From assembly GCF_019649055.1 (NCBI RefSeq), contig NW_026570270.1, forward strand, positions 186,001-250,000: a stretch of 64,000 nt of DNA, given 5' to 3'. This DNA comes from Paramacrobiotus metropolitanus (lineage: Eukaryota > Tardigrada > Eutardigrada > Parachela > Macrobiotidae). How positions within the stretch are numbered: position 1 is the stretch's first letter; each line of letters begins with the position of its first letter. Positions 1 through 64,000 of the stretch are shown here, one piece after another. The notes below the pieces were generated by a model, which was not told where the DNA came from, ran no database searches, and saw nothing but the letters and a program-made list of their open reading frames with translations. Made by a program: the position numbers and the translations under genes.

Positions 1-2
1 TG

Positions 3-374
3 CATAAGAAGGAGATCACCATCGTATACAGTAACGGCAATAACCCGCACCTCCAGTTTCCCCAGCCCCAAGCCATGCGTTCCCCGCTGACTATCCTGTT
101 CAGCAGCTGCGCCTTCTACCTGGTGACGAACGCCTTCGACATTGTCCTGGCGATCATGGAGATGATGACCCTGCAGCCGATCTGCGCGTTCCCGCATACG
201 GATTTCCAGAAATATGTCGATCAGCATCTGCCGATTTTTCTCCTCTTCAAAAATTCCTACTACACCTTCTCCTTTCTGTTCTACATTGGGATACAGGTCA
301 ATCTGTACCGGAAGATGAAGACGCGCTTGTCCAGCAGTCTACGCTCGCGCAGCAGCCTCACAACGAAATCGTAG
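3..374 (+). CDS. Probable G-protein-coupled receptor, C-terminal end (partial)
   Basis: The reading frame is open from the window edge to the TAG at 372-374, so this is the 3' end of a longer gene. It encodes two hydrophobic segments separated by a short polar loop containing Cys. The first (around SPLTILFSSCAFYLVTNAF) would be TM6 and the second (FKNSYYTFSFLFYIG) TM7. A basic tail with NLYRKMKTRL and Ser/Arg repeats follows, as in rhodopsin-class receptors just after TM7. No clean NPxxY motif is visible, so a peptide-receptor-like GPCR is an inference from topology. Another multi-pass membrane protein is possible. The N-terminal part lies outside the window. Confidence 0.45.
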   Translation, partial: HKKEITIVYSNGNNPHLQFPQPQAMRSPLTILFSSCAFYLVTNAFDIVLAIMEMMTLQPICAFPHTDFQKYVDQHLPIFLLFKNSYYTFSFLFYIGIQVNLYRKMKTRLSSSLRSRSSLTTKS

Positions 375-1063
375 TGACGGGAAAACTTGCATGCTTAATT
401 TTCGTCATTCATGCTTGGTTTTCAGTTTAGCAAAGCCATGCTATGCTCTTTTACACTCTTACCGCTTGTTATCTGCTTTAGCTGACGTAAAGTACAACTT
501 TATCGGCTTTGAAAATGTATGATAATTTTAACAAAACTGCAACGCTGTCCCAATAATTACATTGTAACTGGCGAGAGCGTAAATCCAGTTCAATTCTTAG
601 CTTATGTGAGTACAGTGTTGCAGAGAAATGAGATTATTTGTGGAAATACAGTATACCGCAAAAGCTATGTATAATTTTGGCTTCTACACTGGCTTCTAGT
701 CAGTTCATGGGCAGTGCTTTAAATTCATGAGTGTGGAGTATATTTTGAGAAGTAGAAAACGTTCTCGAAGTACTCGTAGCATATATAAGAACGGTACCTC
801 AGTACCTGTACTTTGACATTTGGTCCAGAGTAATCCGTCTAGAGAACCGCACATGTATGTACTTGTGGTTTTATCTGATAATAAAAAAACCGAAAAGCGC
901 TTGCACGGCAATGAAAAGTGTTATTATCGTTGTCTCCGTTATACCGTTATGTGTTTTTACTTCTGAATTTTTCGATTTTTCTTATCAGAAGCCAGTAAAC
1001 ATAGAAACGCACGTCGAAATATTTAATATCTACGGTCTACGTTTATCAAAGTTCGATTTGAAA
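375..1063. other. Intergenic stretch before the cyclase gene
   Basis: I see no supported gene here. The frame of the next gene is open back to 857 and contains an alternative ATG at 911 followed by a hydrophobic stretch, so the 5' end of that gene could lie here. Confidence 0.4.
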
Positions 1064-2484
1064 ATGATTCCACTACTACCTGTTGTAATTTTAGCAGTTG
1101 TCAAGAATAGCTGGGTTGACAGTAAGCCACTTCCGGCGGCAAATTTTTCCTTTGCCACTAATCGTCTACTGGATATGTCGCACTCCTTATCAGCGGAGAC
1201 TATATTTTGGCAAGGAGGCGGGTACAATTTTACCCTCACACATCAGGATTACGTTACGGAAGCCAATCTCACTTTTCGCTCGGGCCACTTTATTGCCGGT
1301 GAGCATGGAGGCACGCATCTGGATAGTCCGTATCATCTCAATTTTTCCGCGTAAGAAATATTTACAAACAGCACACCTACAGTGCTGCGCATATGCACTA
1401 TATCAAGACTACGAGTACATTTTTACGAGTACTTTTATATGTACTTCAACGGACAACCTATGTATATAACATATTACGTATGGATGTTTATAAAAAATTG
1501 CAAGCATAGGGGGAACCAGTCTGCAATTTAAGAGGATCTTTTTCTGATTTGCCGATCATAGATGAAATACACTTCACGTTTTGTAATGCGTAAATCCTTG
1601 GCATTTATTTTTTTAATTAAATTAGTTTAATTGTACATGTACAATCCTTTGTTTTGTCGGGATTATTCTTAATTGCATCTAATGTTGATTTTAATTTCTC
1701 TATCTTGCATCGGTTTTTTTCCAGTATTAATAATATTTTAGGAAATATTATTAATGTCCATGATTTCGCTTTTAACTATATTATATCGGTCAAACAAACA
1801 CAAATGAAATACATTTCCGGGTTGTCTTAGTTCTGAGCGTAACAAAAATCTTAGTGAAGTCCCTACAGTTGCAGCTCAAAGTCCAAAAATAAAGTATAGT
1901 GTTCCAATATCTTTGTGATTTGTAGAAAATATTCAACGCGTTTTAATGCTCGATTTATTATTAGGGACGGCATGGCCGATCTCACACTGCACCAGTTAAC
2001 CGGTCCCGCAGTCCGTATCGACATTGTCGACAAGGTCAAAGCCAACCTGGATTACCAGCTCAGTGTCGACGACATTCAAGCCTTCGAGAACAAGTACGGC
2101 CGCATCCCCGAAGGCGCCTTCGTCTTCATGTACTCCGAATGGGGTCAACGCTGGCCGGACTACCGGAAAGTCTATAACACCGAAACCCTCGCCGACGGGC
2201 GGACCTATCATTACCCCGGCTTCCATCCGGAAGCGACGGAATTCCTGGTGCAGCAGCGTAACATCCGCGGCATCGGTGTGGACTCGCCGTCCACGGACAA
2301 CGCCCGTTCCACGGAAACCATGGGCGCCCACTTGGCGCTGGCCAAAGAGAACCGGCTGGGGATCGAGCACGTGGCCAATGTAGATAAACTGCCGCCGGTG
2401 GGCGCTTTTGTCATCCTGGCACCCATGAAGAGCAAGGCCGGCACCGGCGCCCCGGTGCGGGTGATTGCGGTGCTTCCGGAATAG
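1064..2484 (+). CDS. Cyclase-family hydrolase (kynurenine-formamidase-like), two exons
   Basis: Exons are 1064-1350 and 1965-2484. The donor is GTAAGA at 1351 and the acceptor TTATTAG ends at 1964; the join restores an Ala codon and keeps the frame. Exon 1 carries HGGTHLDSPYH, the metal-binding HxGTHxDxPxH signature of the Cyclase family (PF04199), which includes kynurenine formamidase and isatin hydrolase. Exon 2 continues with the family's conserved order: a GPAVRIDI strand, a GAFVFMYSEWG segment, GVDSPSTD, and a late H...E...NVDKLP helix. I chose ATG 1064 because a hydrophobic leader (MIPLLPVVILAVV) follows, implying a secreted enzyme; ATG 911 also precedes a signal-like segment. Hydrolysis of an amide substrate such as N-formylkynurenine is inferred from the family; the actual substrate is unknown. 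Confidence 0.85.
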
Positions 2485-3731
2485 AAGACTGTGAATTATA
2501 AATAATTGCGCGATGTTGCAGAAGAACGCTGTAGGGCTTGTTGTGATTTTGTTAGTCATGTAGTGCTTTGTCCCGCGCTTTGACAATGACAGTAAACTTT
2601 TCTGTGGTTGATGTTATTGTGGGTTTTTATGTGTCACTGATCATCCTGACTTTATATGTATGAGAAAAAAATTTATTGCTCTTCGCTCTCCAGGTATAAT
2701 TTGAAAGACAAAAATTTTGAGATGCGTTGCAGCCTTGTTGTTAGAAATACCGAGATACAAAAAGGGTTGTGCATTAACCTAATGAATTTTTATTAACCTT
2801 GAAGCAGCGTCACTGCATCCAGACTTTCATTACTTTAATGAATGTTGCCAGATAAAAGAACCTGATTGTAGGGTTTTGCTGGGCAACCTTTAATTTTACT
2901 GTTCCTTGTTTCTAGCTTCGCTTCGGTCTTAAAGTGCTAGCCGGAAGCGGTGAACTTCCCTAGTACGATCATATCCATTTGCATCGTAGCGATGATAATT
3001 ACCGTACAATAGTGCTTTCTCAAACAAAATCGCGATAACCATTAGTTAATGATAGTAAAATTGCAACACTATAAATTAAGCGCTCGATGCGATGATTTCG
3101 GGAAAGTCTTGTGCTCGCAAGCTTCCAGGCGCCAGCCAACAAGCGTCACTTTAAAATTTCCCAGACAGCCTGTCGGCTAACATGCCAACAGCGTTGACCG
3201 ATATTCTTTGAAATAATATTATGTACAGACAGTTGCAGTCAAAGCCGTGGTAGTTTTATGAATGGAGAGTTTGTATCCACTTGTTTCGATAAAAGAAGAA
3301 ACACTGGATAACGCAGGTCATGTGGTGCATTGGATATGGAGAGGCAACCACTGATACGCAGTCGAAGAAGGAGGGATTGTGACGACCGAATTATGATATC
3401 ATTGTTTTATCAAAGGTTCTCATTGACAAGCTTAGCGACAATTAAATTCTACAAATCGATCACCTTATCCATACTCTTTAAATTATTCTCCTGTGAGAAA
3501 AATGTTCATATTGTGAGATACGCATGATAATCAATAAGGCGGTACTTACAGACTAACTATCAAATTGATATTTCGGTTTATAATAACCGAGGAAACCCGG
3601 TAGAGTTTTCATTACGCAAATTGTAGTTTTTCGTTGCAGCAGATGCTGCAATGCGATCACCCTAGTTTTTAAAGGATTTAGCTTTCAAGCATTTTATGCA
3701 CTGCATTTCTGTGATTTGTGTCTAAACTTAC
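2485..3731. other. Intergenic region, nothing recognised
   Basis: This is AT-rich sequence between the cyclase stop and the next KLHL start. Only very short open frames occur, and none shows a domain or a convincing splice context. The promoter of the KLHL gene at 3732 presumably lies at its right end, but I see no clear TATA box. Confidence 0.5.
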
Positions 3732-6291
3732 ATGGCTCCCAGTGCGAATACACCGTACGAAATGTCTGATACCAGTAGGGATATTATTCCCGTAAAAAGA
3801 GTATCTGCCCTACGCTTGCGAATGGACGCAGCCGTCTTTGCACAAGAAATCCAGGATATGCGCACCAGCACAGTACTCTGTGATGTGGTTCTGAAAGGAA
3901 GCGAGCGTTGGGCGGAAGGTATACGCTGTCATCGTTTGGTACTTTGCGCACATAGTGTGTATTTCCGGGCAATGTTTACCGTCGGTTTACGTGAATGCCA
4001 TCAAGAAGAAGTGCAACTGCAGAATATACCGAGCGATATCTTGAAAAGGTAAGGCGATAATGCAAACGAATACACTGTCCACTGTCCCGACTTCAGGGAT
4101 TGTGACAGGTGTTGCAGGTAGAATTATTTAATGGGAGCTACCTTTTTATTATTTGCCATGAGTTTTGATTGAAATCGACAAAAAATACTAATCCATTCGC
4201 TCAAAACTAATCCGGTTAAGTACGAAGTTTTGCAAATCTGGATGGTGTTGCACCTATGTCGAAGCAAATACAAAATAAAAGCGGTGTTTCGACGCGGTCT
4301 AGATCTTATCTATGTAGGTTACTAATTACGCAACGTGGCTTCCAGTTGCCCATATCAGCTTATAATTTAATAATTACATGGCATATTTGCAGTTTGATCA
4401 ATTACTGTTACTCATCCGAAATTTCTACTGATGAAGACAACGTTGAGTTGATGCTAACGACTGCTCTTTTCCTGGTAATCCCGCCGATTGCCGAAAGATG
4501 TTGGCAGTTCTTGGAGCGTCGACTGGACGAGACAAACTGCTTAAAATTGTACAACTTGCCCCAGTGCGAAATGCACCAACCAAAACTGGCTGAAAACGTC
4601 AAGGCAATGATGTTGCGTCATTTTCAGACCATTTGTCATTCTCCAGCCTTTTTGGAGTTAAACAAAGATAAGGTTTGTGTAAATATGTTTTATTGTTAGC
4701 TGAATATCGGTTTCTTTAAGAAAACATTTGTTTTGTATTTTCCTTGGTGCAGGTAACTGAACTGATAAGCTCGGATGATTTGTACGTTGACCGCGAAGAA
4801 GAGGCTCTCCACGCGGTCATTCGCTGGCTCGACCATGATATTCCAAATCGGCGTCCACATTTTTACGAAATTATACAACACATTCGCCAGGCATTTTTGA
4901 GTCCCGCTTATTTGCATGCTCATCTGGTTGCGTTCCTAAACGCGGTTAAGGACAGTCCTGTGCATGAAAAGCTACATGTTGAAAGTTATCTGCACGAAAT
5001 TCCGAACCGCACAGAGGAAGCGATTTTGTCGCAAAACCGCTCACGAAAGTTTTACGGTAAATAAGTATCTGCAGACTGCAATCCAGAATTTTAAGACTTA
5101 CGTTTGATCTTATACAGGTATGACAAAGGTCATTGTGTGTGTTGGAGGTGAAGCTATAAGCGGCGGCAGTGCTCTGGACTGTGTTGACTGTTTCGAGCCG
5201 GCCAATTTGATTTGGTCCGTTTGGAAAAGACTGTCATACAAAGTGTACGGTGCCGGTCTTGTGAACGTCGACGACCAGTACCTGTTTCTGTGTGGCGGAT
5301 ACAATCCGTTAAATGGCCGCTACATGAAACGCGTATCCCGATACAATCCAAATCTCGACAAATGGGATGAAATGGCGGATCTTCAGACCGAACGGGTTCA
5401 TCCTGGCGTGGCCGTATTGAATGGCTATGTTTACGCACTTGGTGGGCGTGGCGGCAATCGTGAAACGATACAAACCATGGAGCGCTACGACCCAGCAACC
5501 AATCAGTGGCAGTACGTGGCGAGTTTGCCGATATCGTTGTCGCGTTTTGCCGCTGTAGCTTGCAAGGGTCGCTTGTACACGTTTGGAGGTTTTACGTCAG
5601 CCGGTATCGCGACCAATTCTTCCTTTTGTTATGATACTAGTACGGATTCCTGGTCCGAAGTGGCCAGGATACCTACGCCGCGATATTTCTGCTCGGCGTG
5701 TGTTGGACCAAGCGGTCTGATCTATGTTATTGGTAAAGGTCACCGTTTCGAGCTCCGGGAGTTTTGTTCTGACGTTTTGTTTTGCAGGTGGCACTAATGC
5801 TTTTCCGGTACAAAATAATCTGTCATGTGTCGAAGCGTACGATGTATGTGCAGACGCATGGCTGGCAAATAGTGAGTACAGCAACTGGCCAATGGTAAAT
5901 AAGATTTCTGGTCGATCCAAACATTGATGCTGCTGTTAGGATTGCGAAGGTTGTTAACAGAATATATCTGTATCAACAACTCTGATACCCGTGTACATTA
6001 ACGGAAGTATCTGAAATTTTTAGCTAGCATGAACAAACGAAGACGGGTAGCGGGAACAGTGTGTGTAGATGGAAAGATCTACGCTTTGGGAGGTTTTGAT
6101 GATGGTTATGATAACTCCATGGAAATATACGAAGAGAAGACCGATACGTGGAGTATACAAGAAACTAGGATGCTTAGTGCCCGTAGTGCATTCGGATGTG
6201 TAGCAATACGTGTAAAAAAAGGTAAAACGTACCATTATTTCATAATTTTTATAAAGCATGAATTTGTGATCTCTGTGCTCTTGTAGGGTGA
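3732..6291 (+). CDS. BTB-BACK-Kelch protein (KLHL family), gene 1, seven exons
   Basis: Exons are 3732-4048, 4393-4672, 4753-5056, 5118-5732, 5788-5871, 6024-6221 and 6287-6291. All introns are GT-AG and the exons sum to 1803 bp, an exact frame for 600 residues. The BTB domain is in exon 1 (TSTVLCDVVLKGSERW, then CHRLVLCAHSVYFRAMF) and runs into exon 2. BACK follows in exons 2-3 (ERCWQFLERRLDETNC, then EEALHAVIRWLDHD). Kelch repeats start near residue 303 with VIVCVGGE and show repeated GG...Y...W blades (LFLCGGYN, YALGGRGG, YTFGGFTS, YALGGFDD). KLHL proteins generally act as substrate adaptors of Cullin-3 ubiquitin ligases; the substrate here cannot be told. Exon 2 is exactly 280 bp, as in the paralogues at 34518 and 59613. 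The last exon only supplies the stop. Confidence 0.88.
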
Positions 6292-6861
6292 ACTGACCAT
6301 AGACAGCGCTCAAGCGCTAAAATGAGGAGCAGACAACGAATGCGCAATACAATCTGCGCCGATACGGTTATTCTGGAGATCTGTTTTTTACCAAATACTG
6401 CGGTAATTCCTGTTCGTCTTTTATTTAAATTGTGTACAGACTGATCTCATAATAATATTATCAGGCATCTTTTTTTTACCGGCGCTACATAATTTATTGT
6501 TCAACTGACGACATTAAAATCATTTCACCATCGGTAGATGTGGCGTATCAGATTTGGATTAATATCGGGTACTTGTAGTTTTCTTGGCAATTTTTTATAA
6601 TAATTAGTTACGAAAACGCACTTACTTGTGCAAAACGCACGAACTTGTGCAAAACCAGATAGAGTAATTCAAGTCTTAGTTTAGCCAGATAGAGCATCGT
6701 TACAGTAAAATACGGTATGTGTTTAAACAAATCTCTTTCTTGCACTCAAAGTTCATTTCGCAACTTCATATTATACCTGCAACAGCTCCTTTGTAAGCCA
6801 TATGGATAAGAATGAGTGCAAATGTATGTCTGATAGCCACAATCAAATCATATCACAGTAT
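6292..6861. other. Intergenic region ending in the retroelement target site
   Basis: I see no gene here. The stretch ends in GTAT (6858-6861), directly followed by the TGACG start of the left LTR. The same GTAT follows both LTR copies, as expected for a 4-bp target-site duplication. Confidence 0.6.
6858..6861. repeat. Target-site duplication, left copy (GTAT)
   Basis: GTAT lies immediately before the TG of the left LTR. The same 4 bp follow the CA of both LTRs, at 7851-7854 and 34146-34149. Four or five bp is the usual size for Ty3/gypsy integrases. Confidence 0.6.
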
Positions 6862-7850
6862 TGACGTGTACTGGCGTCCCTTAGTACACATCGGTACTAC
6901 TTTACTACTTCTACCCCTACAACTAAGGCTTAGGCTTTACTACATCTTTTACGCGAGTCCTGACCCCGAGTCTCTACTTCGACTTCTCAGAAATCCCCAG
7001 CAGAGAACTTTGACCGCGACTTGCCATTTCGACGTGACCGCGCTTCGATGACGTAGCTCAACCTATTGTTCTAGTGTATTAGTTGACCTCATGTTCTCAT
7101 TTGTCCACGTGTAGTGATGCAGCGGTGTGATTAGTCCACGTGTCCTTAGATGTCTCTTATTGGTTAGATTCTAAATCCTATTGTTCTCAGATCCGTACCT
7201 GCGCGTACGAAGAGCCAGCACTTGCGGTGCCCACGGCTATATAAGGCGCTCGTCGCCCACACAAATGTCAAGAGTTGTAATCCCAACAAAAGTAGAGTCT
7301 TGTTACTCGATCTGATTAACTTCAGGCTTTTTGCTCTGGTTTTCTCTTTCCAAGTGAGGCTGTTCAAACTGACCTCTGGGTGACCTTTCACCTATTGTCA
7401 GGGGTCATTCCTCTCTACTTCGTCGACGTGCATTATCATCTTCGGATAGTCTCGTGACGTAACAGGCTACCCACTTGATCCCACTTGATTGCCGTGACCT
7501 TTCGGTCCTTCGATCTTCATGCCCTGTAGCGCCAGGTTGATGGATTAGTCATACTCATACGCTTCAGCTACCATCTAGCGTCGGACAGGTAACGTATAAC
7601 TTCACGCATCCCTTGTGTTTCCTTTCGTGTCTTCTCTTTCAGCAGGCTTTCTAGTTCCGGATCCTCTTCTTCATCCTTGCATATCATCTCATACTTGTAC
7701 ATCAACATCCTTAACCTTTCGCTCCATGAAATACATAAGAAGTTGAGATTAAGAGTCGCTCTATTCCCCCGACTGGTCGTGGTCCGGGAAGTGCATTATT
7801 TCCACCGCACAACCGCTTTATTTATATTTTACTTTCCCTATTGCACGACA
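6862..7850 (+). repeat. Left LTR copy, behaving as a solo LTR
   Basis: The repeat is 989 bp, starting TGACGTGTACTGG and ending TTGCACGACA, and matches 33158-34145 almost base for base with a few single-base indels. It is followed by GTATGATTAATT, the host flank that also follows the right LTR, not by the primer-binding site. That is the arrangement of a solo LTR left by LTR-LTR recombination. A TATATAAG box lies inside at 7238. Confidence 0.85.
7238..7245 (+). promoter_or_regulatory. TATA box of the left LTR promoter
   Basis: TATATAAG sits in a GC-richer stretch (CACGGCTATATAAGGCG), about 375 bp into the LTR. It probably marks the U3/R boundary region, with transcription expected to start some 25-30 bp downstream. 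The identical box is in the right LTR. Confidence 0.65.
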
Positions 7851-8752
7851 GTATGATTAATTATGCGTCATCACTTGCATTTAATGAAATCTCATCTGGT
7901 GAATATTGCATGGACTGTGTGACTGATGTGTTTCAATTAACCATGGAGAAAAAACTGCACTTATTGTTAATACGGTGCTTTCTGCACGCTTTTATCTCAC
8001 ACCTATATTATATTTTCCAATTTGGCAATTTCACAGATTTCATGGCCAGGTTGATCCAGCTGGTCTGAGGCAATGTGTGTTATACGGGGTCGGAATTTCT
8101 AGTGCTTATAAACAGTTACGATTATGCAAACTCCATAGTTGTCCAAAGCCCAGTTTTGTTATTGTGAAAGTCCGCGAACACTTGCTTATCCATTTTTCAA
8201 AATTTCCCAGAATTCTTGTTATGGCGACGAAATCTACGGTCTTCCCGGTGCCGGGTGCCATTCTGAAGGCTGTTGTTTGCGATCGAAGTGCCACGTTTCT
8301 CCTGCAGAACACTTCTACTCTTTCTAACGAGGATGTACGCCCTGGTGATGCGTCTTGCGATGTAGTCATGAAAGGAAGCGAGGAAACGGCTGCAGCTATG
8401 CCGTGTCACCGATCGGTTTTAAGCTGTTGCAGTGGTTATTTCCGCACCATGTTTAGTATCGGTTTGAAGGAGTGTTATACCGAAGAAGTCCAACTGGAGA
8501 ATGTTTCAAGTGAAATCCTAAAACGTGGGTCTCGTTATGCAATATTTTTGCTCTATTTGCAATCGAGTAATAACACTTTCCACTGATTTGTAGGCAACGA
8601 ACTAACGAATGCACGCAGCGTCGAGATTATCCTTCATTCTTATATTTGCAGTTTAATCGATTTTGCTTACTCGTTGGAAATCTCAGTCCATAAAGACAAC
8701 GTCATGCCGTTGTTAGCGGCTGCGGTGTTTTTGGAAATCAGCCCAGTGGCGG
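7851..8752 (+). repeat. Duplicate of the host flank right of the element
   Basis: This matches 34146 to about 35054 with a handful of indels and substitutions. It contains the upstream region, exon 1 and the start of exon 2 of the KLHL gene that is complete on the right side. It breaks off at CAGTGGCGG, where the sequence jumps to the end of an LTR. The high identity suggests a recent event or an alternative haplotype placed in tandem by assembly. Confidence 0.8.
8221..8752 (+). pseudogene. Truncated 5' copy of KLHL gene 2 (BTB exon and part of BACK exon)
   Basis: Exon 1 starts at ATG 8221 and carries the BTB sequence found at 34518 (MKGSEETAAAMPCHRSVLS). It has one A fewer just before the splice donor (304 bp against 305), so the join to exon 2 would be out of frame. 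Exon 2 begins at 8652 after TTTGCAG and is cut after about 100 bp. It cannot encode a KLHL protein. It may instead be an alternative allele whose remainder is not in the window. Confidence 0.75.
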
Positions 8753-9078
8753 CCGCTTTATTTATATTTTACTTTCCCTATTGCACGACAGTATGATTAA
8801 TTATGCGTCATCACTTGCATTTAATGAAATCTCATCAGTGAATATTGCAGGACTGTGTGACTGATGTGTTTCAATTAACCATGGAGAAAAACTGCACTTA
8901 TTGTTAATACGGTGCTTTCTGCACGCTTTTATCTCACACCTATATTATATTTTCCAATTTCCCTATTGCACGACATGGCGCCCACCGTGGTATATTATAT
9001 TTTCCAATTTCCCTATTGCACGACATGGCGCCCACCGTGGTATATTATATTTTCCAATATTTTCCCTATTGCACGACA
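8753..9078 (+). repeat. Mosaic of LTR ends and host flank at the element's left boundary
   Basis: From 8753 the sequence repeats the last 35 bp or so of the LTR plus about 170 bp of host flank. It then shows three consecutive blocks, each made of TATATTATATTTTCCAAT-like flank followed by CCCTATTGCACGACA and TGGCGCCCACCGTGG. Only the third block continues into the element's interior. The joints fall at short AT-rich homologies (TTATATTTT, CCAATTT). Confidence 0.75.
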
Positions 9079-9096
9079 TGGCGCCCACCGTGGTTC
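9079..9096 (+). other. Primer-binding site of the retroelement
   Basis: TGGCGCCCACCGTGGTTC begins directly after the CA that ends the LTR sequence. TGG is the complement of a tRNA 3' CCA, and 18 nt is the usual primer length. The reverse complement ends GGTGGGCGCCA, compatible with a tRNA 3' end. I cannot name the tRNA. Two partial copies of the same junction lie just upstream. Confidence 0.75.
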
Positions 9097-10127
9097 AAAC
9101 TTTCCCGATGGAGCAGAAAGTTTAATTTAATTTGATAGTACAATTAAATTGATGGTGCAGGATGGTTGGTGGTCAACTCGAGAGAGCCCACATTTAAGAA
9201 AGTCCGTTAGGAGCCACTAGTGTGGTGCAGGAGGTCTGCGTTCCAGTACTGACCTAGGGTAACCGAGTCCCCCGGTTGATTGATGTATAGATTGATTCGC
9301 ACTTAGCGATATATATTTTGGGTGACAATACGGACTGAGAACAGTATAGGCACTTGAAAACTGTTCGTGTATGCGGCACTTTACGTGTCTATGATTGAAA
9401 AAGCACCGTAAGACCATTCGAGGTCAAAATTTCCTTTCATTTTATTTTTCTTTTCTGAACCGGGCAAGCCAGAAAGACTACGTGAATTTGAACGGCAGAA
9501 CCAGCAGGATTAGCTGAGTGGAATTGTAAGTCAAACGTGCGAAAATTCGCAGTGTATTTTTAGCCGTTCTTTAATATTGAATCTTCGTAAAAATGTCGAA
9601 TTTTTGTAAATATGGCACATCCGAGTTAGCGGAATAGCCATCGTACTACAATTTTGAAAATTTTCGGTAATCAACAGAGCAGATATAGCTGTCTCTTGTT
9701 GTGAAACGCAGTGTCACTGTTAACTGGAAATCAGTCACAGTGTTGTAACTAGCGGTTAAATACGATTCGCAGTTGAAACCTTAAAGGTCAGCTGTAAATA
9801 CGAAATACGAGTTGCTTACTTACGCTTGAGTGCGTGTTGTAGCAACGAGATTCATACGAGTTTGTTACGCATGCTTGAGTGTGTGCTGTAACAACGAGAT
9901 TTTCGGACGTGTTGTTTCGGTACCGCGGAGGTTGGTATTGAGTCAGCGTCGTCCTAACGAAACGGTGTTGTCAGGAGTCACAGCTTTGAGTAGCGTACGT
10001 GTATTTCTGTCAAGAGCCGTGGGTCATACGAGTTGGTTGATTCGTCAATCAACGGGAACAGTGTAACTTTCACTTTCTGAATCCAGTTGTAATTGGTAAG
10101 GTTAGTCGCGGTTGCATTGCAAACAAA
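9097..10127 (+). other. Retroelement leader (5' UTR)
   Basis: About 1 kb without a convincing gene lies between the primer-binding site and the first gag ATG. It contains an imperfect direct repeat (9818-9852 and 9864-9901) sharing CTTGAGTG and AACAACGAGATT-like blocks. It also has a box-A-like TTAGCTGAGTGG near 9512. Leaders of LTR elements usually hold packaging and dimerisation signals; assigning that role here is inference. Confidence 0.5.
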
Positions 10128-11813
10128 ATGTCAGAATCAGCAGATTTAACTGTGAAACGAGATGGCTTTTGGCCATTGAGAAAAGTTGAATCAGAAAGAT
10201 TGCAGTCGAAAGCGGTTGAAAGCGGGTTTGACACTCGTTTTCAGTTTCCGAAGAAAGTTCCCCTTGGCTTAATGTATAGGGCAGTAGGGTTAGAACCTCC
10301 GGAGAAAAAGAGCGCGTACTGCAGTCAACAATGGGTTGACTGGGAAGACAAAAATTCAACGTTGGTAAGAGCTCCGAGTTACTATAGCACTTGGTTCTCG
10401 CACGAACGGTCTATCCCGTCAGCTTATTTGAATATGTCAGAAGCAGAGTTTAAAGCAGCAAAAGAATGGGCGACTTTGAATGTCACTGCGTATAAGGCAG
10501 AAGTGCAGCAAAGAAAGGAGTCAGGTACTGGTAAGAAATCTCGGGATACCATAGTTATGTCAGATGGGCAGTTAAACGCCTCGGTAATTATTGAGAATTC
10601 TGGGAATGCGGTAAGTGAGTCGTTGTTGGACTTGGAAGATAGTTCGGCTTCGAGTGCACAGAAAAATGGCATGACTCTGTCCAGTATGCAGTTGATTTCA
10701 AGTCAGTCAGTTGGTACGGTTAATCCTGGGAAACAGGTAACTCCGTCAGTGGTAAATCCAGATCAAGTGGTGAATCCGAGGAGATTGGTGATGTCGCAAC
10801 TGGTGAATCCACATTCAGTAGGGCAGTCAGTAAATATGCAGAATGCAGAAGTGGTCAGTAATGCGGTTGAAAATTTGAATTCAGCAGTGGTAGGGAATTT
10901 CGTAACTCCGTCCAATATGGCGAGAGAACGTAGTGCAGCGGCTCAAGTTAGCGATGAACGCGGGTTTGCTATGAGCAATGATCAGAATAATAATACGGTT
11001 GGCAGTAATTTCCTTGGTAATATTACGATGAGAGAAGGAACTCCTTTTTCTGAAAATTCAGATGATGAAAATAATACGGCGTTTAATTGTGAAAAGTCAT
11101 TGTTGGATGAAGATATTCCTTTCGATGAAAATGCGAATAATCTTTTGCATCCTCTTCAGTCAGATTTGCGGCATTTCATTTTTGAAAATGATTTTGATCC
11201 TTTAAATCAGGAATTTGCGCAAGAAGTAAGTGAGGTTGACGCTAAGTTGAAAGCTTCAAAATCGGAGCAAGAGGCATTAGCAGTCACTCGTGATTCATTG
11301 GGTACTATGATTCGGTGTACAAAAAATTATGTTGCATTGTGTCTTAGGCAATTGCAAAATAACGATGAGATTAATCGGTTGAATGAAATTTTGTCTAAAG
11401 ATGATAAATTGAAAAATAAATTACACGGTGATATTTCGGCTTTAAGGCAGCAGTTAACGGCAGTTCAGGCAAGTAATGCAGAACATGAGAAAAATGTCCG
11501 TACACTTTCGAATAAGTGTCAGGTGAATGAAAAACGTATTCGCGATCTTGAGGAGGAAGATTCTCAGTCGTCGAAGTTAATTTTGGAAAATCAGGAGCTT
11601 AGTGCTCAGTTGCGGTCAGTAAATGAACATTTGCAGAAAGTTAAGGCGGAAGCGTCAAAATTGCTTGGTTCGAGTAATTTGCAGGCTTTAGCTGTTTTCA
11701 AAGAAAATGAGAAGAAATTGCTTTTGGAAATTGAGCAGTTAAAAGTTAATTGTAAATTGGAATGTAATGCGAAAATTGTTGCGGAAAAAAGATTTGAAAT
11801 CAGCTTTGAGTAG
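10128..11813 (+). CDS. gag: Retroelement Gag N-terminal part, 561 aa with coiled coil
   Basis: The ATG at 10128 (context AAACAAAATG) opens a frame of 561 codons. Residues 1 to about 120 form a Trp/Tyr-rich region that I do not recognise. Residues 130-320 are a low-complexity Ser/Asn/Val/Gln linker, acidic around residues 310-340. Residues about 365-560 form a long heptad-like coiled coil ending in a Lys-rich stretch. The coiled coil carries on in the next frame (11767 onward), so this frame and the next encode one Gag precursor split at an A-run near 11790. The shift needed is +1. That could be a programmed frameshift, an inactivating one-base insertion, or a sequencing error in the homopolymer. 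Confidence 0.75.
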   Translation: MSESADLTVKRDGFWPLRKVESERLQSKAVESGFDTRFQFPKKVPLGLMYRAVGLEPPEKKSAYCSQQWVDWEDKNSTLVRAPSYYSTWFSHERSIPSAYLNMSEAEFKAAKEWATLNVTAYKAEVQQRKESGTGKKSRDTIVMSDGQLNASVIIENSGNAVSESLLDLEDSSASSAQKNGMTLSSMQLISSQSVGTVNPGKQVTPSVVNPDQVVNPRRLVMSQLVNPHSVGQSVNMQNAEVVSNAVENLNSAVVGNFVTPSNMARERSAAAQVSDERGFAMSNDQNNNTVGSNFLGNITMREGTPFSENSDDENNTAFNCEKSLLDEDIPFDENANNLLHPLQSDLRHFIFENDFDPLNQEFAQEVSEVDAKLKASKSEQEALAVTRDSLGTMIRCTKNYVALCLRQLQNNDEINRLNEILSKDDKLKNKLHGDISALRQQLTAVQASNAEHEKNVRTLSNKCQVNEKRIRDLEEEDSQSSKLILENQELSAQLRSVNEHLQKVKAEASKLLGSSNLQALAVFKENEKKLLLEIEQLKVNCKLECNAKIVAEKRFEISFE

Positions 11814-14800
11814 GGAACGTAAGCTTAATGCAACGCTTGAGGAGAAAGAGAAACTAATTCATTCAGTTGGTGTCAGAATTGACGGTAAAGATTCCGAAAT
11901 TCTTGATTTAATGCAGCGTATGGAAAAACTGCGAGTTGAAGCAGAAGAATTGAAAGGTAATCAGATTTCGCATGAAAGAGAGTGGAATTTCGAACCTGAA
12001 GTTCGTGTAGGTACGGGTAACTTGGCTTTTAATCAGCCACCGGCTCACAGCAATATTGCACAGATGTCAGGTCAGTCTCAGGGTTTTGTACCGAGCGGTA
12101 ACGTGAATAATTATGCTAGCGGAAGTAGTCAGTTTTACGCGGGTAATTCAGTCGGTAGCAGCAGCAATCAAGTTTGCGGGGGTGAAAACTCTCTCCGAGT
12201 TCCCTTAGTTTCGCGTAATGACAGTGGTCAGTTAAACGAACCGAGATCAGATCAGCCTCGTTCGGCAGCGTCTCGTGTTAGGCATCAGTCGCAAGATAGG
12301 CGGCATACGCAGGCGGTTAATGTAGGGCATGTTCCCTTGATTAATGTTGAAATACCGGTAAATAACGGTATCGATGATGACGGTAATGTCGACATGGAAG
12401 ACGTGAATGCAGCGCCGGTTGGTGGTTTGGCTGCACAGCAGAATGCGAATCCAGACTGGCTTGGTGTGATTAAAATTATGGCGGAGGCGATGAAGAATGC
12501 AAACTCCAGCAAGCCGAGTAATATGATGAAATTACAACCGTATGAAGGTAAGCGGAAGTCAGGTTCGATTGAACATTGGCTCACGCAAGTTGATCAGTGT
12601 CGATTGTCGAACGGATGGAGTGATAACGATACGTGCAGGCAAGTTGTTGGTGCATTGAAAGGTAACGCAGTATTATGGTTTCAAGGTTTACTTCGCGATA
12701 AACCAAATCGCGATTGGGAAAATTTTTATAAGAAAGAAATTCTTGAACATTTTAATATTGCGACGTCTCCGGCAGATATACGCAGGGGAATGACGGCAAG
12801 AATTTTTCGAGACGAAGATACAGTTGATAACTATGCGGATAGTTTCATTAAGTGGTTTAACGATTTGGAATTAGGCGATATTGAGAAAACTAGCATTTTG
12901 CTTGAAGGATTGAAAAGTAATAAGCCAGATTGGTACAGGCATTTATTTATCATGAATATTACTGATCCGTATGAATTGATTAAGCATATGAGAGAGTTGG
13001 AAAAACTTCAGAATATTCTCGGTGGTGAGAAAAAGTCTCCTGAAACTCAGCGTGTAAGTTCAGGCGGTAGCAATGGTTTCAGCGGATTTAGCGGCACTTT
13101 CAGAGGTAGCCGTGGTAATTATGGAAGTCGCGGTAATTATGCAGCGCGAGGTAATTCTTTCCGTGGTCAGTATTCAGGGCGTGGAAATTATACACGTCAG
13201 TATGGTAATTTTGGAAACAGTAACGGCGGTAACTGGAGTGGTCAGCCTGTTCAGATGGTTCCACCAGTTTATCAGAATCCGGTAGTTTTGCAGCAGCCTG
13301 TGTTGTCCTCAGTACAGCAACCAGTGTATGCTCCAGTTCAGTTGTCGAATCCAGTGCAGATGCCAGATCAGCAGTCTTTTGTTCAGGTAGCGCAACAGCC
13401 AGGTAGTATGGCGATGGCTCCGGTAAATAGCGGTCAGCCAGTTCAAAATTTTCAGCCCTTGCAGAATAATCAGAATATGATGAACTCACAGAATTTTCAG
13501 AATCAGGGTAATTTTAGGCAAATGGCGCCTATGAATAATTTTCGCGGACAGAATAATTTTAGACCGAGATTTCAGAACGGTAATAATTTTAATCGCGGCG
13601 GTTTTAATGGGATTAATGGTAATGGAAATTTTCGTCCTCGGTTTAACGGTAATTTCGGAAATGGTAGTAATAATTTTGGAAATAACGGCGGAAATTTTTC
13701 GAATGATATTCGAAATGATCAGCAGCAGAATAGTGGTCAGTTTAATGAGAATCAAATTCAGAGAGACAAGTGGAGATTGTCGAATGGTAGGGAAATTTGC
13801 TATAAGTGTCACGATTTGCATGCAGCGTCAGCATGTCAGCGACCCTTAGCGTATCCTCGATTGATCGAACCGACTACAGAAATGCTGCGACGTTATGGTG
13901 CGCAGGTAAATGTGATTGAGTTCGAATACGTATGGCAGAAGAAACCAGCGCAGTGCAACACGACGGAAGTTATCGATATGTCGAAGTATCCAGCGTCAGA
14001 ATTGGTAATTCATAAGCCGACGTTAGACGCGCAGGCGTGGTATTGCACGATTGATGTGAATTATAAGCAGGTTAAGGTCATGATCGATACAGGTTCGAGT
14101 ATTTCGATAATTTCTTTTCGATTAGCGAAGAAGTTAGATTTGCATATTTTTCTATGTCCGAGTCATGTTAAGGGTATGTTGGTAAATACGGCATATAATG
14201 GTCAGCACGCAGTTGAACCTTTGTCGACTTTAATTACTATTCATGAATTCGGTACGGCATTTGAGCATACGTGTTTGGTAAGCACAAATTGTGATCGTGA
14301 TCATATTATTTTGGGAATGGACTTTTTCGTCACGAAGCCTTTTATTTTGGACTTCAGTTCTATGACTTGGCGTATGATTCGTCAGAATTCGTTAGCAAAA
14401 CTTCATGAGAATGCGTTAAGGAAGACTTGCGATATGGATGAAATTGTCAGAGAGCATAATTTCGTAGAGTTAGCTCCAGTGCATACGTATTATGGTAAGT
14501 CGATTCCGGCTTTAATGCAGGCGAACATGTTGGGTTTTGCTCCGTATGCAGAATTTCTTCCGTACAAAACAGCGCATAATGTGTACATCGGTGCACCAGT
14601 CGATATTTGTCAGATGGAAATGGATTACGCGGTGAGAAAATGGCCGAGAGTTTCAGATTCGATTTGTTACGCAGACGTAGATAATTCGGAATCTCAGTTG
14701 AGTAATAATCAGCAAGCAGGTGGCGGTAAGCAAGTTTGCGGGGGTGTATCTCAATCCACCGCCCAGCAGAGAGAAGTTACGAACGATACGGCAGTAAATC

Positions 14801-16647
14801 GTAGTGTAAGGGATTCAGAATTAGCGGATGTTCGTAAGCGATATGATAAATTACTTGGTCATAATGATGAACCGGTAATTGTGAACAATCAGAATTTTCG
14901 CGGACAAAATAACGGCAGAATTTTTGAGGAAGAAGTTTTCAGTATTACGAACTCAGGTGAACAGCAAGTTTGCGGGGGTGAAAATAAGCGTGAGAATGTA
15001 CGCGGTAATGATGAGAATGTGCGTAGTTATGCGGTCCCACCCGCCCAAACCCTTCAGAATAATTCTCAGAATAAGAGTATTGTGCAGCGACGTACTTTTC
15101 CTGATTCGAATATGGTTAAACGTAATCAGCATTTTATGGAGAGAGGTATTAATCAGCCAGCGGTTAGTGGCGATAAAGCGGCTAATAATGGTAAATCTTT
15201 GACGATTGCGGGTAAGAAATTGAACGTAGTTCCAGTCGAACAGAATAACGGTAAGAGAGTGCCTGTTAAAAGTGCACAGTATAAAGTTGATTCTGATTGG
15301 AAACGTTGGATGATACCGAGACTTGATCCGGAAACGCGTGAGATGAAACCGAGTCTTGCGGACTTCAATAAGGTCACGTTTTGGCGAGCACAGCAGAGAG
15401 CGCAGGGTGACGCTAAGTGTTGGTATCATTTGCATTTAAATCCTCATAAGGCAGATACGAATTTCATTAAGGAAGAAATTAATTGGTTTACGATTTACGA
15501 TGGAGTTTTATGTCATAAGAATGAGGCGCGAGGCGCTAAACCACGTATTTTTGTACCGTATCATTGGCGTGTTAAATTGATTTTAGCAGTACATGCGGCG
15601 GTTAAGCACGAGAAAATTTTGAAAGATACTACGACTTATCGTCTTTTGGTTGAAAAATTCTATTGGCCGAATATGCTAGTTGAAATTGATCATGTCGAGT
15701 CGAATTGTAAGTTCTGTTATCCTGAGCATCGGGATACACGTCCTCCGAGACATCCAGATCCGGCAAGTAATGAGTACTTGCAGTCAGATTTGTCGAAAGA
15801 TGAAGTGGCAACTTGGGTTGATCCAAAATATACGAATAAGTTCGCGGTGTTGCAAGGAGAAACTGGAAATTTTGTCGATGGAAAATTTGTACCGGCTGAA
15901 GGCAATTACGATGTTGACCTTGGTAAGGCACCTGTCTCAGCGGAAGACCAGCGTGCTATGGCGAGAGCTATTTCTCGAGTGGATTTTGACGGTCCTATTC
16001 AGGTAAATAGTCCAGGAGTAATACGTGGTCCGTTACCGAGTAGTCTGTTGGATCCGATTAAGCGGAATAGAGTAGATGCGGCGTATAAGAAGAGTGATAA
16101 GCCGACGAAGGCTAAGAAAAAGGGTAAGAAAGTGACATTTTCAGGAATAGCTCCGGCAGATGATGATGAGTGGTCAGTTCCACCTGTTCAGTCGAATGTT
16201 AAGCAAAACGTTAGACAGTCGAATGTTGAGAAGAGAAATCTTCGGAATGGGTCTGTTCCTCGGAATGAGTCTGCTTTTCGGAATGAGCCTATAGTTGAGT
16301 TGAACAAAGACGTACCTGTGGTGAGCAATGAAACGGCACGTCTTGTGAATGAAGCGGCAACGAAGCAGAATAAACCGGCAATTGATTTTCGCACTATGGA
16401 AGTTTTTCCTCAATTTGCGGTTGATATTAAACCTCGGTCCAAAGGTGTGATTCGTGCTCGTATAAATAAGTCTGAATCTGAAATTGCTGATTTGGTGAGA
16501 AATGGTTTGGTTGAGCAAAATTTCGAGTATGAAGGTAAACGGTTTGGCAATTTGCTTCTGTTTGACGGTGTGATTGATGTTAATGAAAATGGGTGTATAA
16601 TTTTCTGTGCAAATTGGCAGTTTGAATTATCCTATTGCGAAATTTAG
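11767..16647 (+). CDS. gag-pol: Retroelement Gag capsid-nucleocapsid, retropepsin and integrase zinc finger
   Basis: 1626 codons in the +1 frame relative to the previous ORF, overlapping it by 47 bp. Residues 1-65 complete the coiled coil. Residues about 250-416 match a retrotransposon Gag capsid (KGNAVLWFQGL and LLEGLKSNKPDWY regions). Residues 430-670 are Gly/Arg/Asn/Gln-rich, RNA-binding-like. CYKCHDLHAASAC near 678 is a zinc knuckle with CX2CX3HX4C spacing. IDTGSSISIIS near 772 is the aspartic-protease active site, followed by HIILGMDFF. Residues about 1275-1320 hold an integrase H2C2 finger (HAAVKH, FYWPNM, CKFC). The C-terminus (1541-1626) is a linker module (KPRSKGVIRARI) of the kind found before RT in gypsy elements. 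RT and RNase H are missing between protease and integrase finger, so the pol order is scrambled. Confidence 0.85.
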   Translation: MRKLLRKKDLKSALSRERKLNATLEEKEKLIHSVGVRIDGKDSEILDLMQRMEKLRVEAEELKGNQISHEREWNFEPEVRVGTGNLAFNQPPAHSNIAQMSGQSQGFVPSGNVNNYASGSSQFYAGNSVGSSSNQVCGGENSLRVPLVSRNDSGQLNEPRSDQPRSAASRVRHQSQDRRHTQAVNVGHVPLINVEIPVNNGIDDDGNVDMEDVNAAPVGGLAAQQNANPDWLGVIKIMAEAMKNANSSKPSNMMKLQPYEGKRKSGSIEHWLTQVDQCRLSNGWSDNDTCRQVVGALKGNAVLWFQGLLRDKPNRDWENFYKKEILEHFNIATSPADIRRGMTARIFRDEDTVDNYADSFIKWFNDLELGDIEKTSILLEGLKSNKPDWYRHLFIMNITDPYELIKHMRELEKLQNILGGEKKSPETQRVSSGGSNGFSGFSGTFRGSRGNYGSRGNYAARGNSFRGQYSGRGNYTRQYGNFGNSNGGNWSGQPVQMVPPVYQNPVVLQQPVLSSVQQPVYAPVQLSNPVQMPDQQSFVQVAQQPGSMAMAPVNSGQPVQNFQPLQNNQNMMNSQNFQNQGNFRQMAPMNNFRGQNNFRPRFQNGNNFNRGGFNGINGNGNFRPRFNGNFGNGSNNFGNNGGNFSNDIRNDQQQNSGQFNENQIQRDKWRLSNGREICYKCHDLHAASACQRPLAYPRLIEPTTEMLRRYGAQVNVIEFEYVWQKKPAQCNTTEVIDMSKYPASELVIHKPTLDAQAWYCTIDVNYKQVKVMIDTGSSISIISFRLAKKLDLHIFLCPSHVKGMLVNTAYNGQHAVEPLSTLITIHEFGTAFEHTCLVSTNCDRDHIILGMDFFVTKPFILDFSSMTWRMIRQNSLAKLHENALRKTCDMDEIVREHNFVELAPVHTYYGKSIPALMQANMLGFAPYAEFLPYKTAHNVYIGAPVDICQMEMDYAVRKWPRVSDSICYADVDNSESQLSNNQQAGGGKQVCGGVSQSTAQQREVTNDTAVNRSVRDSELADVRKRYDKLLGHNDEPVIVNNQNFRGQNNGRIFEEEVFSITNSGEQQVCGGENKRENVRGNDENVRSYAVPPAQTLQNNSQNKSIVQRRTFPDSNMVKRNQHFMERGINQPAVSGDKAANNGKSLTIAGKKLNVVPVEQNNGKRVPVKSAQYKVDSDWKRWMIPRLDPETREMKPSLADFNKVTFWRAQQRAQGDAKCWYHLHLNPHKADTNFIKEEINWFTIYDGVLCHKNEARGAKPRIFVPYHWRVKLILAVHAAVKHEKILKDTTTYRLLVEKFYWPNMLVEIDHVESNCKFCYPEHRDTRPPRHPDPASNEYLQSDLSKDEVATWVDPKYTNKFAVLQGETGNFVDGKFVPAEGNYDVDLGKAPVSAEDQRAMARAISRVDFDGPIQVNSPGVIRGPLPSSLLDPIKRNRVDAAYKKSDKPTKAKKKGKKVTFSGIAPADDDEWSVPPVQSNVKQNVRQSNVEKRNLRNGSVPRNESAFRNEPIVELNKDVPVVSNETARLVNEAATKQNKPAIDFRTMEVFPQFAVDIKPRSKGVIRARINKSESEIADLVRNGLVEQNFEYEGKRFGNLLLFDGVIDVNENGCIIFCANWQFELSYCEI
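12171..12184 (+). repeat. Internal copy of the polypurine-tract motif (1)
   Basis: AGTTTGCGGGGGTG shares GTTTGCGGGGGTG with the motif abutting the right LTR (33147-33159). It encodes VCGG in the Gag frame. A role as a second plus-strand priming site is inference. Confidence 0.5.
14733..14746 (+). repeat. Internal copy of the polypurine-tract motif (2)
   Basis: An identical 14-mer AGTTTGCGGGGGTG lies downstream of the protease region and again encodes QVCGG. Confidence 0.5.
14967..14980 (+). repeat. Internal copy of the polypurine-tract motif (3)
   Basis: A third identical 14-mer, about 220 bp after the second, encodes QVCGGEN, as does copy 1. Confidence 0.5.
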
Positions 16648-18245
16648 CTTGCGAGTGTTGGGCAAAAAAACTCGTTAATAGGAAAGTAGGTGTCGATAAT
16701 ATTGACCGAGATACGGAGGAAATGGTCAGCAAACTCGAGTCTAAGCATTTGGTGTCGGATTCTACTTTCGGAACCCCAGCGGTTATTGTCCAGAGGAGTA
16801 ACGGGTCAGTAAGTTTAACTGACGATTGGCGGAAATTATCGCATGGAATAAAGGATTTACCGAGGCGAGAGTGTCAGGTAGCCACTATGGAAACAAAGAA
16901 GGTCGTTAGTACTGAAGCAGTAAAGGTTAGTAGTGGACCGCCAATTCAGAACGGTAGGCAGGAAATCGATATTAGTATTGAAGGCATGTTCGAGAGTGTG
17001 CCCGAGTCAGAACTAAATATAGTAGTTTTAGGAAAGCAAAAGGTCGTGGAAACTGTGCCGATCCAGGCAGTACAGGCGGTTAAGGAAGTTGTTTCAGTAC
17101 CGGCAATACAAAGTCAGAAATCAGTAGAAATTAATACGGCAACTATGAAGCGTTTAGCAGATTTTAGTAAATTAGGGTTAGTACCTCAATATCCGATCGA
17201 AATTCAGCCGAGAAATAGGGGAGTTATACGTGCTCGTATTAATAAATTCGGAAGTGAATTAGCAGAATTAATTAAAGGCGGATTATTGGAGCAGAATTTC
17301 GAGTATGAAGGTAAAAATTGCGGTCTATTATTGTTTTGTGACGGTATTGTTAAGTTTGATGAAAATGGTTATTGCGGTATAATTGTTGTGAATAATTCGG
17401 ATGATTCGATAGATTTATCTGAAAATTTTTATTTGGGAAATGTTGTTCCTGTTGAAGAAATTTACTCAGAAGGCGAAAACTATTATGTAGTTAGTAGCGG
17501 CAGTCAAGTACAGCATGTTGATGCATGTACAGTTGAGAAGCCGGCGGTAGTACATAAGCAGGTTGAATCGGAAGTCAACCTCATGGCAGTGCAACACAAC
17601 GTTGTTGAAGAGTCTGTAGTACCAGTAAATGTAACAGGTTATGTGGAAGTACCAGTAGAGTTGCGTGGTAAATACGTAACACCGCAAGAGGAATCTAAGA
17701 AAGCGGAAGCTCAATGTATAGAAGTTGTTAAAAATGACGAATCTAAAGTGAAAAGTAAGCGGTCAGGGAAATCTAATAGTTTGCCTAAATGGACTAGACC
17801 GAAAACGAATGATGGTGACGAATTTTACTTTCCGTCTAATGCGGAATGGGACAGTAAAGCTTTTTGGTTGGAACAACAACAGAGGTGTGTAGATATTCAG
17901 TCATGGCGCAATTTCTATAAAAATCCGAAGAATGTAGATTCTGAGGCAGTACGTGCGGAAGTTAATTCGCTGTTAGTGGAAAATAATGAACTTGTTCGTC
18001 ATAAAACGCCTGGTAGTGAGCGGTATAATTCGCATATTTTTATCCCTTTCCAATGGCGTGAGAAGCTTATGTTAGCTACGAATAAACGGGTTAATTATGA
18101 GAAAGAATTCGGTCCAGATATGACGATATTTAAATGTTTATATGAAGTTAAAAGATATTATTGGCCTAATATGAGAGAGGAAATTGAAAAGTTTGAAAGC
18201 AAACTCCCTAGGCATATTTTTAAGCAGAAATGGGGTACGAGTTGA
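16635..18245 (+). CDS. Degenerate pol continuation: RT stub, second linker, second integrase-finger relic
   Basis: The frame is open for 536 codons but has no ATG near its start (the first in-frame ATG follows about 28 codons in). It was therefore probably read on from the preceding frame by a -1 shift, or is a decayed continuation. Residues 25-75 resemble the first finger of gypsy RT: a helix, then FGTPAVIVQRSNGS and DDWRKL, equivalent to the conserved SPxxxVxKKDGSxRxCVDYR block. The catalytic palm (YxDD) never follows. Residues about 172-275 repeat the linker module (QPRNRGVIRARI, ending GNVVPVEEI). Residues about 455-530 repeat the integrase-finger region with YYWPNM, but the paired His and Cys are lost. 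The module therefore occurs twice in tandem with most of RT deleted. Confidence 0.65.
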   Translation: MRNLACECWAKKLVNRKVGVDNIDRDTEEMVSKLESKHLVSDSTFGTPAVIVQRSNGSVSLTDDWRKLSHGIKDLPRRECQVATMETKKVVSTEAVKVSSGPPIQNGRQEIDISIEGMFESVPESELNIVVLGKQKVVETVPIQAVQAVKEVVSVPAIQSQKSVEINTATMKRLADFSKLGLVPQYPIEIQPRNRGVIRARINKFGSELAELIKGGLLEQNFEYEGKNCGLLLFCDGIVKFDENGYCGIIVVNNSDDSIDLSENFYLGNVVPVEEIYSEGENYYVVSSGSQVQHVDACTVEKPAVVHKQVESEVNLMAVQHNVVEESVVPVNVTGYVEVPVELRGKYVTPQEESKKAEAQCIEVVKNDESKVKSKRSGKSNSLPKWTRPKTNDGDEFYFPSNAEWDSKAFWLEQQQRCVDIQSWRNFYKNPKNVDSEAVRAEVNSLLVENNELVRHKTPGSERYNSHIFIPFQWREKLMLATNKRVNYEKEFGPDMTIFKCLYEVKRYYWPNMREEIEKFESKLPRHIFKQKWGTS

Positions 18246-20618
18246 GGAAACTGTACATTGCAGTATAAGTGTTGTTAATTTTAGTAGACATGAAATGATG
18301 TAGTGAAGCGGCGTGTACGTAGGAGCTGCAATAAGCGCCTATAGTTGCATAATCAGTAGGCAGTGCTTAATAATGAGAATTCGTGTTGAAATTAGCGATG
18401 TGAAAATTTTTATTGTGGAAATCAGTAATCGCATGTAGTGTATTGGCTTAAGTGCACTTCCACAATGCTGTCAGCATTATGATTAATTAAAGATTAATAG
18501 AGCTGTATGAAGTCAGAGCAATGGTGAATTTTGAAATAAATTTTTGTCGAATATTGTAGTGCATAGGCAAATTCATAGGGACAGTTGGCTTCAGTTCACT
18601 GAAAGTCCAGTCAATTTAAGAGACACAGCGGTTAATTGAGTCTTATGCAGCATTTAAATGGAAACTTTAAATTTTTCCTTTTTACTTAGGAACATATGGT
18701 ACAATATACTTGTAAGCAGAGGAAATTAGGTCGTATGAGTTATTATTGTTTTGCGGTATGTGGAAATCAGAGTTCGGTGTTGTGGAGAAATTGTAGCTTA
18801 AAGGCTAACGAAGTACTGCATGTCGTTCAAAGCGCTCATCACACTAAATGTGTAACTATGAACGATGTTAGTCAGCAGCAGGCTGGCTAAGATAATTTTC
18901 TTTTACTGAAACTTCGTAGTGTATTGGTCCAGTGTGGATGGTGATAGATGCAAAGTACGGACAAAGAATATCCTGGTTGTTTGCGTATGAATTTGCAAAT
19001 TTAAACAATTTTTAGAATCACGGCATAGTTTTTATGAAATCGTAGCAGCATAATTCGGTTGCAGTATGACTTTAAATAATAGGAGTAAATATGGAAGTTG
19101 TAGTGAAATGGTTATAAGCATTTCAAATCCATTCGAGTAATGTTCTCACAGCTCAAGTAAACTTGAATGACAGATTAAGTCGGCGCTTCGGCGACTTAAA
19201 ATTTTATTTTTGCGTATAAACGTAGCGAAGTGAGTGTTTGGCAGATTCCCGTTGAACATAGCGTTGGCTTAACAAGAAAAACAATGGTTAATGAAAATTC
19301 AGGATTCATCCTTCCTTTTTGTGAAATATCGAAATGAGGAATAATGTAGGATAATCTTCCCATAAATAGCGGACATGCTATTTTGCAGTATGATTCTGAT
19401 CTTGAGTGCAGATGGGGTGAACCGTAGTGTTATGGCTAAAACGCAGGGAATTCCATATATTGTTGTTTGAATCAGTCATTGATGCAAATGTGGATCTAAC
19501 CAGTACAAGGCGGTTAAAGAAATTTAAGTTTTTTATGCACAAAATAGTTTTTGCACAAAAGATGTCGGTAAATTTTTAAAATTAGTGAACAAAAGGAAGT
19601 AAGAGAATGGGAGATTATGAATCGGTATCTGCTAGAAGTATAGCAAGTATTTGAATATTGCAACATGATTTCGAGTAAAGTTAGATACAGTAGTGAGTCG
19701 TAGTACTGGGGTTGAAACCCAATCCGATATCCGTTTAAAGAACCAGATCAGTTAGTATAGTAGCGGATTTTGCCAGCGCTAAGGTGGCTTGAAATTTAAG
19801 TTTTTGCGGATTTACTTAGTATTAAGGCTTGGTGAGCAGCAAGCCATCCACGGCACTAAGTCTTTAAAAGTACGCGTCAAAGTGCGCACGTTCCGATTAA
19901 AAGTGAAAATGTCAGAATTTAATTTTTTGATTTGGAGAATATGTTTTTACATAAGGAGATTTTGTTTTGGAGCGAAAAGCATCAAAAGAAGTGCGAAGGA
20001 ATAGTTTTGGATGCGGTTATGAAATAATGCATATTGCGGCATGTGTGGTTTATTTGTAGTAAATATGAAATTTCGTAGAATACTGGCGTTAAGGTTCAGT
20101 ATCTGCTGGTCTCGAAACGGTACGCATACTTCACTTTGAAATTCGAGCAAACGATTATTGAAATTTATTTTTATCACGAGTTTGTAGAATTGCGGCAGAG
20201 CACGGAGTGGCCGTCTCAAGCCAATGCAGTATGTGAAAATTGGTATTAGCAAATGTGGAAAAGTGTGGTGTAATGACAGCTGCAGTTCTTCTATGCTATT
20301 GTTGTCAATTAGCAGCTAGTAAAATAAAGGGAAAAGTTCGTATTTATTTTTCAAGATAATAATAAGAGAAGATTAAGTTTTTCATAAAAAGCGGATAATG
20401 TAAGAAAATCGAAATGCTTATGGAGTATGTGTATTTTTGACGAGAAACGGGTTGCAAGTCACGCAAAAGCCGTTTGATGACGTAATTCTCAGCACGTGCC
20501 AGATGAGCGGTCAGCAGTAGTGTGCTTTGTGGGTCGCGGAGTTTTGTGTTTAAACAGTGTAGTTTAAACAGTGTAGTTTGCGCGGTGTAGAACTGTCCAT
20601 TAATTTTGATGGTGAATT
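18246..20618 (+). other. Retroelement region after pol, no gene recognised
   Basis: 2.4 kb of AT-rich sequence with only short open frames, none convincing. GTAG, GCGG and CAGT words recur. Near 19706 there is a box-B-like GGGGTTGAAACCC preceded by CGTAGTACTG, perhaps an outlying tRNA-like module. Confidence 0.5.
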
Positions 20619-20921
20619 ATGAATCCTTCTCGTATTGGAAGACTGGATATTCTAGTTCAGCACTTTGATAAGTTTAGTTTTGAGAAGTCTGTCGAAATGC
20701 CGGCCTTGATTAAACCTGATGCGGAAGGTTTAATTCGCAGCGGTGCGAAGACGATCTTCGTCCGCCAGTACAATCGTAAAAATGGCGAGAAAAGTGTGTT
20801 TGTGACTACGGTCGAGGACGGACCGGAGGCGGAGAATTCGGAGTTTTGGGTGAAAGTTCACAGTCTGGTGGACGAGCAGTTGCAGAAAACTGCGCAGCAA
20901 GAGAATGCGGGTCAGAATTGA
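20619..20921 (+). CDS. Retroelement accessory protein 1, 100 aa, unknown
   Basis: The ATG at 20619 opens 100 codons ending TGA. I do not recognise the protein. It is charged, with no signal peptide or membrane segment. The middle (RSGAKTIFVRQYNRKNGEKS) is predicted strand-rich and basic, and the C-terminus (WVKVHSLVDEQLQ) is probably helical. Codon use (frequent GCG, CGT and TCG) resembles the gag gene. Upstream, TTTAAACAGTGTAG occurs twice in a row and could hold a splice acceptor for a subgenomic mRNA; that is inference. Being a compact frame with composition like gag in a region otherwise full of stops supports it as real. Confidence 0.5.
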   Translation: MNPSRIGRLDILVQHFDKFSFEKSVEMPALIKPDAEGLIRSGAKTIFVRQYNRKNGEKSVFVTTVEDGPEAENSEFWVKVHSLVDEQLQKTAQQENAGQN

Positions 20922-21891
20922 CCAGTGAAACGTATGAAGGAAGTGCGTGGAATTGTCGTCTCGGTATTCTGTTATTTGGGCTTTCGGTGAAAGCCTGTCT
21001 AATTTTGAAATCTTTATTTTTGTCAGATTTACGGATTTAAAGCTTTAATTTTGTGATGTTACGCGGTTGGGAGAACTCAATGGCGTAAGTACTGTGAAAA
21101 TAGCGGATGGAATGCGATTTTGCGGTATTTGTTGGCAGAAATTACCTATTGCGTTGATGGATTGCGAATTTATGAATTTTGTTAGAGAATTTGTTCTTCT
21201 TCAGTTTTGAACACTTCCGAATTGAAAGTGTTCGGTATTTGTCAATAAACTTGACGTCGACGGTGTATTTCCGGTTGTTGTACAGTATTACGTACTGAAT
21301 GTATCCCAGTGGGGATATTGCTGTCAAAACTCGTAGAAAGAGTTTAAGTGTATGGAAATGCTCCGTAAAATACAAATCAGTGTGATGAATAAATGTGCAC
21401 ACTTCCGAATCGTAAATTCTAAGTATTTGGGAAGAAAGAGGACTTCCGAGTACTCGGTGTAGCATGACACAGCAAAATACAGAATCCTGTATCGTAGCGC
21501 AACGAAGTAGGTAGTAGGGGTATGAGTACAGTGTAGAGAACCCAACAATTTGGGGATGTTCTGTGTAAATCTCAGACGAACGCTTTTGTCTGTCAGATAT
21601 AAATTTAAGGTAGAGAACTTAATCCCCTATCATCCTGAATGAAAACGAAGGAGAAATTGGCGGTCTTTGAGTAAAAAACAGCAGTTCTGTAAAGATCAGT
21701 GGTGTGGTGAGCTTAGGCTCAATAAAACAGCGGTATAACGATTGCGCAATCGCAATGTTGTGGTTTTCGGACTTCGAAATTTTTGAAATTTTAACGCTCT
21801 TATTCCTGCGAGATTTTCGTTCGTGGTTGGAGCAGTTTACTCGTTTGATTTTTGAAATTTAGCACTGGGTAGTGCGGGAGTATTGATTTTT
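20922..21891 (+). other. Retroelement spacer, no gene recognised
   Basis: About 1 kb between accessory ORFs 1 and 2. Open frames here are short and lack domains. No repeat or RNA gene could be assigned. Confidence 0.45.
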
Positions 21892-22449
21892 ATGATGGCA
21901 GCAGCTTTTCGTGCGGATAAGAGCGGACAGGAGTTGATTGTTCCTGTCACTCGTGTTGAGCCAGTAGAGAGTTCTGATGCGGAGAATGTTGTTGTTTTGC
22001 GAGCGGATGGCGAACCTGTTGATTCACAGCGACCTGTGGCATGTCGCCCGTGTGATTTGAAACGACGACCTGATATTAGTGGTCTGGAGAGAGCGTTGGA
22101 AAAGCTCGATCTCAACGAGGAAAAGAAAGCAGCGAAGAAGCGCGAAGCAGTTACTGGAATTTCAGTGAAGTTTGGTGTCAAACGTTCAGGATATTTTACG
22201 GTATTTCGTCGAACGGAGGTTCCGATTAAAAATACGACCATGCATTTGAAAGGAGAAACAGCCCTGGTGAACGAGCTGGTGCGGAAACTAAACGAGCACA
22301 GATTGAAGATTCGTCGCGTTTGGCAGAATGGTCGGATTGTGCGGATTTTGGGTCCCACTTACACGGTTCCGTGGCGATGGTCGGCAAAAGTGAGAAATCG
22401 TCCGATGCAGCACTTTCGGTGGTATACGTTTCCTAAGGATCGTCAGTGA
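21892..22449 (+). CDS. Retroelement accessory protein 2, 185 aa, basic C-terminus, unknown
   Basis: ATG at 21892 or 21895, ending TGA at 22449. The N-terminal half is acidic and polar with a CRPCDLKRRPD segment, then a charged helix rich in Leu, Glu and Lys (ALEKLDLNEEKKAAKKRE). The C-terminal half is strand-rich and strongly basic (FGVKRSGYFTVFRRTEVP, then VRKLNEHRLKIRRVW), ending in a Trp/Arg-rich tail. That is compatible with nucleic-acid binding, but I recognise no family. It has the same codon bias as gag and accessory ORF 1. It lies just upstream of the tRNA-like array. Confidence 0.6.
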   Translation: MMAAAFRADKSGQELIVPVTRVEPVESSDAENVVVLRADGEPVDSQRPVACRPCDLKRRPDISGLERALEKLDLNEEKKAAKKREAVTGISVKFGVKRSGYFTVFRRTEVPIKNTTMHLKGETALVNELVRKLNEHRLKIRRVWQNGRIVRILGPTYTVPWRWSAKVRNRPMQHFRWYTFPKDRQ

Positions 22450-22770
22450 AGCTGTTTTGTAACTGTAGTGGATTATGGTGTTTATTTTTGGGAAGAAGCC
22501 GTCTGAGAAATGAGCATTTCGATGTGTACGGTAATGATTCCGGTATGACTACGGTATGATTGTCGTATTTTGTTGGATTTGTATAGTGATCTCTTTTGTT
22601 ATGCGTGTCGATGCGGTATTATCTTGAATAAACAGTCAGTGGAAATTGTACAGCGTGTGAATAAATTTGTGGTCTAATTATCGATGCGGTTGTATGCGGA
22701 GCCAGTGTGTAAAAGGCAACCACAGTAGAGTATCTGTCAAATGCGGTAAAATAGAGAAAATTTATAGGAA

Positions 22771-22872
22771 ATTCGTAGTGGCCGAGTGGTTAGCGAATGC
22801 CTCTGGGTGAATCACCGGTTAAATTAACAATTGAACGTTACGAGTTCGAGGCCAGTGTAGGATAACATTTTT
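22771..22872 (+). other. tRNA-like module 1 (Ser/Leu-type box A)
   Basis: Box A TGGCCGAGTGG at 22779 is a perfect match to the tRNA-Ser/Leu consensus, followed by GTTA. Box B-like GAGTTCGAGGC lies at 22842 and TTTTT at 22868. The long middle suits a class II tRNA or a tRNA-derived RNA. An acceptor stem is not evident. Confidence 0.55.
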
Positions 22873-22954
22873 GGGACTTATTTTTGCCGGAAGCGATAAA
22901 TAAGGTAGCAGAGTCGAGTAAAATTTAGTAGTGTATAGGAAAACAAGAAATTGT

Positions 22955-23047
22955 GGAATCTGGAAGATAGCGTGGTGGTTACGATCTTCAGTGAAGTCGA
23001 GTGTTTAAAACCACAGTCACGGGTATCAATCCCAAACGATTAATTTT
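22955..23047 (+). other. tRNA-like module 2
   Basis: Box A-like TAGCGTGGTGG at 22968. GGGTATCAATCCC at 23021 can form a T-arm stem (GGG/CCC) around a box-B-like loop. TTTTT follows at about 23043. Confidence 0.5.
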
Positions 23048-23065
23048 TGTAGTTTACTTAGTGAA

Positions 23066-23159
23066 TTATCGGTAGTTTAGTGCAAAGATACACGGTGACG
23101 CCGTAATCAGTTAAACTCTGTGTAACTGGGATCGAGTCCCTGGTAAAAATTTCATTTTT
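23066..23159 (+). other. tRNA-like module 3
   Basis: Box A-like TAGTTTAGTGCA at 23073. GGGATCGAGTCCC at 23128 gives a self-complementary T-arm with a near-consensus box B. TTTTT follows at 23155. The spacing of about 45 bp between boxes is close to a class I tRNA. Confidence 0.55.
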
Positions 23160-23400
23160 AGTATTTATTCGGAAGTAGCAGTATGTTGCAACACGTGAAT
23201 GGAAATTACAAATTGCATCAGAAATCGTAGTGTAGGGTTTCAGCAGACAATTCTACAAGGACCCGAAGTGAAAACGACAAAAAATAACAGACGTGAAAAC
23301 AGTTGGTTAAATTATAGGAAAAAATTTCACCTTTTTGTAATTTAGCATAGGGATGTATTTTCACTTTTAGCGGTATGAATTTCTGTAATTTTTAGTAAAG

Positions 23401-23526
23401 CCTCATTAGCGTAGTGGTGGAAGCCACGGACAACGCTACGATCACATACACTTGAGTAGTTGATATCCTGTCGGCATACAAGGTTGATCCTTCAGAAACC
23501 AGGATAGCGCTTGTAGGCAACTTTTT
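23401..23526 (+). other. tRNA-like module 4
   Basis: Box A-like TAGCGTAGTGG at 23407, box B-like AGGTTGATCCTT at 23481 with AGG/CCT pairing, then a T-run at 23522. The middle is longer than in a normal tRNA. Confidence 0.45.
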
Positions 23527-23544
23527 AGCCTTATTTTTAGCGAA

Positions 23545-23657
23545 ATCTGTAGTGTCTTATGGGTAGTAACCATATAGCATCAGGCATGAGAAACCTTCAA
23601 AAGCAGCATTTGTTTCATGTGTTCTGGAGTTCAATACTCAGCACAGTCATAATTTTT
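23545..23657 (+). other. tRNA-like module 5
   Basis: A degenerate head (CTGTAGTGTCTTATGGG) is followed at 23626 by GGAGTTCAATACTC, a box-B-like T-arm, and TTTTT at 23653. Confidence 0.4.
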
Positions 23658-23756
23658 GGTAAATTTTATTAGAATTTCAGTAGGATTTATATTTGTAATT
23701 ATAGGGCAGTATGTATTGATAATCATCAGCGATATTTAGAATTGTACTTTTAGTAA

Positions 23757-23846
23757 CTTCGTAGTTGGCGCAGTGAGTGCGGCCTACGTGATATTTTCGC
23801 ATTGCACACCAAGAGAAACTGGTATCAACTCTTCAAAATAATTTTT
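23757..23846 (+). other. tRNA-like module 6
   Basis: TTCGTAGTTGGCGCAGTG includes TGGCGCAGTG, as in elongator tRNA-Met box A. Box B-like GGTATCAACTC is at 23821 and TTTTT at 23842. Confidence 0.5.
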
Positions 23847-24190
23847 GGCGCGTATTATTTTTCAGTGGATGTATCTTCCAATCAGTAACTCACGGAAAAG
23901 CCAGAATGTTATTATTTAGCAGAAATTATAGTAATTTATAGGAAATCAGTTTTTGTTTTGGCGGTGTATGCAAACTTCGATTTTAGCGGTATGTCAAAGT
24001 TGTAGAGCAGTGGCTCTATCGAACGAGCGCATCAGGAGTTATGACGAGAAATCTTACGTATAGCAGAGCTGAACATGTAGTAAAAATTCCTTTTTCTCTT
24101 ATGGAGTAAATTTTGGGTATTTTGTGATATTTTTGCGGATAACAGTTTGTGTCAGAAAACCATAGAACATCAAAACCATAGCAGTACAGA

Positions 24191-24210
24191 TGTTGGCGCC
24201 CCTCGGTGTC
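24191..24210 (+). repeat. PBS-like motif copy a (TTGGCGCCCCTCGGTGTC)
   Basis: The motif resembles the element's primer-binding site (TGGCGCCCACCGTGG). It recurs near 25393 (TTGGCGCCCCCCGGTACC), 30948 (TTGGCGCTTATCGGTGTC) and 31568 (TTGGCGCCCCTCGTTGGC). Three of the four are preceded by CATAATAACA- or ATAACAACATC-like sequence, and several are followed by CATCTGTTTTAAC-like sequence. Together they form a second repeat family. Confidence 0.5.
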
Positions 24211-24686
24211 ATCTCTCCACATCTGTTACTAGCTAATCCAATTATATTTTCGAATGAGTATGGCAGATTTTTGCTTTATTGACGGTGGAATATGTGAATT
24301 TTAGTAATTACTATAGGCAGAAGTAGTAGTACAGTGGCTATAAGATAAATCTGTACAGCAGCGTTATAATGTATGTTCAAGTGTGAAAAACTATACAGCA
24401 TGATTTGGAAATTCCTTTTATTGGAAAATCAGTAGGAAATTATTTTTGGATGAAAATGCGGATTTCAGAATTTATCAAGTTGTGTTGTAATTCAGTAGCG
24501 GTAGTTATGACGATTGTGTATTTCCGTATGGTCAGCAGTGAATCAGTATGACGAATCCAGTACGTGAGTCAGTATTGCGTGTTTTGAGCGGCAGAATTTT
24601 TCAGTGTTTTAGTCTGAGTTTGCGAGAATTTCAGTGGCAGATATTTGATTTGAATTATTTCCTTGTGTTGAGAATTTTGTATTATC

Positions 24687-25073
24687 ATGTCGAAGCGTGG
24701 TGAAATTATTAAGCAGCACAGTGGTGCTCAAGCTCTTTTGTTTCCTGAGAATGCATTTGATGATCGCGTGAAAATGGCAGACAGTGTGAGAGAGCGTGTA
24801 ATGGAAGATCTCTCTTCCAAGGTTCTCGATTGCCATGTGAAAGACGACCTGAAGAACGAACCTAATGCGGCGAAAGTGGTGGAGAAAGCGAATGTTGAGA
24901 CTCCAGTGCAGTCTCGTGAAGTTCCGAAAGAAGCGGAGAAGACGACGACCAGTGGGTCTCAGCAGTCAGCTATGAGTAAGGAAGAAGCGGACAAGGAGTT
25001 CTTTCGCAAGTATTATCGTCCCTATAATCTTCCTCAGCCGAGAATTGATCCTCATTTTCCTCATGGTTGGTAA
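24687..25073 (+). CDS. Retroelement accessory protein 3, 128 aa, unknown
   Basis: ATG at 24687 and stop TAA at 25071-25073. The protein is hydrophilic. A Lys/Glu-rich N-terminus with helix-forming MADSVRERVMEDLSSKV is followed by a Glu/Lys/Ser/Gln-rich linker. A short, probably folded or binding tail follows (KEFFRKYYRPYNLPQPRID), ending PHFPHGW. No family is recognised. It lies between tRNA-like modules, and its codon use matches the other accessory frames. Confidence 0.5.
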   Translation: MSKRGEIIKQHSGAQALLFPENAFDDRVKMADSVRERVMEDLSSKVLDCHVKDDLKNEPNAAKVVEKANVETPVQSREVPKEAEKTTTSGSQQSAMSKEEADKEFFRKYYRPYNLPQPRIDPHFPHGW

Positions 25074-25500
25074 TGGACATGTTTTCGATTTTATGGAATG
25101 GTTCTCACTTAGTACCTTGATTTATCGGTGATTCTAGCTTTTATTCAGAGATTTTAGAGAGATTTCCTTGTGCATATGGAGCAGTATTTCTCAGCATTTT
25201 AGATATATTATTGGTGGATGTATCGGCGTTTTTGTTCAGTATTTAGTTGTAGATTTATTCAGAGGATTTATTAAAGATTTAGTTGTCGGTTTTGTGCGTA
25301 TTGTTATTTGCGGATTAAAGCGGTGATTTTGCAGTGACTTTATTTGTCTGTGTATAGCAGTGTGTCATCATAATAACAGCGGCAGTAGTGGTGTTGGCGC
25401 CCCCCGGTACCAGCACACCTCACCATTCACTCGCCGTCTGTAACACCAAAAATCCAGTAAACACAGGAGAAAAAGTAGAATTATAGAATATGAGTAGTTA

Positions 25501-25520
25501 TTATTGCACGACAATGGCGC
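25501..25520 (+). repeat. Internal LTR-end/PBS-like junction 1
   Basis: TTATTGCACGACAATGGCGC closely matches the LTR-end/PBS joint at 9066-9085 (CTATTGCACGACATGGCGCC), with one extra A. It lies inside the element, about 16.4 kb from the true PBS. Confidence 0.5.
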
Positions 25521-25720
25521 GTAATCGTTTGTTCCTAGTTATTTTGGATGCAGGAAATGTGTATTACAGTATGAAGAAACAGTAATATTGTAGTATTGAA
25601 ATTCGTAGTGTAGTGGCGTGAGATACCATCTCCAGACGTCGGTTTAGTCTACCTTTAATAACGAGTAGTAGTGGAAACTTTAGATTTTTGCAGTGAATCG
25701 TAGTATTTTTATTTCGGTGA

Positions 25721-25818
25721 ACTTCGTAGTGGCCTAGTGGCTTAGAGATCTCGCAGTAATAATTTAACACGAATAGTAACAGCGATGATCGGAGTTCAAC
25801 TCCTGACTTGTAATTTTT
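25721..25818 (+). other. tRNA-like module 7 (Ser/Leu-type)
   Basis: Box A TGGCCTAGTGG at 25730. GGAGTTCAACTCC at 25791 is a self-complementary T-arm with a near-consensus box B. TTTTT follows at 25814. Confidence 0.55.
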
Positions 25819-25850
25819 GTTTCGTAGCGTGTTTATTTTTAGTGGAATTA

Positions 25851-25957
25851 TCGAATTTCGTAGTAGTCGAGTGGTTATGAAGTGGCGCTACAGATCTGGA
25901 CATTGTCATCGGTAGCAGTATAGCCATAGTTCGAAACCCGAGCAAGTTGTAATTTTT
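25851..25957 (+). other. tRNA-like module 8
   Basis: The head TTTCGTAGTAGTCGAGTGG holds box A TAGTCGAGTGG at 25864. Box B GTTCGAAACCC at 25929 fits the eukaryotic consensus. TTTTT follows at 25953. Confidence 0.55.
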
Positions 25958-26090
25958 GTATTTCGGAATATGTATTTTCGCGGAATTATGTTGTTGGAAT
26001 TCTAGAAACTTTGTGGTAAAACTCAGTATGGTATTAGTAACAGTAATTTTTTAGTATTAGCGGTGTTGTAGTGTTGTAATTTTAGTAATT

Positions 26091-26198
26091 TGCGTAGTGG
26101 CGCAGGGTACATGTTTTACAGATCATAGTAGTTTCTGTCAAATAGTAGGACAAGCAGGTCTCGAGTTCAACCCGTGCTAGCAGTAGAATTTTCTTTTT
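26091..26198 (+). other. tRNA-like module 9
   Basis: TGGCGCAGGGT at 26098 as box A, GAGTTCAACCC at 26163 as box B, TTTTT at 26194. Confidence 0.5.
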
Positions 26199-26390
26199 CC
26201 ATTCAGTTTTGAGCAAACGAATGACTTTTTAATTTTAGTAAATTGTAGGAATTGTTTTATGAATCATGAAATAAGCGGAAATTAGATTTGTAAAAATTGA
26301 GAACTGTTGCGGTAATATTTACCGGATTGTTATAGTCAGTTATCCAGTAACAGTTTAGGGCGTAGTAATTTACGGCATTGTTGTGAAAAT

Positions 26391-26499
26391 TCGTAGTAGT
26401 GCAGCGGGTCCATTGATTAGCATATGTTAAGCTAAGTCAGATTTTAAACGGCTTTACTTCCGTAGCACTTGTTCGATTCCCCTTAAGGGCGAACTTTTT
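26391..26499 (+). other. tRNA-like module 10
   Basis: TAGTGCAGCGG at 26397 as box A. GTTCGATTCCCC from 26471 is a canonical box B. TTTTT follows at 26495. This is among the best-preserved box B sequences in the array. Confidence 0.55.
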
Positions 26500-26972
26500 G
26501 CAAAACTTTGGTTCTGTTTTTGTGTTGTCAGTATTCAGTAATTATTTTCATTAGTATTTACGGTGAAATCACTTGAGAAATTATGAATCTCATGTTTGTG
26601 GTATTTATGCGGATAACCTTTTCCTACTTCGTATTACTCAGTGTATTATTAGCGGCTTTAGCAGTAGCAATATTGTCAGCAGTTTTACTTCGTACTTTTA
26701 TTTGGATTTCGTAAAACACAGAAATTTTACTTCGTATTGAACATTGCGGCAGTATCAGAGTACGCCAGAAAAATAAAATCAACATAGAACTTTTCACCAG
26801 TGTTCATCGCAGTTGAACAGTATTCACTCGGTAATTTGTGCAAATATACAGAATAAAATCGCAAAAGGCGATCTGAATAAAATCGAACGTAAATATACAA
26901 GACGTAAGAGAAAAGATAAAAGAAATAAAATCAATACATCAATACAGCAGACACGGTAAAAGACTTCGTAAT

Positions 26973-28287
26973 TCAGTTCTTCTTGAAACGCTTGGCAGCA
27001 GGAGTTTTCAAATGCAGAGATCCATCCGGTTTACGTGAGAAAACCATAGCAACTGATTTAGGCATGTCTCCACGTGTTTCAGTTCCTGGTGCGTTAGGAC
27101 GTTCAGCAATCACGGTAGTAGGATCGCGTAGCAGAGATAGCGTGTCCTCAGCAGTTTCGGTTTTTGGCAGTAGCGGAATAGGATTTGCGGCCAAGAGTCC
27201 ACACAGAGGCATCGGCCCATGCATCGCAGCAGCATCGATTTTCATGGCAGTTTGACGCAGAATACTTTGTGCCTCAGTTCCGAGATAGGGAATTCGTACT
27301 TCGATAGTAGTTCCTTCGCGAGCACAGCGATCACAGCCACGATTATGCTCCTGAACCAGCATTCCTGTAATGATAGTAAATCAGTAGGAAATTTATACAG
27401 AAATTGTAGTTGCACAATTCAGTATTAATAGTCAGAAACTGCAGATAATTAGCGGAAATATATAGCAATTAATTTTGTAAATATTTAGGCGGAAATGAAA
27501 AGTATGTAGATTTGTTGTGGTAATTGTAGGGAAATATTCGCAGTAAATTATAGGAAATTATGCAGTAATAGTTATGCGGAACTAAGAGATACAGTAAGCG
27601 GTCAATTATTTTAGCGGTTTTATCAGATTTTTGTATGTGTTTGATCTTACCGACTCCTCGTGCTAATTCGTCCGACAGTCCTTGAGTTCGTCGATCAGTC
27701 ATTTCGCGGTATACGATCGCACTCACGAACTTGTCTCCTCCGATAGACGTTAGGCATCCAATTTCCAGTAAGAAGTTTCTTTCCTTGTGGTAATACTTGA
27801 TCCAGTTGTGTAAGCAGACAGTGTATGTTGTTCGGATGATGCGTTGAATTTCGAATTTCGTCATTGCGTATCCTCCTTCCTCCAGCACAGTCAGAACAGC
27901 GTTTCGCAGTTGCAGTCGCGTGGTAATTTCCTCGTTGCGATCTCGCTGAATTCGTGACGATACTTCCAGGAAACAACGTCCTTCTTTCACTCTTTTGCGT
28001 AGGAACCCAGAAGTTACAGCAGTCTCGATGTACTTGTCGATGTTCAGCATGGTGAATTCATGGTGTGCGTTGTTCAGTGTAGCCTTCAGATATTCAACAT
28101 CCACGTAAAATCCAGAATCGGTGTGACGTCCAATGATAGTTCGGACGGCGAATTGGAAAGCTTCGTACAGTCGCATTTTTCGTGTGTAAAAACTCGTAGT
28201 GTCACGATCGAAAATTTGTTCGATACCAACATGCAGTCCAGCAGGAGCAGTAGATAAGGCAGTAATAGCGTTTAGCATAGCGGACAT
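26973..28287 (-). CDS. Antisense, intron-containing accessory gene of the retroelement, 342 aa, unknown
   Basis: On the minus strand, exon 1 runs 28287-27651 and exon 2 27364-26973. The intron starts GTAAGATC and ends TTACAG, 286 bp. Splicing joins G to GA as a Gly codon and keeps frame, giving 342 residues. Exon 1 encodes a mostly helical, charged protein (SFYTRKMRLYEAFQFAVRTI, then LRNAVLTVLEEGGYAMTKFE) that could be winged-helix-like; that is a guess. Exon 2 has a CDRCAREG motif and a Lys/Arg tail (AAKRFKKN) that may be a nuclear-localisation signal. Being antisense, its intron would survive passage of the sense genomic RNA through reverse transcription. Without splicing, exon 1 reads on for 60 codons to a stop, so the spliced form is preferred. 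The family is not recognised. Confidence 0.65.
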
Positions 28288-28902
28288 TTCAGTAACTATA
28301 GGTCACGCTTTAAGAAATATAACGTCTCAGTAATTCTGGTAGGAAAACGTATGAGGAAACAGAACTGAAAATTTTTCGGAAGCGGTGATGACTTTTATAG
28401 GCTTATAGCAGGAAATTGTGCAGCGTGTTCAGTGTATGTGTGTATCGCCCTTGTATGGCAGTGTGTCAGTGCAACTCGTAGTACGTATGTTCTTCTCATG
28501 TATTGTACGCCTCAGTACTTTAGCGCGTGTTTCAGTGCAGATGTACAGTTTTACTTCTTAGAATTATGGAATTGTTAGTTTTTGCGGTCAGATTTTCAGA
28601 TTATCAGATTTTAAGTAGTAGGATATCTTTTTCCTTATTGCACGACTTGCGCCCAATCGTGGTTCAATATGCGGAAATAACCTTCTGAACAGGAAAAGTC
28701 AACTTTGCGGTAATTTCAGTGTAATTAATAGCGTATGGTTAACCCTCGTGGTATGGCAGTCTTGTGTACAGTAGGTTGAGAGTGATGACAGTGCAGATTT
28801 GTTGTGGTTTTTAATTCAAAGAGATACCGACAGTGTTGTGATTTCGTCAGAGCAGTGAACTCTTTTGTTGTGGTTTTTCGATTTTTGATATTTTCGGTAA
28901 TC
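28288..28902 (+). other. Spacer between antisense gene and accessory ORF 4
   Basis: Divergent intergenic space. An LTR-end/PBS-like junction lies at 28632-28668. Promoters for both flanking genes could be here, but no TATA box is clear. Confidence 0.4.
28632..28668 (+). repeat. Internal LTR-end/PBS-like junction 2
   Basis: CCTTATTGCACGACTTGCGC followed by CCAATCGTGGTTCAA parallels the true junction (CCCTATTGCACGACATGGCGC, CCACCGTGGTTCAA) over about 35 bp. It sits 235 bp upstream of accessory ORF 4, much as the true PBS lies upstream of gag. Confidence 0.55.
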
Positions 28903-29901
28903 ATGCCTCCTAAAGCGATTAAGCGTAAGCGGGAAGAGAGCTCTTCTTCTTCTTCTTCTTTCAGTAGTAGCAGTTCGAGTAGTAGTGTTAACTTTGCTGA
29001 TGAATCGGAAGTGTCCTTCATTTCGATCTCCAGTATTCCTTCGAATGAGTCAGATGTGACGGAAACTCAGAGATTTTTGGCAGATGTTGATCCTTACGCA
29101 GTTGATTATATTGTGAGAGAACCTGATCCTGAAATTGGTAATCGCAGTGGCGTAGCAGATGTTGAGAGTGTGCACAGCGGCAACTCCAGTGCAGGTTTCG
29201 AGAAATCAGCGGAAATGTTCGATTGTTTTCAAGAAGACGGGAAACGTTATAAAGTGATCTCTACGACTGATACTGAGAGTTTTACGACCTTGATATCTAC
29301 TCCCAGCGAAACATGTGATGACGAAGATGAATGTGCGTCGTGTTCAACTGGTCCTTTACCTAACACAGCGGAGAGATTAGCTAATCTGGCGGATGTGAAT
29401 GTTGAAGTTGAGTCAGATCGCAGTTCGGAATTTGAAGAGCAACCCATGGTGTATCACGAGAAAACTCCTCCAAAACGTGACGATAAAGGTAACATAGTCC
29501 TTCATCCTGGAACTCGTTTGTTTTTGAATGGCAAGTTGTACCATGCCGGAAAACTTATCAGTGTCAAGAAGTTTAACCATTTTGTGCGTAATATGTCCAG
29601 AGAGCGGAACCGATATCTTAAAACTCAGTATTTATTCGCTCATCCTGATTCGATTGAGAGTCTAAACTTGATTGCGCAGTTGCATCGGAGAAATGACAGC
29701 GTCGTCAACTTTCCCACGCGAATGATGTTCAATGGCGGGTTATTGCATTCGCAGCATGTTGATAAACCTTCCCCAGCTGCAGTGCGGAAGAGGCAGCGGG
29801 AAATCAGTCCTGAAATTGTTGAAATTCCTTCAGTTGTGTTGTCGCGTGAATCTTCTCCTGAAATCCCTGTTCAGCGTCGTAAGAAGCAACGAACTTTTTG
29901 A
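28903..29901 (+). CDS. Retroelement accessory protein 4, 332 aa, Ser-rich with basic ends, unknown
   Basis: ATG 28903 follows TTTTCGGTAATC. The frame is open further upstream but without an ATG. The N-terminus has a likely nuclear signal (KAIKRKREE), then a 20-residue Ser-rich tract and a long acidic, Ser/Thr-rich, probably disordered region to about residue 190. A more ordered block (HPGTRLFLNGKLYHAGKLIS) follows, then a basic helix-rich stretch (FNHFVRNMSRERNRYLKTQ). The C-terminus is basic (RRKKQRTF). This layout of NLS, acidic region, small folded domain and NLS suggests a nuclear regulatory or nucleic-acid-binding protein. No family is recognised. Confidence 0.65.
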   Translation: MPPKAIKRKREESSSSSSSFSSSSSSSSVNFADESEVSFISISSIPSNESDVTETQRFLADVDPYAVDYIVREPDPEIGNRSGVADVESVHSGNSSAGFEKSAEMFDCFQEDGKRYKVISTTDTESFTTLISTPSETCDDEDECASCSTGPLPNTAERLANLADVNVEVESDRSSEFEEQPMVYHEKTPPKRDDKGNIVLHPGTRLFLNGKLYHAGKLISVKKFNHFVRNMSRERNRYLKTQYLFAHPDSIESLNLIAQLHRRNDSVVNFPTRMMFNGGLLHSQHVDKPSPAAVRKRQREISPEIVEIPSVVLSRESSPEIPVQRRKKQRTF

Positions 29902-32900
29902 ACCCTTTTGTTGTCGGTTCGTATTTGTTGTGTTTTTACTTGGAATGGTGTGTAGTATTACGGTAACTACGCGGAAATTGTCTTTTGTTATTTGCAGTCG
30001 TCGTACAGGAATGGTAGTATTTTTGTGGCAGTATTTTTCGCGGTATTTTCTAGTTTTTACTCTGGTCGTACGGATCGGTGTACTATGACGTATTTCACTT
30101 TTTATTCGTTGATCAGTTTTGGTGTATTTGTTCAACAGCGGCATGTTTACGTTGCAGTGTGAATACCGAATATCGTAGTGTTATGGCGTGTACTTCGTAC
30201 GAAATGTTCATCCTGTGTTTGTAGCACGCTTTGATAAATTAAGGCTTGTGCCAGTGAAACTTTCCTTTTTTGTTGAATTATGTATAGGTTAGTAATTTTT
30301 GCATAGATATTAGCTTTTGTTGTGGGTGTTGGCATATTTGTCAGAAGCAGCTTATAGTCGTGGTACAGTAGTATGTGGATTTTCGTAGTGTGAGCGATAG
30401 CTTATAACACACAAGTGGTCATTTTGAGTGTATTGAGCAGCAAATTGTATTGCTTGCAGAATAATCGGTAAAACTTCAGTTTTTGGTATTATTTTTGCAG
30501 TATGAGCAGTGTTAACCTTGTCAGTGTAGGAATTCGTAGGGTGATGTACGGTCTGAACGTAGGTGATCTTGAACGTTGAATTTGTTCCAGCTTTGTGAAT
30601 AACATCAGTAAGTAGTTGAATTTTCCTTTTTCTCAAAATTGATAGCGGTGTAGTATTTTTGTGCGTTCCCACCCTCCCAATCCCGTTTCAGAAATAATTA
30701 TGGATGCAGCATGAAATTGGCAGTAGTATTTTTCGTGATTGTTCGTAGTAGAATGGCTCTATGAGAACGGTGCTCCTCCGGTTGCAGCGGTTTAAATCAA
30801 CTGTTTCTTCCATCTTAACACGGATTGTTGGTAATTTACCTTTGTAAATAGAACTTTGTCAGTAGAATTTTGAAATAACTTTTTGCGGTAATAACTCAGT
30901 ATTTTTGCTCATAACGATAACAACATCAACGATATGCGGTAATAGTGTTGGCGCTTATCGGTGTCACCAATCCGCACTATTCTCTTGCATCTGTTTTAAC
31001 AATCTGTCAGTTTTCGAATTTTGATATTCAGCGCTATGTGCAGTAATTTTCATTTCGGTATCGGTAACTCGTAGTCCAGTGTTTCAAATGGAATATCAAC
31101 CAGTTAGATCAATGTGTCGTTATTAGCAGTGCAGCATGTGATTTTCGGTATTAATTTTTGTTGAACTTCGTAGTGTAATGGTTTTATATCACTGTATCGG
31201 CGGTCATTAAAAGCTCACTCCAGCATATATGATATTCGCTTGAAATATTCATGAATGCAGAATTTTCAGTACCTTTTTACCTTTTGCGGCATGTTAGCAG
31301 TAACTTTTAGCAGTATCGGAGTATCGTAGAGTAATGTTCGTGTATGCAAGGAAATCGTACCAGAACCTTTCCTAATAACTTTGTGCGGTATGAGATTTTC
31401 GACTTACCTTTTTGCAGTACTTCGTAGTAGTTCGGCTTGTGGGTGTAGATAAAATTGAGCATTGAGCAGGATTCCTTAAATGTTGATATGCAGTAGTTGA
31501 AATTTTCTTTTTTGTAACACCATAATAACATCTTATATATCTTAACAACATCTTAAAACCATAATAAGTCTTGGCGCCCCTCGTTGGCCCTTAAAACTTT
31601 TAACACCTTCAGATAATTATAGATGCGGTATGTGTATGGTTAATATTTTCGGTATCGGTAGTTTGTAGCTGGTCGGCTTTGTGTTATCTATACAGATGGA
31701 TGTGTGTAAAGTCTTATGTAAATTCTTGCGGTATTTAGCATTTCAGCAGTATTTTTAGTAATTCTCGTAGTTTATCGGCATGTGAGTCAGCGCGACGGTC
31801 AACGGTTTTCTTTAATCAACAGTATGTTAGAATTAATGCAGATGTTCAGTTTCATAGAAATTATCTTTTTGTCGAGATTTCGTAGTATATGAGCTTTATG
31901 AACGGCTGTGTTGCAGGACTAATTCGTGATTTTCCAGATATCAGTATATGCAGTATGTAATGCCGTCCCAATATTTTTGTGAAATTTCGTAGTAGAGTGG
32001 TGATAACGAATCTGTGGTGATAACTGACTAGTTCGGACAGATCATGTAAATTCTCACTTAAAAACTTCCTTTTCCGTATATTTGTATTTGCAGTTTGTCG
32101 GCGGTTGAACCTTATTTTTGTGAATCAGCGTAGAATTTCGGCTTTAGTGTGTGTTTCTCATCATCCAGTTATAAGCTTATAAGTCTCAGATTTTGGTGCA
32201 TGTAGCAGTAAAACTCCCTTTTTCGTTGAATGTTCGTAGTTAGACGGCTTAAGATCCAGCAAATCCTTTATATCGTCTATATCTCTGTAATAATATTGTT
32301 GTGTTTAAATTTTGAACTTTTTACCTTGTTTTTCGATATTACCTTTGCAGTATGATTTTCAACAGTCTTTAATTTTGTGGCTTATCGTAGTGTTTCGGCT
32401 TTAATCGCTTGTAGATCTTTTATCATTGCATCTTAAGTGCAGATTTACTCTTCATTTTCAGTAGCAGTATAGCAGTCGGTTTTAGTTTTTGTTAATTTTC
32501 GTAGTATGTTGTCAGTCTAAGCGTTTTGCATTGCGTATCGTCTGAACTTAGTATTTCCTTATCAGTGCAGTATGATTAGTAACTTTTATCTTTTTAATTA
32601 GCTTCCGTAGTATAATGTCTGATGGTTCGTTTCCTACCACGTTTCACGGCTTAGCGCAGATATAACTTTCCTTGTTGCAGTTAGTCTTTTAATCCTCTAA
32701 TTTTTATTAGTTATTCGTAGTATAACGGTTGTCAGTCGTCTCATACATCCACTTTCAATACGGAATAACATTTAAATGATCAGTCTTTAAAGCACTTAAT
32801 GCTATAAACAACATCTTTTTCAACATCTTTTTAATACGATAACACCCTGGATCTCATGGACGTTCCTGCTCTCCGCCTTTCCACCTCCTTGGACTTCCGG

Positions 32901-33145
32901 ATTGCCAGTTACGCTCCAGGATCCGATGACCTATAACACTCAAACAACTTACCGGATCAAGCGATGTTACTTACTTTTGATGGCACCGGATAGTCGGGAT
33001 GGAATTTGGCGATAGTGCTAGATGTTGCACGCACTATGCGGATGGAGCAGATGTTACTTTTTCCTATGTCCCTATGTTCCTTCCTCTTCGTTCCACGTCG
33101 TTCCGCAGAGCTTCACTTTTGTTCCACTACGATCCAGAGAAATCT
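29902..33145 (+). other. 3' part of the retroelement interior: dense tRNA-like heads, no gene recognised
   Basis: 3.2 kb with no supported ORF. CGTAGT-type heads occur near 30174, 30384, 30742, 31067, 31168, 31422, 31766, 31880, 31987, 32228, 32386, 32500, 32606 and 32715, often followed by ATGGNT or TCGGCTT. The best is at 31166 (TTCGTAGTGTAATGGTTTTA), close to a tRNA-Val 5' end. PBS-like motifs lie near 30948 and 31568. The last 300 bp are richer in GTTCC words. Confidence 0.5.
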
Positions 33146-33150
33146 CGTTT

Positions 33151-33157
33151 GCGGGGG
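33151..33157 (+). other. Polypurine tract before the right LTR
   Basis: GCGGGGG directly precedes the TG of the right LTR, the position where plus-strand DNA synthesis is primed. It is short and G-rich. The longer context GTTTGCGGGGGTG recurs three times inside gag-pol. Confidence 0.6.
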
Positions 33158-34145
33158 TGACGTGTACTGGCGTCCCTTAGTACACATCGGTACTACTTTA
33201 CTACTTCTACCCCTACAACTAAGGCTTAGGCTTTACTACATCTTTTACGCGAGTCCTGACCCCGAGTCTCTACTTCGACTTCTCAGAAATCCCCAGCAGA
33301 GAACTTTGACCGCGACTTGCCATTTCGACGTGACCGCGCTTCGATGACGTAGCTCAACCTATTGTTCTAGTGTATTAGTTGACCTCATGTTCTCATTTGT
33401 CCACGTGTAGTGATGCAGCGGTGTGATTAGTCCACGTGTCCTTAGATGTCTCTTATTGGTTAGATTCTAAATCCCTATTGTTCTCAGATCCGTACCTGCG
33501 CGTACGAAGAGCCAGCACTTGCGGTGCCCACGGCTATATAAGGCGCTCGTCGCCCACACAAATGTCAAGAGTTGTAATCCCAACAAAAGTAGAGTCTTGT
33601 TACTCGATCTGATTAACTTCAGGCTTTTGCTCTGGTTTTCTCTTTCCAAGTGAGGCTGTTCAAACTGACCTCTGGGTGACCTTTCACCTATTGTCAGGGG
33701 TCATTCCTCTACTTCGTCGACGTGCATTATCATCTTCGGATAGTCTCGTGACGTAACAGGCTACCCACTTGATCCCACTTGATTGCCGTGACCTTTCGGT
33801 CCCTTCGATCTTCATGCCCTGTAGCGCCAGGTTGATGGATTAGTCATACTCATACGCTTCAGCTACCATCTAGCGTCGGACAGGTAACGTATAACTTCAC
33901 GCATCCCTTGTGTTTCCTTTCGTGTCTTCTCTTTCAGCAGGCTTTCTAGTTCCGGATCCTCTTCTTCATCCTTGCATATCATCTCATACTTGTACATCAA
34001 CATCCTTAACCTTTCGCTCCATGAAATACATAAGAAGTTGAGATTAAGAGTCGCTCTATTCCCCCGACTGGTCGTGGTCCGGGAAGTGCATTATTTCCAC
34101 CGCACAACCGCTTTATTTATATTTTACTTTCCCTATTGCACGACA
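33158..34145 (+). repeat. Right LTR
   Basis: 988 bp, TGACGTG...CACGACA, followed by GTAT (34146-34149). A TATATAAG box lies at 33535-33542. It ends about 370 bp upstream of the ATG of KLHL gene 2, in the same orientation, so its promoter could drive or disturb that gene. Confidence 0.9.
33535..33542 (+). promoter_or_regulatory. TATA box of the right LTR
   Basis: TATATAAG, identical in sequence and position to the left LTR box. It points towards the downstream KLHL gene. Confidence 0.65.
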
Positions 34146-34517
34146 GTATGATTAATTATGCGTCATCACTTGCATTTAATGAAATCTCATCTGGTGAATA
34201 TTGCATGGACTGTGTGACTGATGTGTTTCAATTAACCATGGAGAAAAACTGCACTTATTGTTAATACGGTGCTTTCTGCACGCTTTTATCTCACACCTAT
34301 ATTATATTTTCCAATTTGGCAATTTCACAGATTTCATGGCCAGGTTGATCCAGCTGGTCTGAGGCAATGTGTAAGTTATACGGGGTCGGAATTTCCTAGT
34401 GCTTATAAACAGTTACGATTATGCAAACTCCATAGTTGTCCAAAGCCCAGTTTTGTTATTGTGAAAGTCCGCGAACACTTGCTTATCCATTTTTCAAAAT
34501 TTCCCAGAATTCTTGTT

Positions 34518-36994
34518 ATGGCGACGAAATCTACGGTCTTCCCGGTGCCGGGTGCCATTCTGAAGGCTGTTGTTTGCGATCGAAGTGCCACGTTTCTCCT
34601 GCAGAACACTTCTACTCTTTCTAACGAGGATGTACGCCCTGGTGATGCGTCTTGCGATGTAGTCATGAAAGGAAGCGAGGAAACGGCTGCAGCTATGCCG
34701 TGTCACCGATCGGTTTTAAGCTGTTGCAGTGGTTATTTCCGCACCATGTTTAGTATCGGTTTGAAGGAGTGTTATACCGAAGAAGTCCAACTGGAGAATG
34801 TTTCAAGTGAAATCCTAAAAACGTGGGTATCTCGTTATGCAATATTTTTTGCTCTATTTGCAATCGAGTAATAACACTTTCCACTGATTTGTAGGTAACG
34901 AACTAACGAATGCACGCAGCGTCGAGATTATCCTTCTTATTCTTATATTTGCAGTTTAATCGATTTTGCTTACTCGTTGGAAATCTCAGTCCATAAAGAC
35001 AACGTCATGCCGTTGTTAGCGGCTGCGGTGTTTTTGGAAATCAGCCCAGTGGCGGATGCATGTTGGGAATATTTGGAGCGACATTTAGATGAGACGAACT
35101 GTTTGATGATTTACCGTATGCGCCACTGTCAGATCCACCGAGAAAACCTAGCACAACGAGCTTGGAAACTGGTGCTTCGGCATGTTAGCAGCATTTCCCA
35201 TGACAGTGACTTGCTAGAACTAGACGAAGATACGGTATGTTTGTATCACTAGCAGTGCTTGATATAAAAATCCAAAATGTTGGTCACTACTCACACTATA
35301 ACCACACTCGTTTATTTTAACTATGCTCTATTTCGTCGGTTCCTACTCTACTCGGTAGTGCTCGCATTTTTCTCACAGTATACTGCCATATTTAAAGCAT
35401 CTGTACATATGTGCATGCCCCGAGTTACGTGAAGCGAATGCCTTTCCGCTGGTTGCAGCTAATTCGGATTATTCTGTCGGACAACTTGAACGTGGATAGC
35501 GAAGACGACGTTCTGGATGCGGTTTTCCGTTGGTCTCATCATGACCTTACTGAACGACGATCAGCGCTGAAAGAAATTTTGCAGTTTATACGAAGGCCCT
35601 TCCTGAGTTCGCGGTCTATTAAAAATAACAAATATAAAACGGTTGTAACGGATAAAACTGTCGATGAGCAGAATGGTGCAGTTGTGGAGCTCAACGAATT
35701 AAGTATACAGGACCAAGCTACGAATCGGGAAATGCCAGTGTCCTCTTTGCAACAACGTCCGCGTAAATTTTATGGTAGCAAAAATTATGGTAGCGTAGTG
35801 ACATGGCAACAGAGTTGCCATGTCACTACGCTACAAAAAACATACTGTAAAATGGTGGCTTACCATATTAGTCATATTGCATGCAAATTGCCTTTCAGAT
35901 TCGAGAACGGTTATCGTCTGCGTTGGAGGGGAGGTTGATCGGAGAGGCTGGGCTGGACTGGACTGCATGAACTGCTTCGATCCTGTCGATCGTGCATGGT
36001 CGGTATGGGCGCCAGCGCCGTATCCAGTATGCGGCGCTGGTCTCGTAAACATGGGCAACCAGCATCTGTTCTTGTGCGGTGGATATCTTCCCTCCGGAAA
36101 ATGCAAAACACTACATGTTCACCGCTACGATTTGAAAACCAACGACTGGGAACAAATGGCGCCCATGCAGGCTGCACGCTCCTTCTTCGGCGCAGTCGAA
36201 GTGCATGGTCTGATTTACGCTTTTGGTGGGTATGATCCTAACGATAAGCCGCTATGCAGTGTTGAACGATACGATCCGGTATTGAATCGATGGCAGTTTA
36301 TGGCCAGTTTACCGATGCCGTTGGGGAGTTTCGCTGCCGCCGCACACAACGGCCGTATTTACACATTCGGAGGCTGTACTACTTCCAATAAGGTCACCGG
36401 TATTGTGTTCTGTTACGATCCACCACTGGATTCATGGAGCGAGCTAGCGACGATGCCGACTAATCGCTACTTGTGTTCCGCATGTATCGGCCCGAGCGGA
36501 CAAATATACGTCATCGGTAACAGTATTGACAAAACCGGTAAAAAACTTGATGGTTTTTACGATCATATGACGTATTTTAGGTGGACGTGATAGGCCAGCC
36601 GGCTCTAGTCTAACCTGTGTCGAAGCCTACGACACCAGCACAGACTCCTGGTTGACTAAAGGTAAGCCCACGCATCTGTAAACGCAAAAGGACATACCAT
36701 AATAGCATACGTACATAGCGTAGTTACGTTAAATGCATTTGCCAATGCAGTGGACAGTTCTGCAGCTATCGAATTCTGCAATTTTCAGGGGATATGAATA
36801 CTGCTCGCTGTTGCGCCGCCATCGTACATGTGGAAGGAACTGTTTTCGCGTTGGGAGGGTTCGGAATCAACAGCAACAGCAGTTCTGTGGAAAGATACTA
36901 CGAAGAGTCAGACAACTGGACCATGCACGAAAGCCCGTTGCCCCATCCACAATGTGCCTTTGGATGTGTCACAATGCAAATCAGGAACGGTTAA
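34518..36994 (+). CDS. BTB-BACK-Kelch protein (KLHL family), gene 2, six exons
   Basis: Exons are 34518-34822, 34955-35234, 35459-35774, 35899-36516, 36581-36661 and 36789-36994. All introns are GT-AG and the total is 1806 bp, exactly 601 residues plus stop. BTB: ASCDVVMKGSEE and CHRSVLSCCSGYFRTMFS. BACK: ACWEYLERHLDETNC and VLDAVFRWSHHD. Kelch blades from VIVCVGGE: LFLCGGYL, YAFGGYDP, YTFGGCTT, FALGGFGI, each with the later Tyr and Trp. The linker between BACK and Kelch is extended and polar (KTVVTDKTVDEQNG). Donors are weak in exon 1 (GTGGGT) and exon 3 (GTAGCA), though they match the paralogues' phases exactly. Role inferred from the family: Cullin-3 substrate adaptor. Confidence 0.85.
35790..35834. 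repeat. Perfect 21-bp inverted repeat (hairpin) in a KLHL intron
   Basis: GTAGCGTAGTGACATGGCAAC, loop AGA, then its exact reverse complement. It lies inside intron 3 of KLHL gene 2, 15 bp after the splice donor, and would form a very stable RNA hairpin. Confidence 0.8.
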
Positions 36995-37381
36995 GAAAGT
37001 GTTTGGTATTCAGGTTGAAGTAGGGAATTGAGTTTCACTTTTGGGCATCGCTGGCTTTTTCGTTTACTGTAAATCATGAATCTGTGTCTTTCGCGAATTC
37101 GCACTCGCTTCAGAGCCGGCTTGCTATCCTGAGTGTCGGTACTGATTTGTGAGTACGATCATCAAAATTAAATTAATTGTACTGATAAGGAACGCACAAA
37201 TAGCAGGCTTTTGACAGGTTGCTATTTTGTACTTGCGGAGACCTTATTAAAATTTCGCTCTCAACTTGAAGGCTGTTAACGCATTTAACAACCGTAAATA
37301 CAACACTTCACGCATATGTACTAGAGAACTGAACTCATTTGGCGGCATATCAAAAATTAACCTGCATATAACCTGGGTAAC

Positions 37382-37756
37382 CAGGATGTACATAAATGGG
37401 AAATGTACTATGTAGGGCAGAAATGGAAAACTAAACGGAATCAGCACTGTATCGCACTCCTTAACCGGTCTATTTATGCTATTGGAGGATACACCGACGA
37501 TCAAACACTGAAATCGGATGAACGGTATGATCCGGTGACAGACCAATGGGAAACCGTGGCCAGTTTACCGATCCCGTTACATTCTGCCGCTGTTGTGGGG
37601 TACCAAGACAGGATTTATTTATTTGAAGGGGTTGCATAAGATAAATCATTTCCTGGTGTTTTGTGCTACGATCCAGCAAAAGATTTCTGGTGCCGACTGG
37701 CCAACATGCCCACTCATCGTTTGGTGTTTCGGTGTGCGTTGGTTTTCGTGCGGTAA
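37382..37756 (+). pseudogene. Kelch-repeat pseudogene fragment
   Basis: An isolated stretch encodes about two kelch blades (YAIGGYTDD, DERYDPVTDQWETVASLPIP, then CYDPAKDFW) with no BTB or BACK upstream. A TAA at 37637-37639 interrupts the frame, which then continues in the same phase to a second TAA at 37754. The glycine pair of one blade is altered (LFEGV). It is most like exon 4 of KLHL gene 2 just upstream, so it is probably a decayed tandem duplicate. Confidence 0.8.
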
Positions 37757-38161
37757 CGCAGGTTCAGTGCTCTGTAATGGGCACTTCAGAAAACGCATTT
37801 AAAATCAATCTTCACACAGGTGGACGCTTAAGGTGCTAATTTGTAGGAAGTATGAAAAAGAAACAAAGTGGGGACTGTTTAGACGAAAAGATATACGCTC
37901 TGAGCGGATTATTATTTAGTCTATCATCACGAAAGCGATACTATAAAGCGATAGCGACCACGGCTAACCCGTGATTTATGTTGTAGGTACATAAAGTACA
38001 ATTAAGTTTTGATAAGGATTCGTCTAATCAAGTTCGTGCTGGAGCCACTTTGTATTCAGACCGCCACCGTAACTTATCAAGATAAGCAGTGCATTTCTTC
38101 GGTTTCTGTTCTTTAATTGATCGAGGATCCTCCAACCAATATTCTTGCGAAGAGCGTAGAA
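37757..38161. other. Intergenic region, nothing recognised
   Basis: No gene or repeat could be supported. The GSTZ frame downstream is open to the left back to 38117, so the 5' UTR or an earlier start may lie here. Confidence 0.4.
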
Positions 38162-39104
38162 ATGCAACACGACGTCATTCTTTACGGTCGCGGGCCCAGC
38201 TCCTGTTCCTGGCGGGTGCGTGCTGCCTTGGCGATAAAAAATATCGAATACAAGCACGTTATTCTCAGCAGAAATGAGCAAGACAAAGAAACCCAGAGGA
38301 CACTGCTGCAAATTAATCCACTACGCCAGGTTCCGGCGTTGTATATCGATGGGCATACGTTGACGCAGTCAGTGGCTATTATGGAGTATTTGGAAGAGAC
38401 GCGTCCGGAACCGGCGATTTATCCCCAGAATCCGTTAAGCAGAGCGCAAGTGAGGCAGATTGTTGAGCTGATTAATTCGGGGATACAGCCGCTGCAGAAT
38501 TCCGGCGTAGCACAGTGGTGCAGCAGCGACGAAGCAAAAAGTACGGAATGGCAGGTAAAACATTCGGTGTGCTGCACTGTACTGTACATCAGCATTCCTT
38601 TCACCATCAGTAAAACTTCTCTCTTGTTTATCCGAGTGAGAGTGCATTTGCTGACACTATACTTTGTACAAACAAATTTTTGAGAGTTAAAAAACATTTA
38701 AGGTTCAGTTAAATAAAGTTGTGTGGGAGTATATTTGTTGACCTTTGCTTTAATCCAGGAAGACGTTTTCAGACAGTGCATTTGCCAAGCACGAGCGTTC
38801 TTCTTCACTCTTAAGCGTTCATTTTGCCCGTTACTAGGTGTACTGGATTGAAAAGGGATTGACCGCACTGGAAAAACTTCTGAAGCAGACTTGCGGCAAG
38901 TACAGCGTTGGCGACGAGATTACCGCAGCGGACTGTGCGCTAGCTCCGCAAATGTTCTCAGCAAGGAGATTTGGTGTGGATGTCAACAAGTTTCCAGTAG
39001 CTACTAGTATCTACAAGAACTTGCTGGAGGTGGAAGCATTTCGAAAAACTCACCCCTTTAATCAGCCCGACGCATCGGAGCACCAACGTGGGCACATCGT
39101 TTGA
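38162..39104 (+). CDS. GSTZ1: Maleylacetoacetate isomerase / glutathione S-transferase zeta, copy A
   Basis: Exons 38162-38554 and 38838-39104 (donor CAG|GTAAAA, acceptor TTACTAG) give 219 residues, the normal length for zeta-class GST. The signature SSCSWRVRAAL near residues 12-22 holds the Ser and Cys of the glutathione site. RQVPALYIDGHTLTQSVAI is the conserved cis-Pro and Ser region. Exon 2 is the helical C-terminal domain with VGDEITAADCALAPQM. The enzyme isomerises maleylacetoacetate to fumarylacetoacetate in tyrosine breakdown and also acts on haloacids. I chose ATG 38162 because MQHD aligns with the start region of copy B; an in-frame upstream ATG exists at 38117. Confidence 0.88.
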
Positions 39105-40265
39105 AGCACAGATACCGGCGCGGATTGCAGTGCATCCCGACAGCACTTGCCACTTGGCCATACAGGAAAGGAGATTTCTTGTATTCAAGGGTATTCTTTT
39201 AACTGAATTGACGCGAATTTGTGTTTAGCGTGATTTTGTACATGCTCCAACCAGTACCATCCTAAACAATTGAATATTTGGTAACCCGTCCTTATTATTA
39301 ACTTGATACACCACACGAGAGTGATTGGTTGGGTCTTTCTTTTGTACTGTAGAACTTGAATTAATTGTGTGCGGTTTTGTATGTTCAAGTAGTACATAAT
39401 GTAGTGCTGCCGCTTAATGCTGTGACAAAATTGTTAAGTTCGCTATTTTACAGTAGCGCCAAATTTCCTCCCAAACAAAGTTAAAGATATACTGTAATTC
39501 AAATAATTAGGCAAACGCGTGTTCACGCCGCAACCATGTACAAAGTTTTGAACGTACAATTCGGTCGCTACAATGTCATAATAACTATCGTATACCAGTA
39601 TCGAAGGATCTCAAGAATCACCGTTCCGCAAAAAATTAAATGTGTTTTTAAACGAATTAGTTATATCGCGCTTTCGAAATCATACGGTAGTTGTTCTTTA
39701 CTCTGTGTACTAAGCGCATTTCCGCCGATTGACCGGCTTTTAAGTGGGTTACGCTGCGGCATGCAATTATGTCGTGGCTTGCCAGTACCGGCTCGGAAAC
39801 ACATCTTCCGTTCAACTAGATCAGTACAAGAAGGTACGTATAAGACTCATGAAACCGTATGCTCGCCGGCTCGCTGCCAGGCATAAAAAACTTCATGGAC
39901 ATGTTGGCGGCTGTAAAGCTACAAAGTTGAAAGTAGTATCGGCCGCATGCTTTTACGTACTGTGTTTTGGCTACCCTACTCGTAGTACAAGAATTATTGT
40001 ACATTAAGAGCGCTTGCAACAGCAGCTGCAATCGTATACAAGATACAATATCGCTCTGTACAGTGGCGGTGTACACAATGGTTAATCAAACCTTGATAAA
40101 ACTTTCAGCAATCAAAGCTTGCCGTGCATATAAATGAACATTATGTGGTGTTCATCACGACCAGCACTTATCTGCCTCAAGCGTCAACTGCCGCAGTGCA
40201 CACCACCACAGCCGGGATCTCTGATTTTGCCTGCTTTCCGAATAAATTTTCGAACCGTCTCCACC
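39105..40265. other. Intergenic region between GSTZ copies A and B
   Basis: Short open frames near 39536-40007 have no domain, no splice partner and unusual composition, and I do not call them. The frame of GSTZ copy B is open to the left with an ATG at 40134, giving a possible 44-residue N-terminal extension. Confidence 0.4.
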
Positions 40266-42680
40266 ATGAGCGAAAAAATGCAGCACGATACCATCTTATA
40301 CGGAGGCGGGGTGAGCTCCTGTTCGTGGAGGGTACGCGCCGCCATGGCCATCAAGAATATCGAGTATAAGCACGTCATTCTCAGCACCAAAGCCCCGGAT
40401 GAAGCGACCCTCAAGAAACTGCAGGAGATCAATCCGCTGCGCCAGATCCCGGCGCTGTATATCGATGGGAATACGCTGACGCAGTCGGTGGCCATTATGG
40501 AGTATCTGGAGGAGACCCGCCCCGAGCCGGCGATCTATCCCAAACATCCGCTGAACCGCGCGCAGGTGCGCCAGGTGGTGGAGCTGATTAATTCCGGGAT
40601 CCAGCCGCTGCAGAATCCCACGGTGGCGCAGCGGTACAGCAGTGACGAGGCCAAGCAGAAGGAGTGGCAGGTAATGATTTCCCTGATTTATATATTTGTT
40701 TTATATTATATATGCAACCATTTCCGGCGGTAAGTGTAACCGCGTATAATATTTTTTTCTATAATTTATCTAAAGTAATATTTGTTTACGGTAGTACGTA
40801 CCAAAAATCACATTTAACTTTACAACACATTTAAATCACATTTAAGTCTAACTGCAGATAGGCATTGCTCAATGCAACAGAATTGATAGGGTGAGCAAAT
40901 ATCGTGCAACCATTTCCGGCGGTAAGTGTAACCGCGTATAATATTTTTTTCTATAATTTATCTAAAGTAATATTTGTTTACGGTAGTACGTACCAAAAAT
41001 CACATTTAACTTTACAACACATTTAAATCACATTTAAGTCTAACTGCAGATAGGCATTGCTCAATGCAACAGAATTGATAGGGTGAGCAAATATCGTGCA
41101 ACCATTTCCGGCGGTAAGTGTAACCGCGTATAATATTTTTTTCTATAATTTATCTAAAGTAATATTTGTTTACGGTAGTACGTACCAAAAATCACATTTA
41201 ACTTTACAACACATTTAAATCACATTTAAGTCTAACTGCAGATAGGCATTGCTCAATGCAACAGAATTGATAGGGTGAGCAAATATCGTAGGCAACTGGC
41301 TTAAATGGTATTACATATAACGACAATCTTACAACAAGCAGGCGAAAATGCAGTAGTTTCCATTATACGGTAGTAAAAATTTAATTTGCAACACAATTTT
41401 TTTACATTGATACCGAATCGCGCAAAACGTTTATTAATAAAGAACATATCGTACCACAGCTACAAAGTCATTTAATACCTGTGTAATTGTTCTACTATAC
41501 GAGTACGAATAATGCATCGTATCTTTATTTTCGGGTAATCTAGAAATACTGCGAAATCTTCGAGGTATACAGAGTACAACGAAATAACGTTGCAAATCTA
41601 TGATATTTCATTATTTTGAAAGACAGATTGGTTTTCCAATACGGCAGATAATATGATTATGACAATAGCGAAACATTTGACCCTGCTAATGTATTTGCAG
41701 TATCAGTTCGATTTTTTTCCGATTCTGCGATGTACTGTAACTACTTACCAGTTGTCCTTTTACTAGCCAAACAATGACTACACTGCAGAAAAGGAGTGAC
41801 AGGTAACCATTTCTGTGCAATACGTGCGGATTGTGTATAATTTATAAATTATCAATAATTAATATTTTTATTTTTTATCATTATTGTTTTTTTTATTGTA
41901 AATCATCTGAAGTTTTATTCTACTGCAGTACACAAAAGTGACAAAACCATAGTTTTAAGTCTAATTGGGCAATTTGTCAACGCAACAGAAATGATAGATT
42001 GAGCGAACATCGTAGACGAATGGCTTATAACACTCGCAACGACGCTTGCCTCCTCCCTTTCTTAACAACTTACTGCCAAGAACTAAGGAGTAAGCAAGTT
42101 CGCGTATGGCAGGAAAAACCTAAATTGGGCGTTATTACATAATTTTTTGCACTGATAGCCGCGGAAAAAATATAGGAAATTTTGTTACAAATGAATAGAA
42201 CGCTGGCCGGCCATGATATACTGCAGCAAATTCTATGTTAAACAAATGAAACCTGTTCAGGTTAATATGCTGTGTTTGTACTTTATTTTTTCAGCGCACA
42301 TGTACTACTCACTCCGATACTCGTGTATTAAGAATTAGTTTGCAGGTCGAATTTCACATTTCGCAGCGGTTTTCACTTTTCAAAATCCTTATCATATTCC
42401 GATATTTTTTAAGGTGTACTGGATCGAGAAAGGCCTGACCGCACTGGAGAAGATTCTGGAGAAGACCAGCGGCAAGTACTGTGTGGGCGACGAGGTCACG
42501 GCAGCGGATTGTGCGCTGGCTCCGCAGATTTTTGCCGCCCGACGATTCGGTGCGGATATCAACAAATTCCCGTTGGCCGTTGGCATCTACAACAATTTGT
42601 TGGAGGTGGAAGCATTCCGCCAAAGTCACCCGTTCAATCAAGCCGACGCACCGGACGACAAACGCGGACAAATCGTTTAA
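40266..42680 (+). CDS. GSTZ1: Maleylacetoacetate isomerase / glutathione S-transferase zeta, copy B
   Basis: Exons 40266-40670 and 42414-42680 give 223 residues. The start has a strong Kozak context (CCACCATGA). SSCSWRVRAAM, QIPALYIDGNTLTQSVAIME and VGDEVTAADCALAPQI are all intact. It is very close to copy A at the protein level, and the single intron is at the same place, so the two are tandem duplicates. The intron is 1.74 kb against 283 bp in copy A and contains a 192-bp triplicated repeat. Its GC-richer, more C/G-ending codons distinguish it from copy A. An alternative ATG at 40134 would add a basic, Ser/Pro-rich extension that might target mitochondria. Confidence 0.9.
40714..41289 (+). 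repeat. 192-bp unit repeated three times in tandem
   Basis: Each unit starts GCAACCATTTCCGGCGGTAAG and ends GAGCAAATATCG. Three copies (40714, 40906, 41098) look identical by eye. A diverged fourth piece occurs near 41955-42030 (CAACGCAACAGAAATGATAG). All lie within the intron of GSTZ copy B. Each unit carries a splice-donor-like GGCGGTAAGTG. Confidence 0.9.
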
Positions 42681-43183
42681 TGCTCAACCCAATTTTCGCT
42701 CAAATAATTTACAGGACAGATTTTTCTATATGTTTTCTTTTACAAAACTGCCGCTTTACATGAACGCGATTAAAAATTAAAATAGGTTATTTCAAGCGGC
42801 AGCACATTTGGCGTAAAGTAATTCCCATGAATCAAATATATGCAAAATATTTAACAGAGTTTTGTTTTCTAAAGCCTAGTTTATTGTTAGTCGCGCGCGT
42901 GCGGCTTGTAAACGAAGTTCTTTAATGCGGCAGTAAGCTGGAAAATTTAGAAACGATCGCCGAGTACTAAAAAATAAACATTACTGATTCGGGAATAAAT
43001 TGTGGACCCGGCATAGTCTGCTTCGGTTGACGAAAAAAGAATTCATGTATGCCGTTAAGCAGGCTTTCGTTGGCAAAGTAATGTCTCTGTATATATAAAA
43101 GATTCTTCCTATATTACTGACTATAGGAGTATAATAAAAGAATATTTTAGTATGAAAAGATGTATCGGCACATCGAATCACTT
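42681..43183. other. Intergenic region between convergent GSTZ genes B and C
   Basis: The 3' flanks of two convergent genes. No gene or repeat is supported. Confidence 0.4.
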
Positions 43184-44540
43184 TCAATTTAAATTTTTCC
43201 CCCTCTCTTCATCAGGAGTGTCCGGCTGGTTATTTGGATGTGTCCGTTGGAAATAGTCCAGTTTCAGCAAATCTTCAAAAATGCGTTTACAAGTGGGAGC
43301 ACGATTCAGGTCCGCGCCGAAACGTCGCGTCGAAAACATCTGCGGCACTAACGCCAAGTCGGCAAAGGTTATGTCGTCGCCCACGCAGTATTTTCCGCTG
43401 CTGTCCACCAGGATTTTTTCCAAGACGCCCAGACCTCTTTCCATCCAATACACCTAATAATCAACAGTAACTTGACATTTTTCTTTCGGCGAAATTCGAA
43501 ACGTCAACCCGCTGCATTTCATCGTTATACTTATAAAACAACCCTTTGGAGTCTGCAGTCGATAATTACGAATTTCAATATCGTAATCATCAACATTTAA
43601 AACCTACAATTTTAAGAAAATTCTAAAAAAAAATTATATATTTCGAGAAACATACCGCCCTTATTAGGCAAATATATACTAACCAGCAGAGCAAAGGTGT
43701 CAGGCAACCCGATTGTGCTGCTTATTTTTTTTTGTCAAAAAATGGAACAAGCTATCGCAGCAAGTTTTTAATTAAGAAGCTTGCAGGTTTTCAGGGCACA
43801 GCGTTAAATTAGCTATAGACCTGCAACTTGCAGAAGTCAGCCCTTACACTACACCATCGCCCGCCACTACATTTTTAACGACATGTTGTGTTTAACAGCT
43901 ACCTGCGTCAGCAGTTATAACTAACTTATTTGTTTTCATTTTTACACAATTATATTTTCCAGTTTCAGAATAACAGATGTATTAATTTGTGCTAATTAAT
44001 ACTTAGTTGTTTTCCAAGTTCCATGCAGCGTACAACAAAACAATAATACCAATAATAAATTGTTAGTACTTAAATAACGATGATTACCTGCCATTCCTGC
44101 TGCTTCTTCGCATCATCACTGTACTTTTGCGCAACCGGCGGATTCTGCAGCGGCTGGATGCCGGAATTGATAATCTCCACAATCTGCCGGACCTTGGCGC
44201 GCTTCACCGGATCTTTAGGAAGTAGCGGCTTTTCCGGCCGGGTCTCTTCAATGTACTCCAGTATAGCCACGCTCTGCGTCATTTTATTCCCATCGATAAA
44301 CAGCGTCGGCACTTGCCGCAGTGCATTTAGTTTTAACTTGTACTCCTCCGCATCCGCTTGGGTGGCACTGTAGGGATCGAAGATTTTCTGCTCGTATTCG
44401 ATACCTTTATACACGAATGCGGCGCGGACACGCCACGACGCGGAGCTTTTAGCGTAACCGTAGAGGACCGGTTTTCTACTTCCGGTGTGCGATGCCATAC
44501 CGCGAACGATGGGATGGAATAAACGCATGGAGGAATTCAT
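43184..44540 (-). CDS. Zeta-class GST / maleylacetoacetate isomerase paralogue, copy C, with altered active-site Cys
   Basis: Minus strand, exons 44540-44088 and 43453-43184, giving 240 residues. The intron is at the same place as in copies A and B. The fold is clear: VRAAFVYKGIEYEQ, RQVPTLFIDGNKMTQSVAILEY, VGDDITFADLALVPQM. The zeta signature reads SSASWRVRA instead of SSCSWRVRA, so the active-site Cys (human GSTZ1 Cys16) is Ala while the essential Ser is kept. The N-terminus is longer (MRLFHPIVRGMASHTGSRKP) and basic, perhaps a mitochondrial leader. It is clearly diverged from A and B. Isomerase activity may be retained, since in this family the Ser matters most, but specificity may differ. 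Confidence 0.85.
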
Positions 44541-45431
44541 TTTATAAGCGAATATAAGAATGACTTATTTTAAAAATATTTAATTTAAGATATATTATAT
44601 GCGAAGAGTTCGAATTTTCGTCGAATTACTGCGCCAGTGTAATTTTTGTAAAATAAACCGACTTGTGTTTTAACAGTTATATGATCGGCTACTTAACGCG
44701 AGAGCAGATTTGCGGAATTAATCTGTTTGATATGTCGTATACAACGTATATCGGCTCGTATACAGACATTTTCATGTTCGACTTTTGTGGTAGATAAGAA
44801 TTCTTGAGATATCGGTACGGTGAATCTTGCGAAATGACCTTTGGCTTTAAAGTTCACTGAGTACTTCAGGAAGTGGCAACGACAAATCTTATCACTTTTA
44901 TTTATGTTTCGGCACCGATACATAGCATAACTATATGCTATACTTTTGCAAACGCATTTCCGGTTGCACACGAGCCGCTTTGTAAGTACTTGATAATCAT
45001 AAATATACATAAATAAATTAATAGAAAAATAAAATAAATAAATCATAAATCAGCTTCTTAAAGTAATCATAACCATCCGCTTCATAAATTCTGCAAAATT
45101 ATAAGCCAACTTTTTTGACAACTTTACCGTCGACTACAGCAATAAGATTACTTCGCATTTTTGTAATATCCGGGAATTAACGATCAACCAAAAATTTATT
45201 GAAAAAAATTCAACGACATGCATTTTTCTCTGGACAGATAAATACGCTGCAACCTACCAACCTCCCCATCCCTCCGCTCCATCAACCCCTCCCCCCTTCG
45301 CCCCCATAACACATTCTATAAAAATCAAAAAAACATCACCCCAAAAACGAGGAAAGAAAACTGGCAGGCAAAAAAAAATAAATAAATTAGACACGGATAA
45401 ATTAAACGGACGCCGACTACAATTCTGCTTG
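44541..45431. other. Intergenic region, nothing recognised
   Basis: AT-rich. It holds the 5' flank of GSTZ copy C and the 3' flank of SEH1. A pyrimidine-rich stretch (CCTCCCCATCCCTCCGCTCC) lies near 45265. No gene is supported. Confidence 0.4.
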
Positions 45432-48400
45432 TCACAACTTAGGACCATGCCAACGGGAGATGGTGGGACTGCCGCCCAGCTGGCCGTTACTGCTGTTCAG
45501 CCAGTTGTTCATGTTGTGGGCCGTGGCGGAGACGGCCAACGGCGGGAGGGACCCGGCCGGTCCGTCGGGAATGGACGGCTTACGGCTGACACGGCCCGGC
45601 AGCGTGTCTTCGGCGTTGGCCAGGGATCCGTCCCCGCGGATCACCGTCATGCAGTTCCACACGCCCACATGATCAGCTACAATAACCAAATTAAGCAACA
45701 TTATTTTTATTTTTCATTTATTTCTTTTTTTTTATTTATGTTTCATATTTTTTCATTCTAGTTTCCATTTGTTAGTTATTCTTTCAAAATATATTCTTTC
45801 GGTTAAATAAAAATTAAATTGTCGATTTAAACAATTTTGCCAAACCAAAAATAGACAAATTTAAACAACATTTAATTTTTATATGTTTTTTATATATTTT
45901 CATGTCGATTTCTTGCTTCATTTCTTGAATTATTTTTTCACCGTATCATTCCCTGCGTTAAAAATAAAAATCAGGTTTTTGATTTTTATAATTTTGCAAT
46001 GCCAAGTTTTCAGCGCAGTGACTGTGGTATACTCAAAATTAACTTCTATTCTCCCAAAAAGGTAAAGCTTCCTTAAAAAGAAAGCAGCAGTCTACTAATA
46101 CACACGACGGTAAAACCGTTAGCAGTAAGCATTTAACAGTGGGTGAAATCGACCATAACCCGAACAGTATTCAATACTATTCATGTTCTACGTTTTTCCC
46201 TGTTCTCTTACCGCGCCACAGACGAATACATCCATCATCCCCCGAAGAGGCCAGAATCGTTCCGGTGATATTCCAGCTGACACGCCACACTCTCGACTGA
46301 TGGTTTTTGAAGAGTCCGCGCAAACTGATGTCGTAGATTTTCGGCTGACTGCTCACCTGGTGCGTGGAATTCACGCTGGACACCGAATTGGAACGTCTGT
46401 ACAGATAAAGATAAATTAAAAAGAAAAGCTGAGATGTACCTTCAAATGTTGAGTAATACCGTCGCTCTTTATATCACTTAATTCATTCAAAATCAAGTAT
46501 AACCAGAGAGGAAAACATATTTGTTTAAAACTTTTATCTGTGAAACAGTGTCACCGCGGCTGCCGATCTCTGCTACTTATAACCGTCTATTTTTATAGAT
46601 CTATATCTATATATTTTATAGATCTTTATTAAGCATAATTAAATCGAATAAAAAAGGAAAATTCTAGCTTAAACTTGGCATTATATTTTGTGCCCATATG
46701 AGCGTGATTCTATCCTGTCACAGCTGTTCGGAATACTATGGATGCTTCAACAGAGTCATTACACTACGATACCCGGCAAACTACACCAGTGCACACAGAC
46801 AACTGCGCATGCCTGCAATTAAGCGTAAAGCCACAGACCAGGTCGAACTGTCAAAATTACTTTTAAGTAAAAAAACAAACAAAAATCAATTTCCATCCTA
46901 TGTATTATGTACGAATCAGCAAAGCAACGTAGAATACATACTTGGAGGATGATTGCGAAATATTGATGATGAAAAGATCCCTGGAGGCCACAGCCAGCAC
47001 GTGAAATGACCGGCCCAACGTATTGGCAAACGTCAAATCATTCACGGGTTCACTGATTTGGTTCAGCGTTTCCACCTTGCCATACCGCCTAATTTCACCA
47101 ACATCAACAAAAATGAAGAGGTTGAAAAAACGTCGATATTCTTACATACCGTGATAAAAGAGACAGCAATACAATGCCTGGTGATTGTTGCCAAAAAATT
47201 TCAAATAAGCACCAACAAAGCGAATTAGCAATGATTGATAAGTCTAACTGCACTTTTTTATTATTCAAGTTTTCTGTTATTTTCCACAATACAACCCCGC
47301 GGCTATTTACACACCTGTCAATTCCCAACCACTAACTTAAAAATCATTTCGATAAGAAAATCATGAAAAAAAGGAAAAAAAATGAATCTTTGGTGATTTA
47401 TTATTCAAGTTAAACTTTTCCGAAGTCTTGAAATCTCACCTTCCATTATCGATCAGCTCGAATAATAGCACCTTCCCGGGCGTCCGATCACTGTTAGCCG
47501 TGGGACTTTCGTCGTCGGTGCCGACCGCCAGGATCACCGGCAACAAACGCGACTGACTCCAGGCAATGCAACTCGTCGAGGAGAATTTGGATGAGAATTC
47601 ATGCAGTGTCTGCCACTGGGACAAATTCGACTGGTCAATATTCTCGTAGATCCGGATCGTCCCGTCCGACGATGTCGTCGCCTGCCAACCAAGCATACAA
47701 TTTCAAAAATTATTAAATACTACGGCAAAACGCGACAAAAATACATCCAATTCACGAAACATTAATAATCACAGTTTATATTCAAAAAAATTAGCAAAAA
47801 TCCAAAATAAATATCCATAGTACACTAAAAATCGAGACATCTGCTAAAAATTTTTTAAAATTTTCCAACTGCAAAATGCATAATATCAGATTAAAATTTA
47901 CTCGATTAAGTTCCGGTTTGTGCGACTTACGATCTGGAGACCCAAGTGTTTTGGCGCAAACTGCACATCCGTCACGGAGCCGCGACTATCCACAAAAGTG
48001 GCTTTCTTCACCCAGTGGCTCTGCGCAACGGAGCTTCCATCACCCACTAATTAAATTCACTTTTAAAATCAACGATTCGGGGATATTTTCCAGCGAAGAA
48101 TTAAAACGCGCACCCGTTTCTTCCCACAGCGCCGCGGTGCGATCAAAGGAGCACGTGGCGATCAACTGACCGTACAGTGGATGGGCCCATGTCACTTTCC
48201 ACACCGATCCCGCGTGCGTCTACAAATTTAGAAAAAATAGCAATCGGAGTGAACATCAGCGTAAATATCACGGTATTATCACCTGACGTAATACAACCTT
48301 CGGTATCGATAAATTATTGAGTAATTTGTCTTCATACGAAGGCTTGCAATATTTACACGAATCAGTACCTCTAGTCACCTAGTGAAACATCAAACAACGT

Positions 48401-48877
48401 ACGCCTTCATAATACAGAAATCATAATAATAAATAATTTGTTCATTTATTTATCAGTATACACTAAATAACACCGTCAAGTCTCTTTAATTAACGATGAA
48501 AAAATACGAATAGAATGATGAGTGATGAAAAAGAATTTTTTCAATTTTAAATATAGCGCATGTGGAAATTTCTTGTATGTGAAAGCCTGTTTGAACGCGC
48601 TGAAACAGGGTTCTATCATAACGTACAGCGGGAAATACAGACAAACTACCAACCTTCCAATTCGCAGTTATTTTCCATGTATTATCATCTTGAAGATCCC
48701 AGATCTTGAAAAAACGTTAAAACCATAAACCCAAGCGACATAAAATGCGGATGATATCGGATTAACCTTGACGCTCTGATCGCTGGAGCAAGTGGCCATC
48801 CGACGGCCATAATAATCCAAAGCCACATCATGAATGAGATCTTTGTGCTCAGCCTGGACGGGCATTGCAATGCTCAT
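45432..48877 (-). CDS. SEH1: Nucleoporin SEH1 (WD40 protein), eight exons
   Basis: Minus-strand exons: 48877-48767, 48704-48654, 48219-48114, 48046-47931, 47681-47440, 47088-46942, 46396-46212, 45676-45432. All introns are GT-AG and the total is 1203 bp, exactly 400 residues. Diagnostic SEH1 segments are [60 protein letters not shown], and [20 protein letters not shown] near the C-terminus. SEH1 is a six-bladed propeller of the nuclear-pore Y complex and of GATOR2, which regulates TORC1. The length is normal for the family apart from a short, Ser/Pro-rich C-terminal tail. Its start lies 491 bp from the divergent SCAPER start, so a bidirectional promoter is possible. Confidence 0.93.
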
Positions 48878-49368
48878 TCTGAGCACAACCGGGATCGTCA
48901 CCTCCTCACGACATCAATGACACAATGATAGGGATGGAATTTACACAAGCATTCCCAACGTCTCATACACAATAAACCCGATAAGATCATAAGACGACCG
49001 ATAAACGTTACAAAACAGTTCAACAATCAACCACTGCGGAAGAGGAACTTTGACTGATGAAATTTTTCACAAAATCAAGAAACTCGCACGCATAGTGATT
49101 TCCAGTAAGCGTAAAACCCAATGGAAGCCGTGCCATGGAATTGGATGGCGGGTTGTATACGTATCCACTGAAATTCCAACGTCTTTTCCGGTGGTATTGG
49201 AAAGCGCTTTGGCATTTCCGCTTTACCGTATGCAGCACAAAAAAGCAAAACTTTTGCCAGTTTTCACTCGTTTCAGTGTTTTTGTTTCTTGGTGATCTGG
49301 ATTTTCCAGACTTATGATGATCCGATCATTGTGTTACACATTTACTTACTAATATTTTGAAAGGTGCT
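48878..49368. promoter_or_regulatory. Divergent intergenic region between SEH1 and SCAPER
   Basis: 491 bp separate the two divergent start codons. TATTTTGAAAG just before 49365 could be a splice acceptor, so a 5' non-coding exon of SCAPER may lie here, and CTCAG at 48880 likewise for SEH1. No TATA box is evident. Confidence 0.4.
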
Positions 49369-52300
49369 ATGGATGCTGATGTGGAAAGTATCCAGACAGA
49401 GAGTGGAACGGATGTTGTTGCTACTGAGAACAAAACTCCAGAGAACGTGAAATCTGAAGGTTCGTGCGTACTGGTACCTACCTAAAACATTTTTCTTCTG
49501 CGAAATTCATCCCTGAATTGATGATGTTGGGGCTGTTTAGAACGCAGTGAACCCTCCTCCCGCAGCCGTCGTCGTCGCAATGCCAAAGCCGCGGCCAAAG
49601 CGCGAAAGGAAGCCGAAGCCCGTCTGGGTTCGTCGCTGTCCTCACTTTCCTTCGATCACTCGCAGGAATCGCTCAACCTCGCGGAATCCCATTCCAGCCT
49701 GGCCCCCTCCCTCTCCACCCCTTCTGCCAGTACCTCGAAGAAGGGCAAGAGCAAGAACAAAGCCAAACGCCAGAAATCCGATCCCACCCGCCTCATGTCG
49801 CCGTTGAAGAACAAATGCCAGCACGAGGAGAAATTCGCCAAAGCATTGGAGACGCGCGAGCAGATTTTGTTGGAGAAGGCCGAGAAAGTGCGACTGCAGA
49901 GTAAGAAGGTGGAGGAGGTGCGGCAGGTCAAGGCGGCGGCGCTGCAGCAGATCCGCGATAATATCTCCGATAAGATGCAGCGCGCGGAGCGGATTCGCGA
50001 GCAGAAGATCACGACGATTAAGATTAAGGCACGGGATGAAGCTATCAAGGTGGATGAGATTAATTTTATCAATAATATCAAGTCGCGGAATCGGATTATG
50101 GATGTCATGGAAAAGGTACACAGTAAATTCGTTAGTAATTATTTTAATTGAATTTTTAACGTATTAATAAATTCGTAAAAAATTTTTTATCAAATTTTCT
50201 AATGGCGCGAGTGTGTAAATCTTTTTGCATCTTTTAAAGTGTTGTTTTTTTATTTTTCATAAATTTAAAAGAAGTGAAAAAGCATTTAGGGTAAATTTTT
50301 TTCCGTTGTAATTTTTCTTTCTCATGTTTGGGTTTTTGCGGATATTAGATTGGAGATTGCATTTTGATTTTTTCTACTATCCACTGTACTACGAGATGTT
50401 CACCATTAAGCACGGCCCGTAATTTCCTACCGCGAAGATGGTAAAAATTTGAAGAACAAGCCAGAACGAAGCAGATTAGTTTTAAGTGTGGTTAATGCAG
50501 AATTTTTGGGAAACTATGATTCCAGAAGCAGAACGTTTTAATGCTGTAAGTTGTTGGCACTTATTTCAAGTACTATAACAAATAAGTTATTTGTTATAGT
50601 ACCTGCCTTGATTTTCACTGACTTAAACTATTTTATAGCGGAAGAAAAGGTTAATGAAATCGTATTGCGATTTTTGAGATCGCTTTCAAATTTCACTGGT
50701 TGTTTTTGGCTCTTGATTTTCTTTGTCGCATGTTTTTACTTTTGAGCTGTTTTACCGTTTTATGTGTTTTGTTGCACATTGCTCAATCTGTTTTACCAAC
50801 GTTCAGGAACAAAAAATCGTGTTGATACGTAATATTGTACGTACTCTACGTAATACGGTGGTTAATTCTTTGGAAAAATTTGCATTATAGCTTTTACAGC
50901 AGAACATTGTTTCTGTCTTCACAAAATTGAAAAAAAAACGGGAAAAGGTTTTCACGCTAAAATTATTATTAAATTTTGTTGTAATCTCTTCGGGATTTTA
51001 TCGTGCAGTTCTTTTGGTTATCTGGGCAGCAAATTGCTTGGAGTTGCTAGTGCACTGTACTACGAAATCTTTATAGCTTGACATGAATCGTACTTTCTTC
51101 CCGGAAAGGCAGAGGTAAATTTACTGTCCATTGTTGAATTGTTATTTTCTATCGTATCTCTTTTGCTGTGGAAAGCCTTTCTTCCGTTTTACAGTATATA
51201 ATTTTGTATTTCACTTTTTTACAATCTTTTACCGGCGTTTAGGAACAGAAAGTCGTGTCGCGGCAGCAAATTCTGGAGGAAGAACGCGCCAAGCGTTACG
51301 AAGAGAACAAAGCCCGCGACGCCGCTGTGGAAGATCGCCGGCGTCAGCAGGAGCTGGACCGTGCGGCGAAACTGTCGGAAATGGAGGAGAAGAAGCGCAT
51401 CAAAGTGCAGAAAGTCGAACAGCACGTCAACGAGCGTCTGCAGCAGGTGCGCGAGAAAGCCCGCGACCGGGCGCTGAAACTCTTCGCCATCGAGAACGCG
51501 CAGCAGGAGAACCGGAAAACCCTACAGGAAAAGATCCAGAAGAAGGTGGAGATCAGCACCCGCCTGCACGAGGAGCGCATCGAGTTGAAGCGGCTGCGGG
51601 CGCAGTATCTGCGCAGTCCGCGGCCGGGCTCGGCGGATTCGGCCAGCCACCTGCCGGATGTGGAGACGTCCAGCCGGTATCGGTCGCACACGACGGAGGT
51701 GTCGCCGCGGAAGGATAAGGTCATGAAGGGGAAGATTGAGATGCAGGTGGAGATTAACCATATTGCCGCGCGCTATGAGAAAATGGGGAAGAAACTGCGG
51801 ACTAAACTGCTCAAACGAGACGGACCCGTTGAACCGGTATGATTAGTTAATTAACAAATTCTTTACAGAATTAATCGTACGAGAATTTAAAAAAAAAATT
51901 AATTCTGAAAGAAAGAATTTGAATCAAACGAAACTGCGAAAAACGGCTGATCGACAGTTTTGAAAACAAATTAATCGTACGAGGATTCTAATTTGTGTTC
52001 AGAACTGTCGATCGGCCGTTTTTCGCAGTTTCGTTCGATTTTCGGCTGAATTCCAGTCGAGTTTTCAGAAAACAGCATAAACATTTCTGCTCGACTGTTA
52101 GTAATTTAGTACATATGGACAGTACATTAGAAAGTTATGGACTGTTTGTGAAAACGCTGACTGCAAATTGTGACTGCAAGCTGTGATTCTGCGAAAACCA
52201 AGCAGTTCTATGGTTTTTTTTACTTTTTAATAACAAATTCAGAGGCAGTTTTATTACACTTGCTGCTTCCTTTTAAACGAATAAGAATACATTAAAAATT

Positions 52301-55300
52301 TGTAAGTTTTGGATGGTTCAACAAAAGATGTAAACTGATTTTTAAGGACATTGTTATGCACATATGTTTGTTGGTCAGCCGTTTTTCCAGCTTTGTGCCA
52401 TTACTCTACGTCGTCACCATATTACAGTGTAGTGCCTACTGGCAAAGTTGTAACCTAATATTTCTTCGTTATGTCGGAACAGATGGTTTGTCAAAATATC
52501 ACACAGTTACCCAACCAACCAACCTGATGACAAAGTTACAGTGATCTAGTGGTAGTTTTTATGAAAACCAGCCACTTGAAATCTTCGCAGATATTTCTGT
52601 TGCTGCCTTTTCTGATTTATCTCGTTGCTGACAATGTGAGCACATGATTGGATTTTGCAGGTGATACGGCAGGCGAAATGGGAAAGCGGAGATGTGTCGT
52701 CTGCCTTCGAATTGTTGGAGTGTTTGAAATACGCTACCGGTTGGGGGTCGTGGACGGCGCAGATCACCCAGACTCTGGAGCCGTGCCTGGAACGACTGGC
52801 CAAACAGCTCGTATCGGCCAACAGATCCAAAGATACCATGATGGTGAGTATGCTTACCAGGTGTCACGGTTAAAATTTGCTGTCCGGTTGGCTTGGCTTA
52901 AACAGTAAGACCTAACTCTTCGAACATTACTGTTAAGATTTATTAAAAACAACTCGGCGGAAAAGCGTTTCTGCTGTTGTATGGTCACAGCATAATTCGT
53001 TTCATTTTATCATAATAATATTATTGACAACGGTTAGGAAGTTTTAGGAGTTTCCGTGCCACATTCTACGTCTGATCCATGTTTGTCGTTGTAGAGTTAC
53101 GTGGTCGATAACTTGATAGTGCTAAGCGGCGACAACTTAAATTGTAAAACTGGTAGCAAGTTTATACTTGCTCTTCCTTTTTTGACTGGGCCTGTCTTAC
53201 GCGCGGGTGTCAATTTTTTTAATTTTTGAACTATTTTCACTCGTAATTGAAAATGTGAAATGCCCCGTTGGTTGTTTAATTATTTTTTGAAATTTTGTTG
53301 CAGGTTGTAGAATTAAAACGCGGCATTTTGCGCATCGTGGAGCAATCGGTCGGGATCATTGGTCTGTGCATGGGCGGAGACCGGCCGACCAATGTCCCGG
53401 AGAAGCCCATCTGTTCCGTGTACAATTTACTGTATACATTGCTGGCGTATGATGCCTTCCGCTTCCTCCTGGCGACCGATGTCTTTGTGGGTTTGGTGGA
53501 ACAGGCCAAGTACTTCAGTGAATTGCTCGTGTTTGGCAAGACCAATGGCAAGCCGAAAGTTCCCGTGGCGGTCTTTGATAGCTGTTTCAAGGTACAAGAA
53601 AAAACAAATTTGAATCTTACTGTAGTTCTTGTTTAGAAACATCACTTTTACAGAGCATGTACGTAAAAGCTTTACTATAACTACAAATTTATTTATATTA
53701 TAAACGTTAAAACGTGTTTTAAATTCGTTTAAGCAGCTTTCGAACTAACTATCTGTACAGACGGTAGACAGCGTAGTACAAGGGGTTGCTCCAGATGGCC
53801 TGGAGTTGAATGTTATCGCTTTATGAAACCAAACTTAAATGAGTGATTCGCAATGTTGTTTGAAAGGGTTTATCGGTTTCTAAGTTGAACATAACATTTT
53901 TGCGTTCATTTGCTGGGATAACATTTTTTGCGTTCATTTGCTGATATAATTTGTTTAAATTTGCATAATTTTAATTAGTGTCCAGCAGAGAAATTTTTGT
54001 ACATGTCGGGGCCTTTACTGAATAATAATCATTAATCTTTTGCTTTTTATTTACCGCCAGAAAACTGTTTGTGTTTTCGTTTTGTTGAAAACTGTGATGT
54101 GCTCTTTATGCGCCTTTAATTATTTTATTTATTACATACATTCGGGTTTCTGTATTCTGCAGGCGTTGGAAGTTATGTTCCGCAGTTTCGAGCATTTCTG
54201 CCGCAAAGACATCCCCGACGCCATCAGCGAGCGCATCACCGACTTTATCCGTTATTTCATGACCTGCGGCATCCTGCAGATGATCGGCCGCTATCACACC
54301 CTGCAGCTGCACCAATCCGACGGGAAACTGCCCTATCTCCGGCGGAACTTCCAGTTCACCACCTGGATCAGTCGACTGATGTCCGCCCGCAAGGCAGCCG
54401 TTACCCAGGGCGACAAATTCAACGCCGATCTGGACTGCTGTGTACAGTACGAACTGTTGGTGTTCCGCGATGTCCTCAAATCGGCCCCGGTGTTCGGCAG
54501 CGTGACGCTGCTGTATGATTTGTTGCGATTGGGACGGTCGCGGCCCCGTTGTCTGGAGTCGTGTCAGGCGGAGATTCCCGAGGATTCCTACCGGGTGGCC
54601 GTGGATGTGGTGCGGATGTTGAGCTGTGTGGGAAACGCGGATCTCGTCCCGCTACAGGTATTTTTTAATTACTGTGTCAGTTTTTGAAATTGTTTTACTA
54701 ATTATTTACTTTTTTGAATTTTTTTAAATTAGTCACGGTGCTGTTTGCCGGCGTTTGGTAAGCCGCTTCTGCATTTGTACTGACGCTTTCGTAGTTGAAT
54801 GGCTCAATGATCTTTATGTACCTGTACATGAGCTGCATTATGCATATCGGGTTCATAACAAATTGCGTCTAATGCTCTGTTAAATGTTAAAAATTTTTAC
54901 GGACTGTTTAATTTTTACTAATCTGTTTCACCGTTATTTTTCTTATAACGTTATGTTACCGATGGTTATGTCAGTTTTTTGCTGTTTTTTTTTTAAATTT
55001 CTTTAATTTTCCAAATTGCGGTTTGGTTTTCTTGTGCTTGTAAGCTGTAACGCTTTTTTGAATACTTTCCGGTGTTTGTATGAAATGGCTGCGTTGAAAA
55101 GCGATCCAAATTAAACGGGCTACAGTATATGCAGTTTCTTTATGAAAACTTGAGATGTTTTCGCAGTAATTTGATTTGCTGATTGGCAGCGGTTTGGTTT
55201 TGTGGTCGTTTGGTAGTTATGACCTGTTGTTACCGGCGTGTATCAGTTATTGCGGTGTTGTAGTGAAAGGGCTGTGCCCAGGGTAAGTTGAAAGGTGGAC

Positions 55301-56525
55301 GGAATCCTTCAGTTTTGATAATAAGCGCCGCTAATTAATTTATTTGATTTATTCTGAGCATACAATTTTTATCTCTCTTTTTCTTGGATTGAGAAAGTTA
55401 GATATTGCGTAAATTGCAGCTCCGTTGTCGATTTTTAGGCTTCCGTCTGTAAGGCATAAAGTATGTTATCGTCAGTTTTAACTTGTGTTTATCAACCAGC
55501 GGGCTTCCTTACAGACCGCGTTTCGGGATTTAACCTTGAGCATTCAGTTCCGGCACATCTGCTCCTTCCTGATCGACCACTGTCTGACCTTTCTGGAGGA
55601 GCGGGCCTACCTGCTGCACGACGTCGTGCTGCTGATCGGGCAGTTCGCCTTCTTCAGTCCGGAACATCAGGACATTGTGCACGCCGGGCATCCGCCGAAT
55701 CTCCTGCAACAGCTGGCACGCTTCCCGGTCGAGTACTTGACGGTGCGCATTCTACAGGATATTCTGCTGCCCACGCTGATTATCTGCTGCTATCAGAATC
55801 GGAAAAATTGCTCTATTTTGGCGGAGGAAATGGATCTGAATCATTTGATGCTATATATCAAGGTGAAGCATTGTTGTGACTGCCGTCCTCACAGATACTG
55901 TCAGATGTGTTGAGGAAATTTTAGTTCTTTTGTCTTTCCTAATTATATTTCTTGATATACTTAATTTTCTAAATTAAGCTTTTTCATGATGTTTTTTTAA
56001 CCATTTTCTTAATGAATTTAATTTTTTTCTATTCATTTACGGTACATATAAGCGATTACAGCGGCTAATTTGCTGTAATTTTGACTTACTTTTCTCCCCA
56101 GCGAAACCCGTTTTTCTTAGCTGAAGAGTTGTGTTTTTTTAGTGCTGTGAAATGAATTTATGGCCAAGCAGAACAATGGAGGACCATCTTCGCGTTGCAC
56201 TTTCCGCTACACCGCGTTATGGAAAAATGTTCAAAGATCACTTCGAAGAAGGTAAAGACAGCCGTTTCGACTTAGGATTGCTTAACGGTATGTTAAGCAG
56301 GCGTTAAATTATAATATAATAATTGGTGTTATATGTACAATTTGTGTGTTTGTAGATTTCTTGCGGTACGCGTTGGAGAACCGGTTTCCCCATTCCGAGT
56401 GGAATGCAGCGGCGGCGTTTTTCTATCAGAGTTCCGAGGAAGATGAGCATCTCCTCAATCAGCCCGAGGAAAAGCAACAGGATACAAAGGAATTCTTTGA
56501 GGAAATGTGCCTGTTACTGGAGTAA
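49369..56525 (+). CDS. SCAPER: SCAPER-like protein (S-phase cyclin A-associated protein in the ER), nine exons
   Basis: Exons: 49369-49459, 49541-50115, 51243-51836, 52661-52843, 53304-53591, 54163-54657, 55515-55862 (or from 55500), 56143-56287, 56356-56525. All joins keep frame, giving about 962 residues. The N-terminal half is a highly charged coiled coil (HEEKFAKALETREQILLEKA, QILEEERAKRYEENKARD). The C-terminal half is a helical repeat region typical of SCAPER (TLSIQFRHICSFLIDHCLTF, LLIGQFAFFSPEHQ, LARFPVEYLTVRILQDILLP). It ends with LENRFPHSEWNAAAAFF, as in the vertebrate protein, which ends NRFPxxxWxxAxxFF. SCAPER binds cyclin A at the ER and is linked to cilia. It is shorter than human SCAPER (about 1400). 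The first exon's role as true start is uncertain. AATAAA lies at 56675. Confidence 0.85.
50116..51242 (+). other. SCAPER intron 2
   Basis: 1.1 kb. Around 50792-50830 it contains TTTTACCAACGTTCAGGAACAAAAAATCGTG, a decayed look-alike of the exon 3 acceptor and first codons at 51230-51262. No other gene is seen. Confidence 0.5.
51922..52040. repeat. Fold-back element with 33-bp inverted arms in SCAPER intron 3
   Basis: Arms 51927-51959 and 52003-52035 are reverse complements with one mismatch (AACGAAACTGCG... against ...CGCAGTTTCGTT), separated by 43 bp. A direct repeat TTAATCGTACGAG lies at about 51870 and 51971. This is MITE-like or a fold-back remnant. Confidence 0.7.
53592..54162 (+). other. 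SCAPER intron 5
   Basis: AT-rich intron with no gene recognised. A short direct repeat (ATAACATTTTTGCGTTCATTTGCTG-like, twice) lies near 53890-53945. Confidence 0.45.
54658..55514 (+). other. SCAPER intron 6
   Basis: An 857-bp intron (or ending at 55499). Several pieces resemble other SCAPER introns (TTTTACCG, TTACCGGCGT), but no gene is supported. Confidence 0.4.
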
Positions 56526-56674
56526 TCTCCGCTGAAAAATCGATATGTGATCTGTACAATGAATCTTCTCTGCATGAACGACTCGGTATCACTTGTTTGA
56601 CTACTGTGATTATTTTTCTGCGATGGGTCTGTAAATGTGTATTGCATTCGGTTTGCAAAAATTAAATTAATTTC

Positions 56675-56680
56675 AATAAA
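56675..56680 (+). terminator. Polyadenylation signal of SCAPER
   Basis: AATAAA (TTTCAATAAAGC) lies 150 bp after the SCAPER stop. Confidence 0.6.
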
Positions 56681-56922
56681 GCTTTCGCAACGAAACCGAA
56701 AATCTTATCAAACAATTCTTCCGGTTGATCAAACCCAAACAATTCACTGCCGCCACAGTTTATTAAAGTCGGTTAAATAACGGTGTGTTTTGTTAGCATT
56801 GTTACGTGTCAGGCTACCAAGGAACGGAATAATTACGACGGAAGAAAGGTAATAAAAACTACCGGAAATATATATCTGTGAAGTTGCCAGAACAATTTTC
56901 ATCAGAATCAGAACATTTTTCA

Positions 56923-58600
56923 TCAGTTTGGTGCTGAATTAGGCGGTTTCACGCGAACAACGGAACATCCAAAATTGCACATGCCGCGAGGTAGGTGGCT
57001 TTCGTGCACCGTCCACTGGACAGAATCTTCGTCGTAGACTTCGATGGAGTCATCGGCACCGAAGTTGTACCCTCCCAGGGCGTACATTTGTTGTTGCACA
57101 AGCCGCCCCTCAAGGTATCTACGTTGATTCAAACTCCCTGTGCAAAATTCAGTTAGACCTCGTTCCGAAGTTTGTCAAGGCTCACTGCTTTGAGAAACAG
57201 GTTACCAAAGCATTTTATACCTTTCATCTACCAATAACGTAAATCAGACCGTTGGGACCCACACATGCCAAATACCAAAACCGCGCCGTCGGCATGCTGG
57301 CCAGTTCGCTCCAGGTATGGGCTTGCGGATCATAGCGGAGTGTCAGTGTGGTACTGAGTGTGCTTCCACCGGATGTCAAACCTCCAGATGCGTACAGATG
57401 ACCGTTGTATGCCACTGCGGCGGGTCTATACAGCCGTACCGGCAGATCAGCTACACCACCCCACCGACCTACAGAAGGATCGTATTGCTCCACGGCTTGC
57501 AACACGGTGCGACTTGGAGTTCCACCAACTGCGTAGATGCGGTGGTTCAGGGCGACGATTGAATGTCCGTTGCGGTCGTACTGCATCGGCGCCACTTCGC
57601 TCCACAGGTCGCGATCGAGATCATAGCGGTGGACGCGTCGCAGGAAGTTGCTGTGAATGTCGCCTGATGACTATCCGCAACACGCAAATACGTGCTTGTC
57701 GTCCACATTTACCAGGCCGGCGCCACATACAGGATATGGTAAACTCTTCGTCAGCGTCCACGTTGAACTAACGGAGTCGAAAAACTGCGCGCAGTCCAGA
57801 GTCTGGAATCGCTTGATCTCTCCGCCGAGGCACATAATGATTTGCTTGGAACCTGAAAACCCAGTCTCCAAGAACTTATTACTGGCATAATTGTAATAAC
57901 TAGCAAAATTCCCTTGGTGAACTAAGGTTAATAATTTGCGACTTTATATGCAGTAATGTGCAAATAATTATTATGCAGTATAAGTACCGAATTGTATCGA
58001 TTTTACCGTACGACTTGTGTGAATTATCAAGGAGCAATGCAGAATTCAGTAAACGTTCTATATCTTCCGCTTTCCATAACTGTCTTCCGTTGACGGCTGG
58101 TTCCTCTGGTTTGGGAGCATTATCAAATAACGTCATGTACCATTCCATGTGACCCTGGGCTAAGGGAGCGCGGACGCAAAAACCGCAGAACCGGGCGAAT
58201 GTCCGGCCAGGGTCGGACCGGGTCGTGCTTTAGCCAGCGCACAACGGTTCCCAGAACTTCGTCCTTCTTTTCAACGCACAGACAGTCTTCACACAGCAAA
58301 TCGATCAACTATATACAATAAAAACGAAAGCGTTTCAATGAAGCTGCGAGCGCATGCTTGAACAGCGCAGCTGAGCGTATATCGAATTGCATCGTACTGG
58401 GACGCGATCATTACCAAACAGCTGAAACGGATCGCTAATGAAAGCGGCAAAGTCTTTTCCTGGTTTTTATCGAATTGCATAAACTCGAAGGTTCGCGAAA
58501 TGTCTGAAAAATTCTGCAGGACCATTGATTCAGCCTTGTCTGTTAGGATTGTTCGGTGCATCGATAACTTTGTTGTGTTGTTGTAGTGGACGGGCTGTGT
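56923..58600 (-). pseudogene. KLHL pseudogene (gene 3), truncated and interrupted
   Basis: On the minus strand it follows the exon order of the intact paralogue at 59613-62062 but is broken in several ways. The BTB exon and first half of BACK are absent. The BACK exon end (MVLQNFSDISRTFEF) is followed by GGAAAAG instead of a GT donor. Exon 3 (58308 down) carries a one-base shift near 58150 between LRFLRPRSLS and MTLFDNAP. In the Kelch exon an in-frame TAG at 57673-57671 replaces the Tyr codon of CGGYSSG. The 93-bp exon 5 is missing. The last exon (57131-56923) is intact. Some later kelch sequence (LQAVEQYDPSVGRW) remains well conserved, so decay is recent. Confidence 0.85.
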
Positions 58601-58819
58601 TAGGCAACAGGCATCCACGTGTCCATTAATTTGTAAACGGGCATCCTACGGTTTCGATAATTAGTATTTAAACGCTGAAAGATATTTGATTTGTACAGAA
58701 TGCCTAATTTTTATTACTCTCTTTCTTTGTTTGAACGGTTAAGATATCGCGTAAATTGAAGTTCCGTGTCGATTTCTAGGCCAAGGTTTTTCAAGCACAA
58801 CCTTTGATTTTTAACCTGG

Positions 58820-59610
58820 GTGTATTTGCAGTAAACTGGCTGCCTTGCAGACGGCATTTCGGGATTTAACCTTGAGTATTCAGTTCCGGCACATCTGCTC
58901 CTTCTTGATCGACCACTGCCTGACCTTTCTGGAGAAGCGGGCCTATTTATTGCACGACATCTATTTATTGCACTTGACATTTATTGCACGACATCTTGCT
59001 GCTGATCGGGCAGTTCGCCTTCTTCAGTCCGGAGTATCAAAATATTGTGCATGCCGGGCATCCGCCGAATCTCTTACAACAGCTGGCACGTTTCCCCGTC
59101 GAGTACCTGACGGTGCGCATCCTGCAGGACATCGTGCTGCCCACGCTAATTTTTTGCTGCTGCCTAAATCGGAAAAACTGCTCGATTTTGGCGGAGGAAA
59201 TGGATCTGAATCATTTGATGCTTTATATCAAGGTGAAGCAATGTCGTATACGTACTACTGTTCTCACGAATACTGTCAGATGTTGACCAAAATATAATTC
59301 CTTTGCCTTTCCTAATCATTTTTTTTTATTTACTAAATGTTTTAAATTCTAACTTTTTAATTAATTTTGTCTTTATATTTTATTCATTTATAAGCGATTA
59401 GAGCGGCTAATTTGCTATAATTTCGATATACTTTTCTCCCCAGTATGACCCTTTTTTTAAGCATAAGAGTTGTGGTTTTTTAGTGCTATGAAATGAATTT
59501 ATGGCCGAGCAGAAGTATGGAAGACCAAATTTGCGTTGCACTTTCCGCTACACCGCGTTATGAGAAGATGTTCAAGGATCATTTCGAAGAAGGCAGCCGT
59601 TTCCACTTAG
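58820..59610 (+). pseudogene. Partial duplicate of SCAPER exons 7-8
   Basis: 58850-59235 repeats SCAPER exon 7 (TAFRDLTLSIQFRHICSFLI) at high identity. A small expansion of ATTTATTGCACGACATCT near 58945-58995 breaks the frame, and a piece of exon 8 lies at 59500-59610. It stops just where the tail-to-tail KLHL gene begins. It was copied together with the neighbouring KLHL tail; the source block is 55.4-57.1 kb. It lacks a start, the rest of the gene and an intact frame. Confidence 0.85.
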
Positions 59611-59612
59611 GA

Positions 59613-62062
59613 CTAGTTGGGCGGTTTCACACGTACAACCGTACATCCAAAATTGTACATGCCCTGTGGTAGATGGCTTCCGTGCACGGTCCAGCGGTCA
59701 GAATGGTCATCGTAGACTTCCATGGAATCGACGCCTTCTCTATACCCTCCCAGGACGTACATTTTGTTGTTCGCACAAGCAATCCCGACATAGCATCGAC
59801 GTTTGTTCAAGCTCCCTGCGAAAAAAAAGCCAGTTAGAGTGTTTTCCCGAAGAGTCTAAACTCGTGTGTGCTCATTTTACTGGAACAGGATACGGAAATC
59901 ATACCTTTCCTCAGCCACTGGTTTGTCGATGTGTCATACGCTTCCACGGTGGATAGAATGTGGTTCAGTTCTGAATACTGCACGGTCGATCGGCCCCCTA
60001 ACAGGTAATAATAAGCAATAAAATTAAAAAAATAATCAAAACATTCAGCAAATTAAATTATTCATTCGTTAAATTTCATGGAATATAATGGATATTAGCA
60101 AATTTTTACCAATAACATATATCAGACCATCCGGGCCCACACACGCCGTACACCAGAACCGCGGAGTGGGCATGCTAGCCAGCTCACTCCACGTATTTTT
60201 TTGTGGATCGTAGCAGAATGTGGTACTGACAACGCTTCCATTGGCTGTCAAGCCTCCGAAAGTGTAAAGACCACCGTTGTGCGCCACCGCGGCGAACCAA
60301 TACAGCGGTACCAGCAGGTCGGCTACAGAGTGCCATCGATCTATAGCGGGATCATACCGCTCGACGGCTTGCAGAACGGTGCGGGTGCCGCCTTGAACTC
60401 CACCAATCACATAGATGTGATCGTTGAGAATGATAGTTGAATGTCCGTTGCGGTCGTAATGCATTGGAGCTACGTCGCTCCACACGTCGAGGCTGAGGTC
60501 ATAGCGGTGGACGCGTCTCAAGAAGTTCCGGTGGATGTCGCCTGATGAATATCCGCCGCACACAAATAAGTGCTCATCGTCCACATTCACCAGACCGGCG
60601 CCAAATACAGGATATGGGAGACTTTTCTTTTTCGTCCACGTCGAGCTGACCGGGTCGAAATAGTGCACGCCGTCAAGCGGCGTAATTCCTACAACTTCCC
60701 CACCGGCGCAAACAATGATTTGGTTGCAACCTTTATGACCAAACATTCTCAAGAATCAATTAAGTTGTTATCGCCTCACGTACTCGTAGCAACTTTACGG
60801 TGTAAACTTTATGTATCATTTTAGCAACTTGATTTACTGTCGTAGACCAAAGTTTACCGTAACGCTTGCGTGGACGACGCTGCGACTCATCACCCACTGT
60901 TGAAGATTCTAGTAGATGTACTATATCTTCCAGTTTAAATAACGTTTCTTCATTGGCGGTTGATCCATCTTCCGGGGCATTATCGAACAAATTCAGGCAC
61001 AAATACTGCTGACCAAACGATGAGCTGAGGAATCGTGGACGTACGTACCGCAAAATTTCACGAATGTGCGGCCATCGTTGGTCTGTGTCGTGTTTCCGCC
61101 AGCGTATTACAGCACCCAGAACTTCGTCTTCATTTTCAGCGCAGAGACCATCCATACGTAACAGCTCGATCAACTATACAAGACAACAAAGATTGTTTCA
61201 ACAACCGGTTACAAGCCTGCTCAAAGAAAACGCCGAACCTGGTCTTTATTCACGTTCAGAAACTCGGAGCTTTGTGAAATTACTGGAAATTTCTTCAGAA
61301 CCATGGTCTTTGCGTTTTCCGTCAGGCGTGGTCGGTGCGCCGCTGTAAGAGGGCAGCAAAAGGTCATCAAGCAGTTGGATGGATCCAAGTTTTTCTCCAT
61401 GTATTCCCAGCATACATTAGTAACTGGACGAAAATCGAGAAAATGTGCAGCGACAAGAAGAGCGTGCACATTCTCATCGCTGATAATAATGTCCGAAGAA
61501 TAACAAAACTCGATCAAGCTGCAATCAGCGGTAGACTGGTTTTAGCCAGCATTCGGAATGACTGTTAGCACAAACAAGCCAGTTTTTGCCACACTGAAGT
61601 AATAGTTACGAAAACCATGATCAGTAATCACTAACAGGTGCTGCGTTGCAGTAATTATGCTGATAATGCATATGTGTTGACTTCGAATGCAACGCAGAAC
61701 TTAACTCGTTCGAGTATATTATGCAGTGACGTAAAAGTGTCGTACGTCTTAAGAACTTCACTGGGCACCTCCTTCAGTCGAACTTCCTTTTCTTGGCACT
61801 CTCTCAGACCGATGGTAAAAATGTTGAGGAAGTACGTGCTGTGAGCACTGAGGACCAGACGATGGCAGGGAATCCCAACGGAATCCTCTTCTTGACCTTT
61901 AACAACGACATCACACAGGCTCTCACAGCTGGGAGTGTCACGCAGCACACGCAGCATACTGACGAAACGGGCTTGATCCATTGGCAGTCTGACATAACGG
62001 CCCTCCTGAGGTAAAACACTTGCAGCTTCTTCTCTAATTGGTGGATTATTTGCCATTGCCAT
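59613..62062 (-). CDS. BTB-BACK-Kelch protein (KLHL family), gene 4, six exons
   Basis: Minus-strand exons: 62062-61746, 61518-61239, 61173-60858, 60730-60110, 59997-59905, 59815-59613. GT-AG introns, 1830 bp in total, 609 residues. BTB: ESLCDVVVKGQEE and CHRLVLSAHSTYFLNIFT. BACK: VCWEYMEKNLDPSNC, then EVLGAVIRWRKHD. Kelch: IIVCAGGE, LFVCGGYS, YVIGGVQG, YTFGGLTA and YVLGGYRE with Tyr/Trp partners. Exon 1 (317 bp) equals that of gene 1, exon 2 (280 bp) equals genes 1 and 2, and exon 3 (316 bp) equals gene 2. The first donor is GTACGA. The stop lies at the joint with the partial SCAPER copy. Family role: Cullin-3 E3 ligase substrate adaptor. Confidence 0.9.
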
Positions 62063-63124
62063 AACTGATTCGGAAAAGTAAAGCGGTTTGCAAAGTCACA
62101 AACTCGACATAAAGTGGTACAGAAATGGAAACAAACGGTGCTAACAAAACCGTTGCTGTTTTAAAGTTGTGCTGATGTTTACAAGAAATGTTAGCAGCAG
62201 AATAGCAGATTAATTTTTATCAGTATCCACAGTGATAGCGTAATCGGCCACTATAAACAAAGCAAAGATACTGAATTTGTACCTTTGAGCAGTGACTCGT
62301 GTATACAGTGTGCATCATCTGTGCACCCACGGGAACTTTGAGTTCTGAAGAAAATGAGCGTGAACGACAAGACTTGGCAATAAATAAGTTGGTATCACTT
62401 GTTTGCCCACATTAGTTTTCGGTTGTCGGGTTTATAAAATTAATGTGTACTGCAGTCTTTCAACTGGTATCGGTACTGCATCGTTTTAATAAGATGCGTT
62501 CATTTCAGTAAATACTTTCAATCCGACACAAAAACGCTCTCAAATAACGGTTTAAGCTGATCAAATCGAAACACGATAATTCATTGCCATCGTATTCTGG
62601 TAAATTCAGGAGAAATTAACTTCTGTTCCCTGCATTGTTACGTGCTAAGGCCACTAACCGAGAGCGAATAATGTAGACTAATTATGTAGTTATGACGAAG
62701 GAAAGCCAATAAGAAACAACCGGAAAAGATACCGCAAAATTATTAGTCGTATCACTCGTATGCAACTAATGTAAGATCTGGATGATGAATCTGACATGCA
62801 TGAAAGACAAGACCTGGTATTTCAGCACTTATGACTACTTTGTTTATTTTTCCTCGATTGGGTCTGAGTATTATATGTGCATAATTGTACTGCATTGAGC
62901 TTTGATAAGATGGATATCCGATATTGAAAACCTTGCTTTCACGCCGACAAAAGTTCTCCTGAACAACGTTAAAAGCAATTAAGTACGAGGTAATAACAGC
63001 CCAAGAATTTATCGCCATTGAAAACTAATAACATTTATGCCTGACGTTGTTACGTGTCTGGGTTACCAAGAACTGGGTGTGACAAAAAAAACATATTAAA
63101 GAATTATTAGGAATAAGTCTTCTT
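62063..63124. other. Intergenic region between KLHL genes, nothing recognised
   Basis: 5' flank of KLHL gene 4 and 3' flank of the next KLHL gene. Parts (for example 62380-62700 and 62740-63070) resemble each other and the stretch near 56600-56850 (GTTACGTG, CAAATCGAAAC or CAACCC..., CAACCGGAAAA). This suggests repeated duplication of KLHL 3' flanks. No gene is supported. Confidence 0.4.
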
Positions 63125-63537
63125 TCAACCATTTCGTATGGGTCCAGGAGGTTTCCTGCGCACTACGGCACATCCAAAATTGCACATGCCTCGCGGTAGG
63201 CGGCTCCCCTGCACAGTCCAGCGGTCAGAATCTTCGTCGTAGTCTTCGATTGAATCATCGGTCATGCCACCTGTGAACCCTCCCAGGACGTACATTTTGT
63301 TATTAACACAAGCAGCTCCGACATGGTATCGACGTTTATTTAAACTACCTGTGTAAAAGGCAGTCAGACGGTTAGGCCGTTCCGAAATTAGTACAGCTGT
63401 TAACCCACAAGCTCATTCTTTTTGAAACAGAATACGAACCATACTTTTCGTTAGCCACTGGTTTGTAGAAGTGTCATACGCCTCCACGGTAGATAGAATA
63501 CTATTACTGATTCCTACGTCGATTCTCGACATTCCCC
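63125..63537 (-). CDS. KLHL family gene 5, last two exons (partial, continues beyond the window)
   Basis: Minus-strand exons 63537-63445 (93 bp, the same length as exon 5 of gene 4) and 63348-63125. They encode the last kelch blade (KMYVLGGFTGGM, DSDRWTVQGSRLPRGMCNFG), ending RNG and TGA. The donor is GTATGG and the acceptor TTTCAG. The upstream Kelch, BACK and BTB exons would lie beyond 64000; the intron already spans more than 460 bp and contains the repeat at the window edge. It could equally be another truncated copy. Confidence 0.7.
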
Positions 63538-63764
63538 CTGAAAGATCCTAAATACAGTAAATTATCACACCGGATACTGTGCGCGAATACGGTACTCGTA
63601 CATAGCAAGGAAGTGTGGAACGATTTGTTCGTTCATTAACAGTTGTCTCGTGCGACAGTTACTGAACTTACACGCCAGTTAAAAGCGATCAGAATATTTT
63701 CGTTCGGTTGTAAATACTGTAACAGCAGCCGGTTTGACTGGTGTTCTGGTGGATTGGTTAATCC

Positions 63765-64000
63765 ACCTTACCGCGATCTGTTCTTAGGATGTATACAGGT
63801 TGTCTACAGGTTGTCTACAAGGTGTCTACGGATGTCTACTGCTGTATACAGGCAGACCTTCTTAGACTCAGCTCGATGCTCTGCCTGTATACACCGGTAG
63901 TCATCTGTAGACAACTCGTAGGCACCACTGTAGACATACTGTAGTCACCTGGTTTCTTAGGTTTTCTTAGGATGTATACAGGTTGTCTACAGGGTGTCTA
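63765..64000. repeat. Tandem repeat of GTCTACAGG-rich units at the window edge
   Basis: TTCTTAGGATGTATACAGG occurs at 63781 and again at 63964, a period of 183 bp. Within it, GTTGTCTACAGG-like 12-bp subunits repeat, and the reverse-complement form (CCTGTATAC, TGTAGAC) appears at 63846-63940. The unit may therefore be partly palindromic. It runs past the window edge. Confidence 0.65.

Follow-up and report, generated by a model that had tools for sequence, protein, structure and literature searches.

The Ty3/gypsy-like element

The window (the whole stretch of 64,000 nucleotides of Paramacrobiotus metropolitanus DNA that was analysed) contains a coding Ty3-like LTR element of roughly 27 kb (6862-34145), the terminal and coding parts of which are as follows.

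6862..7850, + strand: 5′ LTR, TGACGTG...GCACGACA, with GTAT directly before it
8976..9093, + strand: primer binding site (PBS) TGGCGCCCACCGTGG, three copies (8976, 9026 and 9079)
10041..11813, + strand: ORF1, 590 codons, stop to stop
11743..16647, + strand: ORF2, with a weak Gag/Arc capsid-like part, an aspartic protease and a weak H2C2-like zinc-binding part
16626..18245, + strand: ORF3, opening part of an RT-like stretch, followed by repeated post-protease and H2C2-like parts (by eye)
33158..34145, + strand: 3′ LTR, with GTAT directly after it

The two LTRs were 99.5% identical (992 columns, 0 mismatches, 4 gap openings) and had TG..CA ends, with GTAT flanking both ends of the element as a target duplication; 40 long LTR matches with 94-100% identity were found across the genome. 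The first 12 bases of the PBS matched, by eye, the 3′ end of host tRNA-Lys(CTT) plus CCA. LTR pair, target duplication and PBS are those of a Ty3/gypsy-like LTR retrotransposon, and they confirm that the series of tRNA-like modules reported in the initial annotation lies inside one retroelement.

Pfam searches returned no domain for ORF1, and for ORF2 matches to gag-asp_proteas (E 1.9e-7), H2C2 (E 0.0024) and Arc2 (E 0.013); a search for distant protein relatives of the Gag-protease region gave 3507 candidates, none of which reached E 0.001. ORF3 of the window copy matched none of RVT_1, RNase H and rve, and pol is rearranged in this copy. An RT-less element family was considered and dropped because RVT_1 matches were present at the expected place beside some other family copies; in a sister copy the protease-side part, RT, RNase H and H2C2 were readable in a single frame (by eye only).

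Heads, boxes and T runs in the 3′ region

The head sequence TTCGTAGTNNNNTGG was searched with up to two mismatches, giving 57 matches in the window versus 15.8 ± 3.6 in 100 shuffles; 26 of these (two overlapping, a few apparently spurious) lay on the + strand within 22771-32745, none on the - strand there, and none within either LTR. With a stricter head expression applied to 18246-33158, 23 heads were found on + and one on - (binomial p 3e-6), in agreement with the reported two dozen or so same-strand heads. These strict heads span 18297-32714, outside both LTRs, so that the series, correctly described for 22771-32745, already begins at about 18.3 kb, and the array occupies a 15 kb 3′ region of the element. 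The modules are listed below.

18297..19810, + strand: first module block, heads at 18297, 18432, 18553, 18790, 18913, 19097, 19421 and 19697, T5 at +96..119 in 7 of 8 heads
22766..22872, + strand: module with box A TGGCCGAGTGG, box B AGTTCGAGGCC at 22843 and T5
25596..25689, + strand: module with exact head TTCGTAGTGTAGTGG and T5 at +83
25717..25818, + strand: module with box A, box B AGTTCAACTCC at 25793 and T5
25851..25957, + strand: module with box A, box B AGTTCGAAACC at 25928 and T5
26085..26198, + strand: module with box A, box B AGTTCAACCCG at 26164 and T5
26384..26499, + strand: module with box A, box B TGTTCGATTCC at 26470 and T5
30166..32820, + strand: 3′ array of 18 modules, box B at chance level

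Heads of the 3′ array lie near 30174, 30384, 30535, 30744, 31070, 31169, 31325, 31423 and 31664 (first nine) and near 31766, 31881, 31988, 32130, 32235, 32386, 32500, 32606 and 32716 (last nine). The near-regular spacing of about 100-160 bp claimed for the array holds for the last kilobase (102-151 bp between 31664 and 32716) and not for the part before it (98-326 bp).

The best form of the head is TTCGTAGT-RYAR-TGG, with box A inside. Exact box A (TRGYNNARN1-3GG), as in a Pol III type 2 unit, occurred 18 times on the + strand of the 3′ region (4.9 ± 1.8 in shuffles) and 0 times on the - strand (1.3 expected), and controls gave 5 versus 3.7 in gag-pol and 4 versus 2.8 in 14 kb of host DNA; the A that is near-invariant in tRNA box A was found in only 11 of 24 array modules. 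Some units retain a box B, 60-90 bases beyond box A. Box B (at least 9 of 11 positions) was enriched at 22.7-26.6 kb (7 sites versus 3.2 ± 1.6 expected, with 1 of 50 shuffles as high), where four pairs with an exact box A were seen versus 0.2 in shuffles; it was at chance level over the whole 15 kb (14 versus 13.3) and at 30.1-32.8 kb (2 versus 2.2), where box A-box B pairs showed no excess over shuffles either. The claim that at least ten heads pair with a box B was thus only partly right, the number being reached by looser matches only.

The T5 runs said to accompany the heads were recovered: of 22 heads in the window, 17 had a T5 starting at +85..115, one at +45..75 and none at +15..45. Most units end in T5 or longer, about 85-120 bases from the head, and few T5 runs lie inside, both in the window and genome-wide, as in Pol III termination. 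A comparison of box and T-run spacing with chance, set beforehand, gave values far beyond chance.

The bodies between head and T run were compared with one another for 23 heads and showed no similarity at E 0.01; the head-to-T-run interval contained no strong shared motif. A hidden box common to the unit bodies was rejected, the Gibbs search scoring only slightly above shuffled bodies (175 versus 158-171 and 182 versus 162-171).

tRNA genes were searched for with ARAGORN (0 in the window, 0 in nine related loci) and with Rfam (no tRNA match in 18000-33500 even at E up to 10, none in six related loci), and true tRNA genes were ruled out on these results; the fold check proposed in the initial annotation thus gave no support for a tRNA fold in the modules. 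Folding of 47 modules revealed no structure beyond chance (mean z +0.11, none below -2), with 5 of 40 coding controls folded alike below z -2; miRNA-like or other structured RNAs and a body hairpin of the TMER type were ruled out on the same count. Since ARAGORN, Rfam and folding were all negative, we take the units to be of Pol III type and derived from tRNA genes, with bodies unrelated to one another, rather than tRNAs: the description 'tRNA-like' fits their promoter sequence and not their fold. Primer supply, one of the roles proposed earlier, was rejected, as no array stretch fits the tRNA 3′ end required by the PBS (best 7 of 9 bases), and tRNA mimicry for packaging drew no support from structure.

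Two further features lie in the array region.

24186..24226, + strand: PBS-like TGGCGCC double-stem hairpin, also at 25387-25427 and 30941-30981
28636..28668, + strand: internal copy of the junction between LTR end and PBS, matching at 26 of 32 bases

In seven sequences of the hairpin the outer stem was paired in 100% of cells, 4 of 7 pairs were changed on both sides, and the covariation score was reached in 0 of 500 shuffles. A weaker relative of the hairpin was noted by eye near 31566. For the junction copy, five shuffles of 24 kb gave 0 matches of at least 21 bases.

Other copies, sister elements and the rest of the genome

Conservation of the modules between element copies, likewise a check set beforehand, was found: across 13 other copies, 184 of 190 module-copy pairs retained the T run (68% for other 4-mers, a control unmatched for low complexity), and the head core CGTAG was 97.1% identical between copies versus 86.7% for the rest. 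Module bodies at corresponding positions were also conserved from copy to copy. In sister elements, whose capsid-protease parts share 40-42% amino-acid identity, units of this kind follow pol, and many of them have both box A and box B. At one sister locus (L007/L008) 7 exact box A and 9 box B matches formed five pairs in four units (0.1 in shuffles, reached in 0 of 100); a related copy (L073) had box B at 2 versus 4.4 and no exact-A pair.

Genome-wide, forward-strand heads were followed by a T5 start at +90..120 in 101 of 184 cases, at +50..80 in 6 and at +140..170 in 39; the T5 background of 0.100 per 31-nt window predicts 18.4 among 184, and the counts include related copies, which overstates independence. 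Outside the family of the element, T5 was present in 48 of 90 heads among the matches listed: 25 of 34 with a canonical box A (RYAR) and 23 of 56 others. In 128 kb of host loci all five RYAR heads (up to two mismatches) had their first T4 or longer at +104..124; with a looser head (any NNNN, up to two mismatches) only 5 of 39 had T5 at +90..120, which hardly exceeds background.

A head with GTTCRA at +60..85 was found at 33 places (0 for the reversed-pattern control). Among the Ty3 matches listed (61 capsid-protease and 150 RT), one lay 7.6-19.4 kb upstream on the same strand of 20 of the 33 places, and none of the 33 was downstream of a listed match on the opposite strand. One spacing, 67 bases, was common to 23 of the 33 places, and these 23 are probably one family.

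Interpretation and comparison with known systems

Pol III-type units in a Ty3/gypsy-like element are supported at sequence level by strand-specific box A, box A-box B pairs in part of the array, T5 runs at a nearly constant distance from the head with few inside the units, and conservation in copies and sister elements. Of the suggestion that the modules give Pol III transcripts, these unit features stand and tRNA structure does not. We consider it probable (about 0.6) that a giant Ty3-like LTR element lineage has, in its 15-kb 3′ region, an array of small Pol III-type transcription units that all lie on one strand and derive from tRNA genes. TFIIIC and Pol III would use the units, each yielding, beside the Pol II genomic RNA, a transcript of about 100 nt whose body is unrelated to the others. 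These RNAs, or the recruitment of Pol III, would most likely serve the element in trans as decoys or regulators, as viral Pol III RNAs do, rather than as tRNAs, primers or pre-miRNAs.

A wider reading is offered tentatively, as a whole: the lineage may encode a separate Pol III small RNA in each module, tens of different ones in all, with gains and losses arising through duplication of units, within a genome-wide class of box-A-headed, T5-ended units of about 105 nt, some of them outside recognised elements, and this may be a new small-RNA gene class carried and multiplied by retroelements. If so, the class perhaps counters host silencing.

Alternatively, the array could be TFIIIC-binding or Pol III-poised DNA that acts as an insulator or open-chromatin boundary, any RNAs being irrelevant. 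The conserved head core in the absence of RNA structure, the unrelated bodies and the position of a same-strand array directly ahead of the 3′ LTR are in keeping with this. However, box B, the main TFIIIC site, does not exceed chance level in the 3′ array, a binding site has no need of T runs at terminator distance with few internal T5, and bodies at corresponding positions are kept from copy to copy; we regard the insulator as unlikely.

Less probable still are functionless remains of a tRNA-derived SINE or tRNA pseudogene that entered once and was multiplied by tandem duplication and recombination. The number of modules varies from copy to copy, several breaks in the alignments fall at heads, upstream linkers resemble one another (TTTTTGTNGAATTTCGTAGT), similar units occur at loci without a recognised element, and the units of L007 have similar tails (by eye), all of which such remains would explain. 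Against them, head cores and T runs are better kept than the rest, canonical box A accompanies T5, and units recur in sister elements as distant as 40-42% amino-acid identity. The orientation of 23 heads to 1, unexpected from random insertion, and the lack of similarity between bodies count further against them, and random accumulation of SINEs, put forward earlier, had no support as the main cause in view of these two results.

It is very improbable that the modules are repeated cis signals by which the element's own long RNA is packaged, spliced or used in strand transfer; box A likeness would then be due to chance, and T run plus CGTAG would be a splice-acceptor-like or protein-binding motif. 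The motif TTTTTGTNGAATTTCGTAGTNTNATGGC upstream of bodies in the tandem array would suit such signals, as would the covarying PBS-like hairpin and the internal LTR-end/PBS junction in the same region. Against them, the T run still follows the head in units outside the family, and by eye solitary units show no evident T run upstream; the box A-box B pairs in L007 and the 23 places where box B keeps a single distance also count against them. A reading of the T run as an Sm site or splice acceptor, considered by eye, was dropped because units outside the family have it beyond the head, in varied contexts. Arrays of true tRNAs, tRNA-mimic folds or primer supply, suggested by heads like tRNA 5′ halves and by some box B, can practically be dismissed given no ARAGORN or Rfam hit, no fold and a primer 3′ end matched at best in 7 of 9 bases.

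To our knowledge, units comparable to the Pol III-type array proposed here are known only singly in tiny elements or as small sets in a few viruses. No report of a Pol III unit array in a Ty3/gypsy element was seen among the papers listed by searches of open-licence PubMed Central, which leaves its absence from print unproven. SINEs derived from tRNA have box A, sometimes box B, and a T run, and need no tRNA fold (PMC10886601, in the portion available). The same box A, occasional box B and T run are present here; the array differs from SINEs in its fixed place and single strand within an LTR element, kept between copies, and in lacking a dispersed family with a common body.

In the portion of PMC10886601 available, Helenus, Ajax and Cassandra (TRIMp3) are described as short LTR elements that are non-autonomous and contain a Pol III promoter, animal Helenus having 4-bp target duplications and being thought Gypsy-dependent. 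Both they and the present element carry tRNA- or 5S-derived box A/B sequence on LTR elements. In TRIMp3, as that portion has it, the unit lies within the LTR of a miniature element, whereas here a coding element of about 27 kb has, internally towards its 3′ end, tens of units with differing bodies, each with its own T run.

The tRNA-miRNA-encoded RNAs (TMERs) of murine gammaherpesvirus 68 are likewise several tRNA-headed Pol III type 2 units in one viral genome, but in the part of PMC8223928 available they belong to a herpesvirus and combine tRNA-like structure with miRNA hairpins, whereas the present units belong to a retroelement and have neither tRNA fold nor excess structure. Bovine leukaemia virus shares a cluster of Pol III small RNAs (miRNA) in a retroviral genome (as cited in the available part of PMC3911700); its units are pre-miRNA hairpins according to the same part, and none were seen on folding of the 47 modules. 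The giant Gypsy-like elements Burro and Ogre share a very long internal region with accessory ORFs (PMC6431247, available text); the size of Burro accompanies a giant polyprotein and accessory domains, and 'tRNA' and 'Pol III' are absent from that available text.

If a giant coding retroelement does contain a long array of distinct Pol III units, then retroelements are able to bring along a small-RNA repertoire or Pol III platforms of their own. Such units would also be a testable class, with starts and ends predicted for more than 100 of them in one genome.

Heads, internal boxes and T runs

From sequence organisation and conservation we conclude that the 15-kb region separating pol from the 3' LTR in the Ty3-like element at 6862-34145 carries an array of tRNA-derived units of Pol III type. 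Each module starts with a short conserved head containing box A, and the head pattern proposed in the initial annotation was strongly enriched in the window (57 vs 15.8 ± 3.6 in shuffles). Of the core regex heads in these 15 kb, 23 were in sense orientation and 1 was antisense; the sense strand of the array region also had 18 occurrences of the tRNA-gene box A (shuffles 4.9 ± 1.8), the antisense strand none, with controls near chance (gag-pol 5 vs 3.7; 14 kb of host sequence 4 vs 2.8). The top 8-mer of the region was TTCGTAGT (16 vs 0.8), which is absent from the gag-pol ORFs.

Box B was scored at ≥9 of 11 positions and stood at chance over the whole region (14 vs 13.3). Pairs of an exact box A and a box B 25–120 bases further on were enriched (5 vs 0.5 in the whole region, 4 vs 0.2 in 22.7–26.6 kb), and the box B count in 30.1–32.8 kb was no better than chance; the box pairing described in the initial annotation is therefore real in the first cluster only and falls away in the regularly spaced one. 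The 3' array, in which box B is weak, may have expanded more recently, may be decaying or may be put to a different use.

Pol III stops at T runs, so its genes show a T run at a near-fixed distance and fewer T runs inside than expected. Relative to the window heads, T5 (five T) started at +85 to +115 bases in 17/22, at +15 to +45 in 0 and at +45 to +75 in 1. Genome-wide, in counts that take in related element copies, T5 started at +90 to +120 in 101 of the 184 forward exact heads, at +50 to +80 in 6 and at +140 to +170 in 39; about 18 of the 184 were expected from the background frequency (0.100 per 31-base window; 283,146 windows of host loci). With the element's family excluded, T5 was found in 48/90 heads among the first 100 listed, made up of 25/34 heads whose box A has the form seen in tRNA genes and 23/56 others.

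ARAGORN returned zero tRNAs in the window and nine related loci, as did Rfam in the window and six of the nine. The 47 folded modules (33 from the window, 8 and 6 from the related copies L073 and L071) averaged z = +0.11, and in no case did z fall below −2; the 40 gag-pol control pieces averaged −0.11, 5 of them below −2.

Conservation and distribution of the units

The 3' 2.7 kb was matched in 13 other copies, at 80–92% identity in each copy's longest match. Between 30383 and 32759, the CGTAG core of 17 heads was 97.1% identical to the window in the other copies and the rest 86.7%, a core conservation reached by 0 of 5000 random samples. The T run was kept in 184/190 cases (15 of 17 modules, those with T5 in reach); other 4-mers, a control without matching for low complexity, were kept in 68%. 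Module number varies among copies, and several alignment breaks coincide with heads. Upstream of the 30.1-kb point, the window has an ORF, and in its place 12/13 copies have in common >1.4 kb of sequence that contains additional modules (period in L071 138–147 bases). Blocks at 30660-30700 and 32840-33157 are nearly invariant among copies; TTCCCACCCnCCC...CCCGTTTCAGAAA and the stretch preceding the 3' LTR recur in L073.

The related copy L073 does not figure among the listed capsid-protease matches; an RVT_1 match lies 1.2 kb upstream of it. Its heads precede other bodies, with exact box A 8 vs 1.8, T5 at +85 to +115 in 5/6 regex heads and zero A+B pairs. The locus L007/L008 has a sister capsid-protease match (41% identity) 13–14 kb upstream and is presumably inside that sister element; it contained 7 exact box A and 9 box B, with 5 pairs in 4 units vs 0.1 in shuffles (for example TAGTGTAGTGG...GGGTTCAAAACCC...CTTCTTTTTT).

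GTTCRA followed at +60 to +85 in 33/372 heads genome-wide, the reversed pattern in 0 of only 51 heads. Positions were taken relative to the best-scoring capsid-protease and RT matches only. Among the matches listed, 20 of the 33 places lay 7.6–19.4 kb downstream of a Ty3 match on the same strand (nine of them 12.5–12.8 kb from a capsid-protease match); the opposite strand had none downstream, and 2 places were upstream. The same 67-base span recurred in 23/33, which are thus probably copies of one family. For the first 100 heads listed, 23 were downstream of a listed Ty3 match on the same strand, 1 on the opposite strand and 4 upstream; with the element's family left out, 14 of 90 were downstream on the same strand and 0 on the opposite.

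In 128 kb of host loci, all five heads of the canonical RYAR form (≤2 mismatches) had their first run of at least four T at +104 to +124, and the looser head pattern had T5 at +90 to +120 in only 5/39. Four of the five, resembling TTCGTAGTRYARTGG, sit in the window.

Host-side heads (first run of at least four T at +104 to +114)
46770, minus strand
50395, minus strand
51066, minus strand
54788, plus strand

Zero Pfam matches were obtained in the 8 ORFs scanned from L001-L005, other head-bearing loci. The units of host loci may be genes of the host or remnants of old elements.

Host element and primer-site-like signals

The two LTRs share 99.5% identity (992 columns, no mismatch, 4 gap openings), and the element is flanked by GTAT on each side. 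Pfam searches of the element ORFs matched an aspartic protease, with weak matches to Gag and the H2C2 zinc domain and no RT, RNase H or integrase-core match in the window copy; in the genome searched (169.8 Mb, 533 contigs) RVT_1 matches adjoin some other copies, and 39–44% of capsid-protease residues are shared with related families. Despite the nearly identical LTRs, pol is rearranged in the window copy at 16626-18245 (third ORF), where an RT-like start is followed, by eye, by a repeat of the post-protease and H2C2-like parts. The stretch 7851-9093, from the end of the 5' LTR through the last PBS, contains three PBS copies, a partial LTR end and copies of host BTB-exon sequence, the last of which is also found after the 3' LTR; a rearrangement could explain this arrangement, as could two haplotypes joined in assembly. 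Matches to BTB/BACK, Kelch and GST fell in short separate ORFs of the window and, with the tRNAs of the genome, mark the sequence as eukaryotic. In place of the 28789-29901 ORF, the majority of other copies carry another ORF together with modules.

Accessory ORFs (no convincing Pfam match; two antisense) and tandem repeat
21856-22449, ORF
24672-25073, ORF
26973-28302, minus strand, ORF
28789-29901, plus strand, ORF
40713-41289, three identical copies of a 192-bp unit

Between modules there recurs a double-stem hairpin resembling the PBS (TGGCGCC-loop-GGTGTCA enclosed by an outer stem). In all 7 sequences the outer stem pairs completely, and 4/7 pairs show both-side changes; the opening bases of the hairpin match, by eye, the 3' end of tRNA-Lys, as the true PBS does. 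There are also internal copies of the LTR-end/PBS junction (26/32 bases match at 28636), and a TTTATTTCACGTCATGGC...ATGGTTC motif is, by eye, repeated several times in L073; these are possible extra primer sites.

PBS-like hairpins and junction copies
24186-24226, 25387-25427 and 30941-30981, window, hairpin
2901-2941 and 4116-4156, L073, hairpin
28636-28668 and near 25500, window, junction copy
near 3391, 3492 and 5994, L073, junction copy or TTTATTTCACGTCATGGC...ATGGTTC motif

Interpretation and known systems

As a set of such units, the array would be transcribed by Pol III, and its RNAs may act in trans; the main rival is that TFIIIC binds the array and no RNA function is involved. No array of Pol III-type units in a Ty3/gypsy element was found in the open-licence PubMed Central literature searched, and a review of giant elements (PMC6431247) contained zero mentions of tRNA or Pol III. 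Among the sources consulted, the closest reports concern Helenus, Ajax and Cassandra (PMC10886601), TMERs (PMC8223928) and the miRNAs that BLV makes with Pol III (cited by PMC3911700).
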